In this document: positions 1-64,000 of the stretch, piece by piece
Layout: the number at the start of each line of letters is the position of its first letter
Numbering within the stretch: position 1 is the first letter of the stretch
Assembly (NCBI GenBank): GCA_006384855.1
Contig: VCJN01001577.1
Location: 1 to 64,000, forward strand
Length of the DNA: 64,000 nucleotides
From: Tetraselmis striata
Taxonomy: Eukaryota > Chlorophyta > Chlorodendrophyceae > Chlorodendrales > Chlorodendraceae
Reading direction: 5' to 3'
Position numbers and translations under genes: made by a program
Notes under the pieces: model-generated
Seen by the model: only the letters and a program-made list of their open reading frames with translations
The model's database searches: none
Told to the model about the DNA's origin: nothing

Positions 1-19
1 GTATATGTATATGTATATG

Positions 20-84
<65 letters not shown>

Positions 85-97
85 GTATGACTATGTC

Positions 98-148
<51 letters not shown>

Positions 149-160
149 GTATAGGTATAG

Positions 161-214
<54 letters not shown>

Positions 215-215
215 T

Positions 216-270
<55 letters not shown>

Positions 271-430
271 TATGTATATGTATATGATATGTATATGATA
301 TATGTATATCGATATATGTGATATGTATATGGTTATATGTATGTAATATGTATATGTATATTATATGTATAACATATGTAATAATGTATATGTTATGTAT
401 ATGTATATGTAATATGTTATGTATAGTGAT
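1..430. repeat. (GTATAT)n microsatellite
   Basis: Nearly uninterrupted GTATAT/ATGTAT hexamers, becoming imperfect after about 270 with TATG/ATAT variants. The long Met-Tyr reading frame across it is only a translation of the repeat and is not a gene. The tract continues off the left edge of the window. Confidence 0.95.
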
Positions 431-545
431 AGTATGATGTAGATGTAGATGTAGATGTAGATGTAGATGTAGATGTAGATGTAGATGTAGATGTAGATGT
501 AGATGTAGATGTAGATGTAGATGTAGATGTAGATGTAGATGTATA
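431..545. repeat. (GTAGAT)n microsatellite
   Basis: About 18 perfect copies of the hexamer GTAGAT directly follow the GTATAT tract, so a one-base variant of the neighbouring hexamer has been amplified separately. AT-rich imperfect repeats continue to about 640. Confidence 0.95.
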
Positions 546-794
546 TGTATCTATTTATATATATTTTTTTTTAATCTATTTATACATATATATGTGCATA
601 TACATGTATACATACATATATGTATATATAGATGTATATATATGAGGAATACTGTACGAGTTAACGGATGTGGCTGCACATCTCCCCGCGAGCTGACGAT
701 ATTCCGATCATAAATAAGACGTTTCGATATCACTACATTACAGGTGACATCTCCGTTTGCTGAAGCTGAAACACAGGGCCCGCGGTACATACTC

Positions 795-3700
795 CTAGAT
801 TAGTTTACAAAACAGTACAAACGTGTAAAAACGCCGAGGGAGGCGGGCGCACTTGGCGTCCTGCAGCTCGAGCATCGCGCCGCGGTTCAGCAAGCGGTCC
901 ACCAGCGGCAGCTCCCCGCTGCGCACGGCAAGATGCAGCGGCGTCTCGCCAGACGCGCCGCGCTGCTCGTGCAGGTCCGCCGTGCGCGCCTGTATGGGGG
1001 GGGGAGTGGCGGTCGTGGCCGGTTAGCGCTGGGAGCGGGGGCGTGGCAGCTCGGGGCTGTGGAAGTCTGAAGAAAGCGGAGAATCAATGGTTCCAGTCGG
1101 CAATATCGCTGACATTGTACGTAGTCCCTAGAAATGCGGAGTTCTGTTTTCAGAGACAGAGAGAAGGGAAAAGTCGGTGCATGTGGGCATTGCAAAGTCC
1201 CTCAAGAAGTGGACAGTTATCGAAGGGACATGTTACCAGGCCTCGAGTTGATATGGCGAGTACGCATATAGTTTTGCTGAGAGATCCCTTAAGGTCAGAG
1301 CTCGCGAAAAGCGCTTTTGAATATTTTTGAATGTTTGCCTCTCTTGGGTTGAGCGGAGAAAACGGAGGGGGTCCGAAATCGCCCGCAGGGTGAGCGAATC
1401 AATACCGGTTTCACCGCGTTTTTATAACGAAATTCGAGGCCTCCTCCTCCTCCTCCTCCGCGTGTGCTGCGTCTTCGTGAATGAACCGTCATACGTTCGA
1501 TCTTTGATCGTTTGATTTTTACCATGTCATGCACGTAAACTACAAGCAGGGTATAGTCAGGTGATATAGAAAGTCTGTATCTACCGACATGATTGCAATT
1601 AAGAATGCGACACGTTATTACTGTATTTACGCATGTGCATACTTGAACGCAACTCCATGATTTACAATTCCATGATTAAATACATAGGGAGAAGGTGTGT
1701 GTGTGTGTGTGTGGTTGAGGGGCAGGGGGGGGGGGGGGGGGGCGGGTACCTCGTCCTCAAGCCACCATTCCACGACGGCAGTGTGGCCCCTCCTGCAGGC
1801 CAGCAGCAAGCCTGTGCTCCCCGCTAGCGTGCGCGCCGATAGCTCCGCCCCCATCTCGTGCAAAACCTACGTCGGACCGGGCGCTGGCGCGCTGATTAGT
1901 ACGGTAGCCAGCGATGCACCACCTCGCGAGGGAGCAGGTAGGCTCGACTATGGCAGTCCAACGCGCAGGCCACCAAAGGGCATTGCAATCTAGTAGACAC
2001 GCGCACCGCATGGAGACGACGGCTACCGAAACTCGCTAAGCCCATGGCAGGGAGCATCGCGCGAGGGGGCGCATTGCTGTCTGGTTATTATTTATGGACT
2101 AGTGCCATGGATGCGCGGCGTCGTGAGCAGCGATCTATGCAACGCCGCCGCCGTACACCTGCTCGTCCGACATTTAAATCGCCACCGGTGCGGTATTCTG
2201 TACACCATTATTTTGTGGAATGAAATACTGAGACTCATTTTTCGAAAGGGCGCGCGGAGCGCGCGAATTATAGGAGCAGCTCAGCAGCGGCTGACGACGA
2301 AGGCGCCGACGACGAGACGACGCGATAGACGAGCAATGGCGACTATTACGACGATTCGTCGTTCGTTCCGAGGCGGCTATATCGGTGTCAAGGTGTCAAT
2401 CGCACAGCTCCTCGGACGTCTCCCGCACCTGGAGGCACTCCACTTGGCCGGCGGCAGCCGCGTGCAGCGCCGCCGTCCGCCCCCGCTCGTCCGCCGCCTC
2501 CACGTCCGGCGCCGGCGACGACGACAGCATCGCGCGCACGCAGTCCGCGCCCCCGCCAGCCGCGGCGTGCATCAGCGGCCGCATTCCCTGGTCGTCCGGG
2601 TCCTCCAGCAGGGCGCCACGCGCCAGCAGCTCCAGCACCACCTCCGTGCGCCCCTGTACGGAGCCGTGGGCATCAACTGCGCCACTGCATTGGCCAACCA
2701 GGCCCACTGCGACCCGGAGATGATCAAGGGGGGGGGGGGGGGGGGGGTGGGGGTACCTTGCGGCATGCCATGTGCAGCGCGGTGACGTGGTCTTCCTGGG
2801 AGGCGCGGCCATCGATGGCCGCGCCAGCGTCCAGCAGCAACTGCAGACCCCACCACGAAGGGCAGCCCTCAGCCCAGCTGGCACCACGCCATGCATAGGG
2901 CGATCGGCGTATGCCTGCTCAGTCGTATTTTTCCTTCCCCGAGAGAATGCATGTACCCTCCTCCACCCGCTATCCCCCGCGCCCCCCCCCCCCCCCCCCC
3001 CCCCCTCGTTTCTTCATATAGACACACAGCAGATGCACACATCTAGCTGATGACAGAAAGCGAGGCAGCGAGCCTATTGATGGTACAAGATTGGATTGGG
3101 CACACCTTGACCGCCTCAAGATGCCCCGCCTTGGCCGCCGCCATGAGCGCCGTCTCCCCCTTCTTGGTCGTCTCCTGCGACATCAGCCATTGTTAGCCAC
3201 TGTGCCGCTAGAGTGTGCGCGGCCCAGGGTATGGCGGCAGGGCCAGTGGGGAGCGAGGGGTCGCACCAGCAGCAGCTTGGAGGTTGTGCGCTCTGTGTCC
3301 TTTGCCCACTGCAGCAGGCCGTGCAGCACCTCCACGTTCCCCTGTGCACAGGCAGAGCGGCGGCAGTGCGTGGCCACATGAGCCGGTTGGCCTCCCCATG
3401 CGCAAGCTTCAGCCTCAGCGCTGCCCGGTCCCTGCCAAGCAGCATCGATTCCCTACCTGGAACGCAGCCATGATGAATGCGGTGGCGCCGCTTGCGTTGT
3501 CCCGGCTGTGCAGGTTGGCGCCCGCGTCCAGCAGCTCACTGCAGGTATCCATGCCTGGAGGCCATGACCCCGCCCTCCCCTGGTCAGATGACCTGCGCTG
3601 AGGGGTCGGCGGAGGTACAGACGACGGATGCGATGACACTGGGGCAGTGTGTGGCGCGGCGCGCACCAGAACACGACGCGGCAATCATCAGCGGCGTGCA

Positions 3701-3889
3701 GCCGCTTCCGGGGGCCCGGACCTGCACATAGGCGCATGCAGCACTGAGGGAGGGGAAGGGGGGGGGGGGGGGGGGGCGAGAGGCATATTCACGGCGTGAA
3801 GGGAAAGCTTGCAGGCACAGGTGGGTGGCGTAGCACACATCTACGTCCACGCCCCATTTCAGGGAGGATTGAAACGTGCTCTTGTCGCC
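795..3889 (-). CDS. Ankyrin-repeat protein, multi-exon (5' end uncertain)
   Basis: Minus-strand gene for a solenoid protein of consecutive ankyrin repeats, a protein-protein interaction scaffold with no catalytic residues visible. Six exons join in phase 0 with GT-AG introns and lengths divisible by three: 3267-3341, 3106-3174, 2757-2840, 2429-2653, 1750-1866 and 795-989 (stop TAG at 795-797). An exon ending at 3457 precedes them. Across the joins typical repeat cores appear: GETALMAAAKAGHLEAVK then LLLDAGA; TALHMACRK then GRTEVVLELLARGA; LLLACRRGHTAVVEWWLE; GETPLHLAVRSGELPLVDRLL. Two more exons upstream (about 3620-3725 with GCTPLMIAAS, and 3793-3889) belong by similarity, but I could not fix their joins. 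No start codon is assigned. Two of its introns have a long poly-C tract directly after the donor. Partner and location are unknown. Confidence 0.8.
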
Positions 3890-4129
3890 CTGCCACGACA
3901 GGCGAGGGAGCACGAAGTGTGTCAGTAATCTTATCTAATTAGAGCAAGGGGTAATCCCGACATGTGCTGAAGTTGTACGGAGGCACCCCCACAGCATGCT
4001 ATTGCATCGGGTGAATCCCGAAAGGCTTGAGGTCAGCCCCGGTATTACTCATGGGCACGCACTGTGCATCGACAGCACGTCGAAGACAACACAGGCTGAG
4101 CGCGCAACAGGCGGACGATGACGTGAACC

Positions 4130-4330
4130 TCAAACCCCCGAATTCCGCAGGACGGGAAGTGTGTATTTGTGCATTGACTGGCTGACATGGGCGACCCTCG
4201 TCACCACCTTCAGTATGGAGTTGAACAGGTCGTTCCGCCGCCGCAGAGTCGCCTCCACCTGCTCCGCCTCCAGGTCCAGCCGCCGCACGTCCTCCTCCAG
4301 TTGCCGCGAGGTCGGTGTCCCCCTATGGCG
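4130..4330 (-). CDS. C-terminal coiled-coil exon, possibly THOC7-like
   Basis: A minus-strand open stretch with an acceptor-like AG near 4330 encodes about 65 residues ending at TGA (4130-4132). It contains a heptad-like coiled coil (RQLEEDVRRLDLEAEQ, then VEATLRRRNDLFNSIL). The spacing of the acidic/basic heptads and the LRRRNDLFNSIL segment recall the C-terminal helix of THO-complex subunit 7, an mRNA-export factor. That is only a pattern resemblance, and an unrelated coiled coil is equally possible. I could not find convincing upstream exons, so this may be a gene remnant. It lies on the same strand as the ankyrin gene and upstream of it. Confidence 0.3.
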   Translation of the reverse strand, partial: RHRGTPTSRQLEEDVRRLDLEAEQVEATLRRRNDLFNSILKVVTRVAHVSQSMHKYTLPVLRNSGV

Positions 4331-4619
4331 CCGCGAGCCCGCGCCTCGCTGCCACGGCTGCCACGGCTGCGGCCACTGCGCGTTGGTGGCGTACGCGCCG
4401 TCCGGCACGTCGCGACGGCCCGCCCAGTGCGCCATCCCTCCCGCCGTCCGCCTGGCTCGGCACAGCGCGCTTGCTGCGCGCTCTCCCTGTCTGGCCTCGT
4501 TTACACTAGCACTACTAGCCACTACCCGTACTGCTCGCGTGGCGGAGCACCGCGTTTGCCAGCAGTTGACTGCCGCCTGCCTTCGGGAGTGTCGGCAGTT
4601 GTGCTTCATCAGGCGGTAG

Positions 4620-5474
4620 TGAGCGCGCCAGGACTGTTACCGTGTACTGGTGTGAATTACAAAAAGGGCAATTCCCCAGAATTAGAAATTTTAGTTACCG
4701 TGTACTGGTACTAATAAAAGTCCGCCGGTGTTTTCTGTTGCTCCGTATCGTTATATATCCGCCATGGATCGCTGGATCGCTGACTAACAGGTCTCGTAGA
4801 GGCGGCTGCCGCAATAGGGGGTTCACATCCGCGTGTCCCTCCCCGGCCCGGGGGCGAAAAACAAGTCTGCTAGTGTATGTTCATCATGGGAAAAACACAA
4901 AACAGGGTGTATTTGACCTTGTTAGCACAACCGGGCGAAACCGCGGTTTTTGCAAATCAGGGTGTAGTGGAGATTATTGCAGAACAAGGTGTTATTCCCC
5001 ATTATTTTGCCACCTAGAAAATTGCAAATCAGGGAGGATTGTCTTGATTACCTGTCTTAGTACTACGCCCCATACCAGCAGCACCGCGCCAGGTACGTAC
5101 CAGTACGTTGTACATGCTGATGATGTATTGCGTAGTAGTAACAGTAGCCAGTAGGTAGTAGGATGTTCAGCGCAATGTACAAGCCGGGCGCAAAGAGTCG
5201 TCGGGGCCAGGCGGCGCCTTGCTTGCTGCTCGGCCCGGGAACAACCCGGGCACCATGGTGTGATGATGTTGGGCCCGTTTGAACGTTTGAACTCACATGA
5301 CTGAGGGGGAGCGGTCAACCGTCACTAACCTGGCTCCTCTGCCAATCGTCCGCCCACATCGTGCCGTGTTGGGTGCTCAGGCTACAACACTCCCAAGCGA
5401 CTGTTCGCGATGGCCACCACGCCCCCCCACCCGCGCCGCCGCGGCCGCAAGCCTTGCTTCCAGGTGCTACGGGC
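4620..5474. other. Intergenic stretch without recognised gene
   Basis: No supported coding sequence. Two near-identical short motifs (GCAAATCAGGG, about 4953 and 5024) and several GTAC-containing palindromes (about 4700, 5090-5110) occur. Confidence 0.5.
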
Positions 5475-5834
5475 ATGGATGATGACGACTTTTGGGCGGA
5501 CGAGGAGAACGAAGAGCAAGTTGGGCATGGAGGTGGATTGGCTGACCACGCCGTGGGGGGTAACAACGAGAGCACCGAGGACATCGATGGGGAGCATGTG
5601 GATGAGGATGAGGACGAGGACGGCGGCGACGAGGACGAAGGCGGGGATGAGGAGGACGAGGGCGAGGGCGACGAGGAACACGTAGACTACGCCGATGGGT
5701 CAGTTGGCAAATGTCGCGGGCCGAACTACGACGCGAGTGAGACCATCGCGAGTGAGACTACCAAGCGCAGTCGGAGTGGAAGCAGATTCAAACCCTTGGC
5801 CGTCTACAGAAGGGGACAACCCGGCGGTACCTGA
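5475..5834 (+). CDS. Acidic low-complexity protein, hypothetical
   Basis: The ATG at 5475 opens a 119-residue frame beginning MDDDDFWADEENEE. An Asp/Glu/Gly-rich centre (residues about 40-72, DEDEDEDGGDEDEGG type) is followed by a basic Ser/Arg-rich tail (KRSRSGSRFK). No catalytic motif is visible. Acidic ORFs of this kind occur beside transposases, and the adjoining sequence is repeat-rich and frameshifted, so this may be the broken first part of an accessory transposon protein. The frame ends shortly before a palindromic insertion at 5860. The function is not recognised. Confidence 0.35.
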   Translation: MDDDDFWADEENEEQVGHGGGLADHAVGGNNESTEDIDGEHVDEDEDEDGGDEDEGGDEEDEGEGDEEHVDYADGSVGKCRGPNYDASETIASETTKRSRSGSRFKPLAVYRRGQPGGT

Positions 5835-5859
5835 TCAAGGCGAAGAAGGTGCAGAAGCT

Positions 5860-5994
5860 GAAGCTATGGAAGTCCCGGCGTTCACCATAGGAGTTGGCTC
5901 GTATGGTGAACTCCTATGGTGAACGAGCCAACTCCTATGGTGAACGCCGGGATGAGCCAACTCCTATGGTGAACGCCGGGACTTCCATAGCTTC
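5860..5994. repeat. Nested palindrome / foldback repeat
   Basis: The left arm 5860-5900 (begins GAAGCTATGGAAGTCCCGG) is the reverse complement of the right arm 5954-5994. The roughly 50-bp spacer contains two further partial copies of the same unit (around AACTCCTATGGTGAACG), so several alternative hairpins can form. It looks like a small foldback insertion or MITE in the neighbouring acidic ORF region. Confidence 0.85.
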
Positions 5995-6447
5995 AGGCGC
6001 AAGAGCGCCTGAGCGGCGGCGTGGCCGCGTGGCGCAATAGGCGCAAGAGCGGCGGCGTGGCCGCGTGGCTGCCAGCACCGCTATTGGTGGCAAGGCCCAA
6101 GACTCACCAGCGCCTACAGAGAATGACGAGGTGGACAAGGCGCTGAGTGACATCTCCAACACTTTGTTGGGAGTGAAAGGGTCACTGACCAGCCAAGTCG
6201 TCCACATCAAAGAGGCAGCAAGCTGAGGCTGCGAAAAAAATTGCAGCTGCAAAGGAAAGGCTTGCAGCCCTGGAAGCTGTCAAACTGCAACTGCAATGTT
6301 TCGGTCCCACCAAGTACCCCACAACACACATTTGCATTGCAATCACTGTCTGAGCTGACAGTTATGTCCATGAACTTGGCCAACAATAGAGGATCCATCA
6401 GCAACGTCCCTGATGTTGCAACCCTTGCTGCATCTACGCCATTATAA
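5995..6447 (+). pseudogene. Decayed ORF with Ala/Lys coiled coil
   Basis: A short GC-rich direct duplication (5998-6070, GGCGGCGTGGCCGCGTGG twice) is followed by coding-like sequence. This reads ENDEVDKALSDISNTLLG, then after a frame change near 6225 EAAKKIAAAKERLAALEAV. The two halves make a plausible acidic-to-coiled-coil protein only if the frame is broken. It may originally have continued the acidic ORF at 5475-5834, now separated by the palindrome. Family not recognised. Confidence 0.35.
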
Positions 6448-6592
6448 TTATTGTGTCACGCACGCGGTAACGATGCTACTACTCCTCCCTCGCTCATTAC
6501 TATATATTTGAAATTGCTGCCTCTTGTCCATCTGTCATGTCCCTGATGCATCACTGCGCGGCGTATCTCCTATAGATTTATCAGATTTTAAA

Positions 6593-6765
6593 GCGAGCAT
6601 GCTGCTGCCATGTTGCAGTTGTATCATTTGTTTGAGCGATCATGCGGCTGCCTTGCTGCACATGTATCACTTTATACTAACAACGAGCATGTTGCTGCCC
6701 TGATGCATCCGTATCAGTTTCTAGAGCGAGCATGATGCTGCCCTGATGCAGCCTTTTCAGTTTAT
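6593..6765. repeat. Degenerate tandem repeat, about 40-50 bp unit
   Basis: Four imperfect copies of a unit starting GAGC(GA)ATGNTGCTGCC and ending in GTATCA-TTT begin near 6595, 6634, 6684 and 6722. A further partial match lies near 6540. Confidence 0.6.
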
Positions 6766-6780
6766 ACAACGATACTGTTA

Positions 6781-6955
6781 TCATGCGAGGCCTCCTCCGA
6801 GTATGGTAGTCGCAGCACGGGCAGGTCCCCGTCCGCGCTCGGCATTGAGAGCTTGACGCGAGCAAGCCTTGTCGCGCCGTCTCTTCACAAGCACGACGGC
6901 GGCAATGCCCGCTACAATGGCAGCCATCACACCGTGGCCATCGGCCGACGCGAGC
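6781..6955 (-). CDS. Possible terminal exon with one TM segment
   Basis: The minus frame ends at a TGA at 6781. It contains one hydrophobic stretch (GVMAAIVAGIAAVVLV) followed at once by KRRRDK, the usual cytosolic stop-transfer pattern, then a basic tail. An acceptor-like AG lies near 6955. It could be the last exon of a single-pass membrane protein. No upstream exon is assigned, so it remains a candidate only. Confidence 0.25.
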
Positions 6956-7869
6956 TTGGAGTATATGCATGGGCATGTTGAGGCAGTTTGGGTTCCCCGA
7001 GCTGCGTTGGGGTACGCACGGGACGGTGACGATCGTCCCAGCCAGTGCTGGTGGTAGAGAGGGGGCGAGATTAGAGCAGCCGCCCGTCCACCCGCGCCTT
7101 TTCTTTTCGTCAAAATATTCAAAAACGAATCGCCGCCGACTCTGCGGGTGCGGCGGATACTGTCACACTTCACGGTGCCGGCCGCAACCGTAAACATGCT
7201 GAATTTGCGGGCCCTACGGGCATTTTAGTACCCGTACGAATATTTGCGACTACGGTTACTACGGCCGAAACGGACATGTAACCTCCGGTACCAGGTATCT
7301 TGGGCGGCATTCTTTGCCGGGGTGCAGACGGCCAAGTCTGATGCGTCTGCCCGTGCTCATTCCGCACCCTCTTCCACCGGTGAAATTGCTGTTGCGGACG
7401 TTTCCTATTATTTCCTTTTAGGGTGGTTTCCTGATCGCGTTGTGCAGCTAGCTCACGATAAAGTCGGGGTCGCGTCCGCGCGTGCGGCACGTGATGGTAC
7501 TCCTGCGCATGCGTCGCGTCGCTCGTCGGCATGTGTTGCTATGACCCGGGTCATTGGCTGCAAGCGTCCTCGCCGCGGCTGATAGCCTACCCCGGGGCGG
7601 GGGTCCCTTTGGTTCCTGGCAGCTAAGTGACTTCGTGGTTCCCTTGGCTCCTTCTTGGTTCTTGGCTCCCTATCCTCCTGCTCGACCTTGGTTTCAGGCT
7701 GATGTCTCTCTTTTGCTGGCAACTTTTCATAGTTGATGTTAGTTCTGTTTGTAGTGCGCTTTTGTGAAAGCCCGTATGTAATTAAAATAAAGCTCACGCA
7801 GAAACCATATAGTAAAGCATGTACCTGTGGCATTCACACCGGTACCCGCCTATACCAGCAGCAGCAATT
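6956..7869. other. Intergenic, no recognised gene
   Basis: Open frames exist on both strands (for example plus 7244-7582), but none shows a recognisable domain, splice pattern or conserved motif. An AATAAA lies at about 7787. Confidence 0.4.
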
Positions 7870-8094
7870 ATAAGAGCATTACTCGAATGGGCCGACGCCC
7901 AAACGGGTAGGGCGGACCTTTCGTGCTGGTCAGTGCCGGGTATTTTCATGGCAGTGTTTTAGATGACGGTGATCGTCCAACAGTGTTGAAAATTATCACA
8001 CTAGCGCCTCTAATTAATCTTCCAGGATTATCTGTTTGGTTACAGGGAGAGCGTCAAGAGAATGGACGCAAAGTACTGGGGAAGGAAAAAGCCT
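7870..8094 (+). repeat. Dispersed repeat R1 (four copies in the window)
   Basis: This segment recurs downstream of LC8 copies A (about 10052-10214) and B (about 24894-25056), and in reverse complement at about 49396-49550 next to the third YR element. Shared landmarks are TCAGTGCCGGGTATTTTC and GATGACGGTGATCGTCCAAC. It probably marks the boundary of the duplicated LC8 unit. Confidence 0.8.
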
Positions 8095-8143
8095 ACATTT
8101 AAGCAGAACCCTCTTTTTTTTCCCCCGCCCCCGGGACAGGACT

Positions 8144-8437
8144 GGCACCAGTGAAACCCTTGCAGCGTCTCTACGACGGCCGTTTGGGCAGCCATCCAGT
8201 TACGGAAAGCCCTGGGTAGGCGACGCTCCGTTATAGTCATTAAGCAAATTGCCCTCTTAGCGCCGGGATCTTCCAGGAGTTTTGTTTTTTCGCCCCCGGG
8301 ACCCCCAGGATGCTTCGGCAATTTGCTTGATGACTATGACCGAGCGTCGCATACCACTACCCAGGGCAGGGCTTTCAGTGACTGGATCCCTGCCGAAACG
8401 GCCGTCGTAGAGACGCTGCAAGGGTTTCACGGGTGCC
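8144..8437. repeat. Long inverted repeat pair
   Basis: Arm 8144-8252 is an imperfect reverse complement of arm 8317-8437; both carry the CCTTGCAGCGTCTCTACGAC motif in opposite orientation. One arm also occurs near 23152-23280 and 28830-28960, and another copy lies at about 49283-49390. The layout resembles the ends of a small foldback element. Confidence 0.7.
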
Positions 8438-8806
8438 AGTACTGCCTCGGGGGCGAAAAAACAGAGCAGGGCCGAGTCAAAAACCTAGCCTCAGCGTACC
8501 ATTTATCCTAACCCTGAGAGCTACACCCTCCTACCTACCCCTGCTCCTACGACTACGGCAGGCGGACCCGCGTCACGCCGCCCGCGGCAGCAGGCGAGCG
8601 CCCGCGCCTCGTTGGGGTGATATGTATGCTCCGTCTGAAGATCTGGCGGCTACTGCCAGTACGCTGCTGTGATATTTGACCAAAGTCGTCTTCTGCCCTG
8701 CTGCGCACTTCAAAGGCCACCACCCTTAGCGGCACCGGGAATCTCAGAATCCTGGTATTTCCTTCGATTTCCGCCACTGATCTCAGCATAGCGCTCGCAC
8801 AGTACA

Positions 8807-9993
<1,187 letters not shown>

Positions 9994-10214
9994 TAATAAA
10001 TGCTTCTGTGGCAGTGAGAAGACACGTTTATTCATTTTTCCATGCCTCCGTTTCGTGGTCAGTGCCGGGTATTTTCATGGCAGTGTTTCAGATGACGGTG
10101 ATCGTCCAACAGTGTTGAAAATTATCACACTAGCCTCTAATTAATCTTCCAGGATTATCTGTTTGGTTACAGGGAGAGCGTCAAGAGAATGCACGCAAAG
10201 TACTGGGGAAGGAA

Positions 10215-10683
10215 AAAGCCTACCACACCGGTTCGCGTAGGTACTCGTTTCTGAAGACCGTAAACGGGTCTCAAATCCGAGATGTGTAGCTGGCAACGCT
10301 TTTTGGCTACGTGGCACGCGCTACGTGCGTAATATTAGCACGTGACCGCTCGCGCTCCTCCCTCATCATCCCGCCGCCAGCCCCATCCCTGCCCGCGACA
10401 CACAAGACGAGGCACCTGAACGCCACCGTATGCCTACGTTAGCGCGCTGCTACCGCGGTATGCGCGTGATGGTGCCGGTCGGTGTGTTCGATTGGCATCG
10501 GTGGGGCGGGATGGGTTGGCGAGACGGGTGGTCACGTGGGCTCTGAGTTTTCATCAAATGACGTTATATTTGACTGTATCAACCGGATACTAATCACTAT
10601 TCGCACTCGTTTCGATAGTTGCATCTCAGGATTGTGACCCCGCTATACACAGCTTAAACCCCGGGAGGATTTCATTTTGCGAG
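10215..10683. other. Spacer between LC8 copy A and YR element
   Basis: No coding signal. An almost identical stretch lies at about 25057-25525. It contains the palindromic CACGCGCTACGTGCG area and ends in CCCCGGGAGGATTTCATTTT at the YR element border. Confidence 0.6.
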
Positions 10684-11241
10684 TTTCAAAGTTGAGTCTG
10701 GTTTGCCAAAAAGGTCGCGCAGGCTGTTTTACACGGTCAAGAGCCGAAATTGGCAGGATGGTTTAGCGATAGTCAGGGAGTCAGGGGGGGCGCTGCGTGG
10801 AACGCAGCGAAAACTGGAAGATGGCAGGCTCAGCTGTTCTGGCTGCTTTTATGTCTACTCGTGATGCACCCGAAATAGGGCGCAACAACAGATGCCTAGT
10901 TCCCGTACCACTGAGCAGCACTTGTAGCTAAAAGCGGTTAGGTCAAGGAGGGAAACCCCATAAACTAGTTTAGATCATTTCAAAGTTGAGTCTGGTTTTG
11001 CCAGTCTTGAGCGAACGGAGAGAGCGGTGGATTGACGGAGAAGAGGTAGCGCCAAGTCATGAAGGAGGCACTGGGAAGGCCACCGCTACGGAGTCTTGTT
11101 GGACTTGGAAGTGGCGGAGGGGGGCGATGTGTCCAAAGAAGAACCATGCGCCAGGTGAAGGAAGAACGTTGGGGTCGATGTAGTCCAGAACGACGTCAGA
11201 GTTAGTGGCCCAACCGCCTTGGTAGCGAATGTGGGACAATG

Positions 11242-11263
11242 CACTGTGAGATTCAGATGTGAC
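11242..11263 (+). repeat. Left terminal inverted repeat of CACTA-like element
   Basis: 22 bp starting CACTGTGAGATTCAG, perfectly matching the reverse complement of 20392-20413, with the duplicated ATG immediately outside. Confidence 0.93.
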
Positions 11264-11841
11264 GTAAATGTGCCCTACTGGTGACGAACGACGACATACG
11301 GGGACGATACGGGACGGACGAGGGACGTGGATTTCATACCCAGTAGCGACGACTATCGCGCGCGACCTGTAAAGTACTATATGAATTTCTCGTTTCCATA
11401 ATTTCATCAAATTGATATGCGCACGCGGGCTCGCGTGTCGCCCTCCGACGCGGAGCACCCGGGCTAAGTACAGGCGGATGTACGCACTCATTGCACATCG
11501 CCGCACATCGCTGACCGCACATCGCTGACCGCTGACCCCGCGGTGTGCCGCGCTGTGCGGCACGACGGGCGGAGGTGTGGGCGGATGTAGGTGGTACGGT
11601 AGGCGGTAGGTGGTGTTCGTAGGTGCGCGTTTTAATGCAGCCGCCCTAACTGCTGATGATTGTGTAACGCCCCAGCACGCGCATGAAGTATGGGGTCGCC
11701 TCACGGTCACCGCCGCTCACCGTTGAATCAAGCGCGGACAGCCGCGCACTCGCATCTGTGTTGCCTGCCGGTGGTGGGTTACATCCACCCCAACTCTCAA
11801 CCCCCCCCCCCCCCCCCCGCCCCTCGCGCGCGGCAGCAGGC

Positions 11842-14290
11842 ATGCCGGCAAAGGGATGGATAGCGAGTGTGTCGAAGGATGGCGTGTACTCATGCAAGCA
11901 CTGCCGGGGCAACGTGACGGGCACTTGTGATAAGATGGCGCGAGAGCGGCACTTCCTAAAATTCCCGAACTGTAGCCACTCGTTGAAGCGTGCGGCTAAG
12001 TTGCGCCGCAAGGCCGCCTTATCACAAGCAGCAGCAGCAGGGGCGGCAGCAGCAGCAGCAACAACAACAGGGGCGGCAGCAGGAGTAGCTGCAGCCGTCG
12101 GAAACGGCCCGCCGGCGCCGGTCTCGGACGACGGCGGCTCGAAGGTGGACGATGTGATGGGCGTGGGGGACGACCCCGTTGGCGAAGACGGTATGGACAT
12201 CGACGCGCCTGCGTGGCCGCCGGCGGGCGTGGAACCCGCGATGAGGGCGTGATATGGAAAGGCGATTCCGGCGACTTCTACATGAAGGTCATCGCCAAGA
12301 AGTTCCGGGGGGTATGGCACTACGGCGTGATAACCGGCGTCGTTACCGAGTGGGTGTTGGAGGACTACGGCGGGGCGACCCAGTGGCGCGCTGTTTTCGA
12401 GGACGGGGGCATTGTGGGCCTTCTGCGTTCAGAGGTGAGTGGGCCCGGCCTGCGTGCTGGTGGCACCACTCAACTGCGGTTGTATGGAATCACACGCACC
12501 CGCCCGGTCGGCGTGGCAGGTTGTGGAGGCTATGACGGCTGCCCAGGAGCACCCCCCTGTGGATGCGGACGGGGAGGCTCGCTTGGTAACCATCCATGAA
12601 GGCGATGACTTGTCCAGTGAATCACGCACCTTGCCCGGCGTGCGGTCAACACAACCCGGCTGGCGGAGGCCAAGCAGAACACTGGCTGCCATGGCGTGTG
12701 CCATGTGCATGTGGTCCGGGGCTATGTCAGCATGGTCAACCTCTTCCCCCTCGCGCCGTTCCACCTGTTTTTTTTTGGCTTGGGAAGGGACTTCTGGAGG
12801 AAATTTGTCACCGTGCAGGGCCACATTGGATTCCGAGCTATGAAGCAGGAAGACCGGCGCCAGGCTTTAGTCCCGATACCCAGCAACTTTGAACGCGGGT
12901 TGCGCCCTTCGTTTGCAGTGTCCAAGAATCGAAAGGTAAACCCCTCCCCCCCCCCCCCCCCCCCGGGCGTGGGCGTGGGCGTGGGCGTGACGGCATTCCC
13001 CTCCATGACTGCAGGGTCAGGCAAGGTGACGGTGCAGCCCGGCTGGGTCATGGAGGACTGCTTGCACCACATGGAAACGTTTTCCATTCTTAACGCCGGT
13101 CCGCTCCTCGAGGAGGCCCGGGTGAAGGCGATCATGCCCGAGAAGGAGCTCGCGTCCCCAGCGGTGGTGCGTTCGGTGTCACGACTGGCGGTGCTTGGGC
13201 ACATGTACAAGCGCCTGCAAGGAGCTGCGTGGTTCGTCACGCGGTGGGGGTTGCAGAATGTGGTGACGGAGGAGGACGGCCCCGAGCGCAAGGCGCAGGT
13301 GGACGCGCTCACTAGGGAGGGGAGGACTCGATACCCAGCGCGGCGCCAAGGCGCGGCGGCCGGGGCAGCGCGGCGCCAAGGCGCGGCGGCCGGGGCAGCG
13401 CGGCGCCAAGGCGCGGCGGCCGGGGCAGCGCGGCGCCAAGGCGCGGCGGCCGGGGCAGCGCGGCGCCAAGGCGCGGCGGCCGGGGCAGCGCGGCGCCAAC
13501 GCGCGGCGGCCGGGGCAGCGCGGCGCCAAGGCGCGGCGGCCGGGGCAGCGCGGCGCCAACGCGCGGCGGCCGGGGCAGCGCGGCGCCAAGGCGCGGCGGC
13601 CGGGGCAGCGCGGCGCCAAGGCGCGGCGGCCGGGGCAGCGCGGCGCCAAGGCGCGGCGGCCGGGGCAGCGCGGCGCCAAGGCGCGGCGGCCGGGGCAGCG
13701 CGGCGCCAACGCGAGTGGGATGGGCGGGGCAGCGCGGCGCCAAGGCGCGGCGGCCGGGGCAGCGCGGCGCCAAGGCGCGGCGGCCGGGGCAGCGCGGCGC
13801 CAAGGCACGGCGGCCGGGGCAGCGCGGCGCCAACGCGCGGCGGCCGGGGCAGCGCGGCGCCAAGGCGCGGCGGCCGGGGCAGCGCGGCGCCAAGGCGCGG
13901 CGGCCGGGGCAGCGCGGCGCCAAGGCGCGGCGGCCGGGGCAGCGCGGCGCCAAGGCGCGGCGGCCGGGGCAGCGCGGCGCCAAGGCGCGGCGGCCGGGGC
14001 AGCGCGGCGCCAACGCGCGGCGGCCGGGGCAGCGCGGCGCCAACGCGCGGCGGCCGGGGCAGCGCGGCGCCAAGGCGCGGCGGCCGGGGCAGCGCGGCGC
14101 CAAGGCGCGGCGGCCGGGGCAGCGCGGCGCCAAGGCGCGGCGGCCGGGGCAGCGCGGCGCCAACGCGCGGCGGCCGGGGCAGCACGGCGCCAAGGCGCGG
14201 CGGCCGGGGCAGCGCGGCGCCAAGACAGCGCATACAGCGGAATCGGCGGAAAGGGATGCATTACAAGTTGTGGACGGCAGGCGCTGAAAA
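11842..14290 (+). CDS. Transposon-borne multi-part gene, function unknown
   Basis: Plus-strand coding sequence inside the CACTA-like element. The ATG at 11842 opens 136 codons with a possible zinc-binding N-terminus (YSCKHC, then RHFLKFPNCSH, spaced like a BED or C2H2-type finger), an Ala-rich linker and an acidic segment. A second open part follows in another frame at about 12250-12430 (WKGDSGDFYMKVIAKKF, DGGIVGLL), ending at a strong donor (CAGAG/GTGAGT). A third, 12700 onward (GLGRDFWRKFVTVQGHIGF; MEDCLHHMETFSIL; VVRSVSRLAVLGHMYKRL), runs into the minisatellite. I could not establish all exon joins: the apparent intron at 12936-13014 changes phase if removed. A DNA-binding transposase or accessory protein is the natural expectation, but no DDE triad is visible. 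Confidence 0.4.
13338..14226. repeat. 30-bp GC-rich minisatellite, about 29 units
   Basis: Tandem copies of a 30-bp unit (GCGCGGCGCCAAGGCGCGGC plus GGCCGGGGCA), varying mainly at one site (CAAG versus CAAC). One aberrant 34-bp unit around 13705-13735 contains GAGTGGGATGGGCGGGGC. Because 30 is divisible by three, the array is open in several frames on both strands. On plus it extends the neighbouring gene as a ten-residue Arg/Gln/Ala/Gly repeat. Confidence 0.95.
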
Positions 14291-14818
14291 CTATGCGGTC
14301 ATGCCGCAACAACCCCAGCACTGGCTTCTAGATACCTCTGATCTGGCTGGCGGCGGCGGGCTGCGGGATGCAGGGCCGCATGACTGAGGTGGCGGTGCTG
14401 GTGAGCCCGGAGAGTCTGCATGCGGCGGAGGCGGCGCAGCCGCATAGGCACTAGACAATGCTCTGAAGCGAGCCCCAATTGTCTGCCCAGCGCCTGCCCC
14501 AATGTAACGCACCAGCTTGGCAGCAATTGGCAGCTCTTTTGCCCCCCCCTCCACCCCACAGACACACTACCAATACCAGTTTCTCATCCCGGCGGGCAGT
14601 TGATGCGTATACCCAGGCTTGTGCGTCCGCGGTGCGGGGGGGGGGGGGGGGGGGGGGGAATCACTATAGCTAAGCTAGTGATGTGAGATATGAGTGCAGC
14701 AACAGATATTGTGCAAGATATAATACGATGGCATGCAAGCGGGTCCCCGCTCTTCCACAATCATTGGCCCTGCTCCCTCTTGCCCCGCCCCCGGTGCCCT
14801 TTAGCTGCTCTCAGCATC

Positions 14819-15130
14819 CCGAGTGGGATGGGCGGGGCAGCGGTTGCTACCGAGTGAGGCGTAGCATCGTTTGCAGTAGCAACGCAGCCTTTCCGGTGTG
14901 ACGCCGCCTGGATGTAACCCAGCAGTACGCGCAAAGTGCAAGTGCAAGCTGCTGATGGCGGGGATCCCGCGCGCGGGGGGGGGGGGGGGGGGGCAGCGGC
15001 TGTGGGATAGGCGGGGCAGCGGTTGCTACCGAGTGAGGCGTAGCATCGTTTGCAGTAGCAACGCAGCCTTTCCGGTTGCATAGTGTGACACCGCTTGGAT
15101 GTAACCCAGCAGTACGCGCAAAGTGCAAGT
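14819..15130. repeat. Direct repeat of about 130 bp, two copies
   Basis: 14819-14943 and 15001-15130 share GGCGGGGCAGCGGTTGCTAC, GCAGTAGCAACGCAGCC and ATGTAACCCAGCAGTACGCG. A poly-G run (about 14976-14992) lies between them. The start of each copy (GTGGGATGGGCGGGGC) is also found in the aberrant minisatellite unit at about 13711. Confidence 0.85.
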
Positions 15131-15173
15131 GTTACACGTCCGTGTGCCCCACCCAATGACATTGCGCCCGACC

Positions 15174-15803
15174 TCACTGACGGCATGTCTCGCTCTCCTT
15201 CAGCTCCTGGGCCGTCCGCCGCCTCACCCTGCGCACCCTACCAGCCGCGCGTGCCTTCTCGGAAGCCTCACACACGGCGGCGCGAGTCGCGTCGTGGAAC
15301 GCGTCCCTGACATGGCGGAACTCCGCCCTCACCGTGGCCGTGGTCAGGCAGAGGACTGCCCGCTGATGGGTCGCCATGCATGGGTACTTGGGGCCGCACA
15401 AAGCCGGGGTGCCGTCGCAGCAACACTCCCAGTCCGTCCGTTGGCCGCAGTCCACGCATGACGGGCGTCCGGCCAGGACACGCACATGATAGTGCATGTG
15501 GCCGCCTCCCGCCACTGCTCGTAGTGCTCCGGTCAACATGGCGACGAGCAAGTCGGCATGTCCCGCAGGTGGCTGCGGGGCGGGTGGCGCGAGCGCAGCC
15601 TCGCTCGCCTCGACAACCCCCTCAGCCCGATCAGTCGCCTCGACCACGGCCTCCTCCGCCTCCTGACGCGGCGCACCAGGCGCATCATCGTCGCCTGGCA
15701 GGGCGTCCCCCCCCGCAACGGCGCCGTCGGCGGTGGCCGACGCCGTCGTGGCGGGGTGTTGTGAGGAGGTGGCCCTAGACATAGGTGGGGCCGGCACCGC
15801 CAT
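15174..15803 (-). CDS. Cys-rich zinc-ribbon-like protein in the transposon
   Basis: Minus-strand frame from ATG 15803 to TGA 15174, 209 residues, in the CACTA-like element and opposite to its other gene. The N-terminal half is Ala/Glu-rich and probably disordered. The middle holds a cysteine cluster, CVDCGQRTDWECCCDG then PALCGPKYPCMATH, a C-x2-C ... C-x-C ... C-x5-C-x3-H pattern. It resembles the C-terminal zinc ribbon of piggyBac-type transposases (zf-Tnp_2), although the element ends are not piggyBac-like. The C-terminus is basic (RVRRVRRRTAQELK). The frame is open upstream through a poly-C tract, so further 5' exons are possible. A structural zinc or DNA-binding role is inferred only. Confidence 0.4.
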   Translation of the reverse strand: MAVPAPPMSRATSSQHPATTASATADGAVAGGDALPGDDDAPGAPRQEAEEAVVEATDRAEGVVEASEAALAPPAPQPPAGHADLLVAMLTGALRAVAGGGHMHYHVRVLAGRPSCVDCGQRTDWECCCDGTPALCGPKYPCMATHQRAVLCLTTATVRAEFRHVRDAFHDATRAAVCEASEKARAAGRVRRVRRRTAQELKESETCRQ

Positions 15804-16853
15804 GTGTTGCTCCACATGCGGTGCGGTTACTGACGCGACAGCTCCGTCGCACCAGTACCGGCGCCGGCACCCCACGCCTGCTGGGATTACCACCAACCGG
15901 CATGTTTCCTTTGGGAGGCGGTTCATCCGCGTCGGAGGTGAGCGGCGGTGCCTGTGTGGGTGTGAATACTGCCCGGCCATTAGGGCTCCCGCCGCCTGCC
16001 GCTCCGCCGACCCAAGCCGCGGCGTGTGCTGCGCCCCGCATAGTCGCCTCGAATATAATATACATGACGCGGGGACGGGGGGGGGGGGGGGGGGGGGGGG
16101 ATTCGTGCGTTTCGTATGTCGGCGGAAAGGCGTGCGAAGCTGCGGCTGGCGAAGGTGGTGGAAATAAGCGTGGCGGCGTCGGCGGCGTATTACCGTGCGT
16201 GCATGCGTGCGCAACCCCGCGGCAGCAAGCGCCGGACTCGGCGTGTGCCGGCGGCAGAGCTGCGAAGCCATGGACACGGTACGGGATGCCAAGTCTGGCT
16301 AAGCAACTGCCGAGGCTGGCGGCTTAACCCCCATGTCCGGCGGTTAAGGGACGGAAAGTGCGTAGAAGTTGATCGGCAAAGCGGGCATATAAGCCTGGTT
16401 GTGCTAGGTTCCTATTAAGTAATGGCGGTTTGTGCTAAGTAATTCGTAGGGGTGGACCATGCAGCGCAGGTAGGGGGCGGTATAAATGAGGCCGGGCACA
16501 TATACTGCTCCACGAAACGACACTGTCGCACGTGTAGTTGAATAGACGCCCCCCCCCCCCCCCCCCCCCCGCCGGGTCGGCCCGCCGGGTCGGCCCGCCG
16601 ACCCGCCACGGCATGTAATATCTGTCATGCATCGCCGGGGTATGTGTGAGTGGATGCCCCGCCGCCACACACCCCCCCCCCCCACCCCCCCCCCCCCCCC
16701 ATTTACACTTGTGCACTCATTAAGTTTGGGCTGGTTTCGGAGCAGTACATGTACGTATGTATATACATACAATGGAACGTAGGACCTGCGCGGAAAGAGG
16801 CGGGGCTGGCGGAGTGCGTTGGGGGTGCGTAGAGTAGCGTGTTGGTGAGATTC
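15804..16853. other. Transposon interior with poly-G/C tracts
   Basis: Homopolymers at about 16078-16100 (G), 16550-16570 (C) and 16672-16700 (C) are separated by short direct repeats (GGTCGGCCCGCCG twice near 16575). A TATAAAT lies at about 16481. No gene is supported here, although an upstream exon of the minus Cys-rich gene could lie within. Confidence 0.4.
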
Positions 16854-18686
16854 GGGGTGCATCGGACGCCGGATGCCCATCCACCCAGCGTAAAAGACGC
16901 GTACGTAATATTCACACTATATATATTCACACGCAAATGTGTGAAAACCGGACATACCGTGCCGGATGGGTGGGAATACGGCGTCCGATGCAGCCAAAAC
17001 CCCAGCACCACGCTATTCTATGCACCGCCAATGCACTCCGCCAGCACCGCCTCATTCTCTGTCGATTTCGAAAACGCCTTCACATTATCCACCGCTAATT
17101 GCAATTGCCACCGTGTAATGTTGTCACGATGTGCGCACACAACAACACTTACTACCGGTTCCGACGCGGATGGAGGCGAGGCTTGCGGAGTGCGTTGGGG
17201 GTGCGTAGAGTAGCGTGCTGCAAATAATTGGGGTGCATCGGACGCCGGATGCCCATCCACCCGGCGTAAAAGACGCGTAATATTCACACTTTATTAACAC
17301 ACAAATGTGTGAAAACCGGACATTCCGTGCCGGATGGGTGGGAATACGGCGTCCGATGCAGCCAAAACCCCAGCACCACGCTATTCTATGCACCGCCAAT
17401 GCACTCCGCCAGCACCGCCTCATTCTCTGTCGATTTCGAAAACGCCTTCACATTATCCACCGCTAATTGCAATTGCCACCGTGTAATGTTGTCACGATGT
17501 GCGCACACAACAACACTTACTACCGGTTCCGACGCGGATGGAGGCGAGGCTTGCGGAGTGCGTTGGGGGTGCGTAGAGTAGCGTGCTGCAAATGATTGGG
17601 GTGCATCGGACGCCGGATGCCCATCCACCCGGCGTAAAAGACGCGTAATATTCACACTTTATTAACACACAAATGTGTGAAAACCGGACATTCCGTGCCG
17701 GATGGGTGGGAATACGGCGTCCGATGCAGCCAAAACCCCAGCACCACGCTATTCTATGCACCGCCAATGCACTCCGCCAGCACCGCCTCATTCTCTGTCG
17801 ATTTCGAAAACGCCTTCACATTATCCACCGCTAATAATTGCAATTGCCACCGTGTAATGTTGTCACGATGTGCGCACACAACAACACTTACTACCGGTTC
17901 CGACGCGGATGGAGGCGAGGCTTGCGGAGTGCGTTGGGGGTGCGTAGAGTAGCGTGCTGCAAATAATTGGGGTGCATCGGACGCCGGATGCCCATCCACC
18001 CGGCGTAAAAGACGCGTAATATTCACACTTTATTAACACACAAATGTGTGAAAACCGGACATTCCGTGCCGGATGGGTGGGAATACGGCGTCCGATGCAG
18101 CCAAAACCCCAGCACCACGCTATTCTATGCACCGCCAATGCACTCCGCCAGCACCGCCTCATTCTCTGTCGATTTCGAAAACGCCTTCACATTATCCACC
18201 GCTAATTGCAATTGCCACCGTGTAATGTTGTCACGATGTGCGCACACAACAACACTTACTACCGGTTCCGACGCGGATGGAGGCGAGGCTTGCGGAGTGC
18301 GTTGGGGGTGCGTAGAGTAGCGTGCTGCAAATGATTGGGGTGCATCGGACGCCGGATGCCCATCCACCCGGCGTAAAAGACGCGTAATATTCACACTTTA
18401 TTAACACACAAATGTGTAAAAACCGGACATTCCGTGCCGGATGGGTGGGAATACGGCGTCCGATGCAGCCAAACCCCCAGCACCACGCTATTCTATGCAC
18501 CGCCAATGCACTCCGCCAGCACCGCCTCATTCTCTGTCGATTTCGAAAACGCCTTCACATTATCCACCGCTAATAATTGCAATTGCCACCGTGTAATGTT
18601 GTCACGATGTGCGCACACAACAACACTTACTACCGGTTCCGACGCGGATGGAGGCGAGGCTTGCGGAGTGCACTTGCGGTGCACAG
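16854..18686. repeat. Satellite array, five units of about 368/371 bp
   Basis: Units start (GGGGTGCATCGGACGCCGG) at about 16854, 17230, 17598, 17969 and 18337. Lengths of 368 and 371 bp alternate because units three and five carry an extra AAT in the GCTAATTGCAATTG box. Junction variants CAAATAATTG/CAAATGATTG alternate in step, so the array was amplified as a dimer. Each unit contains an inverted repeat of about 29 bp (TGCATCGGACGCC ... GGCGTCCGATGCA) around an AT-rich loop with the small palindrome CACACAAATGTGTG. It occupies the right half of the CACTA-like element. Confidence 0.95.
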
Positions 18687-18785
18687 ACTAGCGGGAGACT
18701 AGACCCATTGTCGCTTATTTACAAGCACGGGCGGTGCTGCCAGACATGATCGTCTACGGCCGATATAATATTCACACTAAATTAA

Positions 18786-18860
18786 CATCGGTGCACACCG
18801 CCGCACACCGCCGCCGCACACCGCCGCACACCGCTGCGCGCGCACATTCGTCGCACACAT
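18786..18860. repeat. CCGCACACCG-type short repeat
   Basis: Repeated GCACACCGCCG motifs occur here. A comparable GCACATCGCTGACC repeat lies near the other end at about 11493-11535. Paired subterminal short repeats of this kind are usual binding sites for CACTA transposases, but that role is inferred. Confidence 0.5.
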
Positions 18861-19463
18861 TATCCCGGATTCACTCGCCGTATCCATTACGCCGTGCTAC
18901 TTCAACAATAAACATTGCGAAATTACACCGACACAATGCCGCACCGACTAGCTCTTGACAATACGTGCATATAAATAGTAGTGGCGCGCTGCTCCTCGCC
19001 TCCGATGTGTCGTTGACTGCTGCGGAAGGCGGTCGTCGACTGGGTGTTAGTTTCTCCACCTCGGCCGCCCCCCCCCCCCCCCCTTCACCGCTCACAGCGC
19101 CATGGCCGACCTCGCCCCCCCGGGCAAACGTGGGCGGCGAGCCTTGTTGTCTCGCGTGTCCGCGCCGCCGGCATCGAGGAGGACGAGAAAGACATGAGGA
19201 AACGCGTGACAAGGTGGGCGCGCAACAAAACACTCCATCCTCCACATTAGCACGCACCCACTCGTGGCTAACTTGTGCCGCGCGCAGGTTCGTCCGGGAG
19301 CGCCGTTAAGGCCCACCTCAACGCCAAGGCTTCCACAGTGCCAGCGGCGCAACTCGTGGTGGCCGAGGAGGCCGCATCCTCAGCCGCTTAAAGGCGAAAC
19401 GATTGTGGCTTGTTGTGGGTGTCTGGGCACAGGGGGCGTCCCGACGCGAAGGTAAGGAAGCTC

Positions 19464-19691
19464 ATGGCGGCGTCGTCGACGGCACAGCCTCCCGGGGTGG
19501 TGAAGACACTGACGGATGACAAGAAGCGGAAGAGGCCAGTGAAGAAACGCCGAGGTAAGAAACTGACGGTCGCGGAGTCGGAGGCGGAGTCGGAGGCGCA
19601 GGCGGAGGCGGAGGCGGAGGCGGAGGCGGAGGCAGCGAGATCGTCGAAGCGGAGGGTCCCGCGGGCACGCAAGAACAAGAACAAGCAGTAG
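19464..19691 (+). CDS. Basic/EA-repeat nuclear-type protein exon
   Basis: The ATG at 19464 opens 75 codons ending at TAG: a short leader, a strongly basic stretch (KKRKRPVKKRRGKK, a classical bipartite-type nuclear signal), a Glu-Ala repeat (about residues 42-58) and a second basic tail (SSKRRVPRARKNKNKQ). It lies in the CACTA-like element, downstream of other open pieces at 18965-19400 that show donor/acceptor-like junctions (for example CGCGCAG/GTTCG near 19288). It may be the last exon of a longer transposon gene. Function unknown. Confidence 0.35.
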   Translation: MAASSTAQPPGVVKTLTDDKKRKRPVKKRRGKKLTVAESEAESEAQAEAEAEAEAEAARSSKRRVPRARKNKNKQ

Positions 19692-20391
19692 CCCCCGCCC
19701 CCTTACCCCCCCCCCCCCCCCCCCCCCCCAGGCGGGAGCGGCTGGCGGCGAGGGGGCTGGGGCTGGGTGGAGCGGCTGGGGCGGGGGGGGGCGGGGCGGG
19801 CGTGGTCCCCCCGCCCCCGCACCCCCCCCCCCCCCCCCCCCCGGGCCACATCCCCCGATGGCAGCTGTCGCGAATATTGTAATTCAAACATTCTTCGGCA
19901 AACCGCTGCCTGCCCCCGCCCTCCCCCTCGCGAATATTTATGTAACGTGAGCACTCTTTGGCAAAACATGGCAGCCAAACCGCCCATCTGATGACCTTTG
20001 ATCGGACGGCTGGCAGGCCCGATCAGCAGTACTAGTACTACAAATTCCCCAGTGTTACCAAGTACGTACGGCTGCGATTTGCGCTCCCATGTACTAATAG
20101 TCGTAGTTATCCACAGGACGACTCACAGGGTTCGTACTGATACCCGGTACCGGCGTAATAAATATATCGCGTACTACCCGGTACTACACGGACAACCTTG
20201 TACCTTGTACGTCAGTGCCATGTACGCTTCACCGGGCTGGTACGACTACCAGAATGATGACAAAAAGGATTTATCGCCCGCCGGCAATAACGCCGGATGT
20301 ACTCGCACGTAACTGGATGGACGTGCCGCCACCAGCAGCAGCCTTCACGGATAAATAATAGTCGCTAGTAGTAGTGCTTCGTCACCTGTAT
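19692..20391. other. Right subterminal region of the CACTA-like element
   Basis: Two poly-C tracts (about 19708-19729 and 19819-19842), a repeated CGCGAATATT motif (19870, 19931), and a GTAC-rich stretch at 20030-20240. No gene seen. Confidence 0.5.
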
Positions 20392-20413
20392 GTCACATCT
20401 GAATCTCACAGTG
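20392..20413 (-). repeat. Right terminal inverted repeat of CACTA-like element
   Basis: Perfect reverse complement of 11242-11263, followed directly by the second ATG of the 3-bp target-site duplication (20414-20416). Confidence 0.93.
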
Positions 20414-21897
20414 ATGGCACTCCTATGGCATTCGCTGCAGAGGCTGCGCCCTTGCGAAGACTGTGTGAAGTCCAGGAAGTGCCAGCAGGGGGGGCAGCGT
20501 TGACTAGACTGATGGCTGCAGACAGCCAGTCTGACATTGTAGCCGCAGTCCAAGGTTTTGACTGCTCGGCTGCCGTGACAGCCCAGAAGTTTGATGCAGC
20601 CAAGCCAACAGTAACCAGGGGGACAGATTGGACGTTGTCGATGAAGTGGTGCAAGAGACGTGCCACTCGAGGGTGCTCGGACACCGGAAGGAGAAGTACG
20701 CGCAGGTCGTCGGGTCCCCGTCGGCCAGCGCGACCCTTCTCGCGGTACACTTGCAAGGTGATGTTGTAGGTGTCGACATGCACATCTCGCACTCGACAGG
20801 AGACGCCATTAAGGCCCCTGGCAAAGAACATGAAGTTGACAACTGAGGCCAAGAGAGCTCGGAAGTCGAGGTGGTACTCTGGGTAAGGAGCAGACACAAT
20901 TAGCTCGCTCGGCCTTTGCGACGAAGCGATAGGCTACATCCGCAGGCAGAGGGACACGCAAAGGGGCAGCGTCCAGCCGGCGCTGACGCAACATCAGCCC
21001 ACGCCTTGCTGAAGTTAGGTGCAGACTGTCCTTGGCGATTGGGACGAGGTTGTGCAGCTCGAAGAACGTGTTGATTGCAGACAGGCAGGGTTGCAGCGAC
21101 TTAGCTGCGATGTGCCCTCGCTCCCCGATCCAGGCAACGTACCGAACGACAGTAGCGGTAGTCGCCTCCAACGGACTGATGTTTTCAGAGTCGTGACAGA
21201 ACTCCGCGAACTGAGACAGTCTGCCGGCGTAGCTCTTGAGGGTCTGAGCGCTGAGGGAGCTGGAGAGCAGGTCGAGCGTTCGCTGGCCCAGCTCGTCCGA
21301 GCCGAACGCGCCCTGCAGCCGGGATCGCAGTGACGCAGCCCACGGAGCGACAGCTGCGGGCTCGTCAATTACGTACGTGCGTCGTTTTACCGACAGAGTT
21401 CCACCGGTACGACTACTGTTCGCAAAGTACTCGGCAGTAGCGGTTAGGTTCCCGGCGGTTGGCCGGTAGCTGCTGGACGGGTTTGCAGTAGCCGCAGTAC
21501 TGGTTTGCGGGGCTAGGTTCAGGTAAGAGGGCCGCCCCGCGCGCCCTTCGCGCTCGTAGCGCCTGTCCCGTGCATAACGTACACGCGCGAAACTTGGTCG
21601 TTGCGAACCAGTTGTGACACGTAGTGTAACAACCGACGGACGCAGAGATGGGGTGGTAAGAAAAGCGGTTGGTTGAGCCGCCATGTGCAGGTGTGCGGAT
21701 GGTTGAGCCGCACTCGGCTGTAGCTGTAAGAAGCGCCGCACCGAGGAAGGTCTAAAGGAAGTCTGTAAGGTGGGGGGGTCAGGCCCTGACACAGGGCGCT
21801 CATCTCGCCGTTGCGCTGCAAGGGTGCGTCTTGCGGCGGTCACCGAAAGGTGGCCTCGCAAAGCTCCAGCAGCTCCGACAAAAGGCGCCCTACACCG
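20414..21897 (-). pseudogene. Tyrosine recombinase, copy A (broken)
   Basis: This is the recombinase gene of YR copy A, with its last ~60 codons displaced to 11057-11241 by the inserted transposon. The core-binding part (LKSYAGRLSQFAEFCHD) and the catalytic part (FFARGL, YREKGRAG, HSLRKGAASAA) are readable, but a 4-bp duplication near 20905 puts them in different frames. The frame is open upstream as far as the TGA that ends ORF1 at 21898-21900, as in the other copies. It cannot make an intact enzyme. Confidence 0.85.
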
Positions 21898-22775
21898 TCA
21901 CTCGTGCTCACCTTCGCGGCCACGTCCACGCCCGCCGCCACGTCCTCGCCCACGCCCGCGACCTGCAGCTGCAGCTGCTACTCGGGCAGTAGCGGTTGCC
22001 TTTGCGCTGCTGGCAACGGTCGCCTCGAAGACGCGACGCTCGTAGTCCCTCATGAGGTCCCCAAAAATCGCGGAACCTAGATGCTCCGAAGCAGGCTGAA
22101 AATGCTGGGCTCGCAGCACGTCCAGCACACCTTGGTCACCGTGCACACGCTTGATCTCATTTAGCCTCCGCAAGAAAGCCAAACGAAAACGAAACGCCTT
22201 GTCGATGGCCTCGGCGTGATTCCGAGCTCTCGCGAGGTAGGGGGTGAAGTCCTGGTTAGCGGCAGGGACGTAAGGTAGCAGCTCGTCGAGAGCCACGAAA
22301 AGTGCGGCCATGTGGGCCCCGAAACACGACATTCACAAATACTCTTCCTGGGCCGGCAGACGCCGGTCGTCTTGCTTGAGGTACTCGTTCGTTAGGTCGG
22401 TGCTCAGGGGGAAGAGTCCAGGCACTCGGCTGACCGGTCGAACGGCCTCGTAACCAGACTCTGCTCTCTGCAGTAGCTCTGGCACCGCGAGGTAGTCATC
22501 TTCGGCACTCACGGATTTTGCTCCGACACGGCCGCTCTGGGCTAGCTCTAGCAAGTCGGGGCGCTCTGCGGCTCCCCCGCTGCCTGTCGGCTGTCCCGCG
22601 AAGCGCTTCCCGGAGCCGGAGCCATGTGCCCCTTCCCCATCAACAACGCGATCACGAGCCGTCAATTGCGCCACAGCTGTAGCCAACTCTCGCAGTAATG
22701 AAGACTGGGCCCTCATATCTGCGTTCAGCGACTCCATCAGCGACTCCATCTGGCATGGTAACGCACGGACGTACG
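21898..22775 (-). pseudogene. Gag-like ORF1, copy A (interrupted)
   Basis: First coding region of YR copy A. The C-terminal 144 codons (MSCFGAHMAALFVALDEL ... RG-rich tail) are intact from 22332 to the TGA at 21898-21900. An in-frame TGA just upstream (about 22333-22335) replaces a TGG codon present in the 46-kb copy, and the N-terminal coding region has lost sequence between MPDG and the ESLNADMRAQSS segment, so the first ATG no longer reads in frame. Confidence 0.8.
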
Positions 22776-23643
22776 GACGAGAATATCACACTCGGGTGGT
22801 GAGCCGGGTGTGGTCTTGAACAACCTGGGGTGACCTTGCTCGCAACTGGTTACGAGACAGTTTTTACATCGCTGCGTGGAACGCAGCGAAAACTGGAAGA
22901 TGGCAGGCTCAGCTGTTCTGGCTGCTTTTATGTCTACTCGTGCTGCACCCGAAAAAGGGCGCAACAACAGATGCCTAGCTCCCGTACCACTGAGCAGCAC
23001 TTGTAGGTAAAAGCGGTTAGGTCAAGGAGGGAAACCCCATAAACTAGTTTAGATCATACCCGGGGAACCGGTGTGACATTTAAGCAGAACCCTCTTAGCG
23101 CCGGGATCTTCCAGGAGTTCTGTTTTTCCGCCCCCGGGACCCCAGGATGCTTCGGCAATTTGCTTGATGACTATGACCGAGCGTCGCATACCACTACCCA
23201 GGGCAGGGCTTTCAGTGACTGGATCCCTGCCGAAACGGCCGTCGTAGAGACGCTGCAAGGGTTTCACGGGTGCCAGTACTGCCTCGGGGGCGAAAAAACA
23301 GAGCAGGGCCGAGTCAAAAACCTAGCCTCAGCGTACCATTTATCCTAACCCTGAGAGCTACACCCTCCTACCTACCCCTGCTCCTACGACTACGGCAGGC
23401 GGACCCGCGTCACGCCGCCCGCGGCAGCAGGCGAGCGCCCGCGCCTCGTTGGGGTGATATGTATGCTCCGTCTGAAGATCTGGCGGCTACTGCCAGTACG
23501 CTGCTGTGATATTTGACCAAAGTCGTCTTCTGCCCTGCTGCGCACTTCAAAGGCCACCACCCTTAGCGGCACCGGGAATCTCAGAATCCTGGTATTTCCT
23601 TCGATTTCCGCCACTGATCTCAGCATAGCGCTCGCACAGTACA

Positions 23644-24835
<1,192 letters not shown>

Positions 24836-25898
24836 TAATAAATGCTTCTGTGGCAGTGAGAAGACACGTTTATTCATTTTTCCATGCCTCCGTTTCGTGG
24901 TCAATGCCGGGTATTTTCATGGCAGTGTTTCAGATGACGGTGATCGTCCAACAGTGTTGAAAATTATCACACTAGCCTCTAATTAATCTTCCAGGATTAT
25001 CTGTTTGGTTACAGGGAGAGCGTCAAGAGAATGCACGCAAAGTACTGGGGAAGGAAAAAGCCTACCACACCGGTTCGCGTAGGTACTCGTTTCTGAAGAC
25101 CGTAAACGGGTCTCAAATCCGAGATGTGTAGCTGGCAACGCTTTTTGGCTACGTGGCACGCGCTACGTGCGTAATATTAGCACGTGACCGCTCGCGCTCC
25201 TCCCTCATCATCCCGCCGCCAGCCCCATCCCTGCCCGCGACACACAAGACGAGGCACCTGAACGCCACCGTATGCCTACGTTAGCGCGCTGCTACCGCGG
25301 TATGCGCGTGATGGTGCCGGTCGGTGTGTTCGATTGGCATCGGTGGGGCGGGATGGGTTGGCGAGACGGGTGGTCACGTGGGCTCTGAGTTTTCATCAAA
25401 TGACGTTATATTTGACTGTATCAACCGGATACTAATCACTATTCGCACTCGTTTCGATAGTTGCATCTCAGGATTGTGACCCCGCTATACACAGCTTAAA
25501 CCCCGGGAGGATTTCATTTTGCGAGTTTCAAAGTTGAGTCTGGTTTGCCAAAAAGATCGCGCAGGCTGTTTTACACGGTCAAGAGCCGAAATTGGCAGGA
25601 TGGTTTAGCGATAGTCAGGGAGTCAGGGGGGGCGCTGCGTGGAACGCAGCGAAAACTGGAAGATGGCAGGCTCAGCTGTTCTGGCTGCTTTTATGTCTAC
25701 TCGTGATGCACCCGAAATAGGGCGCAACAACAGATGCCTAGTTCCCGTACCACTGAGCAGCACTTGTAGCTAAAAGCGGTTAGGTCAAGGAGGGAAACCC
25801 CATAAACTAGTTTAGATCATTTCAAAGTTGAGTCTGGTTTTGCCAGTCTTGAGCGAACGGAGAGAGCGGTGGATTGACGGAGAAGAGGTAGCGCCAAG

Positions 25899-27557
25899 TC
25901 ATGAAGGAGGCACTGGGAAGGCCACCGCTGCGGAGTCCTGTTGGACTTGGAAGTGGCGGAGGGGGGCGATGTGTCCAAAGAAGAACCATGCGCCAGGTGA
26001 AGGAAGAACGTTGGGGTCGATGTAGTCCAGAACGACGTCAGAGTTAGTGGCCCAACCGCCTTGGTAGCGAATGTGGGACAATGGCACTCCTATGGCATTC
26101 GCTGCAGAGGCTGCGCCCTTGCGAAGACTGTGTGAAGTCCAGGAAGTGCCAGCAGGGGGGGCAGCGTTGACTAGACTGATGGCTGCAGACAGCCAGTCTG
26201 ACATTGTAGCCGCAGTCCAAGGTTTTGACTGCTCGGCTGCCGTGACAGCCCAGAAGTTTGATGCAGCCAAGCCAACAGTAACCAGGGGGACAGATTGGAC
26301 GTTGTCGATGAAGTGGTGCAAGAGACGTGCCACTCGAGGGTGCTCGGACACCGGAAGGAGAAGTACGCGCAGGTCGTCGGGTCCCCGTTGGCCAGCGCGA
26401 CCCTTCTCGCGGTACACTTGCAAGGTGATGTTGTAGGTGTCGACATGCACATCTCGCACTCGACAGGAGACGCCAGTAAGGCCCCTGGCAAAGAACATGA
26501 AGTTGACAACTGAGGCCAAGAGAGCTCGGAAGTCGAGGTGGTACTCTGGGTAAGGAGCAGACACAATTAGCTCGGCCTTTGCGACGAAGCGATAGGCTAC
26601 ATCCGCAGGCAGAGGGACACGCAAAGGGGCAGCGTCCAGCCGGCGCTGACGCAACATCAGCCCACGCCTTGCTGAAGTTAGGTGCAGACTGTCCTTGGCG
26701 ATTGGGACGAGGTTGTGCAGCTCGAAGAACGTGTTGATTGCAGACAGGCAGGGTTGCAGCGACTTAGCTGCGATGTGCCCTCGCTCCCCGATCCAGGCAA
26801 CGTACCGAACGACAGTAGCGGTAGTCGCCTCCAACGGACTGATGTTTTCAGAGTCGTGACAGAACTCCGCGAACTGAGACAGTCTGCCGGCGTAGCTCTT
26901 GAGGGTCTGAGCGCTGAGGGAGCTGGAGAGCAGGTCGAGCGTTCGCTGGCCCAGCTCGTCCGAGCCGAACGCGCCCTGCAACCGGGATCGCAGTGACGCA
27001 GCCCACGGAGCGACAGCTGCGGGCTCGTCAATTACGTACGTGCGTCGTTTTACCGACAGAGTTCCACCGGTACGACTACTGTTCGCAAAGTACTCGGCAG
27101 CAGCGGTTAGGTTCCCGGCGGTTGGCCGGTAGCTGCTGGACGGGTTTGCAGTAGCCGCAGTACGGGTTTGCGGGGCTAGGTTCAGGTAAGAGGGCCGCCC
27201 CGCGCGCCCTTCGCGCTCGTAGCGCCTGTCCCGTGCATAACGTACACGCGCGAAACTTGGTCGTTGCGAACCAGTTGTGACACGTAGTGTAACAACCGAC
27301 GGACGCAGAGATGGGGTGGTAAGAAAAGCGGTTGGTTGAGCCGCCATGTGCAGGTGTGCGGATGGTTGAGCCGCACTCGGCTGTAGCTGTAAGAAGCGCC
27401 GCACCGAGGAAGGTCTAAAGGAAGTCTGTAAGGTGGGGGGGTCAGGCCCTGACACAGGGCGCTCATCTCGCCGTTGCGCTGCAAGGGTGCGTCTTGCGGC
27501 GGTCACCGAAAGGTGGCCTCGCAAAGCTCCAGCAGCTCCGACAAAAGGCGCCCTACA
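25899..27557 (-). CDS. Tyrosine recombinase of YR element B
   Basis: Catalyses strand exchange through a tyrosine-DNA covalent intermediate, presumably excision and integration of the element. The frame is open from directly after the ORF1 TGA (27560-27558), 552 codons; there is no obvious ATG near the start, so readthrough or an internal start is needed. After a low-complexity N-terminus comes a SAM-like core-binding domain (residues about 210-290, LKSYAGRLSQFAEFCHD), then the catalytic domain with arginine in FFARGLTGVSCRVRD, lysine in YREKGRAG, HSLRKG (HxxR), GGW and the nucleophile in VVLDYIDP. All catalytic positions are present. Family type is YR of DIRS/Ngaro or Crypton kind; subfamily not resolved. 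Confidence 0.88.
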   Translation of the reverse strand, partial: CRAPFVGAAGALRGHLSVTAARRTLAAQRRDERPVSGPDPPTLQTSFRPSSVRRFLQLQPSAAQPSAHLHMAAQPTAFLTTPSLRPSVVTLRVTTGSQRPSFARVRYARDRRYEREGRAGRPSYLNLAPQTRTAATANPSSSYRPTAGNLTAAAEYFANSSRTGGTLSVKRRTYVIDEPAAVAPWAASLRSRLQGAFGSDELGQRTLDLLSSSLSAQTLKSYAGRLSQFAEFCHDSENISPLEATTATVVRYVAWIGERGHIAAKSLQPCLSAINTFFELHNLVPIAKDSLHLTSARRGLMLRQRRLDAAPLRVPLPADVAYRFVAKAELIVSAPYPEYHLDFRALLASVVNFMFFARGLTGVSCRVRDVHVDTYNITLQVYREKGRAGQRGPDDLRVLLLPVSEHPRVARLLHHFIDNVQSVPLVTVGLAASNFWAVTAAEQSKPWTAATMSDWLSAAISLVNAAPPAGTSWTSHSLRKGAASAANAIGVPLSHIRYQGGWATNSDVVLDYIDPNVLPSPGAWFFFGHIAPLRHFQVQQDSAAVAFPVPPS

Positions 27558-27560
27558 CCG

Positions 27561-28436
27561 TCACTCGTGCTCACCTTCGCGGCCACGTCCACGCCCGCCG
27601 CCACGTCCTCGCCCACGCCCGCGACCTGCAGCTGCAGCTGCTACTCGGGCAGTAGCGGTTGCCTTTGCGCTGCTGGCAACGGTCGCCTCGAAGACGCGAC
27701 GCTCGTAGTCCCTCATGAGGTCCCCAAAATTCGTGGAACCCAGATGCTCCGAAGCATGCTGAAAATGCTGGGCTCGCAGCACGTCCAGCGCACCTTGGTC
27801 ACCGTGCACACGCTTGATCTCATTTAGCCTCCGCAAGAAAGCCAAACGAAAACGAAACGCCTTGTCGATGGCCTCGGCGTGATTCCGAGCTCTCGCGAGG
27901 TAGGGGGTGAAGTCCTGGTTAGCGGCAGGGACGTAAGGTAGCAGCTCGTCGAGAGCCACGAAAAGTGCGGCCATGTGGGCCCCGAAACACGACATTCACA
28001 AATACTCTTCCTGGGCCGGCAGACGCCGGTCGTCCTGCTTGAGGTACTCGTTCGTTAGGTCGGTGCTCAGGGGGAAGAGTCCAGGCACTCGGCTGACCGG
28101 TCGAACGGCCTCGTAACCAGACTCTGCTCTCTGCAGTAGCTCTGGCACCGCAAGGTAGTCATCTTCGGCACTCACGGATTTTGCTCCGACACGGCCGCTC
28201 TGGGCTAGCTCTAGCAAGTCGGGGCGCTCTGCGGCTCCCCCGCTGCCTGTCGGCTGTCCCGCGAAGCGCTGCCCGGAGCCGGAGCCATGTGCCCCTTCCC
28301 CATCAACAACGCGATCACGAGCCGTCAATTGCGCCACAGCTGTAGCCAACTCTCGCAGTAATGAAGACTGGGCCCTCATATATGCGTTCAGCGACTCCAA
28401 CGTCGGCTCGGCGACGGGTTCTTCTCCATCTGGCAT
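27561..28436 (-). CDS. Gag-like ORF1 of YR element B (internal TGA)
   Basis: ATG at 28436 (MPDGEEPVAEPTLESLN). An N-terminal helical/coiled-coil segment (QSSLLRELATAVAQL), a central helical domain (FGAHMAALFVALDELLPYV; HAEAIDKAFRFRLAFLRRL) and a C-terminal RG-rich tail (GRGRGRGRGGGRGRGRE) make it look like a Gag or nucleic-acid-packaging protein. An in-frame TGA at 27996-27998 stands where the 46-kb copy has TGG (Trp), splitting it into 146 and 144 codons. The terminal TGA at 27561-27563 leads straight into the recombinase frame. Function is inferred from layout. Confidence 0.7.
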
Positions 28437-29324
28437 GGTAACGCACGGACGTACGGACGAGAATATCACACTCGGGTGGTGAGCCGGGTGTGGTCTTGAA
28501 CAACCTGGGGTGACCTTGCTCGCAACTGGTTACGAGACAGTTTTTACATCGCTGCGTGGAACGCAGCGAAAACTGGAAGATGGCAGGCTCAGCTGTTTTG
28601 GCTGCTTTTATGTCTACTCGTGCTGCACCCGAAAAAGGGCGCAACAACAGATGCCTAGCTCCCGTACCACTGAGCAGCACTTGTAGGTAAAAGCGGTTAG
28701 GTCAAGGAGGGAAACCCCATAAACTAGTTTAGATCATACCCGGGGAACCGGTGTGACATTTAAGCAGAACCCTCTTAGCGCCGGGATCTTCCAGGAGTTC
28801 TGTTTTTCCGCCCCCGGGACCCCCAGGATGCTTCGGCAATTTGCTTGATGACTATGACCGAGCGTCGCATACCACTACCCAGGGCAGGGCTTTCAGTGAC
28901 TGGATCCCTGCCGAAACGGCCGTCGTAGAGACGCTGCAAGGGTTTCACGGGTGCCAGTACTGCCCCGGGGGCGAAAAAACAGAGCAGGGCCGAGTCAAAA
29001 ACCTAGCCTCAGCGTACCATTTATCCTAACCCTGAGAGCTACACCCTCCTACCTACCCCTGCTCCTACGACTACGGCAGGCGGACCCGCGTCACGCCGCC
29101 CGCGGCAGCAGGCGAGCGCCCGCGCCTCGTTGGGGTGATATGTATGCTCCGTCTGAAGATCTGGCGGCTACTGCCAGTACGCTGCTGTGATATTTGACCA
29201 AAGTCGTCTTCTGCCCTGCTGCGCACTTCAAAGGCCACCACCCTTAGCGGCACCGGGAATCTCAGAATCCTGGTATTTCCTTCGATTTCCGCCACTGATC
29301 TCAGCATAGCGCTCGCACAGTACA

Positions 29325-30483
<1,159 letters not shown>

Positions 30484-32411
30484 ACACCACCAGCCTGCGG
30501 ATGCCTCGCAGCAGCGCCGCCACAGAGCTGACGCATCGCGGCCGAGCCCCCGTCCGATGCAGAAGGCCTGAGGGCTCTGGATGTTGGGATTGGAATGCGG
30601 CTGCAGCATTGCATTGTGAAATGGGGAAGGGTGTGGGGGGGGGGGGGGAGGGGGCGCACTGCGGGCGGCACCATGCGGCTACAAAATAGGACCTCACGGT
30701 CGATAGCCGGAAAGCCGTTCTGTGGCTCAAGAACATCTGGGCGGGGTACGCTACAGATGCGGGCGGCGGCCGTGCGGTTGTGTGGCTGTCTGTAAGCAAC
30801 TCCAAAGCGACCAGGTGTGGGTAGAGCGCCGCCGAGGCAATGGGCAGCCGCTTTGCGGGCACAAGCTGCCGTCGGTGTGCCGGGCTTGGGAGCGAGGTGG
30901 GCTGCCGGGATGGGGACGGCTCCAAGCCCCCGCAGGTGGTGGCTGGATGCTTCAAGAGTGCGGTGGTTGTGTTGGTGGAAGTGTCTGTGCATCAGACAGC
31001 TGTTGGCTGGATGATGTGGCAGTGGCCTGAGGGTAAGCTGCCGGAGTGAGAGTGAGAGCTGGCACTTGAGGGCAAGCTATCTGGGCATCAGTTGGCGGCT
31101 ACCCTGCTGCCCACTTGCGCCACAAGCGGTGCAACCTCGCTGTGCGCAATGCGCCGTGTGTGCTTGGGGGGGAGAGGGGGGGCACTATACACGATGCAGC
31201 ACTATCCATGTCACCGCGTGCCCTCTCATGCGGGCGGTCGGGCAGCTAGCAGTCACCCGATGCATGCTGTCGAAGTGCCCGGTTCCCTATTGCGATGTGG
31301 CTGAGCGGTGAGTCTGAAGCCGGAAGGTGAGCGTGGCCAGCGGGACTCGCTTGCTGACGAGCTATGTTGCTTGGACGAATCCCGCTGAAGTCATATTTTG
31401 TCCCGTGATTGAGGTTGTGGACAAAGGATATCAAAAAATGTGTGGTTGAGCACTCGGGTTTTGGCTCCCTGGCCCGGAGGTAGCTAAGGGGCACCGCAGG
31501 ACCTCTGAGTAGGTCACCAGCCTAAGCTTTGTCTCATGAGATTGAAAATGACACCACACGGTGAATAACATCTCTAGACTGCTGGCCATGCAGAGGGTCG
31601 TAGGCACCGTCCACCAACGGCGGACATCATGGGTGCGTACAGCAAGAGGCAGCGCATCTATCAGCACCCTCTTGAGGACATGCAGGAGCATGTGAGGGGC
31701 TGATTCACTGGCGCGCTGGGAGACCGCGAGCTGAGATACTCCGCGAAGCCGCGAGGATTGCCTGTGTAAAGTGGCATGCGTAGTGCATGGAGTCCGGCAT
31801 GACGAGGTACGATCTCGTTCCAGACGAAAGTCGACTCCCCGCACTGCGCTGTCCATGCGCTTGGGCAACCGAGTGCGGCTGAAGGCAGAGCAGAGCAATA
31901 GCCCCACCTCGCAAGATGGCCGTGATGGTGATTCCCAGGCGGGGCTGCATGCCGCCCCTGTGCAAGCATGAGATATGAAAGGCACACGGGCACGCTCGCG
32001 GGTGGGGGTTGGGCGGGGGGGGGGGGGGGGGGGGTGATCAGTGACAATCCCCGACGATTGCTCGTACCGGATAATGGGTGGGTGTGTGCGTGTGTGGGAG
32101 GGGGAGGGGATGCGAAGACCAGGCTTTGGTTGTTAATGTCAGGGAGAGAGGTGCAGGCATTAAGACCTGCTGTATATAAACTGTTGGCAGAGTAATGTTG
32201 CGAGACACTCGACCGTGCCTCCGCCCTCCACATGTTGGCAACGCCGACAAATTACATCCAAAATGTTCTGATCTTGTATACAATGCCGACCAAGGAGGCC
32301 GGGGGGGGGGGGGGGGGGGGGGGGTGTGAATGCACCCGGGCCCCAAGCCACCACGACAAGCGGTGAACGATTCAGTGCTTCTTAAATCGACGCTCCAGAA
32401 CGCAGATTCAG
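30484..32411. other. Intergenic, no recognised gene
   Basis: Unique sequence downstream of LC8 copy C. Several long frames occur (for example minus 31431-31985), but none shows a domain or splice support. Poly-G tracts lie at about 30643, 32016 and 32301. 32175-32300 resembles the region beside the second glycosyltransferase-like gene (about 42617-42740). A TATA-like box (GTATATAAACTG) lies at about 32171. Confidence 0.45.
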
Positions 32412-33317
32412 GGTCAGGGTGCATACACAATTGCCGCTGCGTGCGTGATGGAGCAGGTCGGCAGCCTGGAGCTGGAGTCCAAGATCGCCAACATCCTTCT
32501 GTCAAACCGCCACCGGGCAGCTGTGGACTGGTTTCTGGTGCTGCAAAGTGGTGAGCCGCGCTATTCCACCAGGGCGGTGCAAAACGAATGCACCGCCGCT
32601 CCGGGGTCACTGCAGGAGGCGGCGAGCCGAATATCCGCGCACGGTACCACAGTTCACGCCATCGAGCGCCCGCGCGTAGCGCACGAGATGAACACCTCCG
32701 TCTGGCCTGCCTACGAGCCATTGCAAACCGTCACTCTTCAGACGCTCATGCAGCGGGTCTTTGATCAGCATCTCAGCTGGAGGGACTGTGCGGACGCGGT
32801 CGAGCAGGCAGAGCAAAGGAACGGTGCTCAGTACCATGTCATCGTGCGCATGCGGGACATCTCACTGATTCTGCGCCCATTCCTTCTGGAGCAGCCGCTG
32901 CGCCGCATGATGGCCTCGGTTGACCCCGGTGGGCGGGGCCGGCCGCGGTCGCCCAGAGCGGCCGTTTCCATGGTGAGCTCTCTCCCTGTGCTGACCAAGG
33001 CGTGCTCTGCATGGGGCGGCTAGGCCGACAAGACTATGCTGATTCCCCGCAAGCACATGGACAGCGCACTGCGCGGCCCGGCAGACCACTTTCCATTCAG
33101 CAATCAAGGGGACTGGCGTAGGCTCCGGGTGACAAACAGCGAGACCTACCTCAAGTACGTCCCGGACATGCTGGGCGTGCCGGTGTTTGCCCAGGAAGAT
33201 CCGGCTTTGATGCCAGTGACCAGTGGCCGGTGCGAGTCCAGCGACACGTTTTGCTTGATGGTAAGACTGAAGGACTTCCGTCGACCGCAGATGTCTGGGG
33301 TGTCCTACAAGCAGTGA
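32412..33317 (+). pseudogene. Glycosyltransferase-like gene, copy 1 (nonsense, N-truncated)
   Basis: It aligns with the genes at 41151-42515 and 55667-56734 from AACVMEQVGSLELESKIANI to the C-terminal GRCESSDTFC region. The signal peptide of the other copies is missing upstream. At 33021-33023 the codon in the conserved CSAWGG-Y-ADKTM motif is TAG where the relatives have TAT (Tyr), and coding similarity continues unbroken after it (ADKTMLIPRKHMDSALRG). The stop falls before the conserved DK motif, so a functional product is unlikely unless the stop is read through. Confidence 0.8.
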
Positions 33318-34011
33318 CGAAAGAATATGTGCTTGAGCTTCAAATGTGTGTGTGTGTGTGCATGTACATGGCGGCACTAGCATGCGTAATCTCCAAGTCC
33401 CCGACATCTACATAAACTAATGTGGGGACGACCTAGGTATATAATATGACAATCAGTGATTCAGTAGTCACTGCGAACTAAACAGAATAAATAACTGTTT
33501 CATTATATTTACGATATATGTCATATATCATATATATCATTATATAGTGTGTATATATATATATGATATATGCTTATTGATGAGCTCGCAGCGGCACTGA
33601 CGTCGACTGCTCCGAAACCACATTAATTGATTATGCTGTCGCGTCTGACCGGATATTCTGAGCGCAGGCAATGTATCACCGCGACATCATGTAGTACGGC
33701 ATTTCGTCGCGTCGCGTGGTCAGCAGTGCCGCGAGGCCGCGCCATACCATACTAGCGACTACCTGTACTCATCGGCATAGAGCGCATCAGCACGCGGCAG
33801 CGGCAGCGGCGGGGCGCCTGGAGTTTCCTGCCCGTTGCGACTAATGTCCACTCGTGCAGCTCCGGACTGAACCGCATCAGCTGCTAGACCCTCCGGTAGG
33901 TGGGACAGACGAGCAGAGAGCTTACTGCTCAATAGGAATCGTATGGCATGCATGGGTGACTAGCGACCAAGGGGGCTGATGGACGCAGCACCCTAGGCGA
34001 GCTGGCAAATT
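33318..34011. other. Intergenic with AT-rich palindromic microsatellite
   Basis: TG repeat at about 33345-33362 and ATATAT-rich dyads at 33505-33572. No gene recognised. Confidence 0.5.
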
Positions 34012-34755
34012 ATGGAACCTAGTCCTCATGGCTGCGGCGTGGCGTTGGAGAGGTTCCGGAGCGAGGGGGCGTCCTTGGCCCTGAACGACTTCGGCGTCGG
34101 GGGCGAGGGCGAGGGCGAGGGCAGCTTTACCGTCTTGGTGCAGAACCTCCAAAAAAAACCTGGCCTGGCGGGCGCGTTGATTGCGCAGCACGCGCCGGAC
34201 GTGATGCCAGCCCAGGAAATCAGCCTCTCGAGCGAGGACCCGGCCCAGTTCGGCGACGCGCACAACACATCACGGATGGGCTACGGGACAGCGATCCACG
34301 ACAGCAGTGGTGCTCCGGCCAACGTGCGCCGCGTGGAGAGCCCAGTGGCGGAATTCGGCGGGTTTGTCCGGAAGAAGACGACCGTCGCCGAGTGCGGCGG
34401 TGCCGTGGAGTGCGTTTCGTTCCACGGCTACAATGGCACGCCTTTCCGAGACGTGCGCAGTTTGGTGGCGCACGTCCAGGCAGTGGTGGCAGTCCTTGGC
34501 TCCGGGCCGGTAATCTTTGCCGGGGACTTCAACACTTGGACGGCGGCGCACCTGGCGGCCGTGAGCGCAGAGCTCGGGGCAGTGGGGTTCCAGCTGGCGT
34601 TCTCGTGGCCGTACCCCGGACGCGATCACCCACTGGACCACGCCTTCCTTCGCGGATTGCAACTACTGCGCAGCTCGACACTGGAGTCCGCGGCCGATCA
34701 CATAGGAGCCCTCCTGGTTCTCACAGCTTTACCAATAGCCCCGGCTAGGGGCTGA
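34012..34755 (+). CDS. Endonuclease/exonuclease/phosphatase (EEP) fold protein
   Basis: The ATG at 34012 gives 247 residues without introns. EEP enzymes (DNase I/exonuclease III/inositol-phosphatase superfamily) hydrolyse phosphodiester or phosphomonoester bonds with Mg2+. Visible motifs in order: FTVLVQNL (first strand and Asn, about residue 39), APDVMPAQE (metal-binding Glu), SFHGYN, GPVIFAGDFNTW (catalytic Asp and Asn), DHPLDHAFL and ADHIGALLVL (the terminal Asp-His pair). All major active-site positions are present, although MPAQE and ADHIG vary from the usual ALQE and SDH. No signal peptide is evident. Substrate cannot be told. Being intronless among intron-rich genes is notable; bacterial relatives of this compact form exist. 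Confidence 0.75.
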   Translation: MEPSPHGCGVALERFRSEGASLALNDFGVGGEGEGEGSFTVLVQNLQKKPGLAGALIAQHAPDVMPAQEISLSSEDPAQFGDAHNTSRMGYGTAIHDSSGAPANVRRVESPVAEFGGFVRKKTTVAECGGAVECVSFHGYNGTPFRDVRSLVAHVQAVVAVLGSGPVIFAGDFNTWTAAHLAAVSAELGAVGFQLAFSWPYPGRDHPLDHAFLRGLQLLRSSTLESAADHIGALLVLTALPIAPARG

Positions 34756-36322
34756 GACGCGTCCTCCTGGGCATGGGCCGCCATTCCGCCATTCCCCTCT
34801 CCGCCGCGAGCACTTTTATTGTTTCCATTATCATCATCAAAGACTGCTACTCCGCAAGAGCGCCAGAGCGCCTATATACTGCGGGTATTCATCCTGCGTT
34901 CTCTCAAAGCAGACTTCCGCCTGCTTGAGAACTTGAGCGACACGATGATATAATAGACGAGGATCTACGTCTAGAGGATAATAAGCGGTGCCCAGTCTAA
35001 TGCGTCGACACTGCGCGATGGCTGGTGAACTGGCTACCTTGCACGAATCCGGTTCCTAACCAGGGTAAGGAGATTAAGTAGTCAGATACATATGCATGCT
35101 TCTGACGTCTCTATACACAGCCGGGGGTGTGTTTACCGGGGTTTCAGAGCGTGGCGGACCTATGGCTGGCTCATTGAGGTAGGACAACAGTCTCAGTTAA
35201 ATCCCTCTTGATTAATCATCAGAAGCAGACTGCGCCCTGAAGTTATGCCGCCTCCCACCACCTTTGAACCCTTCGCACGCGCACGGCGCCAGCAGCGGTA
35301 GCCTCACCTCGGCCAGCGCGCAGTTCTACTCTCGCTTTGCCACGCCAGACAGGTTGTTTGGCACCCAATCACCCGTACGCATATGGGGCATGGCAAGGCG
35401 CAACTGAGCTGCCACACTGCAGACAAACATCAACATATGTGTGCCGACAGATGGGCACACGCGCGGCTCAGTCAAGCAGGGAGGTGCAGAACACGTGACT
35501 AAAAAAGAATCTTTCCAGGTTTTAAAAGCATGTAAACATGCCATCATTACCATCGCACACGCTTGTGTTTTGTAAAGAATTGGGGACATCTGGATTTTAT
35601 TGCGTAGGATTTCGGGGGTACTCGCATCGCACCCTTCACAACGTTTTGAAGGCATGTAGCACACCTGGCACATAGATGACATCGTACTAATAACGGCTGC
35701 ATAAATACGATTTGATCGCACCACAAAACGTCGCCAATGCCCATCATTGTGATAGGTCTCATTCTGCGTGCAGCTAGTGCCTATGATCATTTCGATGATG
35801 ATGTCAAAGCAAAGTAGTGAACAAGGAATGTACCTTGTGTAAAATTGAAGATGTCAAATGTTTCCTCCTTTTCACTCAGCTAGTGTTGAATTCGTTAGCG
35901 CTGTTGCTTTGCGAGAAGAGACGTGAGGCCAAATAACCGCCAATCTTCGCTATTTCGCGTGGCACAGTCATATTATGGATGTAGCGCAGCATCGAACCTT
36001 CGTCCAAAGGCATCACATACCTGGTACACGGGGATTTCCATGGCAGCACTGTCGCGTCATGTTGCGATGTGCGCAGGAAAAGCCAGAATTGTGCGGAGTA
36101 GTATACGTACGCTCAAAAATCAATAAGACTTATCAAAATTATACACACGTCTGCTCTACAGCAAAATTATGTGGATGCTCTTCTGGGTATACTTTTGCTG
36201 ATTGGGTCCGCCGTCATCAGAGAAGGAATCCATTGTCTCTGAGAAGGAATGTCATGATAGAGTGAGTATATGATATGCGCTTGGACAATTCAACAGCATG
36301 TGTGTATATGTGTACATATATG

Positions 36323-36358
<36 letters not shown>
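34756..36358. other. Intergenic, no recognised gene
   Basis: A short hairpin (TCTCAAAGCAG/CTGCTTGAGA) lies at about 34899-34930 downstream of the EEP gene. Frames of about 100-150 codons (minus 35326-35790, plus 35975-36265) show no domain. A TG microsatellite sits at 36336-36361. Confidence 0.45.
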
Positions 36359-36361
<3 letters not shown>

Positions 36362-36549
36362 TGTTTCGTGTGCTGTGCGCTCAAATCCACCACAGAGCTG
36401 TTGTGTACCTGATGCTGCGTTTTTTTGTCCAGGTACCAGGTTCCCTATCATGCAGCCACGCCACGTCTGTATACACATGGGCAAAAAGTGCAGCATAGGT
36501 TGCAAAACAGCTCTGTGGTTGATTTGAGCGCACAGCACACAAATAACAC
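36359..36549. repeat. Foldback repeat (MITE-like hairpin)
   Basis: The left arm 36359-36431 and right arm 36478-36549 are imperfect reverse complements (GTGCTGTGCGCTCAAATC; CACAGAGCTGTT) with a 46-bp spacer. The arms of about 72 bp match at most positions, giving a long hairpin of about 190 bp. No coding sequence. Confidence 0.85.
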
Positions 36550-38301
36550 TTTGACTCAAATGGAGGGGGGAGAGGGGGGGGGGGGGGGGGGTCCGCCCCA
36601 TGGCTGCCGAGGTATATCAACAATTATACATCAATGCTGCTTGGCGCACGGTATGGGGTCTGTGGCGAGCTAGCGGGTTCTCACACACAACTCGGTCGTT
36701 CGCCCTGCCAACCTCGAAAATGTCGCAATAAAAAACATGAATGACCTTCTTGCGATCTTTATAATCGGAATTAGACGTTCTGGGGTGTTTCTGAGAGCCT
36801 GCTGCTCTCAGGCCCATAACTTGATTATTGCTAAACATTGAAACGAAAATGCTTTCATGGTTCAGTAGCCCCCTTTCGCGGTCCTTTTTTTCCCGGGATG
36901 CCGACCGACCACTTCATTGTCGGTGGGGGCACATAATATTTGGGCCGTGTTATGGGCCATGAAATAGCGCATGTTGGCATGTGTGAGGATCTGTTGGAAG
37001 GGGCTTCTCGCCTTGGCGACCGCACAGCCATTTTGACTTTGCCAACTCGGCATATACAAAATTTTCCACACTGGCGCACTGATATCGGAGCCTTCGGAGA
37101 GGAGCGAGACGAGCCGTGCTCCGCCCACGGTGGTGGTGATATAAGCACGCACCGACAAAATATGAGAGCACTTTCTTTCTATGCTGGTGTAGTGCTGCTT
37201 TGATTTCGCGGCGCGTAAGAAACGGCGCGCGCTCCGCCCATTGTGCACCTCAAAAACTTATTTTAAGTTTGGACTACACATGGAGTAAACATTATTATAA
37301 CAATCTTGGCACGTCCTGATAGAAACGCCATGTATTGCAAAATGTAATGACATTGTTATATACGTCTTGGGCTCATGCTGATGTGTCATGCAGCAGTCCA
37401 TACGTCTCACACGTGCACCCGCGACTGGGAGTGCGCGCACATGTAGTTGGCATGTGTTGGCTGCCGCCAAGCCAACGTATCGCTCCTGCCATCCTGTTTC
37501 CCCATGCTGCGCCGCCCATTTTATATTTAGATGATTGTAGCTTTGTCCTCGAGACTATAACGCCTTTGCAGAAACAATACTATTGCAATAAGTCCGATAA
37601 CCGCGCGGAAGCAACGGCCGCCTTCGCCTCGGCTTTGGGGCGGGCCTGCTTACTGTACAAGGCACAGTAGCCCCGTGACCACAGAGCACCATTGCCTGGC
37701 TGTCAAGGCGAGTATACCTGTGGATGATAAATTTCTACTGTAACATTCAAAGACTTATGTGGACTAGTAAATTTTCGACGATTGGCGCGCGCGCGCGCGA
37801 CGCCCAGCGGCGGCGCGCGCGCCTCATCGTCCGCACGCTCGCGCTGCGTGCTGCTGACGACGACAGCTGACGTGCTGCCCGCCCGCGGCGCGATTGCGCG
37901 ACCGCCGGTTCGACGAGAGTCGTAGATAATAGAGACCACGCGCAACGAGCTCGTCGCCACTCGCCAGCTAAATCCCAATGGCGCTGACAAGCGCGTCTGG
38001 TCCGCCATCTCGTGTTCATCGACTGAGGCGCAGCAAGTCCATTCTGTCGTTGATATTCGTTAGGATTAGCGCTAGTCGGGTTTTGGTGGTTGGGCATTGA
38101 TCTAGTCCTAGTTGTTGCTGCTGCTGCTGAGTTGGCGCACTGTCACTGCCAGCCGCTATAGGCGAGCGCACGCAACATCGCTGTTGTCTGATCGCCGAGT
38201 CCTGTATTCCCAGCCCGGACGACAGCGTCCACGATTAGCGGCAGAAAGCAGTCACTCAGCACGTGACCTCCAAGGACGATACCAATATAGAGAACGACAA
38301 C
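36550..38301. other. Intergenic; 5' end is CpG-dense before the four-TM gene
   Basis: Poly-G at about 36567. No recognised gene at 36600-37700. From about 37780 to 38000 the sequence becomes extremely CpG-rich (alternating GCGC), consistent with the promoter region of the plus-strand gene starting at 38302, and a CTG repeat lies at about 38113-38130. Confidence 0.45.
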
Positions 38302-40368
38302 ATGGCCGACAAGGTTCAGAGCACCGAGCAGAAGCCGGTAGCAGATGCGCCAGCCTCCACGCAGCAACACTTCGACGACAAGTTGGATAACAACGCGGCG
38401 ATGCAAAAAACCGCAGACCGCGCGCAGGGGCTGTTTGTGAAGATGGTGCGGCAGGCCCCTGTCCCGCCGGCCTTCATCCCCACCGATGCCTTCCTTCCCC
38501 ACTCCGTCTACTCCACTTTCCCAAAGCTCCGGACTATAATATCTAGTCCTCTTATTACAGGCATATGCAAGCAATGCTCGACCGAATACGGCCTCGGGAA
38601 TAGTTCCGGCCGGCAAGTGCGTATATCATGTGTTTCACTACAGTAGCAATAATAATAATACGCGCGTCGTAGTCTCCTGGTACGTCTCGTCTCGCTTAAC
38701 CCCGCACTACATTATGCCCTACTTGAGCGGTCACTCACCCTTGCGCAACGGCTGGATTCGTTATTGTCGCGTCCGAATGTGACAGGGACTCAAGCCGCTG
38801 GAGAGTTTTTGCTGCTGTGCACCAAACGTCTGCGGTCTGCGCGGTGTCGTCCTTGTGCTGTCCATCCTGCAGGTGCGCGGTGGCTCATCGCCTGATTCGC
38901 TTTGGCCGCTAGCTGCGTGTACTGCCGTGCTGCGCTGCCCCCACCCGGGCTCGCACCTGCTCGGCTGCTCCCGTTCAGCTTCGCTGGTTGACGCACGCTG
39001 ACCTCTCGTCGCGATGACCTCTGTCGCGCTGCGAGCATCGTTGACGAGATGCGTCGACACGCCTCGGCCAATTTAGGCTGCCTGCAATTAACCTGGCTGT
39101 ATGCCACCGCGGAGCTCCATGAGAAGAAAAAAACTATGTAGACTATGTCAGAGTAGGATACTACGAACGACGAAAATCTGACCGGAGTGTCGTGGTAGAG
39201 CGACCATACGTAAGCGAGCGAGATCTAGGTACCGGCCCCGGTATGGGCGAGATACCGGGACATGCCGGTATGAGCGGTCGAGGTTTCCATCATGTTTACC
39301 GCGCAAGCAGCGCTGTATATATTTGTAGCCCCCTTGATGCTTGTGTAATGAATTGGCGCCGTCGGCTGGGGCTGGGGCTTCAGTGGATAGTCGGGGTCGG
39401 TGCTGGAAAGTCAGATGATTGCGATACGGGTAATTGGGATTCATATCCAGCGTTTACAGTCGATGTTGTTTCTCGTGCCACAGTCGCGATGTCGAAACAA
39501 CAGTAAAGGCACGCGAGGTCTGTCGACAGAATTCGGAGCGATCAATCAATTTAATGGTGGGACGGCATGACTCCTTACTCTGTTTAACGTTGGCATCCCC
39601 CCCCCCCCCCCCCCGCGCGCTCTCTATCCCTCTTCTCCACGGGCAGATCGCCTATGCCGGGGTGCTCCTCCTGGTGTCCCTTTTCATGTCGCTGTGGGGC
39701 GCAATCGCCTACGGATCTTACCACATGGCAGGCGGGACCGTCCTGCTGGTACTCGTCTTCCTCTTCCAGCTCGTCATGGCCTGCCTCTACCTCGTGTCGG
39801 GAATCTACGGCCTAAAGGCGACATTCGATTTACAAGCAGTGATCAACCTGAACCCAGTGACGGTCAGGAACACGCAGCTGCACTACAAGCTCAACCTGGT
39901 GGCGTTCCTCGTTGGTGCCGTCCTTGGTCTCCTGGCCACCATCTTCGCCTCCATCGCAGTCCGTGGCTATGCTGTAGCCTCCATTGTCTTCCAGTGGATC
40001 TGGTACTTGGTCTACGTCGGCATGGCTGGCTATTTCCTCTTCACTGTGTGGAGCTACAGCCACTGGATCACATCTGGTAAGCTCCAGACGCGACTGTCAC
40101 CCCCCTCCTCTCCCCCCAGGGTAGCATTCCACTCCCTTATTTCCACCTTGTTTGGTGCCCAGACGCTGGTTTCTTAATCCCTCTCCGCCCTGTCCCCCTC
40201 CCCCTGTTCCTCCCGGATGCTGGTATATGTGCGTCTCTTCCAACAGCGGCAAATGGCGACAGCTCGGCGCTCCAGAAGGCCGTGAACCTCGACGGTGCCG
40301 CGCCCTCCGCCGCCCAACCTGTGGCCGCCCCCTCCCAGCAGACAACAGCGACCGCAGCCCAAGTATAA
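38302..40368 (+). CDS. Four-transmembrane protein, three exons
   Basis: Exons 38302-38616, 39647-40076 and 40247-40368 join in phase and give 288 residues. The chosen ATG starts MADKVQSTEQKP. Residues 1-105 are hydrophilic, with one FVKMVRQAPVPPAF segment. Exon 2 encodes four hydrophobic helices (about IAYAGVLLLVSLFMSLWGA; VLLVLVFLFQLVMACLYL; LVAFLVGAVLGLLATIFA; SIVFQWIWYLVYVGMAGYF). The C-terminus is a Gln/Ala/Pro-rich tail ending QTTATAAQV. The topology recalls tetraspan vesicle proteins such as SCAMP or MARVEL types, but I see no diagnostic motif, so no family is assigned. The intron 1 acceptor is preceded by a poly-C tract (about 39598-39614). The long intron (about 1 kb) holds no supported gene. 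Confidence 0.75.
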
Positions 40369-40681
40369 AACAGGTACATACAACCAAAATGCACACGCTC
40401 TGCCAGCATGCGCCCTGCGTTCACGGACACACACACACACAAACACACACACGCACGTCATGCCACCTTAATGTCATCCATTGCGTCCTCAATTGTAAAT
40501 ATTTGGGAACCGTTTTTGAACCCGCCTCCCAAAAAGTCGGCCCATCCGTGCATCAGAGCATACTACAAATGACTATGCAAGGGATGTGGCATGATGCGGG
40601 CGGAATCGGGTCCCTGCGGCGCAACACGCTTCACCTTCTGGTCAACTATTATCAACAAGCTGGGCAGAATTAGCATATGTA
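40369..40681. other. 3' flank of the four-TM gene
   Basis: AC-repeat stretch at about 40428-40452; otherwise no supported feature. Confidence 0.5.
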
Positions 40682-40833
40682 TACACACACACACACACAC
40701 ACATGTATATGTATATACATATACATATATATACATACACACATATATATATACACATACATGTATATGTATATGTATATGTATATATATGTATATGTAT
40801 ATATATATGTATATGTATATGTATATGTATATA

Positions 40834-40897
<64 letters not shown>
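40682..40897. repeat. Compound AC / TATG / TG microsatellite
   Basis: (AC)n at 40682-40703, then TATATG and GTATAT hexamers resembling those at the left edge of the window, then (TG)n at about 40870-40896. Confidence 0.95.
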
Positions 40898-40902
<5 letters not shown>

Positions 40903-41150
40903 GAAATGTTCAATGTCATGCCGGGTGGCTGAGAAATCCGGATAACGCGCCTAGAGAAACACAGATGCTCCGCGGAGGCCGGCACCGACTGTCATCCAGA
41001 AATCCACTCTGAACGTATCGAGCTGAAGCATGGGTCAGCCGTGACATCTGGAGTGATGCCAAAGCGCAGTGAGTGCAAACAAGGAAGAATAATGTCCGCA
41101 TCTACCGTAGCTTCCAAGCATCCAACCGCTCACCACCCTAACGAGTGGCA

Positions 41151-42515
41151 TCAGCCAACGACAGTGACAGGATAGCCAGGGCAGCATAGCCGCGGCCAGA
41201 TGTGCACCATGCTACATCTCCCCTCACCAATGCGAGCCACAACAGTTGCTCTGACTGGCAATCGTGGAAAAAACTGTGCGGAGCTCTTACTATGTGTTGA
41301 TGATTTATCCTCAGGAGCTTGATAGCAACATTTTTTGTCAACAGATATCCCCCTACGTTGAGCGGAAACTTTTTGAGATCGTGCCAAACTTACCGAATGG
41401 TGCGTAGAAGAATTGAAGGGTTGGTGGACCATTTGGAGGATGGTGTGTACGGCCAATGGACCCGCTCCTCGGGGCGACTTTACGCTCAAGTAATTAACTT
41501 TGCACTGCTGGTAGTCAACTCCAGACATCTGAGGTGGGCGGCAGTCCTTCCACTTCCCCACAAAGCAAAATGTGTCGCCGGACTCGCACCGGCCATCAGT
41601 CACCGGCATCATTGCCGGATCTTCCTGGGCAACCACCGGCACGCCCAGCATGTCCAGGACGTACTTGAGGTAGGTCTCGCTGTTTGTCACCCGGAGCCTA
41701 CGCCAGTCCCCTTGATTGCTGGATTGAAAGTGGTCTGCCGGGCCGCGCAGTGCGCTGTCCATGTGCTTGCGGGGAATCAGCATCGTCTTGTCGGCATAGC
41801 CGCCCCATGAAGAGCACGCCTTGGCCATCACTGGCAGCGAGCTCACCATGGAAACGGCCGCTCTGGGCGACCGCAGCCGGCCCCGCCCACCGGGGTCAAC
41901 CGAGGTCATCATGCGGCGCAGCGGCCGCTCCAGATGGAATGGGCGCATAATCAGTGAGTTGTCCCGCACGCGCAAGATGACATGGTACTGAGCACCGTTC
42001 CTTTGCTCTGCCTGCTCGACCGCGTCCGCGCAGTCCCTCCAGCTGAGATGCTGGTCGAAGACCCGCTGCATGAGCGTCTGAAGAGAGACAGTTTGCAATG
42101 GCTCGTAGGCGGGCCAGACGGAGGTGTTCATCTCGTGCGCTACGCGCGGGCGCTCGATGCCGTGAACCGTGGCACCGTGGGCGGATATTTGGCTCGCCGC
42201 CTCCTGCAGTGACCCCGGAGCGGCGGTGCATTCGTTTTGCACCGCCCTGGTGGAATAGCGCGGCTCACCACTTTGCAGCACCAGAAACCAGTCCACAGCT
42301 GCCCAATGGCGGTTTGGCTGAAGGATGTTGGCGATCTTGGACTCCAGCTCCAGGCGGCCAACCTGCCCCACCACGCACACCGCCGCCCGCAACATGTAAA
42401 GTGGCTCTTGCGCAGCTACCCGTGCAGCTTGGGCAACCAAGCGCGGCTGATGTCCGGCGTCGCCGCTTAGCAAGAGCAGCGCCACGGCGACGGTGATTCT
42501 AAGATAGAACTGCAT
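41151..42515 (-). CDS. Glycosyltransferase-like secretory protein, copy 2 (C-extended)
   Basis: ATG at 42515 (MQFYLRITVAVALLLLSG, a signal peptide or signal anchor), 454 codons to TGA at 41151. Family features: AAVCVVGQVGRLELESKI near the N-terminus, YHVILRVRDNSLIMRPF (an R-x-R-D motif like that of sugar-nucleotide transferases of GT-A type), CSSWGGYADKTMLIPRKHM, ETYLKYVLDMLGVPVV and paired cysteines in GRCESGDTFC. This layout occurs in uncharacterised algal and stramenopile proteins thought to be Golgi glycosyltransferases; the role is inferred, not shown. Compared with copy 3 it has about 100 extra C-terminal residues after KVNYL, probably from loss of the ancestral stop. No introns. Confidence 0.65.
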   Translation of the reverse strand: MQFYLRITVAVALLLLSGDAGHQPRLVAQAARVAAQEPLYMLRAAVCVVGQVGRLELESKIANILQPNRHWAAVDWFLVLQSGEPRYSTRAVQNECTAAPGSLQEAASQISAHGATVHGIERPRVAHEMNTSVWPAYEPLQTVSLQTLMQRVFDQHLSWRDCADAVEQAEQRNGAQYHVILRVRDNSLIMRPFHLERPLRRMMTSVDPGGRGRLRSPRAAVSMVSSLPVMAKACSSWGGYADKTMLIPRKHMDSALRGPADHFQSSNQGDWRRLRVTNSETYLKYVLDMLGVPVVAQEDPAMMPVTDGRCESGDTFCFVGKWKDCRPPQMSGVDYQQCKVNYLSVKSPRGAGPLAVHTILQMVHQPFNSSTHHSVSLARSQKVSAQRRGISVDKKCCYQAPEDKSSTHSKSSAQFFPRLPVRATVVARIGEGRCSMVHIWPRLCCPGYPVTVVG

Positions 42516-43246
42516 GCTGTCGCCCCTAAATGTATAAGCATGGGTTCCAAACGGCACAGGCGGGGAGGGGGCATCAGTGACAATTTCACAACAATTTCAA
42601 TATCCGATGCAGATAGACTGTCGGCAGAGTCTCGTAAGATGAGACCGCGGACAGTGCCTTCTATGTCCACATGTGAGACCGCCGGCGACTACATCCGACA
42701 TATTCCGACGCCGCATTGCCGAGGTTGGGGGGGTGGGCGGTTGGGGAATGGAGGGCGGGGGGGGGGGGGGGGGGGGGGCATCCGGCCCACAAGCCGCAAC
42801 GACGACGGTCGGTAAACGGTCCATGCTTACCCGACCATTGAAGACATGGTCAAGGCCAAGGAAGTGTTCAAACGAGAGGATTCCTACTCGCCTAGCGAGT
42901 CGGCGCAGTGAGAAGGGAGCGTCCAGGAATTAGCAGCTCCCGATGGGCTAGCTAGATGTATGTTGTTCGACATATGCCGAGACACGTCGCACCTGGACAC
43001 GGGTGGAGCTGCCCGGTTGGATAGATACTTCGATACTACTCACGAGCAGTCCTGCGGCTGTTTGTCTGGCGACGGCTTGTCATTGCTGTTTTATCGGTGC
43101 GAACTGGTAGTAGTTTCAGGATGAAGCAGGCAGCAAAATTCAGACGGACTACTAAATACTTCCGTGAGGGTCAGAAGAACCATGCACAGTCGCCGTGAAG
43201 TAGGATAGGGGCCTTGGGGGGGGGGGGGGGGGGGGGGGTGCTTCAC
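42516..43246. other. Intergenic with poly-G tracts
   Basis: 42617-42740 is related to 32175-32300 (CTGT-GGCAGAGT ... CACATG ... poly-G), but in the opposite orientation relative to the adjacent glycosyltransferase-like gene. Poly-G tracts lie at about 42757-42778 and 43216-43238. Confidence 0.5.
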
Positions 43247-43333
43247 GTCTGCGACTACAGGCAGCAGCTCCAATGCGCTTTCTGCGCTCGATCTAGAGGA
43301 GCTACTAATTCCAGGAGTATACGCCGCCTTCAT
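43247..43333 (-). CDS. Candidate first exon, short Ser-rich peptide
   Basis: ATG at 43333 on minus reads MKAAYTPGISSSSRSSAESA and continues to a GTGAAG donor-like site at 43246, followed nine bases later by a poly-C tract, the same arrangement as in confirmed introns of this window. No downstream exon found, so it is weak. Confidence 0.2.
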
Positions 43334-43339
43334 AACCCG

Positions 43340-43400
43340 TGTCCTCTCGGTAGAGCGGTCGTCTCGTATGCGAGAGACCCGGGTTTGATTCCTGGCCGAT
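43340..43400 (+). tRNA. tRNA-like sequence, probably pseudo-tRNA
   Basis: TCGGTAGAGCGG resembles a D-arm/A box. GTCGTCTCGTATGCGAG has the length and layout of an anticodon arm, with CGT (Thr) in the anticodon position by alignment to a typical tRNA-Ala arm. CCGGGTTTGATTCCTGG forms a T-arm with a B-box (GGTTTGATTCC). The acceptor stem does not pair and the D-arm is short, so it is more likely a degenerate tRNA or the promoter head of a SINE than a working gene. Confidence 0.35.
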
Positions 43401-43541
43401 GTATTTCGGCAATATCGGGCCGGCGTGTCCCGGGTTTGTAATTATATAATTACATGAGCTAACAGCAGAAGGCGATCTCGGAAATCACCAAAATAAAAGG
43501 CAATCAGAAAGGTCCTCAGGGTTTACTCGGTTGATGCATTA

Positions 43542-45520
43542 GGCCTGGAAGATTTTATCCGTTGTCTTTGGTGGCGATTTTGCTCGGAAAAAAGGGGGGG
43601 GGGGGGGAAATCTTCCTTTTCCGGAAAAAAAAACTTATAGTCTAATAGTACTTTGAACAGTACTCGTCGATGCCCCCGATGTCGTAGGCGACAGCGCCGG
43701 CGCAGCTGACTCGAAACCGGCACAGTACAGTAGCGGCGGATGGGGAGACAAACCGCCGCAATGCATCCTCTAAGCTCTGTTTATGGGGTTTCAAGAACTA
43801 GTCAACTGTCCTAGTGCGACCCGTACAATCTGTTTCGGGTTTCAAACGGGTTTTACCGGTACCTTTCGGGCTGCCTTATCGCCCGCGAGCCTTGCGCCGG
43901 GCCTGGCCAGGGAGCTACTTAGGACAGCCACCATCATCTCATCTGCTCATTCATTATTGCCTTCCATATATCCGATATCCCTCCACCCTATCCCACCACC
44001 ACCAGCACCCGCCGCCCACACCAGGCAGCACCACTATGTACCTCCTGGCGTCACTGGCGGCGTGCGTCAACATTTCCGTTGACGGCATGACCGCGGTGCG
44101 GAACGTTTGGATAAACCTAGGCGCTCAGGAGTGGATGATGGGGCGACAAGAACTCTACGGACCAGCTGGATGAGGCAATCGAGGCCCACGCCCCCGACTA
44201 CCACCCCCTGCTTGCTGACACCGATATCAAGATGGTGTGCATGGCCGGCACCCGGCACGACCGTGGGCTTTCGCGAGACTGCACAGCGTTCCTGCTAGAG
44301 GCAGTCACAGACACCCTGGCGTTTCTTGCTTTGAGACGAGAGCGGTTACGATTAAGGTCGATTGCCAGCGCCCCGCTACCCGGTTACGATTAAGGTCTCG
44401 GCAAGCACCGCACAACCCGTTCCCGACGATGATGATGGCTAGCGCCGCGCCGAGCCATGAGAGTCATCACCGCCTCCCTACTCGCAATGAAAGTGCCTAG
44501 CGGCGCCCCGCTGTCTGCCAAAAACCAGCAATACAACTCCCTGATAGACTGACAAGAGTTAGAGGGCGTCGGTTGGTCGACGGACATGGCTAAACCGGTC
44601 GGCTTCGAGACAGTTCGTCTTCGCCCTCCATCGCGCCTTGTTCCCTCTCAGCTCTCGTTCCAAGACTGGCGTTGTATCTGGGGTATGAGAGCATCTCTGC
44701 AAAGGGCCAGCCCCGCCGGACAAACGTTTCGCGCAGTTTTTTGGGAAGAAGAAACTCGGACATAAGGCAGACCGGCCGAACGTTCCGAAGCTCGTTGGAG
44801 TACCTCAATACCACGCTGTCCGCAACGGTAATTGGGTCCAGAAGGGCAAGTGGCCGAGCATCATCGCGTTGCTAAAGCCCTGGAGCTCTCGCTATTTCGG
44901 TATGAGGAGCGGCTCGGCAAGCAGCGCGACTATGACCTTAAGTCAAAACTGAGGGAGGAGCCGGTACGGTCGGCCAAGACGGCGTCGCATGTGGAGACCA
45001 TCGAGGCGCTGAAAGCGCTGGCCATCAACCGCGATTTCCCAACCGACATGCGCTAGCTTAGCCACCGGCTGCTGGACATACACCCCCGTCTATGATGTCT
45101 AATACAGTCGGGCGGGTCTGGGGTTGACAATGTAATCAACATTGTCATTTATTACATTCATCTATGTGCCATAATATTCATCTATATGCCGTGGTCTTCT
45201 ATGCATCCTCCTGCATCTATATTAACGGCCTATTTGCTGCCCCAGCCTTGTCTACAGTACTGCACAAAGTACTGTCACAGTCCCCCCTTTTTTTCACCTG
45301 AAGGTGGGGGTGCCCAATACCTATAGAAGTTCATCTATAACATGTTTTTAGTTGCCCTGGCTGTTCCTGCATGCTTACAAGGCACAAACACGATGTTTCC
45401 TTGTCATTTGTTTCATGGCAGTACTTTAGCAGTACTGCAGAGGAAGGAAGTATTTCCAAAGGGGGGGCCCCAAAAAAAGGGGGGGGGGCACCAAAGACAA
45501 CGGATAAAATCTTCCAGGCC
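43542..45520. mobile_element. PIF/Harbinger-like DNA transposon, 1,979 bp
   Basis: The ends are 32-bp perfect inverted repeats (start GGCCTGGAAGATTTTATCC at 43542 and its complement ending at 45520), flanked by TTA at 43539-43541 and 45521-45523. The TTA duplication and GGCC-start match PIF/Harbinger/Tourist elements. Weaker inverted similarity continues inward (poly-G, then AGTACT motifs). Inside there are only frame-broken coding traces: EAIEAHAPDYHPLLAD around 44190, KRFAQFFGKKKLGHKADRP and VRNGNWVQKGKWPSII around 44720-44860, and a coiled coil ending TDMR at 45056. No intact transposase, so it looks non-autonomous. Confidence 0.85.
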
Positions 45521-45523
45521 TTA

Positions 45524-46046
45524 GCCCTTCGGGGTTCGAATGAGGCAATGGTCTACTGGCTATGCCAGACCTACTACTGCAGTTGGCGCACGAGGTCAAG
45601 TGCTGGGGCGGCTTCGGCCGATGTCCCGGGGCGAACTTTTAACTTTTAATACGCCGCCTGCTAATATTATGTACTCCTGCTCTTCTCCTCCTCCCAATGC
45701 TCTAGCCAGTCGCTACTGCGATCTCGTTCGTCCTACTTACCCCGCTGTCCGCGCTTTAGTTCGCCCTGCTGTGATGGGTTTTTTGGTTACACGGGGAAGA
45801 GTCGGGCGAAGGCAAAGGCCCTTGCTGTCATGTTGCGCGTTATTCGCGCGCTGATGTCCGCCTGCTGCTACATCCAGGCGGCCGCTAGAACAAGTGGTAG
45901 TGTGCTGTACCGTACGGTAACACGCGAATTCGAAGCGACGAAAGGTATGCTGAGATATACCCTGTACCGGGATCTCCGCCATTAGGAGATGCTGAAGGTA
46001 CTGTACTTACTTTGTGAGGGAAAGCAGTGGTTGCCGCTATAAATGT
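45524..46046. other. Intergenic between the two transposons
   Basis: No recognised gene; a short frame at 45540-45854 lacks any domain. Confidence 0.5.
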
Positions 46047-46233
46047 ATGATCTAAACTAGTTTATGGGGTTTCCATCCTTGACCTAACCGCTTTTCAGCT
46101 ACAAGTGCTGCGCAGTGGTACGGGAACTAGTAACTGTTGTTGCGCCCTTGTTGGGTGCAGCACGAGTAGACATAAAAGCAGCCAGAACAGCTGAGCCTGC
46201 CATCTTCCAGTTTTCGCTGCGTTCCACGCAGCG
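46047..46233 (+). repeat. A1 repeat of YR element D
   Basis: Begins ATGATCTAAACTAGTTTATG and ends with a 19-bp hairpin. Matches A2 (48962-49152), which has four extra bases (GCGG) near its start. Confidence 0.93.
46215..46233. promoter_or_regulatory. 19-bp hairpin at the inner end of the A repeat
   Basis: CGCTGCGT and ACGCAGCG pair around a 3-base loop. The same hairpin ends every A repeat: 49134-49152, 25633-25651, 28550-28568, 10791-10809 and 22870-22888. In the diverged copy (50342-50360) one stem pair has changed from C-G to T-A on both sides. Possible recombinase arm site or RNA signal; role inferred. Confidence 0.7.
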
Positions 46234-46346
46234 ATGTAAAAACTGTCTCGTAACCCGTTGCGAGCAAGGTCACCCCAGGTTGGTCAAGACCACACCCGGC
46301 TCGCCACCCGAGTGTGATATTCTCGTCCGTACGTCCGTGCGTTACC

Positions 46347-47222
46347 ATGCCAGATGGAGAAGAACCCGTCGCTGAGCCGACGTTGGAGTCGCTGAACGCA
46401 GATATGAGGGCCCAGTCTTCATTACTGCGAGAGCTGGCTACAGCTGTGGCACAATTGACGGCTCGTGATCGTGTTGTTGGTGGAGAAGGGGCACATGGCT
46501 CCGGCTCCGGGCAGCGCTTCGCGGGACAGCCGACAGGCAGCGGGGGAGCCGCAGAGCGCCCCGACTTGCTAGAGCTAGCCCAGAGCGGCCGTGTCGGAGC
46601 AAAATCCGTGAGTGCCGAGGATGATTACCTCGCGGTGCCAGAGCTACTGCAGAGAGCAGATTCTGGTTACGAGGCCGTTCGACCGGTCAGCCGAGTGCCT
46701 GGACTTTTCCCTTTGAGCACCGACCTAACGAACGAGTACCTCAAGCAGGATGACCGGCGTCTGCCGGCCCAGGAGGAGTACTTGTGGATGTCGTGTTTCG
46801 GGGCCCACATGGCCGCCCTTTTCGTGGCGCTCGACGAGCTGCTACCTTACGTCCCCGCCACTAACCAGGACTTCACCCCCTACCTCGCGAGAGCTCGGAA
46901 TCACGCCGAGGCCATCGACAAGGCGTTTCGTTTTCGTCTAGCCTTCCTGCGGAGGCTGAATGAGATCAAGCGTGTGCACGGTGACCAAGGTGTTCTGGAC
47001 GTGCTGCGAGCTCAGCATTTTCAGCCTGCTTCGGAGCATCTGGGTTCTGCGATTTTTGGGGACCTCATGAGGGACTACGAGCGTCGTGTCTTCGAGGCGA
47101 CCGTGGCCAGCAGCGCCAAGGCGACCGCTACTTCTCGAGTAGCGGCTGCAGCTGCAGGTCGCGGGCGTGGGCGAGGACGTGGCGGCGGACGTGGACGCGG
47201 CCGCGAAGGTGAGCACGAGTGA
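46347..47222 (+). CDS. Gag-like ORF1 of YR element D (intact)
   Basis: ATG at 46347, 291 residues, ending at TGA 47220-47222. Order: short acidic leader, predicted coiled coil (RAQSSLLRELATAVAQL, about residues 22-40), Gly/Ser linker, a helical domain around EYLWMSCFGAHMAALFVA (about 145-165) and FRFRLAFLRRLNEIKRVHG (about 195-213), then an RG-rich tail (about 270-291) of the kind that binds nucleic acid. This is the only copy with Trp (TGG) rather than TGA in EYLWMS. Its stop lies in the same frame as the recombinase with no other stop until the frameshift downstream. A Gag-type role is inferred from position and composition. Confidence 0.75.
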   Translation: MPDGEEPVAEPTLESLNADMRAQSSLLRELATAVAQLTARDRVVGGEGAHGSGSGQRFAGQPTGSGGAAERPDLLELAQSGRVGAKSVSAEDDYLAVPELLQRADSGYEAVRPVSRVPGLFPLSTDLTNEYLKQDDRRLPAQEEYLWMSCFGAHMAALFVALDELLPYVPATNQDFTPYLARARNHAEAIDKAFRFRLAFLRRLNEIKRVHGDQGVLDVLRAQHFQPASEHLGSAIFGDLMRDYERRVFEATVASSAKATATSRVAAAAAGRGRGRGRGGGRGRGREGEHE

Positions 47223-48883
47223 CGGCGTGGGGCGCCGCTCGTCGGAGCTGCAGGAGCCTTGCGAGGCCACCTTTCGGTGACCGCCGCAAGACGCACCCTT
47301 GCAGCTCAACGGCGGGATGAGCGCCCTGTGTCAGGACCTGACCCCCCCACCTTACAGACTTCATTTAGACCTTCCTCGGTGCGGCGCTTCTTACAGCTAC
47401 AGCCGAGTGCGGCTCAACCATCCGCACGCCTGCACATGGCGGCTCAACCATCCGCCTTTCTTACACCCCATCTCTGCGTTCGTCGGTTGTTACACTACGT
47501 GTTACAACCGGTTCGCAACGACCAAGTTTCGCGCGTGTACGTTACGCACGGGACAGGCGCTACGAGCGCGAAGGGCGCGCGGGGCGGCCCTCTTACCTGA
47601 ACCTAGCCCCGCAAACCCGTACTGGAGCTACTGCAAACCCGTCCAGCAACTACCGGCCAACCGCCGGGAACCTAACTGCTGCTGCCGAGTACTTTGCGAC
47701 CAGTAGCCGTGCCGGTGGAACTCTGTCAGTAAAACGACGCACTTACGTAATCGACGAGCCCGCAGCTATCGCTCCATGGGCTGGGTCACTGCGATCTCGG
47801 ATGCAGGACGCGTTCGGCTCAGACGAGCTAGGCCAGCGGACGCTGGACCTGCTCTCCAGCTCCCTCAGCGCGCAGACCCTCAAGAGCTACGCCGGCAGAC
47901 TGTCTCAGTTCGCTGAGTTCTGCCACGACTCCGAGAACATCAGCCCGCTGGAAGCGACTACTGCTACTGTTGTTCGGTACGTTGCCTGGATCGGGGAGCG
48001 AGGGCACATCGCAGCTAAGTCGCTGCAGCCCTACCTGTCTGCCATCAACACCTTCTTCGAGCTGCACAACCTCGTCCCGATCGCCAAGGACAGCCTACAC
48101 CTCACTTCGGCAAGGCGTGGGTTAATGTTGCGGCAGCGCCGACTTGACGCTACCCCTCTGCGTGTCCCTCTGCCTGCGGATGTAGCTTACCGCTTCGTCT
48201 CAAAGGCCGAGCTAATTGTGTCTGCTCCTTACCCAGAGTCCCACCTCGACTACCGAGCTCTCTTGGCCTCGGTTGTCAACTTCCTGTTCTTTGCCAGGGG
48301 CCTGATTGGCGTCTCCTGTCGAGTGCAAGATGTGCATGTCGACACCTACAACATCACCTTGCAGATCTACCGCGAGAAGGGTCGGGCTGGCCGGCGGGGA
48401 CCCGACGACCTGCGCGTACTTCTCCTTCCAGTGTCCGAGCACCCTCGAGTGGCACAACTCTTGCGCTACTTCATCGACAACGTCCAGTCTGTCCCCCTGG
48501 TTACTGTTGGCTTGGCTGCCTCCAACTTCTGGGCTGTCAATGTGGCTGAGCAGTCAAAACCTTGGACTGCGGCTACGATGTCAGACTGGTTGTCTACAGC
48601 AGTCAACCTAGTCAACGCTGCCCCCCCTGCTGGCACTTCCTGGACTTCACACAGTCTACGCAAGGGCGCAGCCTCTGCAGCAAACGCCATCGGAGCGCCA
48701 CTGTCCCACATCCGCTACCAAGGCGGTTGGGCCACTAACTCCGATGTCGGTTTGGACTACATCGATCCCAACGTTCTTCCTTCTCCTGGCGCGTGGTTCT
48801 TCTTTGGACACATCGCCCCCCTCCGCCACTTCCAAGTCCAACAGGACTCCGCAGCGGTGGCCTTCCCAGTGCCTCCTTCATGA
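47223..48883 (+). pseudogene. Tyrosine recombinase of YR element D (1-nt frameshift)
   Basis: Continues in frame from the ORF1 TGA. One base is missing near 47462 (CTTACACCCC against CTTACCACCCC in copy B), shifting the N-terminal portion out of frame. From 47801 the frame is intact for 360 codons and includes the core-binding domain, FFARGLIGVSCRVQD, YREKGRAG, HSLRKGAASAA, GGWATNSDVGLDYIDP and the conserved C-terminus. The catalytic residues therefore survive, and an internally initiated product starting MQDAFGSDELG (47801) is conceivable. Confidence 0.85.
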
Positions 48884-48936
48884 CTTGGCGCTACCCCTTC
48901 TCCGTCAATCCACCGCTCTCTACGTTCGCTCAAGAC

Positions 48937-48964
48937 TGGCAAAACCAGACTCAACTTTGAAATG
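48937..48964 (+). repeat. B1 repeat of YR element D
   Basis: 28 bp starting TGGCAAAACCAGACTC and ending ATG, overlapping the first three bases of A2. One mismatch to B2. Confidence 0.9.
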
Positions 48965-49152
48965 ATCTAAACTAGTTTATGGGCGGGGTTTCCATCCTTG
49001 ACCTAACCGCTTTTTAGCTACAAGTGCTGCGCAGTGGTACGGGAACTAGTAACTGTTGTTGCGCCCTTGTTGGGTGCAGCACGAGTAGACATAAAAGCAG
49101 CCAGAACAGCTGAGCCTGCCATCTTCCAGTTTTCGCTGCGTTCCACGCAGCG
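48962..49152 (+). repeat. A2 repeat of YR element D
   Basis: Near-identical to A1 (46047-46233), ending in the same 19-bp hairpin at 49134-49152; contains a GCGG duplication after TTTATGG. Confidence 0.93.
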
Positions 49153-49245
49153 CCCCCCCTGACTCCGTTTTCCCTCCACGCTTTTCGCTAAACCTTCCTG
49201 CCAATTTCGGCTCTTGACCGTGTAAAACAGCCTGCGCGACCTTTT

Positions 49246-49273
49246 TGGCAAAAACAGACTCAACTTTGAAATG
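49246..49273 (+). repeat. B2 repeat of YR element D (right end)
   Basis: 28 bp TGGCAAAAACAGACTC...ATG, matching B1. Marks the right boundary; the flanking CAAGGAAACCAG is non-element sequence. Confidence 0.88.
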
Positions 49274-49282
49274 CAAGGAAAC

Positions 49283-49555
49283 CAGTGAAACCCTTGCAGC
49301 GTCTCTACGACGGCCGTTTAGGCAGCAATCCAGTTAGGGAAAGCCCTGGGTAGGCGACGCTCCGTTACAGTCAAGCAAATTGCCGAAGCATTCTGCAAGA
49401 CTAATTAGAGGCAAGTGACGGAATTTCCAACACTGTTGGATCACCGTCTAAAACACTGCCATCAAGATACCCAGCACTGACCACGAAAGGTCCGCCCTAC
49501 CCGTTTTAATGGGCGTCGGCCCATTCGAGTAATGCTTATTGCCTACTGCTCTCCC
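49283..49555 (-). repeat. Inverted copies of the 8-kb inverted repeat and R1
   Basis: 49283-49390 matches the arm at 8144-8252, and about 49396-49550 is the reverse complement of the R1 repeat at 7870-8030. Both repeat families therefore sit beside this YR element too. Confidence 0.75.
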
Positions 49556-49688
49556 TTATTCACGAACGCTCGTTGTAACGGTCGCGGCTACCTGTACAAG
49601 TACCGGTAGTCGCTAAAGCTTATGGCGTGGCAATGCGCATCGCATTCCCTACCTGACGGCCAGGCTATCACCGCCGCGGCACGCTCCA

Positions 49689-49886
49689 ATGGCGCGCGGG
49701 AAGGACGAACGAGGAGGTGGAGGTCGGGGCCGCGGTACCTCAGTTAGAGGCCGGGGGAGGGGGAAAGGGACTAGTGTTATTGCTTCCGCGCCATTCCGCG
49801 CACCCGTGCCCGCGCGGGTAGCCGCACCGCCAGCCGCCGAACCGACTCCACTCGCGCCCCAGTCGACGCCCCCCCCCCGCTTCTGA
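49689..49886 (+). CDS. Short RG-rich ORF, hypothetical
   Basis: ATG 49689, 65 residues to TGA. The N-terminus is an RG/RGG-type repeat (GGGGRGRGTSVRGRGRGKG) and the C-terminus Pro/Ala-rich. RG boxes commonly bind RNA. It may be a first exon or a remnant of another element ORF; nothing else supports it. Confidence 0.25.
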   Translation: MARGKDERGGGGRGRGTSVRGRGRGKGTSVIASAPFRAPVPARVAAPPAAEPTPLAPQSTPPPRF

Positions 49887-50341
49887 CGAATCCCCGGTTA
49901 AGCAAGTACGCGAGTCTGCCTTTGTGGCGGCGACTGGCGAGGACAGCAACGGCCGCCAGGACGTTTGCGAAAAAAGCCTGCCCTCGGCGACAACGGCAGC
50001 TTCCGTGCGACTGAACGGCACCGTTGCAGCCTCGAATTGAGCCGGCATGTTCTTTGCTGGGTGCTTCCGTCATTGGGTTTGCTTAAGCGAGGTTGCGGGT
50101 GTGGCTGAGGGAGTCCATCGCGGGAGGGGTGGGCGGCCGCCGGGAGCTGGCGTTCGCAAGATCCCCCACGCGAGTGGTGGCGGGAAGCCGGTACACCATC
50201 CAGCATTAGATCCAGATGAGCCGTCCGATGGACTGGGCGCCCTCTGAAACGCGTTGACCGCCGTCCATTTAGCCAACCGGAAATGTACGTTCCCGCGCAA
50301 TCAATAAGGAAAGCGTGGAGGGAAAACGGAGTCAGGGCGGG
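49887..50341. other. Intergenic, no recognised gene
   Basis: GC-rich sequence without a supported gene, leading to the diverged YR relic. Confidence 0.45.
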
Positions 50342-51272
50342 CGCTGTGTGTAACACAGCGAAACAGGAAGATGGCAGGCTCACCTGTTACGGCTGCTTTT
50401 ATGTCTACTCGTGCTGCATCCAAAGGGCGCAAAGACGGGTGAGCTAGTTAACCCGTACCACTTATCAGCAACTGTAGTGGCCGGAAAAGCGATTAGGAAA
50501 GGAGGAAACCGGATAAATTTGTTTGGATCATTTCAAGTTGACTCTGGTTTCGCCATGGATGAGCGAGCGGATAGAGCACGGCTATATACATAGAGCAGTA
50601 TATTGACTAAGAAGGAGTAGCGCCATGTTTGGGGCCGCCGGGAAGGCCACCGCTGCGGAGTCTTGTTGAACTTGGAAGTGGCGAAGAGGCGCGATGTGAC
50701 CGAAGAAGACAAACCACGGGAACGGTGAGGGGAGGACGTTCGAGTCGATGTAGTCCGGAACGACGTCGGAGTTCGTGGCCCAGCCGCCTTGGTGGCGAAT
50801 GTGGGACAGCGGGACCCCGATGGCGTTAGCAGCAGAGGCTGTACCCTTGCGAAGGCTGTGAGAGCTCCAAAATTTGCCGGCGGGAGGGGTAGCACCGACA
50901 AGACGAACGGCCGTAGAGAGCCAGTCCGACAATTTTTGGACTGCTCTCTCGGGGCGACCGCCCAGAAGTTTGTCTCGGCCAAGGAAGCAGGGACCGTGGG
51001 CGGGGGCAGACTGTTGTCGATTAAGTGGTGCACGAGACGGGCGACGCGGGGGTGCTCCGACATATGACGATGTAGCACACGTAGGTCATCGGGGCCGCTG
51101 CGCCGACCGGCACGCCCCTTCTCTCGGTATACATGCAGAGTGATGTTGTAGGAGTCGACATGCACGTCCCGCACTCGGCAGGAAACGCCAAGAAGTCACT
51201 GCTGGCAAAGAACATGAAGTTGACAACTGAAGGAATGAGGGCTCGGAAGTCGTAGTACTAGTACTCGAGGGG

Positions 51273-51304
<32 letters not shown>

Positions 51305-51423
51305 AGGCGCAAACAATAAACTCGGACGAGTGAACTAGTTAATCCGTACCACTTAGCATCAACATTAGATAGCCGGAAAAGCGGTTAGGAAAGGAGGAAA
51401 CCCCATAAACTAGTTTAGATCAT
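50342..51423 (-). mobile_element. Diverged, deleted YR element relic (copy E)
   Basis: Minus-strand relative with clear substitutions throughout: A2 50342-50531 with its hairpin, B1 50529-50555, recombinase remnants 50582-51240, then a poly-G tract (about 51276-51304) and the end of A1 (about 51329-51423). ORF1 and the recombinase N-terminus are gone. The catalytic motif HSLRKGTASAANAIGVPLSH and GGWATNSDVVPDYIDS remain but are split over frames. It shows that the family has been present long enough to diverge. Confidence 0.85.
50582..50932 (-). pseudogene. Recombinase catalytic fragment of copy E
   Basis: 116 codons covering MSDWLSTAV through HSLRKG, GGW and VVPDYID to the terminal FFGHIAPLRHFQVQQDS region. 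Upstream sequence (REKGRAGRRSGPDD around 51100) lies in a different frame. Confidence 0.8.
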
Positions 51424-52140
51424 TACAAGGGGAGAGAATTCCAAGCATGCAATCGAGTCGGGTTTAATTTGCCAATAAGGGTGCGAAGGCTGGTTTATAC
51501 GGAAAGAGTTCACTTTTCTGGCTAGAAACCACAGCGAACGGGGGAGGGGGGGGGTGTCGGACAAGGCGGGAGTGTGGAACACGAAAACGGAGATGGGAGG
51601 GGCAGGTGGAACACATAGGGTGGGGGTACAGCTTCGGCAGCGAGTTGGAAGATGGCAGGCGAGTTGGTGGTGGCTGTCCTATCTAAGCTCCCCTCCCCGG
51701 CCGGAAAAGCATGGCTCACATGCGATGGAGCAGCCCGGATTGAAACCTGGTTGTACGGGTAACTTTCCCGTCTAAAATCACTTGCAGACCGCACAGGTTG
51801 CTCTAGGACAGTAACCACTGGTGTAAGCCGGCCGGAGCAGGCGCCGGGAAGCCGGATGCACAAGAGGGCGAATGTCGGTGTGAAGCATTGCCCCGAAGCG
51901 CCGTCGCGAGTGTTACGAATAACACCAACGGCATCCGTACGGGGCACATGAGCACATCCCATTTGAAGCCCGCCCGCGGGCTTCATGACGTACTAGGAGG
52001 TGTCGCAGTTAAGGGTTACCGAACGCCACTTAAGTGTTACTAGCCAATGCCGAGCGAAATTGATGTCACAAGGGCGAGGGACAAACGAACGTGGAGGCCC
52101 GGGAGTGACACTGTGCACCTCGGCGGGCTCGTGCGCGGGA
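51424..52140. other. Intergenic, no recognised gene
   Basis: A degraded relative of the B/A flank (CGGGTTTAATTTGCCAATAAGG, about 51459) lies just outside the relic. A tRNA-like T-arm on minus near 51730 was judged insufficient. Confidence 0.4.
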
Positions 52141-52149
52141 GGTCAGTCG

Positions 52150-52690
52150 ACGGCGGCCAGTGGTGTCAATCAGAAAGGGATGCGGTGATGCGAATGCATG
52201 CCCCTGCTCACCAGCGACATATGCCGTTGCGCACAACCTACAGTGAGAAACCAGCCAGTCCGGTCACCACAAGACGCTTAGGGCATCAAGTGGGCAGGCT
52301 GCCCACGACGAGCAGTTCATGTAGCGGGCAGGGTCGCGACTGGCTCCTGCGGGATGCTAGCCGACGTCGACCAGTAGCACGACATACACAACGAGATTGG
52401 GCGAGAGTCATGCGGCCGCTGCTGCACAGCATGCAACATGCGCCGTTGCACACAATCTCGGCGGTGTGAGAAAACGTTAGGTCACCGCCATAAGCCGAAT
52501 GCGTAAAGTAGGTGGCCTGCCCCCAATGAGCAGCCTTGCGTAATCGGGTGTCGAGTTGACGACGAGGTGCAAGTAGACGCTGCCGTATGATACGACATGT
52601 CAGCAACGCACATGGCATGTCGACTGCGGCCACAACAACACATGGTGTTGCTGAGGCGGCACTGCTAGTGCGAGAGCAACGAGCTCTCTC
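52150..52690. repeat. Degenerate tandem repeat, unit about 230 bp
   Basis: Two to three imperfect copies, with landmarks TGCCGTTGCGCACAACCT (about 52221) against CGCCGTTGCACACAATCT (about 52441), followed in each by GGTCACC, AAGTGGGCAGGCTGCCC or AAGTAGGTGGCCTGCCC, and GAGCAG. Confidence 0.5.
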
Positions 52691-53076
52691 GAGACACCCA
52701 CCCGGCGGCGCATGAGCGGCGCCATTCCCCAAGTCGGAAGCTGCACAAAGGTAGCGCAAAGAAAACATCACATACATGTACCGATGCCGCGATGCCATGT
52801 AGTGAGGGGGCGCGACGCGGGCGATATCTGGCATGACAACAATGGCCAGTGATATCTGGCAAGGACATCCTCCTCCATCCGTACCGGTTTATTGCGGTAG
52901 GCGCAGCTGTCGTCGTTGACAGCTGTGACGCACGGCACGGTACCCGCGCGCGTCCGCCACACCGAACCTCTAGTGTCTGAATCACTTCAAGAGGTTTCTT
53001 TTCTGCGGGAGCCCCGTAAGCCTATACTGTGAATCGGCTAGGAGTGGTGAGGTATTCCCAAAATCTCACATATCAA

Positions 53077-53078
<2 letters not shown>

Positions 53079-53126
<48 letters not shown>

Positions 53127-53147
53127 ACGCACGCACACACACACAAA
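53079..53147. repeat. (AC)n microsatellite
   Basis: Mostly pure CA repeat with interspersed GCACACGC units. Confidence 0.95.
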
Positions 53148-55666
53148 ACACATGCGCTGTCACCATCCCCGATTTTATTGTCGTCCAAAAACTTGCTGCC
53201 AACAAGAAGTGAACACGTGTGAAAGCCTTTTCTTTTTTGTTATTCCCTATCAAATTTAATACCCATGTGCGCCCCTGCTGAATCAGCTTTGGACCCCATG
53301 GGTTGGTGCCCCACAAGTGTCGCCACACATCGCAGCATGCATAGAACATGGCATGGTGGGAATGGCCATGGTCGGGTGAGGAAACATTTCAGCAAGGCGG
53401 CTAGGGTGTTGTTGGGTGTCGTGGGGGCATAGTGACATGTGGCCGTGCACGATGCGGCGTGACATCATCGTGCCCAAGGCAGTGCTACTGCCTTGTCCAG
53501 CAGCTCCAAATGTCACGGTCTTTTCACAACGTTGCGAGGAAATGTCAGATTTTTTTCTTAAAAATACCATGCAAATCAACTCGAGCAGGGCTAGTTTGGA
53601 ATTCTCAGAAACAGCACAAGGTTCAAGCCGAGCACGTTCGGGCCTTTTCCGATGTTTAGAAGCAATCGGTCAAATACATACTCTGTCGTCTGTGGCAGCA
53701 TGTGACCACGGCATGGGCGTGGAACTTTAGCTGCGCCGATAATTCGTCACGGGTGTCTCAAAGTCTTATACACCATGTTGGGTGACAGTGTGTTATTAGG
53801 CGTTCTCGTGCATGGACCACTCGTAATCGGCACTCGTCCCCCTTTGCGCGATGCACACGGCCGCCATGCCCGATCTCCCCTTTATTTCACAACAATGTTT
53901 CCACAAGAATCGACGCACTAAAAAGCATGCTATTCCCCGTGCCACTCGGCTCGCGATGACGTGCGATAAGCATGTGGCCATTATCCACTACCATCGAAAA
54001 GCTTCGCCGTAGTATGGCAGGAGGCCATGAGAACCCTCTGCCTCTTGCGCATAATTATGCAAGGATCACAATTACGTTTTGTCCATGGTTTTGCCCAGAA
54101 CCAATCGGAATCGATACATAGGGCTAACTTGTCCCATAGCTTGAATGACCTAATAAATTGACATACACTAGTGGGGGATAGTTGTCATGGCACGGGTGAC
54201 GTGACATGACGGGACGACATGCTGAGGTAACACGATTACGGGGGCAATTGCTCCTATGGATAAACAATTGCACATTGATGTCGCGGTATGTGGTTTTGAC
54301 GTGCTAGCGCCACACATAATGCTTTGGCATACACTGCAGCTGGTGGCAACGGCGAACATGTGGCAATATCGGGTATATAACTCGCTATCAAAGCATTCGT
54401 CTGATTCCCCAAGCCGAACGGGCAATTTATTTGAAATTTGAAATTTCTTACAATTGTATTCTTGCTTAGTCTTTGATGCTAAACATGCGCAGCAGCAGGC
54501 TTACGGCCCAGCTGCACGAGCCCGCATAGGATCGTCCACTAATAGGATCGTCCCCCAATAGGATCGTCCACTAAAGCGTGTAGCGTACGGCCCTATGAAG
54601 GCCAACTAAGTACGTAACCCCCTCCCTAGCAGTTGCCACAAAAGGTATTACTGAGCCCCTCCTACATCACCATGACCCAGCCCCAGGTACCCATCCACCG
54701 GTTCGTGTGGGGAGATTGTGAGGGGCAACGCCCCTCACCCTGCTTAGAGCGGAGGGATCCCACTATTCCCCCCGCCCCCCATCCCACTGCATAGCAGCAG
54801 CATCTAGCAGAGCGGCGGCAGATATTGTTTTTTTTCGTGGCATGGTATAGAGGAATTTCATCATCGGTACCTTGGTACTAAATCTGGACTTCCACGCCCG
54901 TCACTGATGCTCGCTCCGTGCCGCCCCGCGCGTGCGGCCCTGAGCAATATGCACGGACGCACGCACGCACGCAGGCCCTGGGCACTGTGCCCGCGCATGG
55001 GCATGTCAATTTTTGATTCCGCAAACGCCGGACTTACGTGGAGGGCGCAATATCATGCAACATTCCCAAACATCATCTGTTTTGTGCAACCGACGCCGCA
55101 GTATGTAACAAAACGAGAACGTGGCAGTGGTAGTAGCTGCAGTGGCAGCGTGTGAAGGATTTTTTGAAAAATGAGCGAATGAAGAGGGAACGGAGAACAC
55201 GTCTCGTATGCGGTGAACGGTGCACTCTTGTGCGTTCGGGCATCTCCCACAGACCGCGAAATTTACCGCCGCGGCCAGCGCGAGTCAGAGTCGGTTGAGT
55301 ACCGTATAACCAGCACCTTGAATAGGCTGGTCACTGCGGGACCACGGGCTACCAAAGCTAATGTCGAAGGAAGGGCATGCAGCAGATGGCCATGGTGACA
55401 GCAAAGACATGCAGTTACCGTGTTTGAAGCGATACCACTACTGCCGTATTGGATTAGACGCAGCTCATGACCAGTGGCAGTGGCATAACAAGGCAGAACA
55501 TTCGCCTGAGGTCCTCCATGCCCACCCTTGCCGTCGCCAACGGGAGCCGATGCGCTCGCGATCGTTATGTTCTCATCCCAAAACTAACTCAGCTCTCCAG
55601 CTAGAGTACATCACGCCGGAATGCTGGAACATTGATGTTGAGGGGTTTATCAAGTCGCCCTTGCTC
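53148..55666. other. Intergenic, no recognised gene
   Basis: About 2.5 kb without a supported gene. It contains three copies of an 18-bp motif (AATAGGATCGTCCACTA type) at 54528-54577 and an ACGC repeat at about 54958-54972. A 108-codon frame at 55361-55687 has an ATG but no recognisable domain and overlaps the 3' end of the next gene on the opposite strand. Confidence 0.45.
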
Positions 55667-56734
55667 TTAACCCACTCTTTTGCTTAAATAACTCAGCTTA
55701 CACTCCTGGTACTTAACCCCGGACACCGGTTGTGGGCGGCAGTCCTTGGAATTGTTCACAAAGCAGAACGTGTCGCCGGACTCGCACCGGCCGTCGGTGA
55801 CCGGCATCAGTGCCGGATCTTCCTGGGCAACCACCGGCACGCCCAGCATGTCCAAGACGTACTTGAGGTACGTCTCGGTGTTCCTCACTTCCCTCCAACC
55901 CCTGCCACGGGCACTGGTGGACTGAAAGTGGTCTGCCGGGCCGCGCAGTGCGCTGCCCATGTGCTGGCGGGGGATCAGCATCGTCTTGTCGGCATAGCCG
56001 CCCCATGCAGAGCACGCCTTGGCCATCACTGGCAGCGAGCTCAGCATGGAAATCTCCTTCTTGCGCGACGTCACGTGTCCCCGCTTGCCCTTGGCAACAG
56101 ACGCCAGCATCAGGCTGCGAAGCGGCTGCTCCAGATGGAATGGGCGCAGAATCAGTGAGTTGTCCCGCACGCGCAATACGACATGATACTGAGCACCGTT
56201 CCTTTGCTCGGCCTGCTCGACCGCGTCCGCGCAGTCCCTCCAGCTGAGCAGCTGCTCGAAATTCTTCTGCATTCTCACCTGTAACGTTGCCGTCTGTGAG
56301 GCTTGGTACGCCGGCCAGATGGAGGTGTTCAGCTGGTGCACTCGCCGCGGGCGCTCGATGGCGACAACCGTCGCATTGTGCGCAGATATCTGGCTGGCCG
56401 CTTCCTGGAGCGATCCCGGCGCTGCCGAACACTTCTGTTTCGGGGCTGTATTCGTATAGTGGGGCTCGCCACTTCGCAGCAACAAAAACCACTCCACGGT
56501 CACTAAATGGCGGTTTGGCTTCAGGATGTTGGCGATCTTGGACTCCAGCTCCAGGCGGCCGACCTGCCCCACCACGCATACCGCCGCCCGCAGCAGGGAG
56601 GGCGGATTTTCCGGAACTAACCGTGCAGCTTGGGCAGCCATGTGCGGCCGCTGTCCGACGTCGCCACATAGAATGAGCAGCACCACTGCGACGACCGTTC
56701 TCAGAGAGGACAGCATACCGCCTCTGCGAGGCAT
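55667..56734 (-). CDS. Glycosyltransferase-like secretory protein, copy 3
   Basis: ATG 56734, 355 residues, stop TAA, no intron. A hydrophobic signal segment (residues about 9-24, LRTVVAVVLLILCGD) precedes LLRAAVCVVGQVGRLELESK. Conserved blocks: WRDCADAVEQAEQRNG, YHVVLRVRDNSLILRPF (R-x-R-D), KACSAWGGYADKTMLIPRQH, ADHFQ, ETYLKYVLDMLGVPVVAQ and GRCESGDTFCFV. Cysteines at the two ends suggest a lumenal, disulphide-bonded domain. It is the intact reference for the family in this window; copies 1 and 2 share most of these blocks. A Golgi GT-A-type transferase is the best guess from the R-x-R-D and C-x-x-WGG-x-x-DK motifs; donor and acceptor are unknown. Confidence 0.7.
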   Translation of the reverse strand: MPRRGGMLSSLRTVVAVVLLILCGDVGQRPHMAAQAARLVPENPPSLLRAAVCVVGQVGRLELESKIANILKPNRHLVTVEWFLLLRSGEPHYTNTAPKQKCSAAPGSLQEAASQISAHNATVVAIERPRRVHQLNTSIWPAYQASQTATLQVRMQKNFEQLLSWRDCADAVEQAEQRNGAQYHVVLRVRDNSLILRPFHLEQPLRSLMLASVAKGKRGHVTSRKKEISMLSSLPVMAKACSAWGGYADKTMLIPRQHMGSALRGPADHFQSTSARGRGWREVRNTETYLKYVLDMLGVPVVAQEDPALMPVTDGRCESGDTFCFVNNSKDCRPQPVSGVKYQECKLSYLSKRVG

Positions 56735-57587
56735 GAATACAGCGGCGCAGCGAAAAGGCGCAGTGAGAGGGGAGCGGCGAGTGGCGAGCCGTGCCCGACA
56801 GGCTCAGGGAAATGCATTCTAGATGTGAGCGGTGAACCAGGACGCGTCGCACCTGGGCAGGCGAAGCGCGCCTGTCCAGCTGCTGGCTGGATCGATACCG
56901 GCAGACGGCGGCGCAGGGTGGTGCTTCAGGTGCTGGCCGCGTGCTTATTGCTACCGGGCAGAGGTGTGAGCACTCGTGTGCTTCTTGTCGTCGTTTCGGA
57001 AGGCGCGGTTTCGGAATGCAGGCGGCGGCGCCCACATGGCCTACTTGAAGTTTCGGATAGAGCCTGCACGAGGCGTACTGTCAACGGGTGGGTGTCAGGA
57101 AGACAGGAAGACTGTGGTTGGTTTGATTCACACGAGAGATTGCCCGGGCTACCGCGGCGGGACCCCTACCCGCCAAAAAGCCCAATCGTCGCAGGTGGGC
57201 TGCCCTGTATATTCAATACGATTCCGATGCTACGATGAACGATAAGCTAACGGAACGACTACGACATTATCGGCGGCACATGCGCATCGTGCAGTAATAC
57301 ATGTACAAAAAAGTAGCGACTATACGACGAGCGCAGATTTCAAAGGTGCGTACTGGATGGCACGCGTGCACGTAGGTGCGGTTTGTGCGTACAATTGTAC
57401 CCTGTACGGTTTGTGCGTACCACCATTGTACCCTGTACGCTCATCGGCGCGGCGGCGAGGCGGGCAATAATGATATACGACGACGACGCGCTCGCGCATG
57501 CCCATACAGGTCGACAGACGTAAGGCCTTGCTGACAACCCAACATCCGAAGCGGCAGCGGCAGGTGTCAAGCCCACCAATAGCAGGC
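56735..57587. other. Intergenic between divergent genes
   Basis: Lies between the minus-strand glycosyltransferase-like gene and the plus-strand J-domain gene, so it may hold both promoters. A duplicated motif (GTTTGTGCGTAC ... TTGTACCCTGTACG) occurs at about 57378-57440. No gene supported. Confidence 0.5.
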
Positions 57588-60183
57588 ATGTCGAAGTTCA
57601 GTGCCGAACCCTACCGGGTGTCGAGACCAGCGAGCGCCCGGCCGGCATCCAGTCGGCGCGTGAGTGACGCGGACGGCGTGGGTGAGTAAGGGCACCGTAC
57701 TGCGCTATAGTCGCCTCGGTGGGGTCGACCCCGCCGCGCGCCTTTTTTTCCAGACTCATTCTGCTACGGGGTTGCAAACTTGCATGCTCTTTTCCACAGC
57801 CTACAGGCCCGCACCACGCGCGTCGCATACCACTGCCACAACCTCATACAGCGCGGCGTGTCTTCCAGTCTTCTTTCGCTGCCGTGCTCACTGGTCAGCC
57901 TGCTGCAGGCGCGTACTTGAACCCGAGGGAGTATCTGGGCAAGCAGGCTCCAGCGGCCGCGGCGTCGACCGAGAAGAAGCCGCTCTCGGCGCGGTCGGGA
58001 CGCACCGGCAGCATGCCGGGAGTGGTACTCAGCAGCAAATCCGCTGCGGGGAAGGTGAGCAACACATTTGGCCACGAACCAGCGCGAAGACCTGCCCTTT
58101 GCAGGGCTGTAGCGGTTGTCGTCCTGGTCGGGAACTGACCCCCACTCTCCCCTCCTCTCCAGTCACATCCTGCAAGTAATCCGTTGTCGGCCATAGTCGA
58201 TCGGCTGGCGACAAAACTGGCAGACGCCGAGGCGCAGCTAGCCCGGAAAGACGCCAAGGTGATCTTCCCTCCATTGCACCCCGAGCGTTGGTGACGGACC
58301 TTAGCGGGATATAATGGGTCGTGACTGCTGGGACGCAGTTGAAGGAGCAGGCCGCAGAGCTGCAGAGCGCGCAAGAGGCGGCAAACGAGATGAGGCACGC
58401 GAAAGTCCGTGCTTTGGATGCGCTCCGGGACATGGAGGCGCAAAACACCAAGCTTGTGCGTGCCTACCTGGACAAGAAGCGTGAGGCGCAGCAGGTAGGT
58501 GGGCTGGGGTGGAGTGCACACAGCTCCGCGGCGCTGTTTGGCCCTCCGCCTCCGTGCACAGACATACCACATCCATGAATAGATGTCAATCACATCTGGG
58601 TGTTTCTTCCTTCGCTGCTCAGGTTCACTCGCCCCAGACCTCGAAAGTCGAGCAGGATGCACTCGTAGAGAGGTGAGGCCTCACCATGGCAGCAAGGGGT
58701 CATGTCGGACATGGGAGCATACCTTGTTCCATTACAGCGGCTCCCTGCAAATATCCTCCGGGCATCGAGGCGTGCTAAATGCATGAGTTATTGCCACAGG
58801 TTGCAAGAGGAGATTGAGGACCTCAAGTATGCAAACTCCAATCTACAGCGCAAGCTAGAGATGGCTTACCAGGAGTCTGCCAGCGGTACGCCTGCACTAG
58901 CAAGGCCTGCGTATTGTTCCATTCGCCCATGTCATCGCCCTCTGGCTGCCTGGTGTCATGCCCACCCGGTGTCTAACCCTGGCGTGGCGGCGCTCTGTGC
59001 AGCATCCGCCAGCGAGGACGGGACACCAGTCAAGGGGGTGCCACGCTCCGAGCAGCTCCGCCGCATGAAGGGCAACACAATGACACCAAAGACACTGAAG
59101 ATCCGCATGCTGGAGGACGACGCCAAGCGCCTGTCGGAGCAGAACACCAGTCTGCGCCAGGAGCAGGAGGCCATTCTGCGGCGCACTGTGCAGCGAGACA
59201 AGGCGGACCATTACGCCCATATGGGAAACATTGCCCTGCAGCATAAGAACTACGAGTGAGTTGGGGGGACGCCGGGGCGTATAGCCATCCATGCATCCGC
59301 CTGCATGCGCTGCGGCTGGGTGGCCTAACGCGCCGTGACCCCCTGCTGCGCCAGGGAGGCAATCCAGCATTACAGCGCCGCCATCGCCATGGAAGACATC
59401 GAAGATTTCTACAACGCGGAGCTCCACGCCAAGCGCGCCGCCTGCTATGTGCACGTCAGCAAGTACATTGAGGCTATATACGACACGACGCTGTCCATCT
59501 CCCTGGACAACTCAAACCCTAAGTGCGGCAAGACCCGCCCGCCCCGCCGCCCCTCCCCTCCACAGCCCCTTTGCCCCCCTGCCCGCGTGTCTCAGCCGCC
59601 AGCCACTCCCTGACTCGCGCCCCCACCTGGGATGCAGGACCTACCAGCGACGAGCGGGTGCCTACGCGGCCATTGGGGCATTCAGCGCAGCGCTGGACGA
59701 CCTCGCGGAGGTCAAGCAGCTGTGAGCGCCTTTCGCAATTTGCTTTCCATTTATAGTGGATGGCAGCTGGTACAAACGTCACCAATGGAGAGCCTGTGGC
59801 TATAGTGTGTACAACGCAGACACCCCCCCGTGGACACAAAGCGATGGCGGCCACAGCCCTGGGTGCATTGCTAATGGCTGCCCGGCGTGGCTTGCAGGGG
59901 CGTGCTCACGGAGGAGGTGCAGCAGTCTGAGGAGCGGCTTGCCGCGCAGGCGTCGGGCAGGCCGCCAGTGAACCACTACCGCGTGCTGGGGCTGAGCCGC
60001 AGAGCGTCGGACGCCGACGTGCGAAGCGCGTACAAGCGCCACGCGCTCAAGTTCCACCCGGACAAGGCGGCATGCCCGCTGCGGCGAGGCGCCGCCGAGG
60101 TGGCATTCCGCTTGGTATCCGACGCCTCGCGAACGTTGAGTGACCCGGTCAGCCGCGCGCAGCTGGACAGCCGTGTGTCATAG
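57588..60183 (+). CDS. Coiled-coil, TPR and J-domain co-chaperone, ten exons
   Basis: Exons 57588-57681, 57909-58054, 58163-58258, 58339-58494, 58623-58672, 58800-58885, 59003-59255, 59355-59522, 59638-59721 and 59898-60183 have GT-AG junctions and total 1,419 nt, exactly 472 codons plus TAG. Residues 1-80 are basic and disordered (MSKFSAEPYRVSRPASARP). About 85-210 form a coiled coil (LADAEAQLARKDAK; ELQSAQEAANEMRHAKVRAL; LQEEIEDLKYANSNLQRKLE). About 250-380 contain TPR helices (GNIALQHKNYEEAIQHYSAA; AKRAACYVHVSKYIEAI; RRAGAYAAIGAFSAALDDL). The C-terminus is a J domain (NHYRVLGLSRRASDADVRSA, HPD in KFHPDK). J domains stimulate Hsp70 ATPase and TPRs dock chaperone or client tails. TPR plus C-terminal J matches DNAJC7/DNAJC3-type proteins; the long N-terminal coiled coil is unusual. 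Confidence 0.88.
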
Positions 60184-60847
60184 GGGAGCAAGTCTCGGCT
60201 TCGGTGTTCGGGAGACTTCAATAGGGCAGATTCAATAATTCGTTACTGGACTCGATCAGCTGCAAGGGCCGCCCGAGCTGCAAGTTCCAACGGCGCCTAA
60301 CTGAGCGTCCCGAGTGTGCAGTCAGTACACGCTTGCCATGGTGATCTGCGTGGGCCGGCAGAGGCCACTGCCTCCATCCACGCACTCATTTGGTATCGCT
60401 GTGCTCATGTCCTGCCGTTGCGCCAATCAATAACCACCATGTCATGAAAAGGAGCAATGAGAGCACACGGATGACCGATAAACCGCACGCCTGCATGCTC
60501 GTCCCCCCCCCCCCCCCCCCCCCGGTCAATCCATGCCAGACCCGTCACAGATAGCGAACGGATGCAGCAGTATGCCGTGGGCGGAATCACTCTCTCATGA
60601 ATGACTATATGTTAGTGACTACATGACTATATGACTACATGGATGGGTTCCTGGGTGGGGGGGGGGGGGGGGGAGGGAGGCATGGGGGTGAAGATCTGCA
60701 GCGTGCGCACTCATATCCATGTAGTCTCACCGGTGACCAAATGCAAGCCGGATCACGGGTCACACCTTAACACTTACAAACACACTCTCTCACAGTTATA
60801 CACAGTTATACACACACTTCCACACACTTACACACACGCACTTACAC

Positions 60848-60880
<33 letters not shown>

Positions 60881-61664
60881 GCAGGCTACCTGGCCAGACT
60901 TCATGAACCCTCAAACGGCCGGCTAGGCCAGTTGCACGTCGTCCCTTGAAGGCCAAGGATGCTGTTATAGTAATCATATCATACCACTGTTACTTCCCCT
61001 GTACTTTTCCGTGTGACAGCGGGAATATAACTGATGCACGTACATCACGATGAGGAATGAATGACGATTCAGGGCGGCAGCAGCCACACAAGAAGTTCTA
61101 GCAAAGGAACCCGGACGATTAGCCGCCAAGGAGGAAGTAGAAGGCGTAAAATTAAGGAGAGCGAGATTTCGCCAACTTAAACCCCCACCTCATGCTGGCT
61201 GCTCCTCGCCCTTACTCATAACTATAATTCAGTATATCCCGTAAATGTATCATTGCTCCATACTATCACTGTACCCATATTCGGTCATTGGTCCTCAGCA
61301 ATACCGACGAAGTCTTATCAGCCAGTCAGTCGGCCGGTCAGTATCACACACGTTCCATCAAGAAATCCATCACAACGTTGGGCTATATAAGTAGATACAG
61401 ATTCTCAAAGGGGGAATCCCGTACTGTGTGATGGGGATGTAATGCACAGCAGTTGGGTTTGGGTGCAATATCTGGATGCAAAACAAAATCGGATGAAACA
61501 ATAATTATAACGGGTTACTGGTCATATTGATAATATAGAGGTTTTATTACACCGGGCTATTCTGTCACCGGTACTGGTAACGTTTTTTAAGATTCTAGTT
61601 TGAATTCTGGCTACCAGCCTACCAGTACCTGTACTCGCAGTACGCGTACCGCTTGGACTTCCCG
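60184..61664. other. Intergenic with homopolymers and an AC microsatellite
   Basis: Poly-C about 60505-60523, poly-G about 60656-60673, CACACTTACACA-type repeats 60780-60878. A TATA-like CTATATAAG lies at about 61382. No gene recognised. Confidence 0.5.
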
Positions 61665-61844
61665 ATGTCCAGCGGCGCTAGCGACAGCATGCGACAGCCC
61701 TGCTACATGACGCACCCGCACCACGAGGGGAGTCCACCTTCTGCCTTTGCGCCAGCTGACCAGCTAGCGCAACCCACCCAGCCCGCTATGCTACCCTTTT
61801 CAATGCGGACAGTACGCCCCGTGGGCCTACTTACACCCAAAAAT
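61665..61844 (+). CDS. Candidate exon, Pro/Ser-rich peptide
   Basis: ATG 61665 opens 60 codons (MSSGASDSMRQPCYMTHPHH; FAPADQLAQPTQPAMLPFS; VGLLTPKN) up to a good donor AAT/GTAAGA at 61844. The frame is also open upstream for several Tyr-rich codons. No downstream exon identified and no domain seen. Confidence 0.25.
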
Positions 61845-61986
61845 GTAAGATATTCACATCTTTGTCTGGGTTGCATGTGCTCTTTCCTTTAAGGTTTATT
61901 AGCTTTATGTAATGTCTAAGGGTTTAGCTGTTTACCCAACTGGGATAGCCTGATGCCCTAGTCCAATCACCTACATCTCCATGTAA

Positions 61987-62028
<42 letters not shown>

Positions 62029-63530
62029 CACACACACACACATATATATATATATACAAATATATCTTCGTGCTCGTGAGCACAACACAATATATTATAC
62101 ATATGTATATACGTGATATATGTACACTTTATACTAATATATACTACATACTATATAATATATACTACACACAATATATATACTCTATGAACGCCTGATG
62201 CCAATCACGCCCCTCTGTCAGGCACTGTCGTCTTCCATATGATTGACAGCCTTCCAGATCGTGATTGAGGTTAAGCTGGGACTGACCCTAGGGAGGTTGT
62301 GATGCATCACACATGGTAGCGGCATGCGTCGGCTTATAATGGTCACATGATCCTATCCGACTGACATGTCCAACCCAGCCAGGCTGTCGTATGGCTGTTA
62401 CGCAGTCAATGGAGATGAGTGACTACCACCCGCCAACTCCTTGCATGGCTTTCCATTAGAGATGTAGCACCTCAAAGTGGTCTCGGGTGTGGCACTTGAG
62501 CCATGCTGACTGGCATGCACACTGAGCATGGAAATTAATTGGACAAGTCCCAGCCTGCGAGGGTACAAAAGCCTCACCAAACGACCGACACTCACAGCTG
62601 TACATGAGGATGGCTGCCGTGGATGGCGGCCAATGGAATCAACTCCCTTGGCACGCAAAGAGATGTAAGTTGCTTGGTTGCGCACAACCACCGGCGCAGC
62701 CAAAGCAAGCTCCCAAGTGCCTTGTCTCCTTACTCAATCATGCTATCGGCGCCATGGCCGTCGCTGCAATCACATGCCAATAATCGGCCAAGGTGTCCAC
62801 AAGAAGCATTCTGAATACAAGTACGCGAATCAAAGGCGCAATTTTCGCTACCTAAGTTGGTCTTATGGTGGAGATGACCCCGCCAGGACAACCCACCACC
62901 GTTGAGTTTGAGATGCTCCTCCATGCAGGGACACTTTCTGGAGGGCTTCCTCATATATCCTTCCCCCCCCCTACTAGGTACCTGGATCGGTCACGTGGCC
63001 CCCCATTTTGGGGGGCCCAGCAGTCCTGACGATCACTGCTCGTGCGATGAATTACAAATAAGGCGCCAAAGAAAATGATCCTGCCCCGCGCTACCTGTAC
63101 TTCGCGCGTATAATTTAATAAGTTGCCTATCAGCACCTAAAGTTGTCTGCAGCCACGCCCGCGCGAGGCCGAGGTACGGATCTGAATGTTTTGCGCGCCC
63201 GGCGGGCGAGTCATCCGGGCCATCATCGCCCGTGCACGCGTTTTACTACTGCGAGGAATGCTGTCACTGCTGGTACCCGTAAGAATTAAGACATGGAGAT
63301 ACCTCTTCTACGGGAGGGTACACTAGCGCTAAGGATCAATCCTTGAGACCTGCAAAACATCGCAACGCTGCCTCATTTCCTCCTGCATCACCTGTACCGG
63401 TACCTGTCCCGATACTACCAGAGGTACAAGCAGCAGCTGCCGCCGCAGCCTGCTGTCGTCGGACGGCTCTTTACGTCCCAGCCTCACCTGGAGGCCCAAA
63501 CTCGCAAGGGTAATCCCGAATCTCGCTGCC
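61845..63530. other. Intergenic; compound TC/AC/AT microsatellite
   Basis: (TC)n at 61988-62024 passes into (AC)n and (AT)n to about 62057, then AT-rich sequence to 62180. Short frames at 62398-62905 show no domain. Confidence 0.5.
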
Positions 63531-63657
63531 ATGGCGCGCGGGGCCGTTCCGGCGCTCTTGGTGCTGCTGTTGATGCTGCCGTCTGGCGGTAGGCAATGTC
63601 ACCTGGTTGTGGCCGACGAGGCCGAGGTCGGGCAGCATGCAGCGGGCGGCTCGCAAG
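63531..63657 (+). CDS. Candidate first exon of a secreted protein
   Basis: ATG 63531 encodes MARGAVPALLVLLLMLPSGG, a convincing signal peptide (basic start, Leu-rich core, small residues before QCHLVV), then VADEAEVGQHAAGGSQ and a consensus donor AAG/GTGAGA after 63657. The next exon is not identified within the remaining 340 bases, so the gene may run off the window. Confidence 0.35.
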
Positions 63658-64000
63658 GTGAGAGCCCCCCAAACTCCACACGCAAGTACATGCCGCCACT
63701 TGCTTCTACTGTCTCTTCGCCGTGGCGGCGCCGGCAGCAATGAGCTACCTCGGGCAATACCTGGGTCGTCAAGCCCCGGGCACCCGTCCACCCTTACCTG
63801 GTTGCCGCCGGCGAGTCTTTCTGTGTACTAGTCGCTATCATGTGCTGGCGATCATTATCACATCGTTCATCTCCGGTTTTATCAGTACTCGTAGTCGTAC
63901 GGGCGTTACGCGTACTGACGGCCTGTACGCGTACAAGTGTTCTCGCCCGCCCGTACAACCATACACCCACGAATCCACGATAGCCGATGCTACCCCCGAC
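63658..64000. other. Window edge, no further gene assigned
   Basis: GTAC-rich sequence (TAGTCGTACGG, GCGTACTGACGG, CTGTACGCGTACAAG between 63880 and 63960). Possible continuation of the secreted-protein gene. Confidence 0.4.

What the first reader, a model, noticed from the sequence alone, without database searches (positions are those of the whole stretch)
46047..49273. Split-direct-repeat tyrosine-recombinase element with no reverse transcriptase
Seen: A1-ORF1-YR-B1-A2-B2 order with 187/191-bp A repeats and 28-bp B repeats, a Gag-like RG-rich ORF1 and a complete YR catalytic signature. The same compact layout (about 3.2 kb) recurs in copies A and B. Known: Ngaro, PAT and Kangaroo retroelements use this repeat order but encode RT-RNase H; Cryptons have YR without such repeats. 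Inference: either a distinct RT-less YR transposon class or a family of structured non-autonomous derivatives that kept both Gag and YR.
Basis: partly seen in the sequence, partly recalled or inferred. Interest (0 to 1): 0.87.

Follow-up and report, generated by a model that had tools for sequence, protein, structure and literature searches.

The report
Half of a two-part jumping gene
In a marine green alga, a very abundant mobile element carries the coat and DNA-joining genes but no copying enzyme, and a separate mobile element with matching ends carries only the copying enzyme, so the two look like the halves of one retrotransposon split over two DNA units.

Summary
Window 46047-49273 is a 3.2-kb element A1-Gag-YR-B1-A2-B2 with no reverse transcriptase (RT). 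The host is a Tetraselmis (best hits T. striata). The genome has 701 matches to its B1A2 junction pattern. In 7 of 20 best-scoring copies both frames are uninterrupted, and Gag and YR show purifying selection. An older, decayed copy about 21% diverged is RT-less too, so the lineage is long-lived.

Its terminal 27 nt match the Gag-YR element (25 of 27). Complete relatives (gag+RT+YR, 4.9 kb) have different ends, and no complete element with the shared ends turned up among the copies examined. Twice, an RT element is fused to a Gag-YR end exactly at the recombination point. Best explanation: a bipartite PAT/Toc-type YR retrotransposon, with Gag and YR from one element and RT-RNase H from the other. 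Shown: anatomy, shared ends, selection, fused junctions. Inferred: trans reverse transcription. My literature searches listed no such system.

The parts
46047..46233 (+). A1 split direct repeat; its first 27 nt match the RT element's terminus (25 of 27)
46347..47222 (+). ORF1, Gag (291 aa, RG-rich C-terminus, no zinc knuckle)
   Evidence: weakly homologous by phmmer to gag of complete relatives; pN/pS 0.12
47259..48883 (+). YR region, frameshifted near 47465 in this copy; open ATG frame 47801-48883 (360 aa) with SAM-like and catalytic domains
   Evidence: pN/pS 0.16 across uninterrupted copies
48937..48964 (+). B1 repeat; with A2 it forms the internal junction CTTTGAA-AT-GATCTAAAC
48962..49152 (+). 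A2 repeat (97% to A1)
   Evidence: A1/A2 evolve in concert within copies
49153..49245 (+). 93-bp spacer between A2 and B2
   Evidence: 92 bp in the complete relative L055, 80 bp in the RT element L051
49246..49273 (+). B2 terminal repeat
25526..28737 (-). copy B, full length, 541-aa YR frame open; inside a tandem segmental duplication
20352..23057 (-). copy A, same insertion as B by segmental duplication; lacks B1-A2-B2
10684..11241 (-). tail fragment of a third duplicate (YR end, B1-A2-B2)
50310..51428 (-). diverged remnant of a Gag-YR-type element (about 74% nt over its YR end), with A-like stretches at 51334-51428 and 50342-50531

Best explanation
The finding is the Gag-YR half of a two-component (bipartite) PAT/Toc-type tyrosine-recombinase retrotransposon. 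Component 1 (3.2 kb, in the window) makes Gag and the recombinase. Component 2 (3.05 kb, elsewhere in the genome) makes RT-RNase H with a Dam-like domain. Neither carries the other's genes, and together they have the gene set of complete relatives. Proposed cycle: RNA of each component is packaged by Gag and copied by the RT of component 2; the split direct repeats let the cDNA be closed into a circle across the B-A junction; the YR of component 1 recombines circles of both components into new sites through their shared ends, without target-site duplication. SHOWN: the layouts, the shared ends, absence of gag/YR in component 2 and of RT in component 1 in the copies examined, purifying selection on all three proteins, insertion without duplication at the three empty sites found, exact fusion of the two components' ends at two places, tandem arrays of near circle-sized units. 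INFERRED: packaging and reverse transcription in trans, circles as intermediates, mutual dependence.
For: (1) RT element: 22 of 30 fetched RT loci are this type; 18 of the 22 gave both ends and measure 3.04-3.06 kb (in L031 A1 is only partial; L024 and L027 share one flank), 4 lack an end. RVT_1 2.8e-16, RT_RNaseH 9.3e-6. The RT frame fills it: no other plus-strand frame of 160 codons or more in L051 between the repeats, none of 130 on the minus strand. (2) Its first 27 nt match the Gag-YR element at 25 of 27, the B1A2 junction at 85% over 41 nt; the rest of the A repeats gave no alignment. Complete relatives L055/L056, homologous to both (RT about 61% nt, YR 40% aa), have other ends. (3) Junction pattern counts: 701 Gag-YR type, 131 RT type. 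(4) Of 74 RT hits of this type on contigs up to C2224, 50 have the junction 1091-1119 bp downstream; 5 lie farther, 19 have no exact junction; the far one fetched, C1208, holds a 5.5-kb nested insert. (5) Uninterrupted copies: pN/pS YR 0.16 (16 copies, 120 pairs), Gag 0.12 (6, 15), RT 0.18 (8, 28). (6) An older, decayed Gag-YR copy, 78-79% identical over element positions 2-3138, has no RT. (7) RT end fused exactly to a Gag-YR A repeat in L059 and L060; about 0.0002 expected if insertion were random. (8) Head-to-tail arrays with 2917-2918-bp period against 2915 bp from A1 to A2 in the window copy; checked on DNA at C2200 and C1388. (9) A1 and A2 of a copy resemble each other more than permuted pairs: 1 of 5000 (Gag-YR, 16 loci) and 0 of 5000 (RT, 17 loci) permutations as close.
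Against: No direct evidence that this RT copies the Gag-YR RNA. Two searches for intron-less copies across gene-model splice sites found 0. The mirror fusion (Gag-YR end to RT start) was not confirmed: 0 exact hits; of 4 one-mismatch hits the 2 fetched are diverged Gag-YR elements, the other 2 look like ordinary Gag-YR junctions (read from the listing only). A third candidate RT-to-Gag-YR fusion, C792, was rejected on its DNA; C348, C1146 and C1936 in the same listing were not followed up, and 26 of its 126 hits were not listed. With interrupted RT copies included, RT dN/dS is higher (median 0.30, up to 0.90 for pairs with L028). Loci were picked by protein score, which lowers dN. Other RT sources exist in this genome (L052, L055 families). 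RT junctions are about five times rarer than Gag-YR junctions (patterns differ in degeneracy). A complete element with these ends could be missing from the assembly or unsampled, since only best-scoring hits are listed. Gag homology to complete relatives is weak (24% identity to L056), and the Gag model failed (pLDDT 37.6). The RT tree does not resolve the RT-only group's nearest relative.
Confidence: 0.72

Rival explanations
1. Both families are non-autonomous derivatives of a complete (gag-RT-YR) master element with the same ends, which is extinct, rare or missing from the assembly; the conserved proteins are recent leftovers.
For: Non-autonomous derivatives sharing termini with a complete helper are the usual case (recalled); complete PAT-type elements exist in this genome (L055, L056, L052); searches list only the best-scoring copies.
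Against: No complete element with these ends among the copies examined; pN/pS 0.12-0.18; an old Gag-YR copy diverged by about 21% is already RT-less; outside about 27 terminal nt the two families' A repeats gave no alignment, so they do not look like recent deletions of one parent.
Confidence: 0.13
2. The Gag-YR element is a self-sufficient DNA-only YR transposon that spreads by excision and integration of circles; the RT element is a parasite of its recombinase.
For: Tandem arrays of near circle-sized units and excision-like A-spacer-B2 remnants; Gag-YR junctions outnumber RT junctions; no intron-less copies found.
Against: It keeps a Gag under purifying selection and split direct repeats that evolve in concert, features of YR retrotransposons; excision-integration alone does not obviously give hundreds of copies.
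Confidence: 0.09
3. The Gag-YR element borrows RT from unrelated complete PAT-type elements (L055 or L052 families), and the RT-only element is a coincidental derivative.
For: Complete families are present; L056 has open gag and RT-YR frames.
Against: Of the RT families seen only the RT-only family shares the Gag-YR ends; L055, L056 and L052 ends differ. The two exact end-to-end fusions involve the RT-only family.
Confidence: 0.06

Closest known systems
PAT-like YR retrotransposons, Toc3-type (green algae; PMC4157794, passages seen)
   Same: Split direct repeats A1-B1-A2-B2; YR; Gag without zinc finger; RT-RNase H and a Dam-like (sub-threshold) domain when both components are taken together; no target-site duplication at the sites examined
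   Different: Genes are divided over two separately mobile elements; the window element alone has no RT, RNase H or MT domain
L055/L056 complete family of the same genome
   Same: Same repeat layout and spacer length; homologous RT (about 61% nt), YR (40% aa) and Gag (weak)
   Different: Single 4.9-kb element with gag, RT and YR; different terminal sequence (in L055 itself the gag frame is broken; in L056 it is open)
Ngaro and Kangaroo elements (passages in PMC4157794, PMC3266345)
   Same: YR with split direct repeats
   Different: Both encode RT; Ngaro lacks MT; Kangaroo has an inverted YR
SIRE, the truncated non-autonomous form of VIPER (PMC6681497, passages seen)
   Same: A shorter derivative within YR retrotransposons
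   Different: SIRE keeps only VIPER's 5' and 3' ends; the Gag-YR element keeps two genes under selection
Crypton DNA transposons (PMC3212892, start of abstract only; features recalled)
   Same: YR, no RT
   Different: Cryptons have no Gag and no split direct repeats (recalled)
Helper/non-autonomous LTR pairs such as RIRE2/Dasheng, BARE1/BARE2 (recalled, no call)
   Same: Elements sharing termini, proteins supplied in trans
   Different: There one partner supplies what the other lacks; here the gene sets are reciprocal and neither is complete

Membership tests
PAT-like (Toc3-type) YR retrotransposon | Split direct repeats A1...B1-A2...B2 | tested here: met
PAT-like (Toc3-type) YR retrotransposon | Tyrosine recombinase | tested here: met
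   SAM-like 2.9e-8; Phage_integrase 7e-4 (below its cut-off); catalytic residues read by eye (recalled motif); 40% aa to the L055 YR
PAT-like (Toc3-type) YR retrotransposon | RT-RNase H encoded by the same element | tested here: not met
   present only on the second element
PAT-like (Toc3-type) YR retrotransposon | Methyltransferase (Dam-like) domain in the same element | tested here: not met
   Absent here; sub-threshold Dam match (0.0072) on the RT element
PAT-like (Toc3-type) YR retrotransposon | Gag without zinc finger | tested here: met
   no zf-CCHC match; one is found in the L052 gag
PAT-like (Toc3-type) YR retrotransposon | No target-site duplication (for DIRS1-like in PMC3266345; for PAT recalled) | tested here: met
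   of 33 joined-flank queries 3 found a site without the element: L040 and L030 (RT) cleanly, L014 (Gag-YR) less cleanly
Crypton | YR without RT | tested here: met
Crypton | No Gag and no split direct repeats (recalled) | tested here: not met
Ngaro | RT present, MT absent | tested here: not met
   No RT in this element
Bipartite YR retrotransposon (proposed here) | Two elements with complementary gene sets and the same ends | tested here: met
Bipartite YR retrotransposon (proposed here) | No complete element with the same ends in the genome | tested here: inconclusive
   None among copies examined, but only best-scoring hits are listed
Bipartite YR retrotransposon (proposed here) | Each needs the other for transposition | not testable with these tools
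   needs a transposition assay

The most novel reading that the evidence does not exclude
An obligate multipartite retrotransposon: a retroelement whose genome is permanently divided over two independently integrated, mutually dependent DNA elements (Gag + YR and RT-RNase H), held together by shared recombination ends rather than by physical linkage, as multipartite viruses are by packaging. Diverged RT-less Gag-YR copies suggest the arrangement has lasted a long time.
Probability: 0.6. Interest if true: 0.93.

Novelty: new variant of a known kind. Interest (0 to 1): 0.85.

Why it matters
Non-autonomous elements are normally read as parasites of a complete helper. Here neither partner is complete, yet both have intact copies, are numerous and show purifying selection. 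That would make a retrotransposon a cooperating two-part system and raise testable questions: how linkage is maintained, why the recombinase half is several times commoner, and whether Gag and RT act in trans without preference for their own RNA. It also separates the recombinase and RT functions of YR retrotransposons naturally, which opens the poorly known YR-retrotransposon cycle to direct test in an alga.

Tried and rejected

Rejected: P0076 (RVT_1 plus Gag-YR) as an autonomous form, because its RT is of Ty3/gypsy type by its motifs (read by eye) and stands before Gag. P0130 (Gag-YR then RT-RNase H in one gene model) as a complete element, because YR stands before RT, the reverse of complete relatives; not checked on DNA. 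C1208 (junction 6.6 kb from the RT), because it is an RT element with a 5.5-kb nested insert. C343, because it is a Gag-YR tail next to an RT element. C792 as a fusion, because ordinary flank precedes the A repeat. Copies A and B as independent insertions.

Rows dropped: dN/dS used only loci with full-length ungapped frames (Gag 12 of 20 loci, YR 19 of 20, RT 13 of the 22 RT loci of this type) and then only uninterrupted ones (6, 16, 8, whose Gag set of 10 left out L010 and L015; L002, with a 292-aa Gag, was added to the count of intact copies). Loci were chosen by protein score, which favours low dN. The A1/A2 test used 16 of 20 and 17 of 22 loci with both repeats found by the search word. 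Of 150 RT hits, 101 were taken as this type by match length. Of 120 listed RT homologues plus own-genome RTs, 42 rows went into the tree. One search counts only junctions with A or C at one chosen position (22), so it is not a full count of other junction kinds.
Full report
HOST AND SCALE. The YR of copy B finds 337 proteins; of the 120 listed, 119 are Tetraselmis striata gene models (78-97% identical over the aligned part) and one is from a JGI metagenome. So the window is from a Tetraselmis genome. That genome (G000: 224 Mb, 2903 contigs) can be searched. The 541-aa YR has 7783 first-look candidates; of the 80 scored, 80 match end to end and 75 have no stop. These are the best-scoring copies, so the intact fraction is biased upward.

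ANATOMY. The element at 46047-49273 is A1(187)-Gag-YR-B1(28)-A2(191)-93 bp-B2(28). Of 20 fetched loci, 16 show both ends at the same place: left end GATCTAAACTAGTTTATGGGGTTTC, right end CAACTTTGAA or close to it, internal junction CTTTGAA-AT-GATCTAAAC. The 17 loci with a readable A1 start have 17 different left flanks; one of the 20, L001, is the window's own copy B. In 18 of 20 loci the Gag match ends about 40 nt before the YR frame; in L006 and L009 it stops at residue 253, about 150 nt before. No RT lies between. Both frames are uninterrupted in 7 of 20 loci. In the window copy the YR frame is shifted near 47465.

THE WINDOW COPIES. Copies A and B and the 10.7-kb fragment are parts of a tandem segmental duplication that carries a dynein LC8 gene (LC8 query recalled). 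They count as one insertion. The finding itself is a second insertion. A diverged relative lies at 50310-51428. The window has no RT hit; only the shared B1A2 stretch matches the RT element.

THE SECOND COMPONENT. A search of the same genome with a recalled DIRS-type RT probe (2590 candidates, 150 scored) gave two main RT types. One (763-aa frame) forms a 3.05-kb element A1(180)-RT-RNase H-B1A2-B2(29). The RT frame fills it; the minus strand has no frame over 129 codons. Of 30 fetched RT loci, 22 are this type and 8 the L052 type; 18 of the 22 gave both ends at 3.04-3.06 kb (in L031 A1 is only partial), 4 lack an end. Its ends match those of the Gag-YR element: 25 of 27 nt at the start, 85% over 41 nt at B1A2. 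The rest of the A repeats gave no alignment. The other RT type (L052) is a complete element with a zinc-knuckle gag and different ends; its YR reading has one internal stop.

COMPLETE RELATIVES. The P0194 family (L055, L056) is a Toc3-like element of about 4.9 kb: gag, RT-RNase H-Dam region, YR, and the same A1..B1A2..B2 layout with a 92-bp spacer in L055. In L055 the gag frame is broken; in L056 gag and the RT-YR frame are open. Its RT is about 61% identical in nucleotides to the RT element, its YR 40% in amino acids to the Gag-YR recombinase, and its gag weakly similar. Its ends are different. In a 42-row RT tree the RT-only group is one clade (100/100) inside a clade (92/94, drawn open) with the L055 and P0160 families and metagenome proteins; the branching among them is unresolved.

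COUNTS. B1A2 pattern hits: 701 Gag-YR type and 131 RT type. The patterns differ in degeneracy, so the ratio is approximate. A partial check for other junction kinds, those with A or C at one position, gave 22. Of 101 RT hits taken as this type, 74 lie on contigs up to C2224 (where the junction listing ends): 50 have the junction 1091-1119 bp downstream, 5 farther, 19 none on that strand. Three of the far ones lie at 6.6 kb; the one fetched (C1208) holds a 5.5-kb unrelated insert.

SELECTION AND AGE. Among uninterrupted copies, pooled pN/pS is 0.16 for YR (16 copies, 120 pairs), 0.12 for Gag (6, 15) and 0.18 for RT (8, 28). With interrupted copies included the RT median is 0.30, and pairs with the decayed L028 reach 0.90. 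Picking hits by protein score biases these values downward, but that is unlikely to give 3% replacement change at synonymous divergence of 0.25 (YR). An older, decayed Gag-YR copy at C132 is colinear with the window element over positions 2-3138 at 78-79% identity, with Gag followed by YR and no RT; its frames are broken and its B2 was not found. The A2 start of this copy and of one at C2608 matches the RT element's 27 nt at 26 of 27, so the shared end looks ancestral.

RECOMBINATION. Of 33 joined-flank queries, 3 found a site without the element: two RT copies cleanly, one Gag-YR copy less cleanly; none shows a duplication. Head-to-tail arrays with a period of 2917-2918 bp occur at C2200, C1388 and C2249; the window copy has 2915 bp from A1 to A2. 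At C2200 and C1388 the DNA reads YR-B1-A-Gag without spacer or B2, as expected if an A1..B1 circle integrates at a B1A2 junction; unequal crossing-over is an alternative. At C2695 an RT element with both ends but broken frames is joined to a Gag-YR element with full-length Gag and YR exactly at the crossover. At C1267 an RT element is joined to an A-spacer-B2 remnant of a Gag-YR element. Chance expectation for such exact abutment is about 0.0002 (random targets assumed). A third candidate (C792) failed on inspection; C348, C1146 and C1936 were not followed up and 26 of 126 hits were not listed. No mirror-image fusion was confirmed. Within a copy, A1 and A2 resemble each other more than permuted pairs in both families, as the reverse-transcription model for split-repeat elements predicts (PMC6681497, passages seen).

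WHAT IS NOT SHOWN. Nothing here shows that the RT copies Gag-YR RNA. Intron-less copies were not found, which is neutral, since the introns are only gene-model predictions. A complete element with these ends cannot be excluded, because the tools list only the best copies.

LITERATURE. PAT, Toc and Kangaroo definitions are from passages of PMC4157794 and PMC3266345. PAT-like elements are reported in Chlamydomonas relatives (PMC8226300, passages) and Ectocarpus (PMC12477816, passages). Searches for split-repeat, RT-less, bipartite or split retrotransposons and for Tetraselmis retrotransposons (listings) showed no such system. The two papers that hold the phrases use them otherwise: an engineered vector plus helper (PMC2923131) and internally deleted RTE derivatives (PMC7245038) (passages). 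Only open-licence papers are held.

VERDICT. The element is one half of what is most likely a bipartite YR retrotransposon: by its gene set it fails the single-element definition of PAT-like, but it works like one with its partner.

Noticed in passing
window 8252-11241, 20352-30480: Tandem segmental duplication of a unit holding a Gag-YR copy and a dynein light chain LC8 gene (exons at 8807/9667, 23644/24509, 29325/30199).
   Followed up: partly
window 16789-18693: Tandem array of about five copies of a 368-371-bp unit, mostly 97-100% identical, less at its edges.
   Followed up: no
window 13186-14390: About 1.2 kb of 30-bp tandem repeats, open in several frames on both strands.
   Followed up: no
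window 32433-33316, 41503-42386, 55761-56587: Three related copies of an unnamed protein gene (..DCADAVEQAEQRNGAQYHV..), 78-92% identical, the first inverted to the other two; no Pfam match for the two frames scanned.
   Followed up: no
window 34012-34755: Endonuclease/exonuclease/phosphatase domain ORF (Pfam 2.6e-9), possibly from a LINE.
   Followed up: no
L010 and L060: A lone A-spacer-B2 unit sits about 8 nt upstream of a Gag-YR A1 in both; may be an excision footprint or a neighbouring insertion with a short coupling stretch.
   Followed up: partly
L052:1412-7268: A second complete PAT-type family with zinc-knuckle gag, 206-bp A and 68-bp B repeats.
   Followed up: partly
P0028, P0100 (Tetraselmis gene models): Gene models splice Gag to YR in clusters of 92 and 67 member sequences; if real, the recombinase would be made as a Gag-YR fusion by splicing.
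   Followed up: partly
P0001 (JGI metagenome protein, contig 5779 bp): A 92% identical YR in a metagenome suggests the family also occurs in wild Tetraselmis-like algae.
   Followed up: no
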